Assembly: GCA_036874045.1 (NCBI GenBank)
Contig: CM072345.1
Location: forward strand, 5,667,501-5,731,500
Source: Cymodocea nodosa
Taxonomy: Eukaryota; Streptophyta; Magnoliopsida; Alismatales; Cymodoceaceae
Length of the DNA stretch: 64,000 bases
Direction: 5' to 3'
Below are positions 1-64,000 of the stretch, piece after piece. Within the stretch, counting starts at the first letter, position 1. Every line of letters begins with the position of its first letter. A program made the translations under genes and the position numbers. The notes below the pieces were generated by a model. The model ran no database searches. It was not told the origin of the DNA and was given only the letters and a program-made list of their open reading frames with translations.

Positions 1-685
1 AGAGTTGCATAGCTAACCATCCGAAAGAACAGGAAAATCGGTAAGATATCTTGAAACGATTTTTCTGAACGGTCACTTGTAGTTTGGGACTTGATCCTAA
101 TCAAGTACAATAGAATACACCTGTTGGAGGAAAATATGATCGTTGTACATATCAAGTAAATATTCAAAATACAGATAACGGATATACGAAAACATACACA
201 ACAAGCTACACTAAAAATTCCAATTACATTCAAGTCTGCAAATAGTGAAGAATATTCAGAAGATCTACTGTAGAAAAAGCTCTTGCCCCAAAACTCTGAT
301 TGAAGGTTTAAAGTTGTTTGTTCGTGGCTTCAACCTGAAAGCTACATACAGTGTTGGTTTGAGTTTCGACCTAAAAACTCTAGAGGTTGGTTTACTGAAG
401 TTTTTACTTGAAAACTTTTGTGTAGTTGGTTCTTGCTTTGACCTGAAAGCAAGTGTGTAAGTGTTGAAACACTTAGTGAAGCCCAAGTGAATCTTGGGGG
501 TGGACTAGCCAAATTGGTGAACCACCTAAAATTTTCCTGTGTGTTTCTTATCTCTATTGATTTGCATTATATTAGTTTCATCTCATTACATTTTTGTTGA
601 ATCATTCGATTCAACATTAAAAGAATTTTAAAACTACACACTTTCACCATTCACCCCCCCTCTAGTGAGCCTATCGATACTAATA
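1..685 (+). mobile_element. LTR fragment A (Sirevirus-type copia), 3' part
   Basis: No gene is seen here. The stretch matches, in the other orientation, the LTR of element X (25103-26632). Shared blocks include the repeated phrases around 300-460, the phrase near 480-530 ending in GGTGAACCACCT, and a pyrimidine-rich end (TTCACCCCCCCTCTAGTGAG) near 640-670 that is typical of Sirevirus LTR 3' ends. The left end lies outside the window. The right edge, near 680-687, abuts element B without a clean LTR terminus, so the junction looks like a deletion. Short open frames in it are not believed to be genes. Confidence 0.7.
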
Positions 686-687
686 GA

Positions 688-820
688 TGACCCCTTACAT
701 ATATAGGGGAAATGGTTGGTGATACACAAAAGACAAGTTTGCCCTTGTACAAATTATCAAAGAAATACAACCATATATAAAGACACATACATATACTTGA
801 TGGAAGACACACGCATCACA
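688..820 (-). mobile_element. 3' LTR stub of B
   Basis: About 133 bp nearly identical to 5815-5947 of the 5' LTR, from TGACCC at the left to CGCATCACA at the right. In element sense this is the first third of the LTR (U3). The remainder is absent where B meets LTR fragment A. A purine-rich stretch on the minus strand at about 821-840 is the candidate polypurine tract. Confidence 0.8.
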
Positions 821-888
821 AATCTCTACCTTGTATTTCATCAATCTTCACCACGAACAGGTGATGGATCACCAAGACCCAACTTGGG

Positions 889-1650
889 TCAGCAGCAGCA
901 ATAGACGTTGAGTAAGTCCAAGCAATGCTTGAACTTGCTTTCAACAATGCCCTTTGTAAACATATCAGTCGGATTGTCCTTTGTATTGACCTTCTTAATC
1001 TTTATCCTATCTTCATTCTTGAGAAAGTGATACTTAACATCAATATGTTTAGTTCTATCATGAAAGACATTATCTTTGGAGAGACAAATAGCGCTAAGAC
1101 TATCACAGAAGATATCAGCTTTATCAATGCGCCAACCAAAGTTTCCAAGTAAGTCTTTCAACCAAATCTCTTCCTTTGCAGCTTTTGTCATAGCCGCATA
1201 TTCAGCCTCAGTTGTGGACAGAGATACCGTAGGCTGAAGAGTTGATTTTCAACTCACAATAGAACCTGCAAATGTAAAGACATAACTAGATAATGATCTC
1301 CTTCTGTCAACATCACCTGCATAATCTAAGTCTGTATAACCATCCATAGTACAACCCTGATCTGCTGCATACATCAAGCCAACACTTGGAGTTCCTTTCA
1401 AATATCTGAATATCCTTTTAATTGCTTTCCAATGTTCCCTGCCCGGATTGGACATGAACCTACTAACAACACTCAAAGGATATGCCAGATTAGGCCTAGT
1501 GCATACCATAGCATACATAAGACTTCCAACTGCCTGTGCATAAGGAACTCGCTGCATATCAAGCTTTTCAGAATCAGTTTGTGGATACATCGCAGATGAC
1601 AATTTGACATTTCTGTCATAAGGCATGCTAATGGCTTTACATGAAGCCAT
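889..1650 (-). pseudogene. B: RNase H and end of reverse transcriptase
   Basis: Copia RNase H remains, read right to left. The reverse-transcriptase tail (GSLMYAMVCTRPNLAYPLSV, then HWKAIKRIFRYLKGT) is followed by the RNase H start (GYTDLDYAGDVDRRRS), the tRNA-mimic-like motif IDVKYHFLKN and the C-terminal phrase NPTDMFTKG. In life this domain degrades the RNA strand of the RNA:DNA hybrid during reverse transcription. It is a fossil and is not expected to be functional. Confidence 0.9.
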
Positions 1651-1683
1651 ACCATATCTGCTAAGGATCTTCTCAATATACTT

Positions 1684-2580
1684 CTATTGATTCAAAAACA
1701 GCTTACTAGAATTTCTTTCACGCCTAATCTCCAATCCAAGAATTCTATCAGCTAGACCAAGATTCTTCATATCAAATTCTGATTTTAATGTGTCCTTCAG
1801 CTCCTGTATCACTTCGATATTCTTCGTAACTATAAGAATATCACCAACATACAATAACAAATAAACATGTGTACTCTTATCAAGAGTTTTAACATATACA
1901 CATGAATCATAGTTGTTGCGTCTAAAACCAACTTTAACTATAAAGGCATCAAACCTTTTGTACCATTGTCGTGGTGACTGTTTATGTCCATATAAGGACT
2001 TATTTAATTTACACACCCAATCAGATTTACCTTTCATCACAAACCCTGTTGGTTGTTCCATCCAAATATTTTCTTCCAACTCACCAAGCAAGAAGGCCAT
2101 CTTTACATCTAGTTGTTCCAATTCTAAATTCTGTGCTGCAGCAATGGATAACAAAATTCTAATAGATGTATGACATACAACAGGAGTAAATACCTCATTA
2201 AAGTCAACTCCTTCTCACTGTGAATAACCTTTGGCGACTAATCTTGCCTTGTACTACACACCTGTGTTGCCTTGAGTCCCACTCTTCTTCTTATAGACCC
2301 ATTTGCAACCAACAATTTTTGTGTTCTTTGGACGTTTCACTAATTCCCAAGTCTTGTTCTTATGGAGAGATAGGAGTTCCTCCTCCATAGCAGACATCCA
2401 AAGACTAGCTTCTGAATCTTTCATTGCAGCTTCATATGTAGGTGGATCAACAGAATCCTCCACCTCAACTGCTACTTGTAAGGTAAAAGCAACCAAACTG
2501 TCGTAGCCATATCTAATCGAAGGTCTAACGTCTCTTCTAGGACGATCTTTGCCAATGGTTCTTGGTGGTAGTTGCTCCAC
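1684..2580 (-). pseudogene. B: reverse transcriptase
   Basis: Copia reverse-transcriptase remains. Landmarks in order are MEEELLSLHKNKTWELV (start of the RT domain, about 2390), KWVYKKK, LDVKMAFLLGELEENIWMEQ (first catalytic block, about 2100), CKLNKSLYGHKQSPRQWYKR and the block LLLYVGDILI around 1850. The Tnt1/Tork assignment rests on these phrases. It lies between integrase and RNase H, as expected for copia. It is a fossil in more than one open piece. Confidence 0.9.
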
Positions 2581-2697
2581 CTATTCCTCCTCAACTTCAT
2601 TTTCCTGAGTTTCAGATGAGATTTCTCTAATTTCAACTTGATCAGTGATAGGCGGCTACTGTGCGTCATCTATCTCCATCTGTTCAGGAAGGGTGTG

Positions 2698-3600
2698 CTA
2701 AATTTCTGGTGTTTCACCTGCTAGTTTATCTATTGCCTGCAAAAGAGAATTCTCATCAAAAGTAACATCACAGCTATATATTACTTTGTGAGATTCAATA
2801 TCATATATCCTATATCCCTTTACACCAACACCATAGCCCACAAATATGCCTTTCTTGGCATGTGGTTCCAGCTTGCCATTGTTCACATGATAGTAAACTA
2901 GACACCCGAAAATTCTGAGCTTTAATAACTAGCAGATCTTTTCAACTATACCTCAAGAGGTATGTTCCCATCTAAGGCACTAGAAGGGGACCTGTTCACC
3001 AGATAGGAAGTTGTGTTAACAGCCTCTGCCCAAAACTTCTTGTTCAAACCTGCATGAGACAGCATACAACGTGCCTTTTCTAGGAGTGTTCTGTTCAATC
3101 TTTCAGCCACTCCATTTTGCTGAGGGGTATACTTGACAGTGTTATGCCGTGTAATGCCTTCATCTTTACAAAAGTTATCAAATTCTTGAGAACAAAACTC
3201 AAGACCATTATCAATTCTAAGATATTTTACCTTTCTGTCTGTTTGGTTTTCTACCTACTTCTTCCAATGCTTGAAGCAAGAAAAAGCTTCACTTTTGTGT
3301 GTCAAAAAGAAAACCCAGTTCATCCTTGAATGACAGTCAATGATAGAAAGAAAATATCTGGAACCTGTAATAGAAGGCTAAAGTGAAGGCCCCCAACAAT
3401 CAGCATGAATATAATCAAGAACTCCCTTAGAGCTATGCTGACTGCGTGCAAATGACACTCTTTTCTGTTTGCCAAAGACACAATGCTTGCACATGTCAAT
3501 ACAAGCAACCTTGTGCCCATCAAACTTGCCTAGACTACTTAGTTTCTGCATTCCTTTCTGCCCCAAATGACCCATCCTTGAGTGCCACATGATAGAAAAA
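2698..3600 (-). pseudogene. B: integrase
   Basis: Copia integrase remains, including the zinc-binding pre-integrase part (SRMGHLGQKGMQKLSSLG and CKHCVFGKQK, an HHCC arrangement, near 3480-3600), the start of the catalytic core (DYIHADCWGP, about 3390), a core stretch at about 2960-3130 where the minus strand reads like the usual NGVAER...RTLLEKAR region, and the C-terminal KKGIFVGYG (about 2840). Integrase inserts the element cDNA into the host chromosome. It is a broken fossil. Confidence 0.85.
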
Positions 3601-4082
3601 TCCTGCTGACCAAATATAGCTAATGTAGCTGTGCCAACAATTGGAGTGCCCTGCAAAATGTATAAAGGACCAGATTTGGTTCCCTTTATAACAACTAACG
3701 AGCCTTTCAATATGCTGATCATCCCCTCACCACCTATATATCTATAACCCATAGCATCAAGGGCCATCAGTGAGATCAAACTTTTTCCAAGCTTTGGGAC
3801 GTGCCAAACGTCCTCCAGAATTCTAACTGTGCCATCATGTAGTTTAAATTTTATAGTGCCCACACCAACTCTAGAACACACATCATCATTGGCCAAAGTC
3901 ACTTGACCACCCTCCACCTGCTCGTAGGTTTCAAAATACTCCCTAGTAGGAGTCATATGATGTGAAGCTCTTGAGTCCATAATCCACTGATCATCAGAAT
4001 AGGCACTGCAACAAACTGTAAGAGAAAAGTCATCACCTGACGCAGAACTGGTTTCTTCCACAGCAGCCTTTCCTTTGTTCAT
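3600..4082 (-). pseudogene. B: aspartic protease region
   Basis: The phrase DQWIMDSRASHHMTPTREYF, at about 3940-4000, is the copia aspartic-protease active-site region that follows the gag zinc knuckle. The downstream phrases GVGTIKFKLHDGTVR and DVWHVPKLGKSLISL are the usual protease body leading into pre-integrase. The protease cuts the gag-pol polyprotein. This is a fossil. Confidence 0.85.
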
Positions 4083-4823
4083 AAGCTTGGGACAATGTGA
4101 TTTCCAGTGTCCTTTCTCCTTACAATAATGGCAAGTATCCCTAGAGTACTTGCCCTTCGACTTGCTTCTGCTTCTATTCTTCCCTCCACCTTGTCTCTAG
4201 CTTATACCCCCGTTCTCTTACTGTTGAGCTAAGAGACCAACACCACTTGCCTCGTTTCTACCATGCACCATGTGCCTAAGCTCCCTGGAATGAAGATTGG
4301 ACCTCACTTCTTCTAGTGTAATTGAATCTCTTCCAACTACACAAGACTGAACAAAGTTTTCATAACTCAATGGGAGTGAACAAAGCAAGATAAGAGCTAC
4401 ATCTTCATCTTCTATGATTACTCCAATATTTTTGAGTTCCATCAGAATACCATTTAGCTGATCTAAATGCTGCTTAAGAGGTACACCTTCTATCATATTT
4501 AAAGAGAACAGTATTTGCTTTAACAACAATTTGTTTGTTAAAGACTTAGTCATATACAATGACTCAAGTTTTTGCCAAAGACCTAACGAGGTAGATTCAT
4601 CAGCAACTTCTATTATAACTTCATCAAACAAACACAACAAGATGGTGGAGTGAGCTTTCTCCTCCTACAATTCAAACTCTAGCAAATTTCTGTTCAGAGT
4701 AGTTTCCTTATTTAAAGGAGCTCAAATACCTTCTTGCTTTAGAAGTGCTTTCATCTTAATTTGCCATAAGCTGAAGCTATTCTTACCATCAAACTTGTCT
4801 ATCTTCAACCTCGAAGTATTCAT
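4083..4823 (-). pseudogene. B: gag with zinc knuckle
   Basis: Copia gag remains. The natural start is MNTSRLKIDKFDGKNSFSLW near 4823, followed by the usual capsid phrases ESLYMTKSLTNKLLLKQ, LDQLNGILMELKNIG and LLCSLPLSYENFV, and a single CCHC zinc knuckle (CHYCKEKGHWKSHC) at about 4090-4140 on the minus strand. Gag forms the virus-like particle and the knuckle binds element RNA. The start was chosen because upstream residues do not resemble gag. It is a broken fossil. Confidence 0.88.
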
Positions 4824-5150
4824 GTTTTCAAAACAACAAACAACCAGCAATACACACGAGATACAATGTGATTTCAACAAACACAATTCTACAGCAAGGT
4901 ACACAATAGCAAGCAATATCTCAACAACAATATGCTATTGAAACTACTGATTTAAATGAAATGCAATCAGCCATAAGCCAAGCACACTACTTATCACAAA
5001 ACAGTAGCAAATACTCGCACAAACCAAGCACAAAACCACAATCACAAAATGCCCAAAATCCGACAATCGAAGAGTCACTCGTCTAGAAAACTACTATGCC
5101 CTAGCCAAACGCCTCCTGCTGTATCTCTATGAATACGAAACTTCTAACCA

Positions 5151-5522
5151 CGAAATTTTAAAGGAAGGAATTTCAGGAAGCTTACTACACGTCCTAAAAA
5201 TTTGAGATGCATTGAGCACGCACGAGGAAGGCGCACGACTTAGCGTCGGAGTGTGCAAACTGGCGCCGGCGACGACGGCAGTTACGGCAATGGGGAATAT
5301 CCTTGCGGAAATGGCTTGAACCTCGATCAATCTCTTCGAAATTTTAAAGGAAGGAAGTTTAGGAAGCTTACTATACGTCCTCAAAATTTGAGATGCAACG
5401 GAGCACGGACGAGGAAGGCACACAATTTGGCGTCGAAGTGTGCAGACTAGGGCCGGCGACGACGGCAGTTACAACAATGGAGAGATCCCTTGCGGAAATG
5501 GCTTGAACCTTGATGAAACTCT
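5151..5522 (-). repeat. Tandem duplication in the leader of B (2 x 186 bp)
   Basis: Two head-to-tail copies, about 5151-5336 and 5337-5522, share landmarks such as TTTAAAGGAAGGAA, CGAGGAAGGC, GGCGACGACGGCAGTTAC and TTGCGGAAATGGCTTGAACC in the same order. The unit lies between the primer site and gag, so it is in the untranslated leader. It is more GC-rich than its surroundings. A third, degraded start (CTTCAGATGCAA) follows at about 5528. Small open frames across it are by-products. Confidence 0.85.
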
Positions 5523-5560
5523 TCAAAACTTCAGATGCAAACCCAGAGATGTCCAACCTC

Positions 5561-5572
5561 GCTCTGATACCA
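5561..5572 (-). other. Primer binding site of B (tRNA-iMet type)
   Basis: The minus strand reads TGGTATCAGAGC, the standard plant copia primer site complementary to the 3' end of initiator tRNA-Met. It lies 2 nt inside the end of the 5' LTR, which fixes the LTR boundary at 5575. Confidence 0.9.
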
Positions 5573-5574
5573 GT

Positions 5575-5947
5575 TGTTATGCGGAAAGATCAAACAAACG
5601 TGGAGCATCTAGAGGTGGCGTGGAGAAGAGATCTACGTGGAAGAGAGGATTGCGAGTGGAGAATTCGAAGAACAACAAATTTACGTGGTTCCCCAACATG
5701 GGTACATCCACGGGTGATCAATCTATCATGATTCTTTGCTATATGGTTGCTGGTACAAAGAAGGGGGAGAACAAAATCAAGGAATGGTTTGGCATGGCAT
5801 CCCTTAGATGTGGATGACCCTTTACATATATAAGGGCAACGGTTGGTGATACACAAAAGACAAGTTTGTCCCTGTACAAATTATCAAAGAAATACAACCA
5901 TATACAAAGACACATACATATACTTGATGGAAGACACACGCATCACA
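5575..5947 (-). mobile_element. 5' LTR of B (373 bp)
   Basis: It begins TGTTATG next to the primer site and ends CATCACA, giving TG...CA ends in either orientation. The U3 part (5815-5947) matches 688-820. A TATATA-like box lies on the minus strand at about 5824-5832. Beyond 5947 the sequence changes to the tail of element H. Confidence 0.82.
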
Positions 5948-6753
5948 ATCATATTTTAAACTTGTAGAGTAAATTATTTTATGGTGATACACTTTTAAGA
6001 ATTGTGGCAAGTCAAACAAATATTACACCTTGGCCACAAAAAAGATTAAAGTCAAGATCTTTTTCTGCAAAAGAACTACAAAAATACTAGGAAACAAATA
6101 CACTTGTAATTTGACAGCAACAACAACAGGATTGGCAAACTTAGTCACAATAGCAACAGCAACAATCGACACAGTTTTCAGAACAACAACAACATACAAT
6201 ACATGAACAATATATAAGTATACATACAGATACAAATACAAATATACATACAGATACACATATAGATTTACATACAGACATAAATACAGAATTTTTACAA
6301 CAACCGTCACAAGTTTCACATTCAAATTTAGATCAAGCAATAATTGATTAGATCAACAGAGTAAGTACAAAAATTACAAGGCAAATTTCAGATACTCTGC
6401 TAAATATTTTTCGAAGATAAAGAGGCTTGTGATAATACAAATTATGTATTGCATGATTTATTCATTATAATTTGTTACCGAAAATTACTTATGTAAAGAA
6501 ATTGCATTATGTAAACTGTTTACTACATTTAATGTCATACACTTGTTTTTGACAATTTTTGTTTCAAATAGTTTTATTTAAACAGTTTATTCTTATCCAC
6601 GAAAGTTATGCATGTTTCAAAAATTTCTTTTTAAATGATATATACTTAGCAAATTTTTCTTCCTTACATTTTATTTACTTTTTTATAATGTCAAAAAGGG
6701 GGAGAAAGATTATTTGACTTATTAGGTTTTGACATCATCAAAAAGGGGGAGAT
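5948..6753 (+). pseudogene. H: end of third ORF and 3' untranslated region of a Sirevirus
   Basis: The first 470 bp are low-complexity and glutamine/threonine-rich when read on the plus strand (runs of CAA, and ATACA/GATACA repeats at 6215-6300), ending in a phrase (NLDQAIID) like the tail of the third ORF of D (NLDDMLNEI at about 60665). I infer the C-terminal end of a Sirevirus ORF3. Two polypurine tracts follow, AAAAAGGGGGAGAAAG (6693-6708) and AAAAAGGGGGAGA (6740-6752); the second abuts the LTR. Multiple polypurine tracts are known for Sireviruses. The left side is cut by B. Confidence 0.65.
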
Positions 6754-8029
6754 TATTAGGAATTTTGTTTTGATGATAAATGCTTTATTAACATTTTTAA
6801 ATAAGTCTAAATAATATTTTCTAAGTATAATAGTCATGTAATTAAATGTTGACAAGTTATCAAAAAGTTTCATTTAAAATTTCAGATAGTTAACTTTTGG
6901 ATAATTAAAGTTTTCAGATAGTTAGATTTTTGGATAGTTAAACTTTCAGATAATTAACATTTTGATTTAGTCAAAGAGTTATGTTAAAAAACTTGTATAG
7001 TTAAGTTATCTACACATGTGTTTTTAATGTTTTAAGTTGTCACATGTTTTTCATGTGCGTTCGAAAATGAAAATCGAAGAGTTAGATAATTGTTCGAGTT
7101 TTTATACGCATGGATAGATAACTATTCGAGTTTTATAAAATAACTAATGAATAGATAAGTTTTCTTTGTTCAGTCGTGTTTTGCAAGTGCAAAAACTCGA
7201 AGAGTTACAGATAAGTGTTTGAGTTTTTACAGGACTTAAAGAATAAGTGTTCGACTAAAGCGGTGACTTAGAAGATATTCTACAAAGCTCCAAGAAGATA
7301 AAGTTTCAATGAATCTACGAGTGGAAATCATGGAAATTCAAAATGATGGTGGAAAAAGTGGAAATTTAAAAATGATAATGGACATAGTGGAAATTCAAAA
7401 AGATAGTGGAAATCGTGGATAATTTGAATTTGAAATTACTATGTGGATTATGGATTAAGTGGATGAACATGCTAAACATGAAGTCAAAGTTCAACTACTA
7501 AAAATAGAGGGTACAAGCTGCATTACGATAATCTTGATCCTAATTACAAACTAAAAGATCAAATCTGAATATTCAATCCCAAATCTCAAATATCAAATTT
7601 GAATATTCAACTACATATCAAATCCAGAAAAATTCTCTAACATCAGAAGAAGTTCAAAATTCCAATTAATTTTAGAAAAAGGAGCTGCAAACGCAAGAAG
7701 TCTAGAAATTCGACAATTGGAGAAGAAGAGATACAGAAGTTGAGCAAAAAGAAGGAAAGGAGCTATGTGCATAAAGATCAAATTTTATACAATTCGAAAT
7801 TAGCTTTGAATAAGGACTTCATTTTCTATTTGAATTGTATATCGGACATTAATATATCAAAACCGACAAGAAGGGAATTAAGCTGAAAAGATAGTGTAAA
7901 TTCTTTCTTTAAAGTTTATAAAGAATAGAATTTTATTTATGAGTGTTTTGTGCTCTTATTTTATCCGCTGGTAATTTTAATTACTAAAGACACAATTCAC
8001 CTCCACTCTTGTGATACAATGATCCTACA
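6754..8029 (+). mobile_element. 3' LTR of H (Sirevirus, 1276 bp)
   Basis: It starts TATTAGGAATTTTG directly after a polypurine tract and ends ACAATGATCCTACA after the pyrimidine-rich TTCACCTCCACTC, both in Sirevirus style. An array of motifs such as CAGATAGTTA and GGATAGATAACTATTCGAG occupies 6885-7260. No coding capacity is seen. The matching 5' LTR is outside the window or lost, so no age is available. CGAAG at 8030-8034 could be the right half of a target duplication, which cannot be checked here. Confidence 0.75.
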
Positions 8030-8493
8030 CGAAGTTAATTATCTAGAGAACGTGTGAAATTATTTTAATTGTCTAAGAGAATATATGTAATTATTTTAGA
8101 GTTCCTTATGTAATATAAATAGAGAAAAATTAAGGATAGAGGATAGTTCTTTTCGGTAGTATTCTAGAGAAAATTCTCAGAAGATTTAAAAGATTCTTAG
8201 AGAGCAAAAATTAAAAGTCATCCAAAGGAACTCAATGACAATAAAGCTCAATTCTAAAGATTTAAGAATTGTTGTATAATGAAGAGGAAAGTTTTTATTA
8301 CCTTTAAGTATTTTTAATTAAATTCCTCTTTGCACTTCATCATTGATTTAAAAGCACAGATAACCTATCCACAAGGGGTGTTGTAGAACCAACTCTAAAA
8401 GATTATCTTTTAGAAGAGTTTTTGGTAACTTTACAAGAGTCTGTAAAGTTGTATAGATAACTATATGAGGGTTCGTATAGTTAGTATGATAAC
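8030..8493 (+). mobile_element. LTR remnant J, left piece
   Basis: Noncoding, AT-rich sequence different from the Sirevirus LTRs around it. It is continuous with 10769-11080 once the solo LTR (8494-10763, with duplicated ATAAC) is discounted: GGGTTCGTATAGTTAGTATG on the left, ACGAGGGTACGTACAATT on the right. Probably the body of a copia-type LTR whose left end was removed when H inserted. The family could not be named. Confidence 0.5.
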
Positions 8494-8990
8494 TGTAGAG
8501 TCGTAATTTATGCATATTTTATATAGTTAATTAATGCATTTTATGTGCTTAAAGCCATATACTCATAGGTGCTTAATGAAGATTTAAGTTATAATGCATT
8601 TGGGCAAATAATGTGGTTATGGGCTTAAATGAAAAATAATGCATAAATGAGACTCTATTTGTTATTTTGTACTTCATGAAAACACATTTACATCTTGGTG
8701 GCAATACAATTGCATTTCATTAAGTAGATTAATTTTACTTCAGTACTTAGGATTAATTATTTAAATAAGTACATGGGTATTTTTGAAATTTAATGGAAAA
8801 TATGATTTTGATCCTTTGTGAAGTATCCATGTTTAGGAATATATCTAATCTTATTTCTTGAGTGTTTTGATGTATTTGTTTGAGTTTTGTAGGTTGAAAA
8901 CAAAGAAAAATAAAGCAAATAAGTTTGGATGAATCTTGGCCCTTGGATTGAAAATCTATGGTGGAGATTAGATCCCTCGCTTGGAGCCTC

Positions 8991-9484
8991 TATAAGAGGA
9001 GACCCATGGACACCCTCCTCTCTCTCTCTCTCTCTCTCTCTCGAGCTTCCTCATTTTCCAACCTATGGAGTCGTTAGCCCTCAAGCTTCCCTCAAGCTCT
9101 TGTTGTGATGGTGCTCTCCCCCCTCTCGTGGAGTTCCAAGGTAGAAAACAAGGTTTGGTCGACCTTCCTTCTTCTTCCCTTAGTGGTTGCTGGTAGGAGG
9201 ACGATAAGAGGCCCATTTCTAGAGTTCGTGTGTGCTGTTTGGAGCACACTTCCAGTCGTGCAACTGTCTCCCCTCTTCCGTGGATCAATCCTAGTAGAAG
9301 AAAGGCAAGGGTTGTGGACTCTAGGTGGACGACTACTTGCTCCTTGGAGTTTGGTGGTGTTTGAAGACCTCCCGCCTTTGGAAGAGAACTCGTGTGGTGA
9401 TAGCCATGAATTTCTTGGCTAGGAGGATGGCTAGGAACACATCTCTTACTCCATTCTTCTCCAAAGCAAGTTTGCACTTCAAGG
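8991..9484 (+). promoter_or_regulatory. TATA box, GC-rich leader and splice-donor-like site in the solo LTR
   Basis: CTCTATAAGAGGAG at 8989-9002 looks like a TATA box. It is followed by a CT run and about 450 bp of GC-rich sequence ending in CACTTCAAG|GTAAAAAGG (boundary at 9483/9484), a good plant 5' splice-site match. TATA box, leader and donor are conserved in both LTRs of F (TATA near 32981-32989 and 60065-60075 on the minus strand). Inference: a transcript starting in the LTR may carry a noncoding first exon. Confidence 0.55.
9018..9042 (+). repeat. (CT)n microsatellite
   Basis: An uninterrupted CT run of about 12 units just downstream of the TATA box of the solo LTR. The two LTRs of F lack it at the matching place, so it expanded in this copy or its lineage. 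CT runs near plant transcription starts are common and may have a role. Confidence 0.9.
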
Positions 9485-10768
9485 TAAAAAGGGTTGTAGT
9501 GGTTTAGCTCTTTAGGTTTTCATTTGCTTGTTTGAAGTTGTGTTCTTTGTAATTTCAGTAGGTTAATGATAGTTTTTAGGTGTTATAATTGTAGTTTTAG
9601 GTTCAGTTGTAATGTTAAATTATTGGTTAATCATAGAACTTTAATTTCAGTAGCATGTTATATTTTGTTTGAAGTAATGAAAGCAAATTTGGGTTGAATC
9701 TTATGAATGTGTGAATGAATGTGCATAGTTCTTTTGATTTGTGTATAGTTTTACTAATCTGAGATTAACCCCATTTGTATATTTGTAAATGCTTGTAAAT
9801 CCATGTGTATTGGGTGTGTCTATTCTTTACTTCAAGTTCTTTTGAAGTGATTCAATAAACACCATGGTAGTAGTTGTTTGGTTCCCTTGTTTTGAGAGAA
9901 CAGAAATTTCCTCGGATTTAGTGTTGTGAAATTTTGATGCAAATGTTCAGAAGGTTTCTGATGTTGGTTTTTCACTTTTTTGGATGTTTGGACAAGCTCT
10001 TAAAGAGTACATTACAATTTTGGGTTTAATCAAATTTTTCAAAGAAGTTTCAAATGAGTTATCGATTTTATTCGACAAGTGCACAACTGCCTTGTTTCTT
10101 TGTTAGAACCTTAATTTTATAGTTGTTTGTGATGCAAATTTGAAGGGGTTCTAAATCGAATCTTTGCACAATTTTTATTGGGTTTTTAGTTTATGAGGTT
10201 ATCTGCAAAATCTCTTTGATTTTGGGTGATTTCATTAAGTAATGAGAGAGTTATGTTATTTTTAGTCACCTTTGCAAATCTGTAGCACTGAAATGTCAAA
10301 TGCATGTCTATATTAGTTTCTGTGTTTATAGAGTTATACTTATTATTTTTGAATGAAATAAATTGGGCTGTCTAATTGATTCAAATATGTTTCACTTTGT
10401 AATTTTTATGTGATTTTCTATTCAATAGAATGAAACGAGAATTCCTAAGAAGTGTTGTTAAGTTCTGTGTTTTCAAACAAGGTTTACATCATAATATCTT
10501 TATGCAAGGATGAATGAACCATTTGTGAAAGGGATGTGTGAATCAAGCTTTTACCATATTTTCAAATCATTGTTTTTTGCACCTTAGAAATATTTAGTAA
10601 AGCCAATTCCCTATGGATTCGACCCATACTCGCTGGAATATACTACAATTGCATCGTGCACTTGCGGTTAATTTAAAATGAGTTTTGAGTTTAATGTTTT
10701 ATCATTTTTCTCCCCCTTGTGAGTTTCTAAGATCTTATTTTGGGGACAACAAAAACCTCAACAATAAC

Positions 10769-11080
10769 TGTACGAGGGTACGTACAATTAAAGGAAGAAC
10801 TTGACGAAGGATTGGTGCCTTGTCAAGTTAATTTTGCTTTAAGTAAAGCTATAGTATACTTGGTTTTGAGTGAACCAAAAACTCTTAAGGATAGTGAATT
10901 CTTGAGTAAGGACTCAAGGAGTGGATGTACCCTAGTTGAGGGGAACTACTATAAATAGTCTACGTGATTTAATCACTATTTCATTTTCACATAACCTAGA
11001 TTTAAAAAGAGACCAAAAATACTAGAAAATTTGTAGTATACTTAATTCACCCCCGCTCTTAAGTATAAACCTTTCCTACA
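10769..11080 (+). mobile_element. LTR remnant J, right piece with LTR end
   Basis: Continuation of the remnant at 8030-8493. It carries a TATA-like box (CTATAAATAG, about 10949-10958) and ends TTAATTCACCCCCGCTCTTA...TTTCCTACA at 11080, a copia LTR terminus. At 11081 the sequence changes to the gag of E on the other strand, so J inserted into E. The partner flank lies to the left of the window. Confidence 0.6.
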
Positions 11081-12480
11081 ACAATGGACAAAGAATTTCT
11101 AATATTCTTATTTTCTAGTTTTCAAGCTTTAAGTTTATACAATAATACATTGTAAGCACATAATAATTCATTAAAGTCAAAATCTAAATGATTTTTAGGA
11201 TCAAAAGTTACCTTAGACTCATCTACCATGAAGCACATGTTAGCAACATCTTCTGACTCTTGTTCTTCTTCTGAATGTAAAGATTTTGATGATGATTCCT
11301 TTGATTTAGACTCTTTTGACGTGCCATCTCAATTGACTTTCAAAGTCTTTTTCTTGTAAAACTTTTTCTGAATTTTCTGAGCCTTTTTCTTTTGATTTGT
11401 CCTACTTTATTTTTCATTTTTCCTTATAGGAAAATCTAGAGAAATATGTCTAGGTTTCTTGCAATTATAACATACATACTTTCTAGATGAAGAATCCTTT
11501 TCATTCAGAGATATTGATGTTGAGGGTTTTTCCTTTCTATTCTTTTGTTGTCTCCTAGCTTTCAATACTTTTTTGAATTTTCTAGTCAACAAAATTAAGT
11601 CATCATTAGAATTAGTTAAAATATCATAATCTAAATTAATTTTGAAGGTAATTTCTCTCTTCAATTTTAATTTATTATGACTTAGAGAATCATTTAAGTA
11701 AACCTCATAAGTAGTCAAATTTCCTATAAGTTCATTTATAGTATAAATATTTAAGTCTCATGATTTCTCAATTGATGTTACTTTTTAAGACCATTTAGAA
11801 CTTAGGGATTTGAGAATTTTTTTCACTAAATCCTTTTGTTCAAAATTCTTTTCTAGGCATTTTAAAGAATTTATTATATCTAGGAATCTAGAAAACATCT
11901 TAGAAATGCTTTCATTATCATGCATCTTAAAGAGTTCATATTTATGAATTAACATATTAATCTTAGTCTCTTTAACTTGAGAAGTACCTTCATACGAAAC
12001 TTCTAATGCATGTCACACCTTATAAGTAGATTTATATGCTAACACTTTATTGGACTAATCATAACTCAAAGCACAAAATAACATATTTAAGCATTTTGCA
12101 TTTAAAGTTTCATCATCATTTTCAATAACTATCCAAGTATTATAAGAAGTAGTTAACAGAGTATATGGTTTAGAAATCATAAACCATAACTTATGATCTA
12201 TACTTTGAAGAAAGATTGTCATCTTATATTTCTAATATTCAAAATGTATTTCATCAAATAAAGGAGGACGGTTAAGATTTTAGCCTTCATACAAAGAAAA
12301 ATTACCATTTCCAATAATCATCTAACCTTAGATTTTTCAAGCTATAAGATTTTAAATAATTTAAAATTTCGATATCAGTTGAGCTTAAAATCAATAAAGT
12401 TAAGCCTATGCTCAAATATTAATTTTTGTTTAAAATCAAGGAAGGTAAACATGCTCTGATATTAATTATGTTAGTATTGA
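11081..12480 (-). pseudogene. E: gag remains of a Sirevirus
   Basis: Minus-strand sequence closely matching the gag of D (15444-16700). A zinc-knuckle phrase (YVCYNCKKPRHISLD) lies near 11440-11485, preceded by FKINLDYDILTNSNDDLILL and the capsid region up to a start near 12320. The region is cut on the left at 11081 by LTR J, so pol of E is not in the window. It is a broken fossil with many breaks, older than D because D inserted into E's LTR. Confidence 0.85.
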
Positions 12481-12505
12481 TTTTATATCAAAGACTATTT
12501 ACAAA

Positions 12506-12517
12506 GCTCTGATACCA
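12506..12517 (-). other. Primer binding site of E
   Basis: The minus strand reads TGGTATCAGAGC, the tRNA-iMet copia primer site, 2 nt inside the LTR that starts at 12520. Confidence 0.9.
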
Positions 12518-12519
12518 CT

Positions 12520-13662
12520 TGTAGGATCGAATGGCTACACAAGAGGGGGCTAAATTATGTTTTTCAACATTTTCAACTATAATCGAAACTTCAAAATTAA
12601 AACAAGTCAAGACACTATTTTATTCAAATCATTTTACTCAAGGTTTCAATTACAATATATAATTCAATTCTCCTCAAAAATTATAGATGCAATGTATATC
12701 TATACAATATTTCATTTAATCAATTTCATAATTACAAATAGAGAAAACTAATTTACAGAATTTAAAACATTTCTCCCTATTTGATATTTTCCTTTTCTTC
12801 TTCTTCTTCTTCTTCTTCTGCAAATCTTCAATGATAAATATTTGACTTTCTCTTCTTCACCGAAGTTGCTTCCTTTTGAGAGTTTTTCTCGTAAGAGGTA
12901 TTGATCCCTAAAAGTATATTTCTTTAAGTGTGCAGGGATAATTTGATCAACGAGAATTCTATGCCTTTTGTACTCTATTTTCATTTCATGCATATCCTCC
13001 ACATTCATCCACGATCAATCTCCACTCTTCATGTCTTCTATTTTACTTTCAAATTCAAATTTTGAAATACACACATTCTGGTCCATGTTTTCTTTTTGAA
13101 TTTTCTTGAATCATCAATCCTAGATCCTTTAAAAAATTTCCTACAAAATAACTTTCTCGTCCAAAATTTTTCATCAAAATGTAATAACAAGATATTGTGT
13201 TAATACTAACTAAACGTATAAAACAAATAGACTTATAACTCAATGCATCTAACTTAATGAGTTTAGCATGTGCTATACTTGTAACATACTTCATTATATA
13301 AAATGATAACTCTATGAACTAACTCTGTGGAGTTACTGATAACTCAATGAACTAATATAAATAAATGTTAAACAATAATGTATTTATCACATACAATAAT
13401 AATAACTTTAAGTTTATAATACTAACCTAATGTGTTGTCTTAGTATTCAATATAGCAACTCAATGCATGTAGTTATGTTAACTTAACAACTTAAACATGT
13501 GCAACTCACGTGATACAGTATAACATTCATAAACTTTAAATTCACCACTTGCATAATACTAACTTAACAAGTTCGTTCAAGAATCTTTACGTTTTGTTTA
13601 CTAACTCAATGAGTTCTCACATGACCTCTTTTTAACCTTTAAGCCTATAACTCAACGAGTTC
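12520..13662 (-). mobile_element. 5' LTR of E, first part
   Basis: It begins TGTAGGATCGAATGG (the reverse complement of a Sirevirus LTR end) and is the same LTR family as D in the opposite orientation. A (CTT)n run lies at about 12795-12820 and motif arrays (CTCAATGAGTT, ACTCAACGAGTT) at 13300-13660. It stops at the AGTTC target duplication of D (13658-13662) and resumes at 62800. With the distal part, E's LTR totals about 1.46 kb. Confidence 0.88.
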
Positions 13663-13979
13663 TGTTGAGTATTTTGTTTTAATGATGTGTGCTAAATGAA
13701 AGTAATCATATTTGTTCAATTACTATTGCTTATGAAAAGAAATTAAGAACATCAATTAATACAGAAAAAGTTTACTGATATAAATACTTATCTGTATTGG
13801 ATCTAAAATTATACTAAGTTAAATAACTAGTTGTTTTGTTGCATTAATTTCTCATTTAACTAAACGTTAAGTTAATGTGTGTTTTTATTGAAAAGCATGA
13901 TATGTTTTAAAGTTATATTTTCTATATCATGAACAATGCACATTTAGACAACTTGTTAAGTTAGAGCTTTATTCGTATA

Positions 13980-14727
13980 GAGGTCACATGAGAACTCGTT
14001 AAGTTAGAGGCTTAAAGGTTAAAATAGGTCATGTGAGAATTCGTTAAGTTAGTGAGTAAAAGAAGAGACGAACTCGTTAAGTTAGTGTTGTACACGTAGT
14101 GGAATTAAAGGTTACGAATGTTATATTGTATCACGTGAGTTGCACATGTTCAACTCATTAAGTTAACATAACTACACGTGTTGAGTTGCTATATTGAACA
14201 CTAAGGCAACGCGTTAGGTTAGAGTTATAAACTTAAGTTATTATTATTGCACGTGGTAAAATTCTTATTATAAAAGTATTTGTTTATTATTGGTTCGTTG
14301 AGTTATCTGTAACACAATGGAGTTGGTTCGTTGAATTATCGTAACTCCATGAAGCTTGTTCGTTGAGTTAGCATAACACCACAGACTTAGTTTGTTGAGT
14401 TAGCTACAGTACTTGTCATGTGAGTTGGCACATGAGGAACTTGTTAAATTAGAAACGTTAAGTTATATATCTACTTGTGTTACTCGTTTAGTTAACATTA
14501 AAGTAACGACTTCTTATTATACTTGATGAAAAATTTTAGACGAGAAAGTTTATTTTGTAGGAAATTTTTCAAATATCTAGGATTGATGATTAAAGAAAAT
14601 TTGAAATGTAAACGTGGGTCAGAACGTGTGTATTTTGATAAAGGAAAAAGAGAAGATGTAAAGAAGTGGAAAATTGGTAGTGATTAAACATGGAGGATAT
14701 GCATGAAGTGAAGATATAGTATAAAAG
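13980..14727 (+). promoter_or_regulatory. Motif array and TATA box of the D LTR
   Basis: Between 13980 and 14480 there are about ten copies of CTCGTTAAGTTAG/TTCGTTGAGTTA-like motifs, often paired with their complement (AGTTAACATAACT), together with several CACGTG-type G-boxes (for example in ATCACGTGAG near 14133). A TATA box (TATAAAAG, 14720-14727) follows, repeated in the 3' LTR at 62349-62356. This looks like an enhancer array plus core promoter; the function is inferred. Confidence 0.6.
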
Positions 14728-14950
14728 ACATAGAATTCTCGTTGATCAGTTATCCCTACATACGAAATGAAAAATCTTTTCAGGAATCAAACACACCTTT
14801 CGGGGAAAAGCTCTCAGATGGAAGAAAATTTAGTGAAGCAGAAACAAGTAAGATTTATGTTACTGAAGATCTGAAGTATTAGAAGAAAGCAAATTCAGTG
14901 AAGTAGAGAAAGACAAGATATTCTTCATTGAAGAATTGTTGAAGAAAAGA

Positions 14951-14975
14951 GAAGAAGAAGAAGAAGAAGAAGAAA
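14951..14975 (+). repeat. (GAA)n run in the 5' LTR of D
   Basis: About eight GAA units downstream of the TATA box. LTR E has the complementary CTT run (12795-12820); the 3' LTR of D has a poly-A run at about 62509-62521 instead, so this site is unstable. Confidence 0.85.
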
Positions 14976-15249
14976 GATCTCAAACAAGGAGAAATGTTTT
15001 AAATTCCACAAATTAGTTTTCTTTGTTTGTAGTTATGAAATTGTATAGATGAAACATGGTATCGATATATAATTGCATTTACAACTTCTGAGGAGAATTA
15101 AATTGTATATTCTAATTGAAACCTTGAATAAAAATGATTTTATGAAAATAGTGTCTCAACTTGTTTTTAATTTTGAAGTTTCATTTATAATCAAAAATGT
15201 TGAAAAATACAATTCACCCCCCTATTGTGTAATCATACGATCCTACAAG

Positions 15250-15261
15250 TGGTATCAGAGC
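15250..15261 (+). other. Primer binding site of D
   Basis: TGGTATCAGAGC, two nucleotides after the 5' LTR end. Standard copia tRNA-iMet primer site. Confidence 0.95.
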
Positions 15262-15443
15262 TTTGTTACTAATCTTTGATATAAAATCGATACCAACTTA
15301 TTTAATATCATTGCTTATTCTGCCTTGTTTTTAAACAAAAATTAATATCTGAGCATACATTTAACCTTCTTGATTTAAGGCTCTAGTTGTTTTAAAGTTT
15401 TTAAACTGTTTAAAATCAAATAGGTTGAAAAATCTAAGGTAAG

Positions 15444-16400
15444 ATGGCTACTGGAAATGGTAATTTTTCTTTGTATGAAGGTCAAAATCTTAATCGTCCT
15501 CCTTTATTTGATGGAATACATTTTGAATATTGGAAATATAGGATGATAATTTTTCTTCAAAGTATAGATCATAAGTTGTGGTTAATAATTTCTAAACCAT
15601 ATACTCCATTAACTACCCCTTATAATACTTGGACAATTACTGAAAAAGAAAATGAAACTCTGAATGCTAAAGGCTTAAATATTTTATTTTGTGCATTGAG
15701 TTATGAACAGTTCAATAAAGTGTCGACATATAAATCTGCTTGTGAGGTGTGACATGCATTAGAAGTTTCACATGAAGGCACTTCTCAAGTTAAAGAGACT
15801 AAGATTAATATGTTAATTCATAAGTATGAACTCTTTAAGATGCATGAAGACGAAAGTATTTCTGAAATGTTTTCTAGATTCCTTGATATCATAAACTCTT
15901 TAAAATTCTTAGGAAAGAATTTTGAACAAAAGGATTTGGTGAGGAAAATTCTCAGATCCCTAAGTTCTAAATGGTCTCAGAAAGTAACATCAATTGAGGA
16001 ATCACGAGATTTAAATGTTTATACCATAAATGAACTTATAGGAAACTTAACTGCTTATGAAGTTCAATTAAATGATTCACTGAGTCACAACAAATTAAAA
16101 CTGAAGAAAAAAATGGCATTTGAAATTAATTCAGATTCTGATATATCTACTGATTCTGACAAGGATTTGATTTTGCTGACTAGGAAATTCAAGAAAGCAT
16201 GGAAAGCTAGGAAACAGCAAAGGAACAAAAATGATAAACCCTCAACGTCAAAATCATTGAATGACAAGAATTCTTCATCCAGAAAGTATGTATGTTACAA
16301 TTGTAAGAAACTTGGACATCTTTCTCTAGATTGTCCTATGAGGAAAAATGAAAAGCAAAGTAGGACAAATCAAAAGAAGACGGCTTAGAAAACTCAGAAA
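15444..16400 (+). pseudogene. D: gag, capsid and zinc knuckle
   Basis: It starts MATGNGNFSLYEGQNLNRPP, the Sirevirus-type gag opening, followed by FDGIHFEYWKYRMIIFLQS, capsid phrases (VRKILRSLSSKW, YTINELIGNLTAYEVQLND) and a CCHC knuckle (CYNCKKLGHLSLDC) at about 16290-16335. Gag builds the particle and binds RNA. The start is the first ATG after the primer site that fits the family. It is a broken fossil, and it provides the template for recognising the gag of E. Confidence 0.9.
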
Positions 16401-16421
16401 AAGTTTTACAAGAAAAAGGCT

Positions 16422-17701
16422 TTGAAGGTCACTTGGGATGACACGTCAGAAGAGTCTGATTCTAAGGGATTATCATCAAAATCTTCACATTCAGAAGAAG
16501 AACAAGAGTTAGAAGACGTTGCTCATGTGTGCTTCATGACAAATGAGTCCAAGGTAATATTTAATCCTGAAAGTCATTCAGATTTTAACTTTGATGAATT
16601 ATTATGTGCTTATCATGCATTATTATAAAAACTTAAAGTTTGTAAACTGGAAAATAAGAATATTAGAAACTCTTTGTCCATTTTGGAAGAAGAAAATTGT
16701 TTCTTGTCTACTACTTTAAAAAAGTTTAAATGTGATAATGAAAATCATGCTATAGATTTGCATAAATTTAGATTTAATGAATGTGTCTTGCATGAACAAA
16801 TATAGAATACAAATGCTGAAAAATTAAAGATAGAATCTGAAAATGAAATGTTGAGAAACAACATAAATGATCTTGAGTTAGAGATTGATAGCTTAAAAAT
16901 GAGAGAGCTAGATTTAAATTCCACCATTGAGAAATGGAATTTAAATCAAACTAAGTTAGACAAACTAACTAGTACCCCTACGGTGTCATATAAATTTGGG
17001 TTAGGATTTGATTATCCTGAATATCTTGAATCTCAAGCCAATAAAGGATTTATTAGTTGCAGTTCAAGTAAATCTAAGACTAAAATTCCTTTTATCATGA
17101 AACAAGGTAATAAATATGTAGAAGTAGGTAATTCAAGTGATGAATCATGCAACAATAATATAAATCAATGTGATTTATCTAAATGTACTTCTAACATGAC
17201 TATTAATGTTCTAAAAATCTTGTTTCTTGTTTTGGAAATTCAGTCACTAATGTTTCAAAAATGTCAAATAATTGTAGTAAACTAAAAATTCAAAAACTTG
17301 AGCATGAAATTCAAAACTCTAGTGTTAGACCAATTACTCATTCTATATGTTCTTTATCTGAAAATTCTTGTGCAGAACAAGATTTTGTATGTACTGACAA
17401 TTCAAATACAAGTACAAAATCTTGGTTTGAACTTACTGAAATGTATGAACATGACCAAAATAAATTAATATCTGATAAAAATCGGTTTGGTCTTGGTTAT
17501 ACTACATTTGAAAACAAAAAGAATGATTATAAGAGTAATAATGCTATAAGTAAGTATGATGCTAATGATAAATCATTAGTACTTACAATTAATAAGAATG
17601 TAAATGATAATGTTAAATTATTTTTAAACAAAAAGAAGAAATATGCGTTTAATGAACTTGGTCCTCAACAACATTGGGTACCAAGGAATAGTTCTTCTTA
17701 A
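16422..17701 (+). pseudogene. D: gag extension with coiled coil
   Basis: Acidic, serine-rich and then coiled-coil sequence (for example LEIDSLKMRELDLNSTIEKW near 16870-16930) between the zinc knuckle and protease, ending in QQHWVPRNSSS. A long coiled-coil gag extension is usual for Sireviruses. The region spans several open pieces. I see no separate enzyme in it. Confidence 0.75.
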
Positions 17702-17721
17702 TTTGTTTTGTAGGAGGAAAC

Positions 17722-19003
17722 AACATCAAAATGGATCTTCGACAGTGAAGCATCAAGTCACATGACCAGATAGAAGAGTCTACTAAAAAATTTTACAAAT
17801 ACCAAGAAAGGAAATGTTACATTTGGAAACAAAAGCAAGGATAAAATCATAGGTATGGGCAATGTTCAAATAACTCCTACTTGTGTTATTTCGAATGTAC
17901 TATATGTAGAAAACCTAAGATTTAATTTGTTGAGTGTTATAAAACTAACTGATAATGGATATTATGTATTATTTGAAGATGATGTATGAAAAATTATTGA
18001 TAAAAGTATAGATGAACTTAAGTTTATTGCTAAAAGAAAAGATTCTGTATGTATTTTATTTTTACCTTCTAGTGTAGTTAATTTAAATTCATGTTTGCTA
18101 GCTGAAACTAGTGATGCATATCTGTGGCATAGAAGGATCGGGCATATAAATATGAAACTGTTACATAAACTATCTAGAAAAAATTTAGTGAGAGGTTTAC
18201 CAAAGATTAAATACTCAAAGGACTTTATGTGTGATGCATGTGAGTTAGGTAAACTTCATAAAAACTCTTTTAAATCCAAAACTAATATATCAAGCAAGAG
18301 AGTCTTAGAACTTATACATATGGATCTATTTGGACCAACAAGAATCATGAGTCTTGATGGTAAATGGTATGTATTTATTTTAGTAGATGACTTCTCTAGA
18401 TATACTTGGGTATATTTTCTAGCATCTAAGACAAAAGTTTTTGAAAAGTTTAAAATGTTTTGCAATCTTGTTCAAAATGAACAAAGTATCTCTGTTCAAA
18501 AACTTAGGAGTGATCATGGTATTGAATTTGATAATGATCAAATGGATAATTACTATAAAGATCATGGCATTGATTACAGATTTCCTTTTCCAAGAGCATC
18601 ATCTCAAAATGATGTTGTTGAGAGAAAGAATCGATCACTTCAGGAAATGGCCAGAACTATGTTAAATGAACATAATTTACCTTAAAATCTTTGGGCTGAA
18701 GTAGTAAATACAACTTGCTATATTATTAACAGAAGTCACTTAAGACCTCTTGTTAATAAAACTCCTTTTGAAATTATGTTTGATAGGGTTCCAAAATTTT
18801 TTTATATGAAGCCATTTAGCTGCAAGTGTTTTATTCTTAATACCAAGGATAAAAGGGATAAATTTCAAGTCAAAGCAGATGAAGGAATTTTTATAGGTTA
18901 CTCTACTAGAAGTAAAGCCTATAGATTATATAACAAAACTTCTAGAACTATTGAAAAAACCCTCCATGTAAGCTTCAATGAAAATTCTTTTAGAGAATCT
19001 TAA
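17722..19003 (+). pseudogene. D: protease and integrase
   Basis: The protease region opens with KWIFDSEASSHMTR (about 17730-17775). Integrase follows, with the zinc-binding part (HRRIGHINMKLLHKLSRK ... CDACELGKLH), the catalytic core opening HMDLFGPTRIM and containing LVDDFSRYTWVYF and RSDHGIEFDN, the phrase DVVERKNRSLQEMARTML, and the C-terminal EGIFIGYSTRSKAYRLYN at about 18880-18935. The order protease-integrase-RT marks copia. It is a broken fossil. Confidence 0.9.
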
Positions 19004-19024
19004 TCTAAAGGTGATAATGATGAT

Positions 19025-19873
19025 ATGATCAATTTCTTAAAAGAATTAAAGATCAATAGAGAGATTGAAGATTTATCTGAGAAAATCAAAATTATGAACT
19101 TAAATAATCAAACTAATGATGAAAGTGATGTACCTTCCAATGTTGATGAGAATATTGAGGAAAATCAGAGAAATTGGCGTTGTTCTTTATCACATCCCAT
19201 CACTCAAGTCATTAGTAATATAAATGAGGGAGTTAAAACTAAAGCTTCAGTAAATCTAAATAGTATGTGTATGTTTGTTTCTATGGTGGAACCAAAGAAT
19301 ATAGAAGAAGCATTATTTGATGAAAATTGGATAGTGTCAATGCAAGAAGAACTAAATCAATTCATTAGGAATGATGTTTGGGAATTAGTTTCTCCACCCA
19401 AAAATCAATCCATAATAGGTACAAAGTGGATCTTTAGAAACAAAACTAATGAGACTGGTCAAGTTATAAGGAACAAAGCTAGATTAGTTGTACAAGGGTA
19501 TACATAGGAAGAAGGACTTGATTATGATGAAATATTTGCTATTGTGGCTAGGTTAGAAAGTATTAGAATATTATTGGCCTATGCTTGTTATATGGATTTT
19601 AAATTATATCAAATGGATGTTAAGAGTGCATTTCTAAATGGTTTAATTAATGAAGAAGTTTATGTAAAATAACTACCTGGATTTAAAGATATTAAAAGTC
19701 CTGACTATATGTATAAATTGAAGAAAGCCTTATATGGTTTGAAGCAAACACCTAGATCGTGGTATGAAAGGTTATCTACTTTTTTAATAAAACAAAGATA
19801 TATCATGGGAAAAGTAGACCATACTCTATTTATTAAGAGAGATGATAAAGATCATATTGTTGTTCAAATATAT
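19025..19873 (+). pseudogene. D: reverse transcriptase, first part
   Basis: A linker (HPITQVISNINEGVKTKAS) leads into RT: EALFDENWIVSMQEELNQF, IIGTKWIFRNKTNETGQV, KARLVVQGYT, and further on the blocks read from 19600-19760 (MDVKSAFLNG-like and LYGLKQTPRSWYERL-like). It stops at 19873 where block K begins. The rest of RT lies at 26752 onward. It is a broken fossil. Confidence 0.88.
19755..19873 (+). repeat. 119-bp direct repeat, left copy
   Basis: From GATCGTGGTATGAAAGG to TTCAAATATAT. It is part of the RT gene of D and is repeated at 26633-26751 with six differences (about 5%). The two copies exactly flank the inserted block K+X. Confidence 0.92.
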
Positions 19874-19989
19874 TTATTTCAATAGGTTCTTTCAATTTGC
19901 AGAAGATAATTTGAAGACTGTGATCTAGCTACTGTAGATTTTATTTCCTTTAAAGAACATGATTCAATCATTGATGCTACTTTTGATAT

Positions 19990-21548
19990 GAAAAGTCTTA
20001 ATTTCAACATGATTTGCAAGACTATAAGGACAAGGAAGCTCAAATGTCAAAGTGGATCATTGACAATCGATGCTCAAAGCATATGACAGCTAAGAAAAGA
20101 TTTCTGGAATCTGTTAAGTCTATAAATTCAAGATCTGTTAAGTTTGGTAATAATGAAAAATGTAAAATTACTATCATAGGAAATGTTGCATCTAAAAATG
20201 GAAAAATAGAAAATGTCCTGCATGTAAATGGTTTAAAACAGAATCTGCTAAGTGTAGGTCAATTATGTGACAAAGGTTACAATATACTTTTTATTGCTGA
20301 AAACTATTTTATATTACAACAAGATATACGTGAAATCAAATTTACTGGATATAGGGATAATTCAATTTATGCATTGGAAATTCCATTTGATAATATATCT
20401 AATGATGCATGTTTAGTTGCTTCTAATAAAGATGAATGGTTATGGCATAAGAGATTAAATCATGTGAACATGAAAATCTTAAGAAAATTGACCAAACATG
20501 ATCTTGTTAGAGGTGTGCCTAAACTCAAATTCAAGAGGGATAAACTCTGTAGTGACTGTACGATTGGAAAAGAAAAGAAATTAGTACACAAGAGTATTGA
20601 AGACATTGCCACAAGTCAGCCACTAGATCTACTACATTTGGACCTATTTGGTCCTACATAGACAACCAGTTTAGGAGGAATAAAATATACCTTAGTGGTA
20701 GTTGATGATTACACAAGATTCACTTAGGTTATTTTCTTAGCACACAAGAATGAAGCTTACTATGAATTCAAGCATCTCTACATTAGAATTCAAAATGAAA
20801 AAGAATCAATTGTGAAGAAGATTAGAAGTGATCATGGAGGTGAATTTGAAAATTCTGAATTTGAAGACTTATGTAATTCCTTTGGTATATTACATGAGTT
20901 TTCATGTCCAAGAACTCCTACACATAATGGAGTTGTAGAAAGGAAAAATAGATCAATATAAGAAATGGCAAGAACAATCCTTAATGCATCTGATCTACCA
21001 AAGTTCTTATGGGCTAAAGCTGTAAACACTACATGTTATTCAATAAACAAAACTCATCTTAGGCCTATCTTGCATAAGACACCATTTGAATTATGGTATG
21101 GTAAAACACCAAATGTTAGATATTTTAAAGTTTTTGGATCAAGATGTTTTGTGCTTAATGCAAGGGATCAAAAGGACAAATTTGATGCAAAGTCTGATCC
21201 TACTCTACTTGTTGGATACTCTTCAAGAAGTAAGGCTTATAGAATCTATTTTGAATATGAAAGAAGAGTAGAAGAATCAATAAATGTATCTTTTGATGAA
21301 GACCTAGTAGGAAAATTGAAGCAACTAAAAATAGATAGTGAAAGTGAAAGTGAATCAGGAAATCAGAAAATTCTATAGAAAAAGGATAGCATAACACTGC
21401 TTGCACCTACTGTGATAGAAAAAGCATGGAAGACAAAATCTGGACATCCCATTGCACAAATTATTGGGAATATAAATCAAGGTGTTCAAACAAGAAGCAA
21501 AATTCAAAATATTTGTAATTATTGTACTTTTGTATTTGAACTTGAACC
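19990..21548 (+). pseudogene. K: protease and integrase
   Basis: Protease opening SKWIIDNRCSKHMTAKKRF (about 20047-20105) and body ENVLHVNGLKQNLLSVGQLC. Pre-integrase is WLWHKRLNHVNMKILRKLTK with CSDCTIGKEKK. The core includes HLDLFGPT and the stretch to 20970, then ELWYGKTPNVRYFKVFGSRC and LLVGYSSRSKAYRIY. The integrase-RT linker GHPIAQIIGNINQGVQTRS ends near 21545, where a primer-site leader starts instead of RT. It is a broken fossil. Confidence 0.88.
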
Positions 21549-23129
21549 TATAACAATTAGTATCAGAGTAGGTTGATCTCCTTTTTATAGATTTAACCAT
21601 CTAAGATCATGGCTTCTTTTCATAAAGAGGGTCAGAACATCCATTGTCCTCCCCTGTTTGATGGTATTAACTATAATTACTGGAAAAACAGGATGGAATA
21701 TTTCCTCATAAGCTCAGATATGAGTCTATGGAAAATGGTGGTTCTAGGAACACCTATTTCACCTAGTCATGAGGATGACTAGACTGAGGAGGATGAGAGA
21801 ATCATCCAAATGGATGCTCGAGAGTTGAATATTATTTACTGTGCCTTATCTACTGAACAATATAATAAAGTTTCAGCTTGTAAATCTGCTCACGAGGCTT
21901 GGAACACTCTTCAAATAACCTTTGAAGGAACCAGCCAAGTGAAAGACACAAAAATCAGCATTTTACTTAGCTTGAATTATTTAAAATGCCTGATGATGAA
22001 ACAATTACTGATATGTTTTCTAGATTCACTAAGATTATTAATGGCTTAAGAGGTTTGGGAAAGGAATTTTCTGTCCATGAACAAGTGCAGAAAATCCTTA
22101 GAAGCTTAATTATGGAATGGAAGCAAAAGTCCACATCAATATAAGATTCCAAAGACCTCAACAAATACTTAATAGAGGATCTGATGGGCAATCTACTGGC
22201 CTATGAAGTTCAAATGAAAGAATGGAAAGATGAGGAAGGAAGTGCTAAAAAGAAATCAGAAACGAAGAAAGAGCTAGCCCTCCCATCAACTCAAGAACTT
22301 CAAAGTTCAAATGATGATGAAGTTGTGTTATTGGCTAGAAAATTTAGAAAATGGATGAAAAAGAACCAAGCCAGCACATCAAAAAGCAATGCTCCAATAT
22401 GCTTTAAATGCAAGAAGCAGGGACATATACAACCTGATTGTCTACTACAACTCAAAGAAGAAAAAGATATGAAGAAGAAGACGAAGAGCTATAAAAAGAA
22501 AATGGCATTGAAGGCTACTTGAGATGACAGTAGTTCTTCTAGTAGCTCATCCAACTCAGATGAAGAGGTACCAGTAAACGTGTGTTATACAACACAAGAG
22601 GTAAGTTCCATTTCATCTCAAAGTGATTCTGATGTAGACAATGATAATCTAGATATAAATATTCTTTTGTCTATTGTTGATAGTTTATATGTTAAATGCA
22701 AAAATTATAAAAAGGAAATTAAGCATTTAACTACATGTTTAGAAGAATCATATACTAAACTTGAAAATTTGCATGTTGAAAATAGAAAATGCAATAATGA
22801 TGAATTAATAAATGAAAATGAAAATTTGAAATCTAAAATTACTGATCTGAAAAATACCGTGCATAAGTTTACCAATGAACAGAAAGGATTAGATCAAATC
22901 ATTGGTTCTCAAAGACATGGTTTAAATGATTTGGCCTAGGGTATGCTACTCCATAGGAAATACCCTACTATGGTGGTATTATCCAATCTTATAGAGATGG
23001 TACAATAGTGTTTGCCATCAAAAGAAGATCTGGATCAATGTGGCTGCCAAAAGGTAATAAATTAAATTTTGTCAAGACTAACAATTATAGACCTAAGAAA
23101 GTATGGGTACCAAAATCTATATCTGTTTG
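21549..23129 (+). pseudogene. K: primer-site leader and gag
   Basis: ATTAGTATCAGAG at about 21554-21566 resembles a degraded tRNA-iMet primer site. Gag starts at 21609 (MASFHKEGQNIHCPPLFDG), continues with MDARELNIIYCALSTEQYNK and EAWNTLQITFEGTSQVKD, and has a CCHC knuckle (CFKCKKQGHIQPDC) near 22402-22443. A coiled-coil segment follows (LEESYTKLENLHVENRKCN, about 22740), and the gag end PKKVWVPKSISV is at about 23094-23129. No protease follows, so this copy is gag-only. It is a broken fossil. Confidence 0.85.
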
Positions 23130-24652
23130 AATTATAGAATTGTATTATTTAAGTGGGAGCAACTAGTTTACAGTTTCAAATTATTATCTACAAATGACCA
23201 AAATCTAAATATCAATGGAATGATCAATTAGAAAGGCTGAAAATTTGAAAATCAGTCATGAGAGCAACTATTTGGTATTATAGGAGGCACCATAAATTGG
23301 TAGGAAGTGCTACACATAGATTGAGTGGAAAACGTGCCTAAAATCATCATATTCAAGGAAAGCAAAATCTGCAGCAACTAGAAACAAATATATAGAAAAG
23401 AGAGCAGCAGCCAAACTACAATCACAAATTGCTTTCTACATATGTTTTGAAGGAATCTCTTGAAGAGAAATCATAAGCTAAACAGTAAAGGATCAATTAT
23501 GATGTTCTGAAATTAACAATTGGTATCAAAAGTAGCATCAATGATTGAATCATGTTCTTTAAAGGAAATAAAATCTGTAGTAGCCAGATCACAGTCTTCA
23601 AATTATCTTCTGCAAATTGAAAGAACCTATTGAAATAAAGATCTAAGAGAAGATAAGCGGATAGGAATCAGAAGCTAAATGATTGGGAATTATTTTTGAT
23701 GTTTTTGATTAACAATTGGTACCTAGTTCAGTTGGTATCATAAATGTCATTTTGCAAAATAGGTGCAATAAAAATATCTGCAAGGAAAAGCATATAAGTA
23801 GGGGGAGAACCTACTATATGAAGGGAATTCAGAATGTTACTTCAATGCAAAAAGAAAGTGTATAAAGAGGACACGCATATAGGGGGAGAGCCTATAGCTT
23901 GCTATTAAAAGTCAGAAATCCTCCATACAGATAGGAAGAGAGCATGTGGCAGCAATTACAAATATTAACTACATAAATTGCTATATTAACTTTTGGCATT
24001 TCACTGTTTTTCAGTTTTTACAGATGATGTAATGAATAAATGAGACAAAGGAAGAAATACCACAAACTAGGAGAGCAATTAATGACTTCTCAGATATTAA
24101 TATGTCAACAATTGGTATCAGACAAGGATTGAGGAAATTGACACTTCAATTCATACTGTGCTCGAATAAGAAAGAAGAAAAGTAATACAACATCAAAGGG
24201 AAAGAAGAAATTAGACTGCAATGATGAAAATATCTCAATAATTGATATCAGCACACCAACAGTCAACATTTGATGCACAATCAAAATTGGTATTCGAAGA
24301 TATTGATGCAATTAATTCTTTCAACATTTGATATCAAACAGGATTATGGAAATTAGAAAATTGTTATGACATCAGATATTACATCTTGACAAAAAGGGGA
24401 GAAATATGGTAGTTATTTCAGCAAAAGAAAGTTATGGAACTCCTTTTATCTAATGACAAAAAGGGAGAGAAGAATAAAGAAAATTACATAGAAGGCAAAA
24501 GGAGTATTCCCAGCACACAAACAGGGGGAGAAATTAACTTTATTGTTTTGTATTCACTGTAAATCTTTGCTTTACTTAGTTTCTGTGTGACTAAATGTAT
24601 AGAGAACAATCTAAGGAGTGAAATACATGTAATTTAATGTAAAGGATTTTGT
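23130..24652 (+). repeat. K: 3' noncoding region with degenerate repeats, primer-site-like and polypurine motifs
   Basis: No gene is seen. Degenerate repeats of roughly 190 bp end in AACAATTGGTATCA or near matches (about 23515, 23709, 24108). GGGGGAG-type tracts occur at about 23802, 23882, 24395, 24465 and 24524. From 24111 the sequence is the inverted partner of the inside of X. Multiple polypurine tracts before the 3' LTR are a Sirevirus habit; the repeated primer-site-like phrases are unusual. Confidence 0.65.
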
Positions 24653-25102
24653 CATTATCAAAATACTAGGGTCCTAATAATCTCTCCCTTTTTGATAATG
24701 GCAAAAACCTTACAATATATTACATGTATTTCTCTTCCTATATATCTATACAAATAATCACACAAAGAAGAAAATAGGATACAGAGTTTGAAAATGGAAA
24801 GCTCCCCCTATTTGTCTGAACTATCTGAAATTACTCCCCCTAAGTTTACTCCCCCTATTTTGCTGTAGCCTGCTAAAATGATATATTTTTTCTTGAATTA
24901 ATTGCATCAATATCTTCGAATACCAATTTTGATTGTGCATCAAATGTTGACTGTTGGTGTGCTGATATCAATTGTTGAGATATTTTCATCATTGCAGTCT
25001 AATTTCTTCTTTCCCTTTGATGTTGTATTGCTTTTCTTCTTTCTTATTTAAGCACAGTATCAATTGAAGTGTCAATTTCCTTAATCCTTGTCTGATACCA
25101 AT
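24111..25102. repeat. Inverted repeat, arms 24111-24320 and 24893-25102
   Basis: The arms start and end with ATTGGTATCAGACAAGGATT and its complement and differ at only about six of 208 positions (97% identity by eye). Weaker inverted homology continues inward to a centre near 24665 (AAATACATGTAAT on the left, ATTACATGTATTT on the right). The left arm belongs to K and the right arm to X. Confidence 0.85.
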
Positions 25103-26632
25103 TGTTAGGAACGTATGGCTTCACCAAAGGGGGGGTGAATGGTGATCAATGTGTAATTAAAACTATTTTTAACTAGATAATCCAATTTTACATAAATAGT
25201 TTGCTCAAGCATTAAATAGATAAATAAACATGCACAACGGAAATAAAAGTAAGAAACACAAGGGAATTTTAAGTGGTTCACCAACTCGGCTAGTCCACCC
25301 CCAAGGATCACTTGGGCTTCACTAAGTGTCTCAACACTTACAAAAAACTTTCTTTTAGGTCAAAGCAAGAACCAACACTCAAAAGTTTTCAGGTATAAAC
25401 TTCAGAAAATCAACACTTAGAAGTTTTTAGGTATAAACTTCAGAAAACCAACCTCTTGAGTTTTCAGGTCGAAACTCAAACCAACAACTTGAGTGAAGCT
25501 TTAAGGTAGAAGCCACAAACCAAATGATCCTTCTTGGATCAACCTTTCAGCATTTGGAGAGCTTTGAGAATCTTCTTGTAAATCCAGCTTTCAATCGATT
25601 CCTTGTTAATTTGAATTAAGCTTTCTTCTATAACAGTAATTGATCTACAATGTATATTGTATCTCTATGTGTTTTTCTGTGTAATCTCACTTGTTAGCTC
25701 TACTGAATATTGAATAATCTGTTTCTATTTATGCTTGTAAGTCCAACAATCATATTTTCTCTTCAATGGATTTATTCTGTTGTACTTGCTGAGTTTGCAG
25801 GTCTAAATATGGTAAGTTACCGATTGGAAAGGTATTTCAAGATAACCTTTTGATTTTCTTAAACTTTTAGATAGTTAGCTATATAACTTTCCGAAGGATG
25901 TTTGTAACTCACTAAAAATCTACTTAAGTCCTTTTGTCACATGAGATTTAAGTCATACACGTGAGGTGTCATAAGTTCGGATACTTGTAACTGTAACTCA
26001 CCGAAACGTTCTTGACTTTCAGATAGTTAGCTACAGTAACTCTTCGATTTTTCTTTTAAGCTTTCGACTACTGTCTTCTTATTTCTACATGTGCATAATA
26101 GAGTGACTTAAGTTTTGGATAGTTAAATTTATAACCTTCTAAAACTTCTTGTTTTTCAGATAGTTAGCTTTCTAACTCTCTGAAAAATTCTTTAAGCTTC
26201 TATTCTGGATTTCTACATGTGGGAAATTCACTAACTTAAGTTTCGGATAGTTGGCTTTCCTAACTTTCCAAATTTCTTGAACTTCCAGATAGTTAACTCC
26301 TTAACTCTCCGATCATTCAACCAACTATCTTTCAAACTCTCCGAAGGCCTTGTATTTTCGGATAGTTATTCTTCTAACTATCCAACGGAGTTTCTACTAT
26401 TTTAAATTGACTCTTCGAATACTTAAGCTTGTAACTTACCGAAGATTAACTTTCTTCCGGATACTTAAGCCTAGTAACTGTCCGATTTTCCTATAGCTTT
26501 ATAGCAGCAATTTCTGAACTACCTATATCTGTTTATCTGTCTTCTGATCTTTTGTTGAACTGTCTTATCTATGAAATACAATTTGTTTCCTCACACAAGT
26601 TTTTGCATTATCAAAATACTAGGGTCCTAACA
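24653..26632 (-). mobile_element. Mini Sirevirus X (LTR 25103-26632, internal region of 423 bp)
   Basis: On the minus strand: a 1530-bp 5' LTR from TGTTAGGACCCTAG (26632) to CGTTCCTAACA (25103), a primer site ATTGGTATCAG (25092-25102), a 423-bp internal region with no gene, a polypurine tract (AAAAAGGGAGAGA, about 24681-24693) and only the first 20-odd bp of a 3' LTR (24653-24679). The LTR carries 7-8 paired motifs of the form CGGATAGTTA...TAACTATCCG at 25860-26480. It is the same LTR family as A. It is a fossil, and the internal deletion makes it non-autonomous. Confidence 0.8.
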
Positions 26633-26751
26633 GATCGTGGTATAAAAGGTTATCTACTTTTTTAATAGAACAAAGATATATCATGGGAAAAGTAGACCAT
26701 ACTCTATTTATCAAAAGAGATGATAAAGATTAGATTGTTGTTCAAATATAT
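26633..26751 (+). repeat. 119-bp direct repeat, right copy
   Basis: Second copy of the RT segment at 19755-19873. It starts immediately at the outer end of the X LTR (CTAACA|GATCGTGG) and runs into the remainder of D's reverse transcriptase. Confidence 0.92.
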
Positions 26752-27699
26752 GTGGATGATATAATCTTTAGAGCAACTTCTAATAAATTGATAAAAATAT
26801 TTTCTGAAGAGATGACTAGTTAGTTTGAAATGAGTACGATAGGAAAACTTTCATATTTTCTAGGACTTCAAATTAAGCAAATGGATAAAGGTATATTTTA
26901 AAATCAAGAAAAATATGCAAATGAAATGCTTAAGAAATTTAATTTTAGTGATACAAGGATTTAAAGAACTCCTATGAGTACTTCTTTAAAGTTAGATATT
27001 GATGACATAGTAAAATCAATAGATTAAAGAAAATACAAAAGTATGATTGGTTCTTTACTTTATTTGACAGCTAGTAGACCTGATATTATGTTTATTGTGT
27101 GTGCTTGTACTAGATTTCAATCTAATCCTAAAGAATCACACTCAATTGCTGTTAAAAGAATATTTAGATATATACAAGGAACTAAAAATTTCAGACTACA
27201 TTATTCTAAGGATAGTTCAATAGATCTTATAGGATATACTAATGCTGATTACGTAGGATCTAAATCTGATAGAAAAAGTACCAGTGGCACATGTCAATTA
27301 TTAGAAAATAATTTGGTGTCATGGTTTAGTAAAAAGCAAAACTATGTCGCACTTTCAACCATTGAAGCTGAATGTGTTGCTGCTGCATTGTGTTGCACTT
27401 AGATTCTGTGGATAAGGCAAACTTTAGAAGATTTTGGATTATCTTATGATACAACTGAGATTTATTGTGATAGTAGTTCTACAATAAATCTTTCCAAAAA
27501 TCCTGTATTGTATTCTAGAGCAAAGCATATAGAGGTTAGACATCATTTTCTAAGAGATAACGTAATTAAAGGAAGAATTAAATTAGGATTTGTGTCTAAT
27601 AAAAATCAATTAGCTGATATATTTATAAAACCTCTAGATGAAAATACATTCTGCAACATAAGATTAAATTTAGATATTTGTAGGCTATGTGATGTGTAA
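26752..27699 (+). pseudogene. D: rest of reverse transcriptase and RNase H
   Basis: After the repeat the sequence reads on through the second half of RT (GSLLYLTASRPDIMF, KESHSIAVKRIFRYIQGT) into RNase H (GYTNADYVGSKSDRKSTSG, VALSTIEAECVAAALC, then AKHIEVRHHFLRDNV) and ends NQLADIFIKPLDENTF...LDICRLCDV at 27699. This is the normal end of a Sirevirus pol. It is a broken fossil. Confidence 0.92.
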
Positions 27700-29298
27700 A
27701 ATGCTTAGACTCCACAAAAAGATAAATATTATTGATGATGTTGTTTATCTAATAGATATTATATACTTATTATAGATATAATTGAGTAATATCTAAGCTG
27801 CTACATAAGATACTATGTATTTATTGTAAAAATTATAGTAATATCTTATTGATTTTAAGTATTTTGTCAAGTTTAATGGTTTTCAAAATTTTAAGTGAAA
27901 ATGCCAATGAAAAACATTAAATTCCTCTGAAATCCTGAAATTTTGATTAAATGTTTTCGTTAGATCAATGAAAATGCATATGATCAAGGATGAATTTGAC
28001 TTGATTGTTTAAACTTGTAGAATAATTTATAAGTAAATCATCTTAAACTACTAATCAAAAGTATGAGCTTATTGAAATTGATTCATATTTTCAGTAAAAT
28101 CATAGATGTCAAAATTGTATGAGATTTGTGTTTTATTGCATCTGTATTAATGGAATACATATATATTGTACTTAAAAAGAAAAGTGCTTACAAAGTGAAA
28201 ATCTTTGAGAGTTTATTGATCAGTTTGATCACAAGTCTTTTGTACTTGAGTAGATAGGTATGTAAGGATTATTGTCTTGATAAAAGAATTCTTTAAATCT
28301 GGCAACCTAAGGTCTTGATCAAACCTGAGATTATTGACTAAAAGCTCATTACACAGGTACATTAGAAAGGTCTTGTATGATTCAAGCTTTTCAAACTAAC
28401 TTTTAAAGAAAATTATCAATATTTACTGTTTTGAAAAGATAAATGTTATTTCGTTAACTACAGATATCTTTGAATTGAATATAGTTTCTACCAATATAAT
28501 TGCTAATTTATTGAATCAACATTAGTACTTTTGAAAATGTTTATTTGAGATACATTCTTTTATTCTCCTTGAGTTAATCATATTAAGTTTAAAGTTATGT
28601 TTTGATTCATATACTGTTGGAGTTGATTCTTGAAATTATTTTTGATGAATTAAGGATGACAGAAATCTTTTGAAATGAAAATTTAAAGTATAGTTATAAT
28701 TAACATCTATTTTTTTACAAGTATATTTTGTATGTTATTGAATATAATTGAAGTATATTTGTAGAGGGAGGAATAATAATGTCTAAAACAGATTAATATA
28801 ATTTAGAATATAAATCTTGGTTAATCTGATTTTAGTCCTCTAAAGATCTTGATGAAATAATTTAAAAGACAAACAAACTATTTTTAGATTCATAAAAAGA
28901 ATATTAGAATAGTTTACAATGCTCTCAAGATGATGTTTTATATATGTTAACTATAGCTTGTGTGTTGTCTTCACAAGGTTTCAGTTGAAAGCATTTGAAA
29001 CTTGTGTTTGGTAAAGTGTATTAACTAAACATTATGTTATGTAAGGTAACGTGTAAAACTACCTCTAGACAGTGTTTTACTCGTTAGGCTATTTAACTCA
29101 ACGAGTTATGCTTAAATATTTCGGGTACCTTGATTAAATAAACTGTATTCAATATTCATTTAAAATCCAAACCCGACTTTTATACTAGATGAGTTAGTCG
29201 CCTAAAACTCTATTTAAACCTTTATTACACGGGCACTTAGGTTATTCGTAAACTTTGTTTGAAAATATTTCCCGCTTGTTGCTGTTACATCTTGCAAC
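27700..29298 (+). other. D: noncoding spacer between pol and third ORF, homologous to element I
   Basis: No gene is seen. About 27900-28690 matches the 3' noncoding region of gypsy element I on the minus strand (about 43190-43990). Shared phrases in the same order include AACTTGTAGAAT, TTCATATTTTCAGTAA, CATCTGTATTAATG, TTGTACTTGAG, ATCTGGCAACCTAAG, CTTGTATGATTCAAGCTT and AGGATGACAGA. A short motif array (TCGTTAGGCTATTTAACTCA, about 29083-29105) and TATA-like CTATTTAAAC (about 29210) precede the third ORF. Confidence 0.75.
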
Positions 29299-31385
29299 GA
29301 TGGTCTCCAAGTTTTACAAAGGTCGTGGCAAAGGAAAAGGCAAAGGTAGAGGAAATGGAAAATGAAAAGAAATAGACAACGATGAAGTTCCATGAGCTTG
29401 GTTTAAGAAAATATTTTAAGTGGACAAAAGGTTAGCAAAAATATATAGTGAATACTTCTTTTCTAAAGGAATACTGAATGAAGTTAGACTAAAACTTCAT
29501 AATACAAATGAAAGTATAAAATACATGGGTATTAGAAGTAAATTTGATAGAGAATACAGAATGAAGTGTGTCGAAATTGCATTTTTGGAACAGTATGCTA
29601 AATATATGGAAAAAGGTGTAGGTTCATCAACTAGAATTCCTCAAACCCCTATAAGTGGTACACGACTACATACCTTTGAGGAAGAACATGAATCTGTTAT
29701 TCCTACTCCTTTGTATTCAAAAGAAAAACAAACAAATATTGCTGTGAATAAAAGAAAAGTTGAAGGACTTCAAAAGACAATAGCAATAGAAAGTACCTTA
29801 GAAGAATCGAACCAGAAAACTTTTATGGAACAATTTCAAAAGAAAACAGCAATACTTGAAGAAGAGAGACTGACTTGTTATAGAAGAAGAAAAGTCAAGA
29901 AAATTATGTCTAAGGAAACAAAGTCTGTTGGAAAAGAAAAATCAAATGAGCATTTATTTCCAAAGGACAATGTATGTCTAAACATTGTTCCTTTTAGTGC
30001 ATCTGAAAAACTCATTAGTTTCGAGCATAATGAAACTGATGAAGATAATGAGACTTTATTTTCTCTTACTAGAAAACTTGAAAAGAAATCTAAGTCAAAA
30101 ATAAGTTCAAGTTTTTCTATTAGTTCAAGCCCTAATGATGTAGTTATTGAACAATTAGAGAATTAGGAAACTAACATAGAACAAGTTATTGTAGATATAA
30201 TTGAAAATGTTGAGGCAGTAACTAGTTCACAAGCTGAATTGTCTAGAGTAGCAGATATTGAAAAAGATAAGACTCCAAAAGAGCTTAATGTCAATCAGGC
30301 TTCTTCAAAATCTATAGAACTAGAATCTAAGAATTCACAGCATGTATCAATGGAGATATCTATTGAACAAAATGAACAATTACAGACAAATGCATCGGTT
30401 GTAGAATTTGTGGAAAAATTAAACTCTAAACATTCTATAGAGATTGAATAGATGAATGTTGAGCATATTGAAGATATTCCTTACACTGTTGAAGTTGAAG
30501 AATCAAGCCTACCTACGCAGCTTCAAGAAAACAATTTCTTAGAGGAACAATATGACATTCATTTTGCAGAAGAGGTTCCTGAAGATGAATTAAATTCTGA
30601 ATCAAAGCTTCATGTATCACCTTCTTTGTATAGAGTATTACAAATTCAAGGTAATTCAATTCATTTTAGATCTAAGGAAGCATTGTAGAAATACAATAAT
30701 CTGATTACATGTCAAATTCTACATGCTCGTCCAATAAAGTTCAGAAATTTGATGGAAATAAGAGATCTATTTGAGTTTCAAGGCCTAATTCAATTCTTAT
30801 CAATTGGAACAAAATGGAAGCAATACAAAGAGCTTATTGCAGTTTTTTATAGCAATCTAGTCAAGAATGACAATTTATTGATAACTCAAATAAATCAACA
30901 GGAGTTCACATTGTCTCTTGAATTAATTTTTGAACTTTTAGGATTGAAGAATGAAGGTGTTATTGTTACAAATAGATTTGACATGATTAGACAGCTAGAA
31001 TGGGACATTCACTCGCTATCAAAGATTCCAAATGTATATAGTGAAATGAGGTTAATGGAAAATCTGAATGTAGATGCAAGGTTTATTGCAAATATCCTGC
31101 ATGTCAATTTATTTCAGAGAATCGGACACAATATGGAAGTCAGTAGAAGCTATTTATATGCAACTTATGGTCTACTGAACAGAATTCAAATCAATTGGTT
31201 TGATGTTTTCATTTCTCAACTATAGCATATGAGTTCAAAGTTATTTTTTGGTGATGCTGTATGTAGACTCCTTGAAAACCAATTAAATTTATCCAATTGG
31301 CCCTCTGAAACTAAAGGCATGAGAGCTTTTAGTGTAAAAGATTTGCAAAGATTCCAGACCATGTATCAACCTCAACCTCATCAAC
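29299..31385 (+). pseudogene. D: third ORF (env-position) with plant-transposon-protein-like domain
   Basis: It opens MVSKFYKGRGKGKGKGRGNG (basic) at 29299 and continues through a charged, low-complexity region (about 29420-30690) into a globular part at 30690-31340 with IRDLFEFQGLIQFLSIG, YKELIAVFYSNLV, LSLELIFELLGLKNEGV, DARFIANILHVNLFQRIGHN and NRIQINWFDVFISQL. I recognise the pattern of the 'putative plant transposon protein' domain (Pfam PF20167 type) often found beside Athila elements. The function is unknown. A close relative is in gypsy element I (48361-49560). F interrupts it at 31391; its tail is at 60580-60726. It is a broken fossil. Confidence 0.7.
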
Positions 31386-31390
31386 AACAA

Positions 31391-33488
31391 TGTTGAGGTT
31401 TTTGTTGTCCCTAAAATAAGATCTTAAAACTCACAAAGGGACCAAAATGATAAAACATTAAACTCAAAACTCATTTTAAAATAACCGTAAGCGCACGGTG
31501 CAATTGTAATATACTCCGGCGAGTACAGGTCGAATCCACAAGGATTTGGCTTTTACAAAATATTTCTAAGGAGCAAAAACAATAATAATTACAAGTGATT
31601 CAAAACTTATCAAAAATTCACTCAATAAAGTATAAATTCCTCATTTTCATTCATAAAACACTAAATCACTACAGCACAGAATCTCGAAATTCAGTCAAGT
31701 TCACACATATCCTCCTCTCAATATCTCAATGGTAAAATACAGTAAAAATATCATACTGAGTATTCATTGGATTAACTTTACAACCCCACTGATTTCGTTA
31801 AAATATCTGAAATAGTCAAGCGTCGGCAATGCTTTTCCTACAAACGCGCATACTAGCAATTAATATCCCTAAATTGCGCACAGTTACTAAAAATGGCATA
31901 AGATTTTCAAATCTGCACGAAAATCTGCAAAATCAGTGTGCTTCGAAATTTAACTCATTCATATAATAGAGAAAAGTTACAAAGGTCGATTTTGTGCTGT
32001 AGATAAAAAGAAATCGAGTTCGGAACTGAAGCAAAAATTGGGCGAAAAATGCCAAGATGCGCCAGAAGCGACATCAACGAAATAAATTGGAAAACCTATA
32101 CAAATCGATTGGAAAAATTCTAAAAACTATACAGGAGTAAAGTACACTCGAAGCTCTACAAAATAGAATCAAAAACTAGAGCAAAAAATCACTAGACCAG
32201 TGAGTTACGACCTAAACAAAATCGTCAAATTTACAGGATTCTAAACCAACGATCAACATCCACAAATTAGCTTTGTTAGCATACAAATATTCACATATGC
32301 ACAAGATTCAAACCAAATTCGTTTCCATTCATTCAAAATAAACATAATAAACTACTGAAATGAAAGTTCTATGATTAAACTACAATGTAACATTACAACT
32401 AAACCTAAAACTACCATTACCCTACTGAAATTACAAATAACTCAACTTTAAACAAGAAAATGAAAACCTAAAGAGCTAAACCAATACAACCCTTTTTACC
32501 TTGAAGTGCAAACTTGTTTTGGAGAAGAATGGTGCATGAGATGTGCTCCTAGCCGTCCTCCTAGCCAAGAATTTTGTGACTGTCACCACACGAATCCTCT
32601 TCCAAAAGCGGAAGGTCTTCAAACACCACCAAACACCAAGAAACAAGTAGTCATCCACCTAAAGTCCACAACCCTTGCCTTTTTTCTACAAGGAATGATC
32701 CACAGAAGAGGGGAGACAGTTGCACGGCTTCAGATGTGCTCCAAACAGCACCCACAAGGTCTGGAAAAGATGCCCTAGCCGTCCTCCTACTAGCAACCAC
32801 CAAGAGAAGAGAAGAAGAGGTTGGCCGAACCTTGTCTTCCACCTTGGAGCTCTACGAGAGGGGGGAGAAACACCACCTTCCACGAGTTCTTGAGGGGGGG
32901 GAGAGGGGCTGACAACTTTCAAGGGCTGGAATGGGGGAAAGCTCGTCCAAGAGAGGGGAATTGGTAGCCTTGCCTCTCCTTTTATAGAGGCTTCAAGTGG
33001 TGGGACTTGATCTCCACCTTTGATCTTCAATCCAAGGGCTGAGATTCCTCCTATCTTGATTTACTTTATTTTTCCTATTCTTCAACCTATAAAACTCAAA
33101 CAAATACATTAAAGCACTCAAGAAATAATATAAGATATATTCCTAAACATGGATACTTCAAAAGGGCCAAAAATCACATTTTTCATTGAATTCCAGAAAT
33201 ACCCATGTACTTATTTAAATACTTAATCCTAAGTACTAAAGTAAATTTAATCTACTTAATAAAATGAAATTGTGTTGCCACCAAGATGTAAATGTGTTTA
33301 CATGAAATGCTAAATAACAAATAGAGTCTCATTTATGCATTACTTTCTTCATTTAAGCCCATAACTACATTATTTGCCCAAAATGCATTATAACTTAAAT
33401 CTTCATTAAACACTTATGAGTATATGGCTTTAAACACATAAAATGCATCACTTAACTATATAAAATATGCATAAATTATGACTCTACA
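31391..33488 (-). mobile_element. 3' LTR of F
   Basis: TGTTGAGGTTTTTG at the left (element-sense end CTCAACA) to TTATGACTCTACA at 33488. The GC-rich leader corresponds to about 32480-32980, with TATA near 32981-32989 and a donor-like CACTTCAAG|GTAAAAAGG on the minus strand near 32500. Open frames inside it are not conserved as genes. Confidence 0.93.
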
Positions 33489-35479
33489 AAACCCCCAAGC
33501 CTAAATTATGCTAGTCCCTAGCATAACTAGCTAGAAGTCTAAAAGATAAACACAATTGACAAGGTAGCATACTTATTTAAAAACAAAACTAACTACTACA
33601 ATAGAAATCCTAACTCACTTTCGTAGGAATCGCGGCTGCATTTAGCTTATGCAACAAGCTGTTAAACCCCTAGGTCACCCTAGTGGCGGAGTGTTGTCTC
33701 CGAAGGGTTTGCAGAAGACATACCTACAAAGTCTAAATCAAAACAAATGAAAACAAAACAAAACCATAGTAAAACCATGTAAAATCCACACATAACACAT
33801 TAAAACACTAAAAAGAAAACAAACACAAAATATAAAACAAGAGAGAGATTAAAGCTCAAGTGCAAGGTTGCTAGGCTCAATCACCGCTATCAAGGTCTTT
33901 GGGCATTGGTGGTGGCTCAAAAAGAAAAATAACTCACAAGTCCTTTAAATTCCAACAAGTCAACACTAATATGCTCAAGGAGTCACCTGTCCACTAAGAC
34001 CATCTGCCTTGCATCAAGAAGAATCTCACCCTCACTACACATAAGAGAATATAAAGCACACGATAATGGACAAGTTCAATAGCCACAAAATGGTAGGTAG
34101 TGATTCCTTCCTTCCTATGAGAACTGTTGGAAAATATCTAATCCAAGTTGACAAGATACCACACTTGATATGCCAAACCCCCAACACTCAAGAAAGGTAA
34201 AATTGATAACAAAAGGAAAACTGTATTCACTCCTCACACCATTCTCACTACCCATTGGTCTACAAACCAACCTATTTACTTTATTACTTTCTTTCCTTCT
34301 TCTTCTTTTTCATATTTTTCTCTCTCTTTTTTTTTTCTTTCTATATATTTTTTTTTTTATCTTTCTTTTCTTCTCTTTTCTTTTTCCTTTTTTTTTTTCA
34401 AATCACACTTTTTTCTTTTTCTTTTTCTTTTTTTTCAACCAAACTAACTAATTTCATAGTGGTATAGACCTTATTTCTCCAACTACTTACCCCAACACCA
34501 TTCTTAGCATACCAAGTGTGATAACCTTGAAAACTGTCCTAAACATAACCTTCAAATTCTCATAAAAGTTTGGGCTAATCCAAATTATCTCACCTTAAGG
34601 TCATAGAATAACCCTTTATTATGGTGGCACTTGGCTTAGGATCACTCAAAAATGGGTGCAAAAGAAACAAGGCATTAATCCAAGTAACTAGGAAGACTCA
34701 ACTAAAAACACATAAGCATGAAACTCATCTTCCTTTAAAGAACTCATAATAGGTCCACGCATATGGCTCTGGAGATACCACTCAAAAGTAAATGGAGGAT
34801 AATCCCATTAATAGCAACTCTTGAGTTTTCAACCTCAACTACTTAAGCTCCAATCAAAAATAAAAAATTACAAAGAAAAATTTTTAAACACCACATAAAA
34901 ACAACAAAACACATACTAAAATCACAAAAACACAATAACATAAACATAATATAACAAAATATCGTCAAATCCCTGCCCCCCCATGCCTAGTTTATGCATT
35001 GTCCTCAATGTAAAGAGATAACTAAGCTAAGTTGAAAGCATGCAGACGATAAAAACAACAAATAAACAACACTAAACAAGTCAAGAAATTTCCCCCCCCA
35101 TGCCTAGTCTAAAGTCTACATGCACTTTCAAAATTACTCATGACATTTGCTCTAGCATATACGAAATGATAAACATGCAAATATATAAGATTGTAACATG
35201 AAAAATATAAGTGCATTGTAAAGGATAAGGATAAGGGATGCGTACCTGGCTTGTAGTTGAACAAACAAACACTACAAAACTAACACACATATCAAATAGG
35301 AATTTAACAAATAAAAGCATATATAAGATAATTATGTACAGAAATAAAATATAGATACAATCAAGATGGAGGGGCACTTGAGCTTGCATTCGTGTGTCCT
35401 CCAAATTGGTTATTACCACTAGCATTTCGTGGGTTCGGTGCCGGCTGACTTGGCAAAGATCCACGCTCTCGATTTCCAA
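33489..35479 (-). other. F: 3' noncoding region with repeated polypurine tracts
   Basis: No gene is seen apart from the gag tail at the right end. The polypurine tract next to the LTR reads GGCTTGGGGGTTT on the minus strand (33489-33501). Similar blocks, each beside a phrase like ATTATGCTAGTCCCTAGCA or TTATGCATTGTCCTCAATG, recur at about 34970-35030 and 35085-35110. A pyrimidine run of about 165 bp (34275-34440) is a long polypurine tract on the element strand. Confidence 0.65.
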
Positions 35480-36671
35480 TAGATAAACGTTCTAACTGAG
35501 CCTCAATTCCTTTGATTGCCTAAGAGTGCTCCGCTAGCATTGGTCCCATTTTAGTTAATAAAGTTTGAATCCCTTCCTCCATTTTTGCCATTCTACGTTC
35601 CATATCAGCATTAATGTTTGACTACGTGTTTGGTGCAGGAAGGGCAGGAACTTGCGTTTGGGGTTGTCGGCTCAAACTAGCTCCGAAATGATGTTGCTCT
35701 GGCACATTTTCTCTCAAATAATCTTGGTTCGTCCAACTAAAGTTAGGATGGTTTCTCCATCCGGGGTTATAATATTGGTTGTTCCTCATTCCCGACCCCA
35801 TAGCTTGTACATCCTCATATGGTTGTAATTCTTCAATTTTTTTCAGAGCAGCTTGTAATCTTGCTTCCATGCTAGTAATGTTGTCGATCGCATGAAGTCC
35901 TCGAGCAGGTGTAGACCTATCAAAAGTCTTATCTGAGGATGTCTCCCATTGCATTGTGCGATCGGCAAGCTCTTGCAGAAATTCCCAAGCAGCATTCTCT
36001 CTTAATTGACAAAAACCACCAGGAGTCATGGACCCTAACATGGTTCTTGATTGCATGTTCAAACCTTCATAGATAGCTTGGGTTTGCCTTACCCTATCAA
36101 CTCCATGGTTTAGGCATCTAGCTAACAAATTCATAAAGCGCTCCATATATCGCCAGAAAGACTCATCTAGCTTCTATTGAATACTCAAAATAGCATTCTT
36201 AAGTTGGATGGTGCGATATAGAGGATGATATTTCTTCAGAAAGACCCTGCAGAATTCTTCCCAAGAACGGATTGAGTTAGGAGGTAAACTATACATCCAC
36301 CTCTTAGCATCCTCCTTAAGTGCAAAGGGAATAAATCTTAGCTTTATTGCATCTACAGGTACATCAGGCAAATGAATTAGTCTACACATCTCATTAAATT
36401 CATGCAGAAACAAGTAGGCATCTTCTCTTTCCAACCCTAAAAACTTTGGCAATTGGTGGATATAGTTTGAGTGTAACTCAAACTTTTGTCCTTCCACATT
36501 TGGAAGCACAAAACAAGAGGGTTGGTCAAACTATGGAGGATACCACACATCGGCTAGCACTCTTCCTTGGTCTTCCATTTGATGTAATGGTGGAGGGTTA
36601 ACAGGTTCTAGAAGAGGTTCACAACGCTCTAACCTATTTGCTTCAGTTCTTCTCCACACTCCTCGATGCAT
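35480..36671 (-). pseudogene. F: gag (capsid), located after integrase
   Basis: Athila-like gag remains. The start is at about 36671 (MHRGVWRRTEANRLERCEPL), then VLPNVEGQKFELHSNYIHQL, LGLEREDAYLFLHEFNEM, IKLRFIPFALKEDAKRWMYS, SWEEFCRVFLKKYHPLYRTI, and the linker KKIEELQPYEDVQAM running directly into YYNPGWRNHPNFSW. No Cys-His box sits between the linker and the NPGWRNHP motif, where Athila-type gag usually has one. A splice-acceptor-like stretch (TGCTGTTTTTACTTGTAG) ends at 36688 just upstream. It is a broken fossil. Confidence 0.88.
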
Positions 36672-36929
36672 GCATAATGCAAAACTACTACAAGTAAAAA
36701 CAGCAAGTAAAATAGCTCAGTTTAGATTTTACCGGGTTCTTATAGTTGCTATTAGTCGTACCACCTTGAAATACCAAATAGTTACAAGATAAATTACAGG
36801 AAGAATAATTATAAACAATAACATTATGACAACTATAAACAAACATGCATAAAAGAATAACTAGTAAAAAGACAAAAAGAGTAAATACACACTATAAAAT
36901 ATAGATACTTACAAAGAAGAAAGGAATGA

Positions 36930-38216
36930 CTAACTACTATATTCTACTTCACACAAATCTACACTACTTGCTTCCCACAAATCAGCCTTATTGAGAAACA
37001 GTTTGAGACATTGGCCATTAACCTTCATCACTGGCCCATCTTTAAGATGTTCAATATCCACTGCTCCATAAGGGTAGACTCTCTTTACAACAAACGGGTC
37101 ATTCCACCTAGATGTCAACTTTCCTGGAAAAAGGTGGAGTCTAGAGTTATATAACAAAACTTGCTGGCCCTGCTGAAACTCTTTTATTAAAATTCTTTTA
37201 TTATGAAAAATTTTTGCTCTTTCCTTAGCAATTTTAGCATTTTCATATGCTTCATTCCTTAACTCTTCTAGCTCATTCAATTCAAATTTCCTTTTATCCC
37301 CAGCTGCCTTAAAATCTAAATTTAACTTCTTAATGGCCCACATGGCCCTATGTTCCAACTCTACTGGTAAATGACAAGTCTTTCCATATACAGCTCTATA
37401 AGGAGACATACCCAAACTAGTCTTAAATGTAGTACGGTATGCCCACAGAACATCATCTACTTTATCAACCCAATCTTTTCTTGTAGCACTTACCAGTTTC
37501 TCTAGAATCTGCTTAATTAACCTATTTGCATTTAACCTGTTTGCATTTTCAACTTGCCCATTAGTTTAAGGGTGATAAGGCGTGGCAAGTTTATGAGTCA
37601 CTCCATTCTTTCTCAATAGGTTCTCAAAACTTCTATTACAAAAGTGTGTGCCATTATCACTAACTATAGCTTTGGGCACTCCAAATCTTGAAAATATATT
37701 TGATTTTACAAAAGCACACACTTCCTTGTTGCTGTTACATCTTGTGGGGATTGCCTCTATCCATTTGGTCACGTAATCCACTGCTACTAGAATATATAAA
37801 TAGCCTCTTGAGTTTGGAAACGGACCCATAAAATCGATACCCCATAAATCAAAAGCATCAATCGCAATCACGAGGTTCAAAGGCATCATATCTCTTCTCC
37901 CCATTTTTCCGACTGTTTGACATGTTGTGCAATGCTTGCAATACTTAAAAGCATCCTTATGCAGAGTTGGCCAAAAGAAACCACACTGCAATACCTTGGC
38001 AGCTATCTTTGTAGGACCAAAATGCCCTCCCCTAGGTTGATCATGACAGAAAGAGAGAACACTAAGCACTTCAAAATCTGGGATGCACCTTCTCACAATT
38101 AAATCCGAACATGCTTTAAAAAGGTACAGGACATCCCAGTAATAATCTTTACATTTCAATATAAATCTCTTCCTATCAATAGAAGACCAATGAGGTGGTA
38201 TTCTCTTTGTAACCAA
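36930..38216 (-). pseudogene. F: integrase
   Basis: Gypsy integrase remains: zinc-binding part (GGHFGPTKIAAKVLQCGFFW, CKHCTTCQTVGK), core (WGIDFMGPFPNSRGYLYILV, VSDNGTHFCNRSF, GVTHKLATPYHP), and C-terminal region ([20 protein letters not shown] through [18 protein letters not shown]). The [14 protein letters not shown] phrase is Athila-like. It lies after RNase H as in all gypsy elements. Its stop near 36940 is followed by about 250 bp without a gene and then by gag. It is a broken fossil. Confidence 0.9.
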
Positions 38217-38237
38217 ATAATTTGCTATATCAGCATA

Positions 38238-39598
38238 CTAAGGTTCAGCACTAACAGATAATACCTGCTCATCTGGAAAAACATCACTGATGGATATCTC
38301 AGAAGAATCTCCAATAGATAGCCTTGATAGATGGTCAGCAACTACATTTTCACAACCCCTTTTGTCCTTAATTACCAAATCAAATTCTTGTAACAATAAG
38401 ATCCATCTCATAAGTTGGGGTTTTGCATCTTGTTTTGCCAACAAATACTTCAAGGCACTATGATCAGTATAAACAATAGTGTGTGAGCCAACCAAATAAG
38501 GTCTAAATTTCTCCAAGGCAAACACTATTGCTAAAAATTCTTTCTCTATTACTGTATAATTTTTCTGGACATCATTCAATGTTCTACTTGCATAATAGAT
38601 AACTCTAGGAAGCTTATCAATCTTTTGCCCAAGAACTACACCTATAGCATAATCAGAAGCATCACACATCAACTCAAAAGGATGGGACCAATCCAGTGCA
38701 TGAACAATAAGAGCTGAGGATAGAGCCTCTTTCAACTAAACAAATGCTCTTTCACAATCTATAGAAAAATCAAACTTGGTGTCCTTTGCTAACAATCTAC
38801 TTAATGGTTGAGCAATCTTGCTGAAATCCTTAATAAATCTTCAGTAAAATCCAACATGGCCAAGAAATGCTCTTACATCTCTAACAGTCTTAGGTGGAGG
38901 CAAGTTTGCTATTAAATCTACTTTTGCCTTATCCACCTCTAATCCTTTCCCAGAAACTATGTGCCCTAAAACAATTCCTCGTTTTACCATAAATTGGCAC
39001 TTTTCCCAGTTTAGCACTAAATCTTTCTTTATACATCTCTCCAAAACCATTCTCAAATTTTCCAAGCATGATTCAAAGGAAGATCCCGATACTAAGAAAT
39101 CATTCATGAATACTTCCAAGAATCTCTCAATCATATCTGAGAAAATACACATCATACAGTGTTGAAATGTTGCAGGCGCATTGCACAATCCAAAAGGCAT
39201 ACGCCGGAATGCAAAAGTTCTGAAAGGACAAGTAAATGTTGTCTTTTCTTGGTCCTCTAAAGCAACATGAATTTGGTTGTAACCAGAATAACCATCTAGA
39301 AAGCAATAAAATTCTTGCCCTGCTAATTTTTCCAACATTTGATCCATAAAGGGCAATGGAAAATGATCCTTATAGGTAGCATTGTTCAATTTCCTATAAT
39401 CAATGCATACTCTCCACCTGGTTTGCATTCTAGTGGGAACCAATTCATCATTAGCATTTCTAACCACTGTAATACCAGATTTCTTGAGAACAACCTAAAT
39501 AGGGCTGACCCAAGGACTATCAGAAATAGGGTAGATGATATCATGATCTAACCATTTTAAGATTTCTTTTCTTACTACCTTCTTAATATTTACATTTA
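38238..39598 (-). pseudogene. F: reverse transcriptase and RNase H
   Basis: RT remains include WRVCIDYRKLNNATYKDHFP, FLDGYSGYNQIHVALEDQEK, FRRMPFGLCNAPATFQHCM, and the block FLEVFMNDFLVSG. RNase H includes [58 protein letters not shown] and [10 protein letters not shown]. The 3'-to-5' coordinate order RT (39467-38841) then RH (38735-38238) fits minus-strand gypsy. The region is split from the upstream linker by the Harbinger element. It is a broken fossil. Confidence 0.92.
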
Positions 39599-40275
39599 CG
39601 TGGGGTTAGTGCCTGACGGAATTCAGCTGATGGAAAGGAAAATTATTGAATTCCGTTAGAATACTGTTAGGGGGGGTTAGTGCCTGACGGAATTCAGCTG
39701 ACGGAAAGGAAAATTATTGAATTCCGTCAGAATGCTGTTAGTGTGCATTACACTTGATGGAAAGGAAAGTCGGATTTTACCGTTGTATAGAATCCAAAAA
39801 TTTCCTTTACCGTCAGAAAATTTCCGATCACCCCCATTCAGAAAATTTTTCTCCCTCTCTCGTGCCTGACGGAATTCGTAAGACTGATAAGGAAGATTTA
39901 CTTGAGGACCTGCTAGATGAGTTGGAAGAGTTAAATATTATTGATGACATACAACCAATGGGAGAGATACATATAGAAAGCAATGCCCAGGTTTGAATGA
40001 CTCAAGAACAAAGAAAAGAAATGGCAGATAAGATGCAAGAAGATATGATGATGGCAATGTGGGATGGAAGAACTAGATGATATTATTTCGTATTGTAATA
40101 TTTCAATTAAGATGTATTTGTATTTTTCGAATATTAGTTGTAATAAACTTTTGTCAGAATTTCCATCAGAATTTTCTGTCCTGCACTAAACCCCTCTCAG
40201 AATTTCCTTTTCCTTTCCGTTACAAATTTTCCATTTCCTTTCCGTCAGAATTTTCCGTCATGCACTAACACGCCC
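39599..40275. mobile_element. Non-autonomous PIF/Harbinger-like DNA transposon (677 bp)
   Basis: The ends are imperfect inverted repeats (CGTGGGGTTAGTGCCTGACGG on the left; the complement of the right end reads GGGCGTGTTAGTGCATGACGG) flanked by TTA at 39596-39598 and 40276-40278, the 3-bp target typical of PIF/Harbinger. Both terminal repeats are doubled: the left end repeats at a 71-bp period (from about 39604 and 39675), the right end at about 79 bp (40183 and 40262). A remnant plus-strand frame at about 39880-40075 (DLLDELEELNIIDD, then MADKMQEDMMMAMWDG) may be the tail of a transposase; it is far too short to act. Family assignment is moderate. Confidence 0.65.
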
Positions 40276-40278
40276 TTA

Positions 40279-40932
40279 GTCTTCTCTGAGGTTGCCTAGA
40301 TGGAGCATAACTAGGATCCAAATGAATTCTATGAGTACAAATAGAAGGGCTTATTCCTTTAATATCCTCCATAGTCCATCCAATAGCTCTTCTATTTTCC
40401 TTAAGCACTTCAACTAATTGAGCTTCTTGATCCCTAGTCAGATGGGCAGAAATAATAACAGGCCACTTCTCACATTCTCCCAAAAATACGTACTTGAGAT
40501 CTACAGGTAGTGGTTTCAATTCTAGTTGAACTTGCTCTACTAGCTCAACTTTATTTGATTCAGCCACTTCCACTTGGTTAGCTTCGTTGATCTCAATGAA
40601 AGTGTCATCTTCGAAATCACTTGATACAGAAAAGTAGTCTTCATCAATGTCAACCTCAAGGCTGGCTTCATCCTCTTCAAAAGAATCTTTACCTTCTTCA
40701 AATACATCAACCAGGTTAACTTCAAATTCTTCCTCTAATTGATCTCGCATGCCACTTTCCACATTAAAAACATTTAGTTGCGACTTCTAATCTCCACATG
40801 TGATCTGCATAAAACCTTCCCTGCAACCAATATAAGCATCAATTGTTGCTAAAAAGGGACGACCTAAAATTAATGAGGCACTATTCTTAAGGTCTATAAT
40901 GGGACGATTTTTTATAATGATGAAGTCTATAG
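40279..40932 (-). pseudogene. F: protease end and protease-RT linker
   Basis: Acidic sequence (LEEEFEVNLVDVFEEGKDSF ... EVDIDEDYFSVSSDFEDD) then the usual Athila stretch before RT (LPVDLKYVFLGECEKWPVII, VEVLKENRRAIGWTMEDIKG, SPSICTHRIHLDPSYAPSRQ). The part at 40800-40930 is protease end (ASLILGRPFLAT-like and the region cut by element I at 40937). It is a broken fossil. Confidence 0.85.
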
Positions 40933-40937
40933 GGTAT

Positions 40938-42944
40938 TGTTTGGGTTTTCCTAGCACTACACTAGAAAAACTTGGATTTGTTACTTCTATTTTTACTTAG
41001 TTAATTTATCTTTATGCCTATTCTCTCTTTTAGAAGTAAACAAACAACCTTTAATACAATTTAGATATTAATTCCAATTTGTACTTTAATTGCAAGTGCA
41101 TAGTGTCTATTATATCAGTGTACAGGTACAGGTCGATCCCTTAGGGAATTGCTGACGAACTTGAGAACTGTTTGTTTGTTAAAAATCAAATTTATATATT
41201 CAATAAGCTCTCCATTGAATTACAACTAACTCAACGGACTAACATCGTGGACTTAAGTTAACTCCACGAGCCTGCCTTTTCTTTTTAATACTGCTATTTA
41301 CAAAGGAATTCGGCCAACCATTGGGCGATTCCACAGATTGTAAATAACATCAATTAAGCTCTTTAATGCTAGTTAACATTGGATTTATCATTAAGCAATA
41401 CTAACATTCAGATAATTCAAACAATAACCATTAAAATCTTTAAGTCTTTTGAACGAATCAATTTCAGTAAACTGTAAAACTAAAGTAAACATAAAACAAT
41501 CACAACACTGACAAAGATAACATTAATCACGATACAATACAACACTCAAATACAACATACAAACATAGATAAATTGTTTTTGGTATTTTTGTTTTAATAT
41601 GAACATGGAAATGGGTGATAGGTGAAATGTAAAGTAATCTCACTTGACAGTAAATGCTTCTGACACTACTTGCAACGCGATTACACCACTGAAAATTAAA
41701 TCCCTTACAATCCTGTCTCCTCTCCCTATAGAATCGTGAGTCCAGAATTGCAAGATGATCTCCTCTTCAGCATACAGGCGTCAACCCGAAGCCAAGGCTA
41801 AAAGCTTTACGATCTCCTGAAATATGAGTCAACACTTGGTGAAAATGGCTTCCCTTCCTACGACGCGATCACTCCTCACAGTGGTTGTCAAGCACTATGT
41901 TTGGTTCGGAATCAACCCGACATCAGGCAAGTATCCTCACAGACCTTTGATGGTTGGTGATTATGGTGGTGATGGTGATGATGATGATTGGTGTGGTACT
42001 TCAGAGAATTGCGTCGCTAATCCTCCTCTACACACACTGTCCGCCCATCGATCACACACTTCTTCTTTTTTCTTCTTTTCTTTTATATTTCTTCAGTAGT
42101 AACTGCTTCTGCTTGAATGGTCGGTTGGATTTCCTTCATTCGTATTAATGGTGATGATTTCTTTCCCTACGCGATACGTGCAAACGTGGTTTTTCTCCTC
42201 CAACTGTCTGTTCCTACAACCACTATAGTGGCATATTAGAAAATATATAGTCCGTGGAGTTACAGATAACTCAACGAACTTTCTTCGTTGATTTAACTAT
42301 AAAACACGTGCATAAATTTAACTATCCGATGCTTAGGTGCATTTCGGATACTTATAAACTTAACTATCCGATGCTCAGATGCATTTCGGATACTTACAAA
42401 TAACTCATCGATATATAACTTAAGTAAATCTACCAAATCTCAACACGTGTCAGCAGTAGTTTAATCATAAAATAACATTTCGAAGAGTTAGAGGTCTAAC
42501 TATCCGCTGCTCAGATGCATTTCGAATAGTTACAGCTAACTCACTGAAAGTTCACTTAAGTCATTCATTATGGTTTTGACACGTGTACTTCAGGAAATAA
42601 TAAAATATTCTCTCAAAACATAACTATTCGACAATTTAAACATAACTATCCAATACATATTCGGTTTGTTAAACATAACTGTCCGAATTTGTTCGGTATG
42701 TTAAACATAACTGTCCGAAATATTAGAAAATTCGGATACTTAAGAATTTCACAGCCTACAACTTACCGACAGTTCATAAATGTACTAAATTAACATTAAT
42801 TCCCCCAATTTAAGTGGATTCTTCAATTAAAGCATATAACAGTGCAATTATAACATAATGGCTTAATTCTTATATGATAAGCTAAATATTATGCAATTAA
42901 CCATCATTTAACCGTTAATAATATGCACTTTTTCATTCTAAACA
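40938..42944 (-). mobile_element. 3' LTR of I (2007 bp)
   Basis: From TGTTTGGGTTTTCC to TTCATTCTAAACA. It holds a TATA box on the minus strand (TATAAAAG, about 42081-42088), a GC-richer leader (about 41700-42060) and an array of CCGATGCTCAGATGCATTTCGG / AACTGTCCGAA motifs at 42240-42760. It contains about 200 bp (41065-41265) missing from the 5' LTR. Confidence 0.92.
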
Positions 42945-44735
42945 CTTCCCCCATACCTAAATTTTGCTAGTCCCTTGGCAATCTAAGATCTAATTAATTG
43001 GTCTTTCAAAAAGTGCTAGAATTAATTTTTCCCCTTTTGTTTTTCTTTTGTTTAGCATAAAAATATATTCTATATGTTTTAGTAATCAACCTGCAAATAT
43101 ACTTAGAATATATACAAATTACATACAAAGTATATCATCATCACATAAGTGTTAATTATATTATCGTTTGTTCTTCTTTTCATCATCTGTCATCCTGAAT
43201 TTTCCAATAAGATTTCTAGAAGAAATTTCAACAACATACGAATCAAAATACAATCTAATTCAATATGATTAAGACAAGTAGAATAAAGAATTGTATCTCC
43301 ATTAAACAACTTCAAAAGTCAATTCCAGATTCATATTTCAGCAATTCTAGATAACAGAAAATATACTCGATTCATAAGATATCTATATTTCACAAAACAC
43401 TTGTATCTTTTCAGAATAGTATATGTTTTTTTTCTTTTTCTTTTCTTTTTTTTCGTACTTTAAAAGTTAATTTGACAAGCTTGAATCATACAAGAGCTTT
43501 CTAATGTACCCATGTAACGAGCTTTCAGTCAACAATCCTAGATCTGATCAGGATCTTAGGTTGCCAGATTTTAAGAGTCATTTTCAAGTCAACAATCCTT
43601 ATATACCTATCTGCTCAAGTACAAAATGCTCATGATCAAACAAGTCAATAAAGTCTCAAAATTTTCCCTTTTTTTTCTTTTTATTATTTTTTTTTTTTTC
43701 CAATCAAAACTACAAACACAAAACAAAACATTAATCACATACTCTATATGTATGTATTTCATTAATACAGATGTAGTAAAACGCCAATCTCATATAGTCA
43801 TGCTTCTATCAGTTACTGAAAATATGAATCCATAACAATAACCTCATACTTTTTCTATAGTTTAATAAGATCTACACATAAATCATTCTACAAGTTCAAT
43901 CAGTCAAATTAAATGTATCTTTAATCATATGTGTTTCATTTAATCTAGAATTCACATCTTAGCTCCTTTAGGACTTCAGATAATTTACTAATTTTTTTCA
44001 TTAAGCATTCTGATTTCATTTTAAAATCGTGAAACTATTAAACTCATGAAATTCAGAAAAACATAAGATACTATATCTAGATTTGCATAAATAATAAATT
44101 CAATAGCATCTTATATAGCCTTCTAAATATAATAGTCAAGTAGTTTATAAAAATTTTATAGTCTCATTTATCGGATAGTTATAGCAAGTTCATAAAATTT
44201 TCAATTTCCTCAAAACTTTGCAGTACCATTTTAATTTCTTTCATTAACAAACTTACATGGTTGTTACTTCAATTACCTCCCCCCCATACCTACATTTTTC
44301 ATTGTCCTCAATGTAAAAAGAGTTCACAATAAGTACAGTAATTGTAGCAGGCATGAATACAGTTTTGCTTGATTTAAAATTCAGGATGAGTAATTAGTTA
44401 CATACCTTGTTTCATTTGTATCTCCTTCTGCATATTCCAATTTTTTGATTCTGAAAAACTTTTCATTCATAGATAAAAGCAAAATATAAAACAAAATAAC
44501 ATTTAACAGATATTAATAAATCAGTGTCTTGTGTGGAACCCAAGCTCCTATGCCTTTGGTGGCTCACAAGCAAGCCAGTTGATTTCCTAGAACAAATACC
44601 AACAAATTGGATTGATATTTTGTTTTTTTTTTTTTCTTTTATAAAATAAAAATGAAAACTATAAACTTTTTTCTCTTTTTTTTTTTTTTTTAACAATAAA
44701 TGCAAAATACACACAACATTAAACACACAAAATCA
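42945..44735 (-). other. I: 3' noncoding region
   Basis: No gene is seen. The polypurine tract beside the LTR reads GGTATGGGGGAAG on the minus strand (42945-42957). A second block (GGTATGGGGGGAGG) lies at about 44276-44290 beside a TTCATTGTCCTCAATGTAAA phrase shared with F. T-rich runs at about 43428-43455, 43665-43700 and 44620-44690 are polypurine on the element strand. About 43190-43990 is homologous to the spacer of copia element D (27900-28690). Confidence 0.7.
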
Positions 44736-44739
44736 TAGC

Positions 44740-45888
44740 TTAAGAACATGATTGAAAAGTAGAAACAAATGGAATAAATGTATCAGTCCAAGCAAACTTT
44801 TTAGGCATAGTTCTTCTTGTTATTAATTCTGTTTTAATGCAGTTTTTGTTCCTTCTTAATTTGTAAACATGCAATATATTATAAATTCCAAATACGAGTG
44901 TATTACCATTAATGATATGTAATGCAGAAAAGGATCCTTTTTGGTTCCAAGGTAATGTAGCAGTTTCTATTTCTACATCTATTTCAATACACTCCTCTTC
45001 CCACTTCCATTCATTTATGTCTTTCATAATCCATATTTGAAATTTCATCAATTCATCCCACCATCTTATCAGACATAAAGTAGGATCATCTTCTTCATTA
45101 TACCACATTCCTATTTGAATTTCATTAAATTCTGTAGATGGTGGTTTAGCTATTTCACTTGGTATAGGTAAAATTTCTATATATTCATCATAACTGTCTA
45201 TGCTCACTATGTATAAATCAGATCTATATGCTATTGATATCTTTGTGATTAAATAGATATATCCATCAAGTATGACATGTGTTTGGTTAATTAATGATTT
45301 ATGTCCTAGATATATGATAATGTTTTCATTCCAAGATCTGTTCAGAAAATTATACACACTTAAGCGTAAATCTTCACCCCAATTTCTTGTAGGTCTCCAA
45401 TAATATAATTTATCAGGAATTGCAGAATTTTCATCAGAAAATATTAAAGTTGACCCACAATTTACAGTTGGTGCTTCAAATCTATTAGGTTTTCCTATAT
45501 TCCATTCTTCTCCTGTTATAGGATTTCTTATCAAAATATCAGGTAATAATAAACTTGCATACCTTGGTCTCGTCTTGTATATGATTAATCCTTCATCTAT
45601 CCCCATAATATGATTTATTCCTTCTAATGCATTGGGTGGAATTCCAATAGTTTCTTCCATAGTTAGATATTCATGGGTATTTGAACTACGATTAAATGAC
45701 CTCCATATGAATCATTCTCTAATCTTAGTCATTTTTGCAGCTTGTAGTCCTTGAAAATATTTTTCTTCAATACAGTCTTTAATTTCCTTTGATACACAAC
45801 ACAACCTGCATAGATCTTTAGCTAACAAGTTACTTAATACTTCCCTTAGTGCATCCATTAGTAATTGCATCAATTCCATTTGTCGATT
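44740..45888 (-). CDS. F-box-like protein with F-box-associated domain, carried by element I
   Basis: A 306-residue open frame (45660-44740, MEETIGIPPNALEGINHIMG) with the look of a plant F-box-associated domain: LIRNPITGEEWNIGKPNR, VILDGYIYLITK, LYIVSIDSYDEYIEILPIP, LCLIRWWDELMKFQIWIMKD and NTLVFGIYNILHVYKL. Just upstream on the same strand (about 45860-45730) is an F-box-like stretch (LLAKDLCRLCCVSKEIKDCI). A splice-acceptor-like TTATGTTTTACAG ends at 45889. F-box proteins bind SKP1 in SCF ubiquitin ligases and choose targets. Its place between gag and the 3' LTR suggests capture of host sequence by the retroelement. Whether it is expressed is unknown. Alternative: an unrelated element ORF with similar repeats; I think this less likely. 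Confidence 0.62.
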
Positions 45889-46017
45889 CTGTAAAACATA
45901 AACAAAAATTTAGTAGAGACAAAAATTAACCTAACTACTGCACACCCTTGTGGAGTTAAGGCATAACTCAACAGACTAAGTTCGTTGAGTTAAAAATTAA
46001 CTCTACGATACTATTAA

Positions 46018-47255
46018 CTAAAAATAAAAAACATATATACATACAGATAGTTGCTTCAGATATGCTGCTTCATTCAGCTGCCCTCCTAGAAGAGGTATCA
46101 ATTTCATTAACCGTTCTATTGACAAGATTAGGTATAGCTTGTATTGGTAATCCTCCAGTAGGTCTAACTTCCATTGGTTCCTTCTGTCTAAGTGATATAT
46201 TTCTATTCTAATTTTGAATTGCAGCATTTCCAAATATAAATTCTAGACGATTGTTTACTTATTGGATTATCTTTTCTAATTTCTCTATTCTAGCTCCTTG
46301 TTCAATTAATACTTCATAACTTATGTTTTTCTCATTTATATTTTCTCCTCCCTGGAAATTGTTGTTTCTCCATGATAAATTCGGGTGATTTCTCCAATTA
46401 GGATGATAAGAATTTCCCAAGTTATCTCTCTGGTTTCTAGCATAAATAATATCTAAGTCATTTATGTTTGCATTCCTTTCCGCTGGCTTTTGATTTAATG
46501 ATAACTCTTCTATTTTCTTTGTTAATTCATTTAATTTCACCTCAAGCATAGTATTGGAATCTATTTCATGCATTCCTCTTGGCAATATTCTTTGATCTGC
46601 AATAGCTTTAGTCAAATTTTCCCACTATGCAGTTCTTTTTGCAAAGTTTTCTAAATATGCCCATGCTTCTTCACTACACAATTTTAAAAATCCATTTTGA
46701 CAAGTAGATTCTAATAAAGATTTTGTTGAAACATCTATGCCTTCATAAATTATACCTATTAATTGTGCTTTACTCATTGCATGATGTGGACATTGAGTCA
46801 GTAAATCTTTAAATCTTTCAAAATATTTCCAGAATGATTCACCCTGTTTTTGGCTACACATTAATATTTCTTTCTTCTTTTTAATCGTTTGATGTGTTGG
46901 ATAATATTTTTCCAGAAAAACAGAGCAAAATTCAGTCCATGTAGAAATTGAATCAAACAATAGAGTATATAACCATCTTTTAGCTGTCTTTTAAAGAAAA
47001 AGGGATATATCTCAGTTTAATAGCATCTATACTCATGTTCGGCATTTTCATCATTTGACAAACTTCGTTAAATTCTCTAAGGAAATAATAGGCATCCTCT
47101 CTTTCTAATCCATGAAAATGTGGTAATTGACTAATATAATTAGATTTCAGTTCAAACCTATCTCCCTCAAAGTTTGGTAATCAAATACATGAAGGTTCAT
47201 CAATTAATTCAGGATACAGAATCTCTCCTAATGGTTTTTCTACTAGAACAGCCAT
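46018..47255 (-). pseudogene. I: gag (capsid), located after integrase and third ORF
   Basis: Athila-like gag from about 47255 (MAVLVEKPLGEILYPELIDE), with NFEGDRFELKSNYISQLPHF, GLEREDAYYFLREFNEVC, STWTEFCSVFLEKYYPTHQT, GESFWKYFERFKDLLTQCPH and LIGIIYEGIDVSTKSLLE. A linker (LNELTKKIEELSLNQKPAER) follows and then YHPNWRNHPNLSWRNN. As in F, no Cys-His box lies between linker and NPxWRNHP. A splice-acceptor-like stretch (GAATTTTCATTGTAG) ends at 47340. It is a fossil. Confidence 0.88.
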
Positions 47256-48360
47256 CTCTACGTTCTCTTTTAAAGAAAGGTTAGCTACACCCCAAAGAAT
47301 TTTGTTAAAGTTCAATTCAGAAAATTTTTCAGTACTCCTCTACAATGAAAATTCCTAGGTAGGTGTTCTTACTAATCGTTTAGTGCTTAGAGAATGAGTC
47401 CATGTGCTCATAAATAAATAGCAGAAGATTAATTGCATACCAGTTTGAAGCTTTCCATTCTATAAATATTTGTTGTCGGATGAAGTTGAGTCAGCTGCTT
47501 CTCCTTCCAGTTCCTCCAACGCATTCTCCTTTCTTTTAAAAGTGTTGGTAACTCGTAAATAACATTCTGTTTTATATATATACTGCGCATCCATAAAGTG
47601 AATAAATCTCGTTGCAAGAACGTATCTTGCAACGTGCATCGTGGTTCCTGTTTATATGGGTACGTGTACCACTACTAATTTCAAATTTTGGTAACCGCTA
47701 AACTGACGAAGCTTCGTTCGTGGTTAAAAGAATAACCGTTCTGCTTAATCCACGAACTAACCTCGTTGAGTTATAGAAAACTCAACAGAACATAGTCGGT
47801 TATTGTTGCTAACTACACGGACTAACTTCGTTGAGTTACAGATAACTTAACGAAGTGACTTTATATTATATTACTGACCTCGTGGAGTTACGGTTAACTA
47901 AACAAACTAAGTTCGTTGAGTTAACACTTGGCAACTTCTAAGTTTTACTCTTGTAAGTTCCTCTCTATTCTTTTTTCTTTCTTTTTCATTCTGCTAACTG
48001 TAATAAAGTTAAATCTATATCATTAATGCATCATTTTGATTAAAATACATTTAAATCTGAACATTATATAAAGATTTAACTTGCAGGTCATTTTATGTTA
48101 TGCAAAATTTACATTTTACCTTATAACATGTAGAAATTTTTAAGCAGTTATCCTGTCATTCAGCAAATTGTAAATCTGTTACATATTCATTCATAAATTT
48201 TCACAATATCATAATATTCAATAAATTCCATTCATTTCACATTCAAAACACGTATGAAAATTGCATCTAAAAAATTTACATTCATTAATATGAATCAATT
48301 ACAATACAAGTACATCATACAATTTCATACAATTTTACATAAGTAAACAAACAATACAAT
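47256..48360 (-). promoter_or_regulatory. I: spacer before gag, motif array and TATA-like box
   Basis: No gene is seen. The minus strand carries an array of CGTTGAGTTA motifs and complements at about 47700-47935 (for example TTCGTTGAGTTACAGATAAC), then a TATA-like TATATATATAAAAC at about 47569-47582, then gag about 300 bp further on. The arrangement copies that of the LTR promoters. Function as an internal promoter is inferred. The part at 47990-48360 is plain AT-rich. Confidence 0.45.
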
Positions 48361-49560
48361 TTAATCTCTATGCCTAAGTTCATCTACTTCCTTTTGGAGT
48401 TTTTCTAATTGAAGTTCTAATTGATTAATCCTCTCTACAGCTCTTGTAATTCCTCTAGAAGGTACTGTTAGTTCTACAACTACAAAATTCCTATATTCTT
48501 TCACTAAAATGGTTCTTGATCTGATCCTTTTTGATGTCCATTTAGTGAAATCGATACAGTCCACCATCAGTAGTGGAATCAAATCTCCATAAAATAATTT
48601 CTTCTTCACTGTTTTCAGCTTGGAGACAAAAACTGCAGACCAATTTATTTGGATCTTATTTACAACTACATACGTGGCCCATTTGACAAATTGACTTAAT
48701 TCTATGTCATGGCTCTGTCGTTGATAGACATTCTTAATCAGAATGTTAGCTACCATGTGTGCTTTACCATTTAAATGATTCAATCTGTTTAATAATGGCA
48801 CACCAGGATTGATAGCTAAACAATCCTTAATTTGCTGTTCAGTCCATTCAACTGTAATTGTATCTTCCAAAATTTTTGTTCCTTCATTCTTTAAACCAAA
48901 TATGTTGTGGAGAAGCTCTGGTGTTATCTGTACATCAGCTTCCTCCACGTTTGAAATTAATCCTCCTTCTCTCTCTCAAATTTGCATAGAAACAGGGCAC
49001 TAAATTTTCATATACTACATGCCCTCTTTCTTGAGATATAAATTGCAGTAGACCTTGGAATTCAAATAATTCTTTGATTTCTTGCATTCCATCCCAATTT
49101 ACTGGTCTACTGTAAATAATGTCATAACCCCTTATTTCTTGATATTTGGTATAAGCTTCCTGACTACAAAAATGTACTTCATTCAAAATTGTTGTTTCAA
49201 TCAAGTCAGGAAGGTGACTTTATTGCTCTTGAGGGGTTTGTTCTTGATCTTCCTCTAGCATAGGCTGCATCTGGACATTCTCTTCAGATTCCTGGATTTT
49301 TGCTTTTGCTTCTGTCTGTGGTGGTGAGCTGGCAAAACTCTCCACTCTGTCTTGAATTCTCTCCATAAATTGCTGAAGAATTTCTTGTTCTTCAGTCGAA
49401 TCTGTGAAATTATTTTTGTCCAAATGGCTTCTTTTAGCCTCTTCATTTTCTTCACTTTCTTGCTCCTCCTGACTACCAATCTGTTCTATTACTGTTCTTT
49501 CTGATTCTGTAACAGATTGGGATGGAGTCACGGGCAATTCAGTTTCTGCCCTAATTTTAG
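48361..49560 (-). pseudogene. I: third ORF, plant-transposon-protein-like
   Basis: An acidic N-terminal part (49537-49220; IEQIGSQEEQESEENEEAKR) leads into a globular domain (49204-48361) with MQEIKELFEFQGLLQFISQE, ENLVPCFYANLRERR, ITPELLHNIFGLKNEGTKIL, NGKAHMVANILIKNVYQRQS, VNKIQINWSAVFVSKLKTVK and DLIPLLMV, and a C-terminal heptad stretch (INQLELQLEKLQKEVDELRH). It matches the third ORF of D motif by motif. The pattern resembles Pfam PF20167-type 'putative plant transposon protein' domains. It lies where Athila env-like ORFs lie, but I see no clear membrane segment. It is a fossil. Confidence 0.72.
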
Positions 49561-50036
49561 GCGGGTAATCGGGTCATTTCCCGAACCAACTATTACTATT
49601 TTATCCGCAATCTTAGCTACAATACTCTGTTGAGTTACAGTTAACTCAACGAAATAAGCTCGTTGACTAACTCAAGATGCAACGGAGTAAGCTCGTTGAG
49701 TTAAGCGTAACTCAATGGACTCCCCGTACAAGCAAATATAATAAAAATATTACAAAGAATAGTTTTTCTATTTTTTTACCGGTTTAACCGATACTATGTA
49801 TAGGTCAGACTTAAATATTTTTTATTTTTATTATTTTTCTTTCTGTTGAATCGATATTATGCTTCGGTAAAACCAATATTTTTTTTTTTGAAAATTAATA
49901 TACATTTTTTTATGTTCCGATCATACTGATGGATCCAATCGGCTGAACCGCAACTATTTTTATGTTTTATATATATTTTTAATGTTTTTTTTTTTATATA
50001 TATAAACAAAAAAACTGACTTCTTACTAAATAAAGC
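49561..50036 (-). promoter_or_regulatory. I: spacer before third ORF with motif array
   Basis: No gene is seen. An array of GTTGAGTTA/TAACTCAACGA motifs sits at about 49615-49720, just upstream (element sense) of the third ORF. The rest is T-rich, with TTACCGGTTTAACCGATA-like phrases at 49785-50000. Confidence 0.45.
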
Positions 50037-51300
50037 TCGAGTAGTCCTCTACTCTAACTTCTTCTATAATTCCAAAGGAGCTTTTTGGTGTTTTCAAAAT
50101 AGGTTTAAGTCTTTGTCCATTTACTTTAAATATATTCTGATTTTTAGGATTTTCAATTTCAATAGCTCCATAAGGATAAACATTTCAAACTATGTAAGGT
50201 CCTGCCCATCTAGATTTCAATTTTCCTAGATGGTTATGGAGTCTAGCCATATAAAGATATACTTCTTGTCCTATTTCAAAGCTTTTAGGAATAATTTTTC
50301 TATCATGCCAAAATTTAATTTTTTATTTTCCTATTACAGTCTTCGAATAAGCTTCATTTCTAAATTCTTCTAATTCAATTAATTGCATTTTTCTATTTTC
50401 AGCAACTTGATTTAAATTAGTGTTCAAAGTTTTTAATGCCCAATAAGCTTTATGTTCTATTTCAGTAGGTAAATGACAACTTTTTCCATATACTAGCCTA
50501 AAAGGTGACATACCTAAGCTCGTTTTATAAGCAGTTATATAAGCCCAAAGTGCATCTACCAATCTATTAGCCTAATCTGTCCTAGTAGGATTTATTACTT
50601 TTTCCAAGATTAGTTTAATTTGTTTGTTTGCACTTTCTACTTGTCCACTTGTTTACGGATGATATGATGTTGCAATTTTGTGGTTTACTCCATATTTCTT
50701 CATTAAGGCTTCAAAACTTCTATTACAGAAATGAGTTCCTCTATCACTGATAATAGCTTTAGGTATTCCAAATCTAGCAAATATATTTGTTTTTATAAAT
50801 TGAATTACCACTTTGTTGTCATTAGTTTTTGTAGGAATAGCTTCTATCTATTTTGATACATAATCCACTCTCAACAATATGTAATTAAATTGATTAGACA
50901 TAGGAAATAGACCCATAAAATCTATTCCCCACACATCAAAGATATCAACCTCAATAATAAGATTAAGAGGCATCATATTCCTCTTTGATATTTTTCCTAT
51001 TTGTTGACATCTTAAACAACTTAAGCAATATTTATGAGCATATTTGAATAGTGTTGGCCAATAAAACCCACATTGAAGAATTTTTGCAGCAGTTTTCCCT
51101 GAACCAAAATGTCCTCCACAAGCTTGGTCATAACAGAAAGACAATATGCTCGGATATTCAGTTTCTGGAACACACCTCCTTAAAACCAGATCAAGACATT
51201 TCTTAAATAAGTATGGGTCTTCCCAATAGTAATATTTTACTCTTGAGAAAAATAATTTCTTATCGTGTCTATTCCAATCCTTAGGTGTTAAACCAGTAAC
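50037..51300 (-). pseudogene. I: integrase
   Basis: Zinc-binding part (FCYDQACGGHFGSGKTAAKI, CLRCQQIGKISKRN), core start (VDIFDVWGIDFMGLFPMSNQ), C-terminal part (GMSPFRLVYGKSCHLPTEIE, about 50500; and a stretch to 50037 reading like LYMARLHNHLGKLKSRWAGP...NVYPYGAIEIENP). The KSCHLPTEIEHKAYWALK phrase marks Athila-like integrase. It is a broken fossil. Confidence 0.9.
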
Positions 51301-51351
51301 TAAGTAATTAACTATGTCTGTATACCAAGGTATTGTGTTAATGGTTATTAA

Positions 51352-52655
51352 CTATTCATCAGGAAAATTATCCTTAATTTCAATATTTGATTTTTCTATT
51401 TGTAATCTTGATAAATGATCTTCTACTACATTCTCACAACCTTTTTTATCTTTAATTTCTAGATCAAATTCTTGTAATAATAATATCCATCGGATCAATC
51501 TAGGTTTAGTTTCTTTTTTCTTTATTAGATGTTTTAGAGCTGAATGATCCGTGCATACTATTACTTTAGCTCTAATCAGATATGATCTAAACTTTTCTAA
51601 AGCAAACACAACAGCTAATAATTCTTTTTCAGTAGTTGTCTAATTAACTTGAGCATCATTTAAGGTTTTACTTGCATAATAAATCACTCTAGGAGATTTT
51701 TCTATCTTCTGTCCTAACACTACTCCTACAGCAAAATCAAAAGCATCGCACATTAATTCAAATGGATAGTTCCAATCAGGTGCTTGAATTATAGGAGTTG
51801 AAATTAAGCTAGTCTTAAGTTTGAAAAATGCTTCCTTGCAATTTTTATCAAAGTTAAATGGAACATCTTTTAATAGATTAGTTAAAGGTCTAGCTATCTT
51901 GCTAAAGTCTTTAATAAATCTTCTATAAAAACCAGCATGTCCTAGAAATGATCTGATATCTTTTACTGATTTAGGTTCTAGTAGATTAGAAATTACTTCT
52001 ATTTTAGCTTTATCTACTTCTAACCCTTTTTTAGAAACAACATGCCCTAAGACTATTCCTTGTTTAACCATGAAGTGACATTTTTCCCAATTTAAAACCA
52101 GATTTTTTTCCACACAGCGTTTTAATATTTGGTCTAAATTACTTAAACACACTTCATATGAGTTGCCATATACAGTAAAATCATCCATAAATATTTCTAA
52201 AAAATCTTCAATCATTCCAGTAAATATGCCCTGCACACACCTTTGAAAGGTAGCTGGCGCATTGCATAATCCGAATGGTATTCTTTTAAAAGCATAAGTT
52301 CCATTAGGACAGGTGAAAGTTGTTTTCTCTTGATCCTCTAATGCTACTGGAATTTGATTATACCCTGAATACCCGTCTAGGAAACAAAAATATTTTTGCC
52401 CTGCTAATCTTTCCAGCATTTGATCTATAAAAGGTAAGAGAAAATGATCTTTCCTAGTCACAGCATTCAACTTTCTATAGTCTATACATACTCTCCAGCT
52501 TGATTGAATTCTAGTAAGGATCAAGTCTTGACTTTCATTCCTAATAACTGTTAATCCTGATTTCTTGGGAACTACATGGATTGGACTAACCCACGAGCTA
52601 TCAGAAATCGGATAAATTATATCATTATCTAACCATTTAACTATTTAGAGGTTTG
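51352..52655 (-). pseudogene. I: reverse transcriptase and RNase H
   Basis: RT: SSWRVCIDYRKLNAVTRKDH, FLDGYSGYNQIPVALEDQEK, FKRIPFGLCNAPATFQRCVQ and FLEIFMDDFTVYGNSYEVCL (catalytic aspartate block, about 52170). The tether follows (FIKDFSKIARPLTNLLKD). RNase [41 protein letters not shown] and [11 protein letters not shown]. Overall better kept than in F, in few open pieces. It is a fossil. Confidence 0.93.
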
Positions 52656-52658
52656 GAT

Positions 52659-54257
52659 TTAATCTACTTCTTTAAGGTTTGGATTTAATCTCCTCTTAGG
52701 AATTCTAACAGGTTTAGCATTCTCTTCTAAATATATGTGGTGACAACATAAAGTTGAACTTAACCCTTTTATATCAGTCATAGTCCATCCTATTGCTTCT
52801 TTATAACTTTTTACTACATCTTTTAATTTAGCTATTTGATCCTCTTTTAAATCTGAAGCAATAATGATTGGACAGGTTCGTTTATCTTCCAGGAATATAT
52901 AGGTTAATTCAAGAGGTAAATGTTTTAATTCTAAATGCTGCCCATCAAAAGCTACAACTCCTAACTGAACATCATCATTTTTTAAATTAATTTCTTCCCG
53001 ATCTCCTTCTATATTTATGCTTTCACTTTCTTCTAAAATTTCAGAATTGATTTGCCTATTTAATTCTTCTTGAATCACATCATCTAACATATCTCCTTCA
53101 TCCTCTAAAAAGTCTATGGTATGTAAGGACATTTCTAACTCCTCAAACCTTTCTGGTTTGAAAATATTTAATTGAATATCCTCATTACCATATGCTAACT
53201 TCATTACTCCTGTTTTACAATTGATAACAGCCCCTGATGTTGCTAAAAATGGTCTTCCCAAAATTAAAGATGTATCACTATTTTTATGCTTAATTTGTTG
53301 GGAATCCAAAATTACAATATCAATAGGATATATAAAATTTTTTATTTTAATTAAGACATCCTCTATTTTTCCTCTAAGGTATCTTATACTTCTATCAGCT
53401 AATTGAATAGCCATACTAGTAGGAGTTAAGTCTTCTAATCCTAAGGATGCAAATGTATCACTTGGCATAACATTTATATCTGCACCTAAGTCTATTAAAG
53501 TTCTTTCTAGAATGGTATTTCCTACGGTGCATGATATAACAGGGATTCCAAGATCAAATAACTTTTTAGGAATTTGTGGCAGAAATAAGGAACTACTTTG
53601 CTCAGCTAAAAAGACATTTCTAAGAACTTTTCGCTCTCTTTTCTTAGTACACCAATCCTTAAGAAATTTAGCACAAAGTGGCATTTTCTGCAATAGATCT
53701 AACAAAGGAATGTTAACTTGTACTTTTTCAAAAATTTCTCTGATTTTCTCTTGTCTTTCAGGTATTGTTTGTTGTAATCTTTCAGGATAGGGTGCTAAAG
53801 ATTTTGATTTCAAAGACTCTTTTTCTTTCAGTTGATTTGTTTGATCATTTTTAGCTTCATTCGTAGATTTAGATTGTTCTTCAGTGATTTCTAGATTTTC
53901 AGCTATATTTTCATTATCATTTTGATTTTTACTCTTGTCCACCTTCATATCATTTTCATTTTGAGTTCTTGGTGGTATATCAATTCTAGATCTTAATGTT
54001 ACACATACATCTTCCAAATTTTCGTTACTTTCATGATGTTTTTGTATATCATTTTTGTGATTATGATCTTCAATTGTCTTTAGTTTTAAAGTGCATTCTT
54101 TAAATTCTCTTGCATTAGTCTTTTCTGTTTGCTGTATATTTTGCAAATTATGCAGGTTTATAACATTATAATTTTCATTGTCCTGTTGCATAACTTGTAT
54201 TTTCATTGCATTTTCGTTTAATGCTTTTACTTTTGTTTCCAGATCATCTATTTTCAT
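52659..54257 (-). pseudogene. I: protease polyprotein segment
   Basis: One long open stretch of 532 residues. The N-terminal third is charged and asparagine-rich, then PYPERLQQTIPERQEKIREI, the Athila signature VNIPLLDLLQKMPLCAKFLK, the protease (PVISCTVGNTILERTLIDLG, then ADINVMPSDTFASLGL and SLILGRPFLATSGAVINC) and the pre-RT linker (KSYKEAIGWTMTDIKGLSST). The aspartic protease cleaves the polyprotein. It stands near the 5' end of the element, with no capsid in front of it. Confidence 0.9.
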
Positions 54258-54368
54258 TGCATTCGATTTTTGATCAATTTTCTTTATGGCTTTTTCTGTT
54301 TCGTAAATTATATCTTTTTTAGGTTCTGAATATGCCTCCTTATAGTTTAATTGGTTGACTTCTTGTTG

Positions 54369-54701
54369 TTAACACACAAAGTATTCCAGTTTATCCAGAT
54401 TTTGCTCTATACTATGCTCCAGTCTATCATAGCTATCCCAAACTTCAGTGTCTCTCATCATATTATACATTCTATACTGACCATCAGTTGGGTAAACTAT
54501 AGGATTCTCATACTCGGCTCTATTATATTGAGGATAATTCATTTGTTGTTCATGGGATCTAACCATCTGTAAATGTCTCAATTTCAAACAGTCAGAAATG
54601 TCGTGTCCTTCAGAATTGCAGAATTCACATATGATAATTACAGGTTTCAGAAATCTTTGAGCATAAGCATATGCCATATTCTCAATTACAGAAGAAAACA
54701 T
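54369..54701 (-). pseudogene. I: Cys-His box ORF at the 5' end
   Basis: Short frame (MFSSVIENMAYAYAQRFLKP) with one CCHC zinc knuckle (CEFCNSEGHDISDC) near residues 26-39, then a tyrosine/glutamine-rich tail. It begins only about 100 bp inside the primer site. The knuckle normally lies in the C-terminal half of gag; here it opens the element and the capsid part is 7 kb downstream. Confidence 0.8.
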
Positions 54702-54738
54702 ACAACTCTGGCTATTAAAACGAAACAGCTCTAATAGT

Positions 54739-54809
54739 TGCTTAATTCAATTCAAATCAATTCAATTCAATTCAAGTCAATTCAATTCAATTCCCCGACA
54801 ACGGCGCCA
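54739..54809 (-). other. Primer binding site of I (tRNA-Asp type) and adjoining pentamer repeat
   Basis: The minus strand reads TGGCGCCGTTGTCGGGGA (54809-54792), differing at one base from the plant tRNA-Asp 3'-end complement, a primer used by Athila-group elements. It is 7 nt inside the LTR. Next to it 54739-54790 is a TTCAA pentamer run of about ten imperfect units. Confidence 0.88.
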
Positions 54810-54816
54810 TAAAACT

Positions 54817-56605
54817 TGTTTGGGTTTTCCTAGCACTATACTAGAAAAACTTGGATTTGTTACTTTTGTTTTTACTTAGTTAATTTATTTTTATGCCTAT
54901 TCTCTCTTTTAGAAGTAAACAAACAACCTTTAATATCATTGTGGACTTAAGTTAACTCCACGAGCCTGCCTTTTCTTTTTAATACTGCTATTTACAGAGG
55001 AATTTGGCCAACCATTGGGCGATTCCATAGATTGTAAATAACATCAATTAAGCTCTTTAATGCTAGTTAACATTGGATTTATCATTAAGCAATACTAACA
55101 TTTAGATAATTCAAACAGTAACCATTAAAATCTTTAAGTCTTTTGAACGAACCAATTTCAATAAACTGTAAAACTAAAGTAAACATAAAACAATCACAAC
55201 ACTAACAAAGATAACATTAATCACGATACAACACAAACAATACAACACTCAAATACAACATACAAACATAGATAAATTGTTTTTGGTATTTTTGTTTTAA
55301 TATGAACATGGAAATGGGCGATAGGTGAAATGTAAAGTAATCTCACTTGACAGTAAATACTTCTGACACTACTTGCAACGCGATTACACTACTGAAAATT
55401 AAATCACTTACAATCTTGTCTCCTCTCCCTATAGAATCGCGAGTCCAGAATTGTAAGATGATCTCCTCTTCAGTATACAGGCATCAACCCAAAGCCAAGG
55501 CTAAAAGCTTTACGATCTCTTGAAATATGAGTCGGCACTTTGTGAAAATGGCTTCCCTTCCCGCGACGCGATCACTCCTCACAGTAGTTGTTAGGCACTA
55601 TGTTTGGTTCGGAATCGACCCGACATTAGGCAAGTATCCTCATAGACCTCCGATGGTTGGTGATTATGGTGGTGATGGTGATGATGATGATTGGTGTGGT
55701 ACTTCAGAGAATTACGTCGCCGATCCTCCTCTGCACACATTGTCCGCCCATCGATCACACACTTCTTCTTTTTTCTTCTTTTCTTTTATATTTCTTCAAT
55801 AGTAACTGCTTCTGCTTGAATGGTCAATTGGATTTCCTTCATTCGTATTAACGATGATGATTTCTTTCCCTACGCGATACGTGCAAACGTGATTTTTCTC
55901 CTCCAACTATCTGTTCCTGCAACCGCTACAGTGGCATATTAGAAAATATATAGTCCATGGAATTACAGATAACTCAACAGACTTTCTTCGTTGATTTAAC
56001 TATAAAACACGTGCATAAATTTAACTATCCGATGCTTAGATACATTTCGGATACTTACAAATAACTCACCGATATATAACTTATGTAAATCTACCAAATC
56101 TCAACACGTGTCAACAACAGTTTAATCATAAAATAACATTTCGGAGAGTTACAGGTATAACTATCCGATGCTCAGATGCATTTCGGATAGTTACAGCTAA
56201 CTCACCGAAAGTTCACTTAAGTCATTCATTTTGGTTTTGACACATGTACTTCAGGAAATAATAAAATATTCTCTCAAAACATAACTGTTCGGCAATTTAA
56301 ACATAACTATCTGATACATATTCAGTCTGTTAAACATAATTGTCTGAATTTATTTGGTATGTTAAACATAACTATCCGAAATATCAGAAAATTCAGATAC
56401 TTAAGAATTTCACAGCCTGCAACTTACCGACAGTTCATAAATGTACTAAATTAACATTAATTCCCCCAATTTAAGCAGATTCTTCAATTAAAGCATATAA
56501 TAGTGCAATTATAACATAATGGCTTAATTCTTATATGATAAGCTAAATATTATGCAATTAACCATCATTTAACCGTTAATAATATGCACTTTTTCATTCT
56601 AAACA
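54817..56605 (-). mobile_element. 5' LTR of I (1789 bp)
   Basis: TGTTTGGGTTTTCC to TTCATTCTAAACA. TATA box TATAAAAG on the minus strand at about 55784-55791, GC-richer leader about 55440-55760, and a donor-like ATT|GTAAGTGA on the minus strand near 55409-55419. Motif array at 55930-56420. A length difference of about 200 bp from the 3' LTR lies near 54935. Confidence 0.92.
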
Positions 56606-56610
56606 GGTAT

Positions 56611-57689
56611 ATAAAATCTTGGACCTTAATCAGGAGGTCTTCTACTATTCCAAGAGGTGTCCTTAAAGATCTATCAGCTAGGCGAATTACTATTCTTGTT
56701 GGTTGCAAGCAGCTTAACCCTAGTTCTTCATAAATGCTAGAAGGCATAACATTCACTAGGGCTCCTTAGTCTAATAAGGCTCCTTCAAAAGTAGTTTTTC
56801 CTATAATACATGAAATAGTAGGAGTCCTAGGATCATTATACTTTCTAGGAATATAATTATAAAAATAAAAACTACTTGCTTCCGCTAAGTTTACACTCTT
56901 AGGTATCTTCCTAGCTCTCTTCTTAGTACATAGATCTTTTAAGAACTTAGCATGCAAGGGAACTTGTTGAATTAACTCCAATAAAGGTATTTTCACTCTC
57001 ACTTGCTCAAAGGTTTCTCTAATCTTATATAACTTATCTCCCCCTGATTCAACTCTAAGTCTAGTAGGGTAAGGAGCACTAGTAGATGATTCAATTGGGA
57101 CATCAGCTACTTGCTTACCCTTATCACTTCTAGAGATAACTATAGGATCTTCAGAAATTTCTACTCTAGATGGATTGCAACAAGGCTCTAGAGGACTCAT
57201 GGATAGAGGAATTTCACCACTAGTCCTACTCACTTCCTTACCTGACCTTAAAGTAACAAATGCATCCATTTGTTTTCCAAGGTCATCACATGTTGCATCC
57301 ACATCAATTGGATCAGCATGAAAAACATTCTTACTATCACTACTAACAGATTTCTCTTTAGCAATGTTGTCCATAATTGCATTAAATTTATCTATATCTT
57401 CGCTTAGATCTATACTACATGCATGATAAGAATTTTCAAATTTACTAGTAAATGCATATGCATGATTAGGTAAATCATGGTGAATATATGAATCATATTT
57501 CATGCATGGAAGATGATTACTTTCATATTCTAATACATTACATGGCATGCTAGAATTTTGTTCATGAAGCATATCATTTGGGCATTCACTAGTAACATGA
57601 TCACTTGCAAAACAAGAAAAGCATGATGGCATAAAATCATTTTCATCATAGCCATAATATTCATCAACCTGGCTTGACCAATCATCCAT
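56611..57689 (-). pseudogene. F: Cys-His box and protease ORF at the 5' end
   Basis: Starts MDDWSSQVDEYYGYDENDFM at 57689. A CCHC knuckle (CFSCFASDHVTSEC) occupies residues about 22-35, followed by a long acidic stretch, then PYPTRLRVESGGDKLYKIRE, VKIPLLELIQQVPLHAKFLK and protease (PTISCIIGKTTFEGALLD, then NVMPSSIYEELGLSCLQPTR). It is interrupted at 56606 by element I. As in I, no capsid precedes it. It is a broken fossil. Confidence 0.88.
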
Positions 57690-58452
57690 GGCAAATAAGC
57701 TCTAATTCAAATACAAAGAAAATAAAGATTCAATGACTAAGTTAATCTTTACCAGCCTTTGTTTTTAATTTTTTTTTTTTTCACTCTTCAAGTGATTCAC
57801 TATTAGTCAAATCTACATAAAGTAGCAACCAAATGAGTAACTTTAATCCATTTTAAATGAAAGAATGACTACACAATGAAAGAATAAATAATAATTAAAT
57901 GAAGAAAATTAAAGAATAATGCAGTATAAATACAAGATTACCTATACAACAATTTCCCAATTCATTCTAGATTAACTAATGAATCTATTTTCAAATTGAA
58001 ATTGCAAGCTAGTCTGACTTTGAAAAATCATAACTTTTTGCATACAACTCCGAATTAAGCATACAAATACTCTACAGAAACATCTAAACCTGAACTTTAC
58101 AGGAAAAATATAGAAAAAATTCGCAGCAAGTCTTGCAAACAGCAGAATTAAATTTTCCGGTTACAAGTTTGCATTTCAGAATAATTACAAATACTATACA
58201 CTTAAACTTTCGTATAGAAGGTATGTCCTATTGACTACTGATTTTAAATCATCACATATTATTGACAAAACCCATCTGAATATGAAGTAATAATATGGTA
58301 TATCAAGAATATATATTACAAACAAAACAAATTGAACTACACATTAAAACAAGTAAATACACATAACACAAAAGAATATACACAATGAACAATCATCACT
58401 TTTCAAAGATCCGTTAAAAACACCAAAGAAATTCGGTAAAAACATAACCAAA
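57690..58452 (-). other. F: 5' leader
   Basis: About 760 bp between primer site and first ORF, AT-rich, with a poly-T run (57767-57781). No gene or clear structure is seen. Confidence 0.6.
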
Positions 58453-58470
58453 TCCTCAGCAATGGCGCCA
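58453..58470 (-). other. Primer binding site of F (tRNA-Asp type)
   Basis: The minus strand reads TGGCGCCATTGCTGAGGA, three differences from the tRNA-Asp complement, 6 nt inside the LTR that starts at 58477. Confidence 0.82.
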
Positions 58471-58476
58471 AAAACT

Positions 58477-60574
58477 TGTTGAGGATTTTGTTGTCCCCAA
58501 AATAAGATCTTAAAACTCACAAAGGGACCAAAATGATAAAACATTAAACTCAAAACTCATTTTAAAATAACCGCAAGCGCACGGTGCAATTATAATATAC
58601 TCCAACGAGTACGGTTCGAATCCACAAAGATTTGGCTTTTACAAAATATTTCTAAGGTGTAAAAACAATAATAATTACAAGTGATTCAAAACTTATCAAA
58701 AATTCACTCAATAGAGTATAAATTCCTCATTTTCATTCATAAAACACTAAATCACTACAGCACAGAATCTCGAAATTCAGTCAAGTTCACACATATCCTC
58801 CTCTCAGTATCTCAATGGTAAAATACAGTAAAAATATCATACTGAGTATTCATTGGATTAACTTTACAACCCTACTGATTTCGTTAAAATATCTGAAATA
58901 GTCAAGCGTCGGCAATGCTTTTCCTACAAACACGCAGACTAGCAATTAATATCCCTGAATTGCGCACAGTTACTAAAAATGGCATAAGATTTTCAAATCT
59001 GCACGAAAATCTGCAAAATCAGTGTGCTTCGAAATTTAACTCATTCATCTAACATAAAAAATTTATAGAAGTCGATTTCGTTCTATAGATAAAAAGAAAT
59101 CGAGTTTGGCACTGAAGCAAAAATTGGGCGAAAAACGCCAGGATACGCTAGAAGCGACATCAACGAAATAAATTGGAAAACCTATACAAATCGATTGTAA
59201 AAAATCTAAAAGATATACAGGAGTAAAGTAAACTCGAAGCTCTACAAAATAGAATCAAAAACTAAAGCAAAATATCACTGGACCAGTGAGTTACGACCTA
59301 AACAAAATTGTCAAATTTACAAGATTCTAAACCAACGATCAACATCCACAAATTAGCTTTGTTAGCATACAAATATTCACATATGCACAAGATTCAAACC
59401 AAATTCGTTTCCATTCATTCAAAATAAACATAATAAACTACTGAAATGAAAGTTCTATGATTAAATTACAATGTAACATTACAACTAAACCTAAAACTAC
59501 CATTACCCTACTGAAATTACAAATAACTCAACTTTAAACAAGAAAATGAAAACCTAAAGAGCTAAACCAATACAACCCTTTTTACCTTGAAGTGCAAACT
59601 TGTTTTGGAGAAGAATGGTGCATGAGATGTGCTCCTAGCCATCCTCCTAGCCAAAAATTTTGAGGCTGTCACCACACGAATCCTCTTCCAGAAGCGAGAG
59701 GTCTTCAAACACCACCAAACACCAAGAAACAAGTAGTCATCCACCTAAAGTCCACAACCCTTGCCTTTCTTCTACAAGGAATGATCCACGGAAGAGGGGA
59801 GACAGTTGCACGGCTTCAGATGTGCTCTAAATAGCACCCACAAGGTCTGGAAAAGATGCCCTAGCCGTCCTCCTACTAGCAACCACCAAGAGAGGAAAAG
59901 AAGAGGTTGGCCGAACCTTGTCTTCCACCTTGGAGCTCCACGAGAGGGGGGAGAAACACCACCTTCCACGAGTTCTTAAGGGGGGGGAGAGGGGCTGACG
60001 ACTTTCAAGGGCTGGAATGAGGGAAAGCTCGTCCAAGAGAGGGGAATTGGTAGCCTTGCCTCTCCTTTTATAGAGGCTTCAAGTGGTGGGACTTGATCTC
60101 CACCTTTGATCTTCAATCCAAGGGTTGAGATTCCTCTTATCTTGATTTGCTTTATTTTTCCTATTCTTCAACCTATAAAACTCAAACAAATACATTAAAG
60201 CACTCAAGAAATAAGATAAGATATATTCCTAAACATGGATACTTCAAAAGGGCCAAAAATCACATTTTTCATTGAATTCCAGAAATACCCATGTACTTAT
60301 TTAAATACTTAATCCTAAGTACTAAAGTAAATTTAATCTACTTAATAAAATGAAATTGTGTTGCCACCAAGATGTAAATGTGTTTACATGAAATGCTAAA
60401 TAACAAATAGAGTCTCATTTATGCATTACTTTCTTCATTTAAGCCCATAACTACATTATTTGCCTAAAATGCATTATAACTTAAATCTTCATTAAACACT
60501 TATGAGTATATGGCTTTAAACACATAAAATGCATCACTTAACTATATAAAATATGCATAAATTATGACTCTACA
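58477..60574 (-). mobile_element. 5' LTR of F
   Basis: TGTTGAGGATTTTG to TTATGACTCTACA, the same length as the 3' LTR. The TATA box on the minus strand lies at about 60065-60075. The last 510 bp differ from the 3' LTR at about five positions only, whereas an interior stretch (about 59045-59350) differs at about 27 of 310. Confidence 0.93.
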
Positions 60575-60579
60575 AACAA

Positions 60580-60726
60580 CAACTAGAATGTACAGAACAG
60601 ATACAATCACCTATACAACCAAGTTATTCAGTTCGAGCAAAACAGCAACCTAAGCTACCTCCTAACCTAGATGATATGCTTAACGAAATCAGAAATAATA
60701 TTAGGCATCTAAGAGAAAATATGTAA
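60580..60726 (+). pseudogene. D: tail of third ORF
   Basis: Glutamine/proline-rich end of the third ORF of D after the F insertion (QSPIQPSYSVRAKQQPKLPP, then NLDDMLNEIRNNIRHLREN) with its stop at 60724-60726. A similar tail ends element H near 6340. Confidence 0.75.
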
Positions 60727-61305
60727 TGCTATTAGTGATATCCTTAGGAGGAATAGATAAATGTCAAGTCATTTGTCTGTTTGCTTATTTCTGAATACAA
60801 AATGTAATGTTTGTATTTATTGTTTAATTATTTGAACAATACATTTTTTCTGTAAATGGTTACAATTCTTATTTATGTTTATAGAAAGCTTTAGCTGTAA
60901 ATATACCTCTCGATTTATATACTGTATAATCATCTTTTTGATTAATGACAAAAAGGGGGAGATGATTATAAATTCAAAAGAAGAAGATGATTATGATTTT
61001 AATTGCATATATGATAAAGGGAGATGATATTTAAGTGGTTATTGTAATCTGACAGATGATAATGTAATCTAAAAGATAATTATATGATTATTAAAATCTG
61101 AAAGATACTTACATAATTATTGACATCTGAAAGTTTTATTTCTGAGAGGTGAATTTTACATAAATAATAGAATAAGCTTAAGTGAACTTAAGTCAACAAA
61201 CTTGTTTGTTGAATTAAAAGTTAACCCAATGAAGGTACTTTGTTGAGTTAAATATATTTCATAATTGATTTAATATGGTTTTGTCATCATAAAAAAGGGA
61301 GAGAT
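60727..61305 (+). other. D: 3' untranslated region with polypurine tracts
   Basis: No gene. Polypurine tracts at about 60950-60963 (AAAAAGGGGGAGA) and 61291-61304 (AAAAAAGGGAGAGA, abutting the LTR), with a weaker one near 61016-61026. A short TTGTTGAATTAAAAGTTAA / TTTGTTGAGTTAA motif pair lies at 61200-61250. Several polypurine tracts before the 3' LTR are a known Sirevirus feature. Confidence 0.8.
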
Positions 61306-62794
61306 TGTTGAGTATTTTGTTTTGATGATGTGTGCTGAATGAAAGTAATCATATTTGCTTAATTACTATTGCTTGTGAAAAGAAATTAAGAACATCAATT
61401 AATATAGAAAAAGTTTAATGATATAAATACTTGTCTGTATTGGATCTAAAATTATACTAAATTAAATAACTCGTTGTTTCGTTGCATTAATTTCTCATTT
61501 AACTAAACGTTAAGTTAACGTGTGTTTTTATTGAAAAGCATGATATGTTTTAAAGTTATATTTTCTATATCATGAACAGTGCACGTTTAGACAACTCATT
61601 AAGTTAGAGTTTTATTCATATAGAGGTCATGTGAGAACTCGTTAAGTTAGAGGCTTAAAGGTTAAAATAGGTCACGTGAGAACTCGTTAAGTAGAAGAGA
61701 TGAACTCATTAAGTTAGTGTTGTACACGTGGTGGAATTAAAGGTTACGAATGTTATATTGTATCACGTGAGTTGCACATGTTTAACTTGTTAAGTTAATA
61801 TAACTGCATGCATTGAGTTGCTATATTGAACACTAAGGCAACACGTTAAGTTAGAGTTATAAACTTAAGTTATTATTACATGTGGTAAAATTCTTATTAT
61901 AAAAATATTTATTTATTACTAGTTCGTTGAGTTATCTGTAACACAACAGAGTTGGTTCGTTAAGTTATCGTAACACCATGAAGCTTATTCGTTGAGTTAG
62001 CGTAACACCACGGACTTAGTTCATTGAGTTAGCTACAGTACTTATCATATGAGTTGGCACATAAGGAACTTGTTAAGTTAGAAACGTTAAGTTATATATC
62101 TACTTGTGTTACTCATTTAGTTAACATTAAAGTAATGACTTCTTATTACACTTGATGAAAAATTTTGGATGAGAAAGTTTATTTTGCAAGAAATTTTTCA
62201 GAGATCCAGGATTGATGATTAAAGAAAATTTGAAATATAAACATGGGTCAGAACGTGTGTATTTCGATGAAGGAAAAAGAGAAGATGTGAAGAAGTGGAA
62301 AACTGGTAATAATTAAACGTGGAGGATATGCATGAAGTGAAGATACAGTATAAAAGGTATAGAATTCTCGTTGATCAGTTATCCCTACACATCAAATGAA
62401 AAATCTTTTCAAGGATCAAACACACCTTTTGGGGAAAGGCTCTCAAATGGAAGAAAATTCAGTGAAGCAAAGAAAGACAAGATATTCGTCACTAAAGAAT
62501 TGTTGAAGAAAAAAAAAAAAAAGATCTCAAACAGGGAGAAATGTTTTAAATTCTGCAAATTAGTTTTCTCTATTTGTAGTTATGAAATTGTATAGATGAA
62601 ACATGGTATCGATATATAATTGCATCTACAATTTCTAAGGAGAATTGAATTATATATTATAATTGAAACCTTGAATAAAAATAATTTTATAAAAATAGTG
62701 TCTCAACTTGTTTTTAACTTTGAAGTTTCAATTGTAATCGAAAATGTTGAAAAATACAATTCACTCCTCTCTTATGTAGTCATACAATCCTACA
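61306..62794 (+). mobile_element. 3' LTR of D (1489 bp)
   Basis: TGTTGAGTATTTTG to ATACAATCCTACA, followed by the duplication AGTTC (62795-62799). Motif array at 61580-62080 and TATA box at 62349-62356 as in the 5' LTR. Confidence 0.93.
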
Positions 62795-62799
62795 AGTTC

Positions 62800-63120
62800 T
62801 TATATGACCTTTTTACAAAAAGAATACTAACTCAACAAGTTCTCTTAACATGCACTATACATGATACAAAATTGTAACTTTAAAACATATCATGTTTTAT
62901 AATAAAAACACACGTTAACTTAACGTTTAGTTAAATAAAAAGTTAGTATAACTTAACGACTAGTTACTTAGCATAATTTCAGATCTATTACAAACAAGCA
63001 TATGATATTAAACTTTTTCTATATTAATTAATATTCTTAATTTACTTTCATAAACAATATTAATTGATTAGATATGATTACTACATTTTACACATATCAT
63101 CAAAATATAATACTCAAAAA
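62800..63120 (-). mobile_element. 5' LTR of E, distal part
   Basis: Continuation of 12520-13662 after the D insertion. The minus strand begins with the LTR start (the plus strand ends ATCAAAATATAATACTCAA at about 63118, complement of the family start). It repeats, in reverse, the first 320 bp of the D LTR. It marks the outer end of E. Confidence 0.85.
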
Positions 63121-64000
63121 AAAAAGAACATCTTGTTAAGTTAAAAGTAACTTAACAACTTGATAGAAGATCGAACTTAGAAGACTCTTGATAGTCAACC
63201 AAACAGTCATGGGTAGTAATTCTCACTCTTCGTAGACACAACTCATGCTTGCACACTATCTTCGATACTATGTACTTGTGGTGATATAAAATAAACAAAC
63301 ATTTGCCTTTTCCATCATTTTTCAAGAGTACAAATACCCTTAGGGGTGTTTAGCCTATCAAAAGCACTAGATTGTGAGGTAGGGCATTGACCCTTAACAA
63401 CATTGGATTTAAAATAGTAGTAGACTCAAGTGAAAGCTTAAAGGTGATTGTACTTTGGTTGGGGAATCATCTAAAAGAGTCTTTGTATTCTTGTGGTTTA
63501 ATCATGCTTATTTGGTTAATATCAAAGTAGTTGTTTTCCTATCAATAAAAAACAATTGAATAACAAGTTAATTAAACTTTATTTTACCACTATTAATTTT
63601 ATAACAAGTTAATAACAAGCTTAGTGGCACAACAATCCTAACATATTTAACCTTCTCAACCTCATTTTATTCATATTGATTTTATTTGATTTTGCTTTAC
63701 AACATTTTCCATACTTTTTACATCAAACTTAATGAATGTCACCATATATTTATTATTGAATTTTGTATCAACCAAGTCAATTGAAAAAGATTTTCTGAAC
63801 AAACTATTCATCTTAGAGTGCTATTGTATCACACATCATCGCTAGAATTCAATGTGTTCTGTAGCGTGGAATACGTGGATTGGCCTGATGACCGAAAATC
63901 GTAATGCAAAACCTAGTATTTCATTATCACATTCAATTCTTATTAAAATGTAAAACATCAATTGATTTTAAATTGAATGATTTACATTCCAACATAGTAT
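63121..64000. other. Flank beyond E, nothing recognised
   Basis: AT-rich sequence after a short A-run. No open frame, LTR end or repeat of the elements described here is seen. It may be the target DNA of E, possibly an older element or intergenic DNA. Confidence 0.5.

Follow-up and report, generated by a model that had tools for sequence, protein, structure and literature searches.

The window, i.e., the whole 64,000-nucleotide stretch of Cymodocea nodosa DNA that was analyzed, contains two nested Ty3/gypsy elements, F and I, both on the minus strand. Element F extends over 31391–60574, and element I (40938–56605) is inserted in the protease of F. The interval given in the original prediction, 40938–60574, has the correct start of I and the correct end of F, but F itself reaches down to 31391. 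The nesting of I within F had not been mentioned there. The features by which LTR retrotransposons are recognized, i.e., an LTR pair, a 5-bp target duplication, a primer site (Asp type) and a polypurine tract, were present in F as well as in I. All features below lie on the minus strand except the target duplications, whose letters are given as on the plus strand.

Element F is flanked by copies of AACAA (31386–31390 and 60575–60579, by direct reading). Its 5' LTR (58477–60574) is 96.8% identical to its 3' LTR (31391–33488). The primer binding site TGGCGCCATTGC..., of the tRNA-Asp type, is located 6 nt past the LTR (58453–58470). The first part of the 5' ORF, from the ATG to the start of the protease (56606–57689), carries a CCHC box (57623–57582) and the motif TLRSGK (57254–57237) and is interrupted by I; no Pfam family was found in the 5' ORF (56769–57701) at E 0.1. 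Beyond I, the remainder of the protease and the linker to the reverse transcriptase (40268–40937) were identified by similarity to the protease ORF of I. Reverse transcriptase (38844–39494; RVT_1, PF00078, 4.4e-27), RNase H (38241–38735; PF17917, 5.5e-38) and integrase (36933–38237; PF17921 and rve, PF00665, 4.5e-21, the C-terminal part via similarity to I) follow. The 3' gag runs to its stop at 35361 from an approximate limit at 36590 (Retrotrans_gag, PF03732, 3.7e-10 at 36177–36530) and is composed of the capsid (about 36530–35955), a linker without CCHC box, NPGWRNHP and LPSQPAPNPR (35456–35427); its frame is broken by stops. The polypurine tract lies at 33489–33500.

Element I is flanked by GGTAT (40933–40937 and 56606–56610). 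Its 5' LTR (54817–56605) and 3' LTR (40938–42944) are about 94% identical in their aligned parts, and its primer binding site TGGCGCCGTTGTCGGGGA begins 7 nt past the LTR (54792–54809). The CCHC-box segment of the 5' ORF (54372–54746, box at 54629–54588; no Pfam family) is followed by the protease ORF (52662–54368; PF13650, 4.2e-4, below the Pfam cut-off, and similarity to F), reverse transcriptase with RNase H (51355–52644; PF00078, 3.8e-31, and PF17919, 8e-16) and integrase (50095–51351; integrase zinc domain PF17921, 1.4e-11, and comparison with F). An extra ORF, X (48364–49573; no Pfam family over the cut-off), which was also found in other I-type copies, lies between integrase and gag. The 3' gag (46262–47201; PF03732, 1.4e-17 at 46628–46990) consists of the capsid, a linker without CCHC box and HPNWRNHPNLSW. 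On its 3' side is an F-box ORF (44743–45909; PF00646, 7.8e-7) with the F-box at 45715–45909 and an F-box-associated part at 44743–45711 (FBA_1, 0.0026, below the cut-off), and the polypurine tract is at 42945–42955. Neither ORF X nor the F-box ORF had been noted in the original prediction.

The predicted coding order was confirmed for both elements: CCHC box, protease (PR), reverse transcriptase (RT), RNase H (RH), integrase (IN) and, at the 3' end, the capsid. The two elements are also clearly distinct, as had been claimed, with amino-acid identities of 70% (RT), 65–69% (RH), 52–70% (IN) and 37–66% (capsid pieces), depending on the piece compared. Although I sits inside F, its LTRs are more divergent (K2P 0.052) than those of its host (K2P 0.033), so the LTR ages contradict the nesting. 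The LTRs of I differ by 81 transitions versus 8 transversions, and faster decay through C-to-T change is a possible reason for this conflict.

Several features resemble the Athila clade (Athila4, Calypso, Diaspora): the order PR, RT, RH and IN within pol, a primer site few bases past the LTR, and motifs of the NPGWRNHP and TLRSGK types, as in gag-protease homologs. The sequence TGGCGCC(A/G)TTG, found 6–7 nt past the LTR in F and I and again at locus L040, is what we take to be a tRNA-Asp type primer site, from its likeness to Diaspora and general knowledge. Diaspora is described as having a tRNA-Asp primer site 5 bp past the LTR, a 5' leader of 873 bp and a single ORF for gag and pol, in which gag comes first (PMC1142308). 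A long leader is shared by F (about 0.76 kb) and L040 (1.6 kb), while that of I is short; unlike in Diaspora, gag here forms a gene of its own on the 3' side of integrase, and pol begins with an ATG and a CCHC box of its own. A single RNase H was found in Pfam scans of F and I pieces, and PF03078 (Athila ORF-1) was absent from all 28 scans made with proteins of the window, two of which were repeats. Athila is described as lacking the second RNase H domain (aRH) of Tat, and ORF-1 as present in 16% of Athila (PMC6317226); ORF-1 is not a required feature.

Recurrence of the gag-last order was surveyed in this one genome. Gag places were the best-scoring 150 of 4640 Retrotrans_gag candidates, a non-random sample, and 29 of the 150 were fetched (L001–L008 are repeated parts of L009–L016 and were counted once). 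In 25 of the 29 loci, integrase precedes the capsid, both on one strand, with a gap of 0.4 to 4.2 kb. One further locus (L034) had ORF X upstream of the capsid, and three (L030, L031, L037) had, immediately before the capsid, the X-gag spacer known from I, in fetched stretches without integrase. Both window elements and these 25 loci thus depart from the order GAG-PROT-RT-RH-INT given for the Athila clade (PMC6317226). A majority of relatives with the same LTRs and gag before protease had been named in the original prediction as evidence against it; none of the 29 fetched loci showed this normal order. The capsid was followed by an F-type LTR in nine loci and by an I-type LTR in seven. Ten protease-capsid pairs within 15 kb resulted from the overlap of the best 150 gag places with the 81 protease matches listed, and in all ten the capsid lay downstream on the same strand, at 2.8–5.4 kb. 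L019 with L038 forms another copy with both LTRs (97.2% identical), the duplication AATCT and the same order; an internal part of its RT-IN region is deleted. Independent copies with matching LTRs and target duplications, as looked for, therefore number three (F, I and L019/L038). At L040, the primer site is followed by 1.6 kb without capsid match and then by the CCHC-PR ORF.

Some loci required closer reading. L031 looks like LTR-gag without pol; since it retains a damaged primer site, the post-integrase spacer and, ahead of gag, the end of X, it was interpreted as a pol-deleted copy. Parts of a second element lie downstream in L010 (CCHC-PR behind an I-type LTR), L018, L022 and L024. The second capsid of L018 begins at query residue 14 immediately behind an F LTR, which indicates an F copy inside an I-type gag. 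In L012, L025 and L031, short protease matches at the ends of LTRs were discarded as LTR, the query F_PR2 having contained 59 bases of the LTR of I.

One CCHC box heads the 5' ORF of F and of I, and none was found in the 3' gag of either, exactly as had been described. The 3' gag of groups g3 (L010, L016, L021, L022) and g4 (L036) contains capsid, linker, CCHC box and NPxWRNHP; the corresponding box has a changed first residue in L015 and an internal stop codon in L027. A second CCHC box stands at the head of the 5' ORF in L015, L016 and L027, the members of these groups in which that ORF was observed. The motif LPSQPxPNPR, or a close variant, occurs 6–21 residues before the stop of the 3' gag in 14 copies, and the same motif occurs 6–23 residues before TLRSGK, near the protease, in 31 of 88 relatives found by a search with the 5' ORF of F. 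Since the 3' gag continues to this motif and then stops, the boundary is placed near the gag-protease border. Judged from these motifs, the whole gag sits 3', divided near that border, and the 3' CCHC box has been lost in F and I.

In a protease tree of 49 of the 88 homologs and nine permuted rows (coverage over 150 residues; midpoint root, arbitrary), the permuted rows formed one clade (100/99). It was nested among gag-protease proteins of other plants, which were not labelled Athila, with weak sister support (84/58). Of a set of 26 sequences (F, I and 24 loci), 19 entered the capsid and integrase trees, which yielded the same four subfamilies. In both the protease tree and the capsid tree, F was separate from I and grouped with the box-bearing g3 and with L027; this was weak in the integrase tree, which has poorly supported deep forks (61/37) and places L027 with I. 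Since F groups with box-bearing relatives, the box loss looks derived. With gag-last loci on many contigs and agreement of the trees, the claim was borne out that this order characterizes a lineage rather than a single chance copy. Median dN/dS of the capsid was 0.14 (F_CA1, 48 pairs) and 0.26 (I_CA2, 45 pairs). Thus, purifying selection acts on the 3' capsid. Medians were high for the gag tail F_CA2 in g3 (1.04), I_CA3 (0.66) and the F-box (0.69).

Normally ordered relatives were sought with two canonical queries. None of the 81 protease matches listed, from 6520 candidates, started before residue 87 of the 537-residue protease query, and none of the 93 gag matches listed, from 8534 candidates, passed residue 298 of the 452-residue gag query. 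A normally ordered Athila, i.e., a match spanning gag and protease, was therefore not found among the places scored with either query. Nine of the 93 gag matches extend to residues 285–298 of P0077, across its TLRSGK.

The window itself is a nest of elements, which would suit a local artefact in which misassembly or recombination with another element put gag behind integrase. Such an artefact is extremely unlikely, since the order is shared by the 25 fetched loci on many contigs, with X or the X-gag spacer in the other four, since three copies have LTR pairs and target duplications, and since capsid and integrase trees give the same subfamilies; the independent copies already contradict it. 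A single cut between capsid and nucleocapsid, by which the capsid moved 3' and the CCHC box stayed 5', had been suggested by the original prediction and matches how F and I distribute capsid and box. In F, 123 residues separate the 5' box from TLRSGK, similar to the 125 of P0077 and the roughly 128 of P0023, and the 5' box may thus be the original box of the nucleocapsid; in P0078, P0066, P0082 and P0002 the distance is 160–192. However, g3 and g4 retain a CCHC box within the 3' gag, after the capsid and ahead of NPxWRNHP. The gag tail motif lies 3' as well, and the loss of the box looks derived, so the suggestion was abandoned as very improbable.

If the elements were non-autonomous, with the 3' gag a passenger and capsids supplied by normally ordered relatives, the gag stops present in many copies and the carriage of other 3' genes (F-box ORF, ORF X) would be understandable. 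We regard this as unlikely, given the purifying selection on the capsid, the canonical queries without a spanning match among the places scored, and the 17 of 93 listed gag matches that are free of stops in open frames of 423–454 residues. A single-step permutation, with an LTR landing at the gag-protease border, is a possible, if somewhat doubtful, substitute for arrival of a second gag and loss of the 5' capsid. The position of the break, in the short stretch that separates LPSQPxPNPR from TLRSGK, fits it, but g3 and L027 have two CCHC boxes. Moreover, I-type gag frames reach NISLR, possibly a TLRSGK remnant, while the 5' ORF of I still has VTLRS; together with the nine gag matches across TLRSGK of P0077, this is a hint that gag and pol parts overlap.

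Taken as a whole, the best explanation, which we consider highly probable, is a single multi-copy Athila-like LTR retrotransposon lineage including F and I, with an ancestral layout of LTR, primer site, pol ORF, gag, polypurine tract and LTR. The order, its recurrence on many contigs, the integration marks, the common ancestry in the trees and the purifying selection on the capsid are its established parts. The ancestral pol ORF, first after the primer site, would have had its own ATG, an N-terminal CCHC box, PR, RT, RH and IN, and the ancestral gag, between pol ORF and polypurine tract, would have comprised capsid, CCHC box and tail. Since the capsid gene comes after the enzyme genes, the usual capsid-enzyme fusion protein cannot apply. 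Pol would be translated by itself from genomic RNA, without a Gag-Pol fusion, and Gag from a spliced subgenomic RNA, like env-like genes at the same position. The CCHC box of Pol may help to unite Pol with genomic RNA, and the loss of the Gag box in F and I may for this reason be tolerable. As to origin, a second gag copy would have arrived 3' of integrase, followed by loss of the 5' capsid. The more specific idea, that the lineage uncoupled Pol from Gag, with Pol first and alone carrying a packaging knuckle, Gag made via a separate 3' RNA and a dispensable Gag box lost at least two times, is put forward tentatively, as nearly an even call. In a splice-acceptor scan of the IN-gag gap, the best site of 6 among 11 regions lay 212–270 bases ahead of the capsid piece; compared with 200 shuffles, one region had 2/200 as good and the other ten 26–190/200, within chance. 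Since ten regions were within chance and the scoring matrix was an approximation, the scan was excluded from the evidence.

Parallels exist for parts of this arrangement. In spumaviruses (foamy viruses), Pol is made apart from Gag, as proposed here, but Gag comes first and Pol is the product of spliced RNA. Penelope-like elements are reportedly a retroelement clade with permuted domains; they are not Ty3/gypsy-type LTR retrotransposons, and to our knowledge no gag is involved. Athila-like elements with an env-like ORF likewise have an extra gene between integrase and the 3' LTR, which is gag here, and plant envelope-class elements are said to be spliced. In bdelloid rotifers, pol of Juno is described as having an additional zinc knuckle ahead of RT, and gag of Vesta1b as having no knuckles (PMC5408684); these share a knuckle on pol and a knuckle-less gag with F and I, but differ in that gag is ORF1 and pol ORF2. 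Viral contigs scanned with the RT of I gave no match. Among the matches listed in a literature search of titles and abstract openings, no plant element with gag after integrase was found; in PMC9033089 and PMC8775202, "permuted" occurs only in a reference on Penelope-like elements. The novelty of a gag-last plant lineage rests on this search and on general knowledge.

In LTR retroelements, gag-first order and Gag-Pol fusion set the ratio of Gag to Pol and carry Pol into the particle. A multi-copy gag-last lineage must handle both in another way. Standard annotation may overlook such a lineage: a reference survey of plant LTR elements states that all elements with unexpected domain orders were discarded as likely wrong predictions (PMC6317226), and similar lineages may thus go unseen in other plants.

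Self-comparison of the window, which covers bases 5667501-5731500 of contig 17 in a host genome of 374.6 Mb and 28 contigs, revealed two LTR pairs on the minus strand, one nested within the other. The outer Athila-like element, F, is bounded by LTRs at 31391-33488 and 58477-60574 (96.8% identical) and by the duplication AACAA. The inner element, I, inserted into the protease of F, is bounded by LTRs at 40938-42944 and 54817-56605 (about 94% identical over the aligned parts) and by the duplication GGTAT. In both, a tRNA-Asp-type primer site lies 6-7 bases past the LTR, and a G-rich tract precedes the 3' LTR. A Pfam scan of pieces showed RT, RNase H, integrase and then Retrotrans_gag along the minus strand of F and I, and these two 3' gags were the only matches to capsid queries in the window. 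The LTRs of the inner element (40938-56605) were more diverged than those of the outer one (31391-60574), with K2P values of 0.052 vs. 0.033 and 81 transitions and 8 transversions in I; these divergences run against the order of insertion.

The gag-last order was not local to the window, as anticipated by the original prediction of an order ancestral to a lineage. The host genome was searched for Retrotrans_gag; the best 150 of 4640 candidates were scored, and 29 of the 150 were fetched. In 25 of the 29 loci, integrase preceded the capsid in the same orientation, by about 0.4 kb in F-like copies and the g3 subfamily and by as much as 4.2 kb in I-type ones. As to the other four, L034 carried ORF X, the extra ORF of I, in this position, and L030, L031 and L037 showed no integrase within the fetched stretch and had the X-gag spacer of I directly 5' of the capsid. 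In L031 (4530-8992), an I-type LTR is followed by a damaged primer site, then by the spacer that normally lies behind integrase, the 3' part of X, gag and an F-box; it is read as an I-type copy from which pol has been lost. The second capsid present in L018 is accounted for by an F copy inserted into an I-type gag. None of the 29 loci showed the normal order, with protease or RT after the capsid. The LTR 3' of the capsid was F-type in nine loci and I-type in seven. L019 together with L038 represents another copy keeping both LTRs (97.2% identical; duplication AATCT), with an internal deletion in RT-IN. In L040, the primer site was followed by 1.6 kb without a capsid match and then by the ATG of the CCHC-protease ORF.

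Two canonical gag-protease proteins were used as further queries. P0023 from Populus alba gave 81 matches from 6520 candidates in the host genome, of which 79 began at or beyond residue 162 and the other two at 123 and 87, the latter being the site of its CCHC-like box; none of the 81 extended to its capsid tail. Ten of these matches had a member of the set of 150 gag places no more than 15 kb away, and in all ten the capsid was downstream on the same strand, at a distance of 2.8-5.4 kb. P0077 from Lathyrus yielded 93 matches out of 8534 candidates, each beginning at residue 2 and none going beyond residue 298 of 452; nine reached residues 285-298, covering its TLRSGK, and 17 of the 93 were stop-free within open frames of 423-454 residues. 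Since no match to either query spanned gag and protease, no Athila element in normal order turned up among the best-scoring candidates of the host genome.

The original prediction was of a cut separating capsid from nucleocapsid. This was not borne out, as the 3' gag of the subfamilies g3 (L010, L016, L021, L022) and g4 (L036) comprises capsid, linker, CCHC box and NPxWRNHP; in L021 it is split by a foreign stretch. The box in the 3' gag is altered in L015 (first residue changed) and L027 (stop inside). F-type and I-type gags lack it, even where the open frame is long, as in L026 and L033. The 3' gag continues as far as an LPSQPxPNPR motif or near variant, with a stop 6-21 residues further on in 14 copies including F, and TLRSGK is found within the 5' ORF of F, L018, L027, L028, L039 and L040. 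In relatives, the LPSQPxPNPR-type motif is followed by TLRSGK after 6-23 residues (31 of 88 proteins with both). Judged from these motifs, therefore, the gene is divided close to the gag-protease border. The 88 homologs, whose named species are plants, had the canonical order ahead of TLRSGK wherever both a CCHC box and an NPGW-like motif were present, and the permuted arrangement was not seen among them in a search restricted to at most 544 residues. A second CCHC box stands at the start of the 5' ORF in L015, L016, L018, L019, L027, L040, F and I, and with one residue changed in L039. This box might derive from the former nucleocapsid: it lies 123 residues from TLRSGK in F, close to the 125 in P0077, although the distance is up to 192 in other relatives. 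The presence of two boxes suggests that a second gag was gained behind integrase and the 5' capsid was lost.

A protease tree with 58 rows placed all nine permuted rows in a single clade (support 100/99, stem 0.46) inside the homologs; under midpoint rooting, its sister group had weak support (84/58). In both the capsid and the integrase tree, built from 19 shared rows, F-type, I-type, g3 and L027 were separated, with only part of the deep branching order firm. Thus, gag and pol seem to have remained together. The first capsid piece within F-type copies had a median pairwise dN/dS of 0.14, and the capsid piece I_CA2 within I-type copies one of 0.26; constraint was weaker in the gag tail F_CA2 in g3 (1.04), in I_CA3 (0.66) and in the F-box ORF (0.69).

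The F-box gene follows gag in I-type elements, at 44743-45909 in I and also in L020, L023, L025, L026 and L029-L034; in L034, gag and the F-box-associated part share one open frame of 677 residues. ORF X of I (48364-49573) matched no Pfam family above the cut-off. A relative of X at 30653-31354 (+ strand), next to the left end of F, may be part of another such element cut by F. The stretch 8494-10764 resembles the F LTR (about 83-88%) in opposite orientation, is adjoined by no capsid or pol matches, and is best read as a solo or broken LTR. Direct and inverted repeats of about 76-92% identity are shared by 11073-16691 and 61306-63120. ORF translations judged by eye indicated a copia gag-like ORF with a CCHC box at 15810-16388 and Ty1/copia-type polyprotein pieces at 1249-4640 (-) and 18095-27402 (+).

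No description of a gag-after-integrase order was found in the literature searched. In a survey defining plant clades, elements with unexpected domain order are stated to have always been removed as likely wrong predictions (PMC6317226). Because its domain order departs from the defining one, the lineage of F and I is not classed here as an ordinary member of Athila.

With layout, recurrence, integration marks, common descent and selection established, a scheme of expression can be proposed. Since pol comes first and has its own ATG, readthrough from Gag into Pol could not supply Pol. Expression of gag, which lies thousands of bases downstream of the RNA start, would need a spliced or internal RNA; splice-acceptor scores 5' of gag were mostly no better than those of shuffles. 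This scheme resembles foamy viruses, in which Pol is likewise made apart from Gag. The CCHC box on Pol may stand in for the Gag-Pol fusion as the packaging link, and this role would fit the disappearance of the gag box in both F-type and I-type copies, which do not group as sisters in either the protease or the capsid tree.
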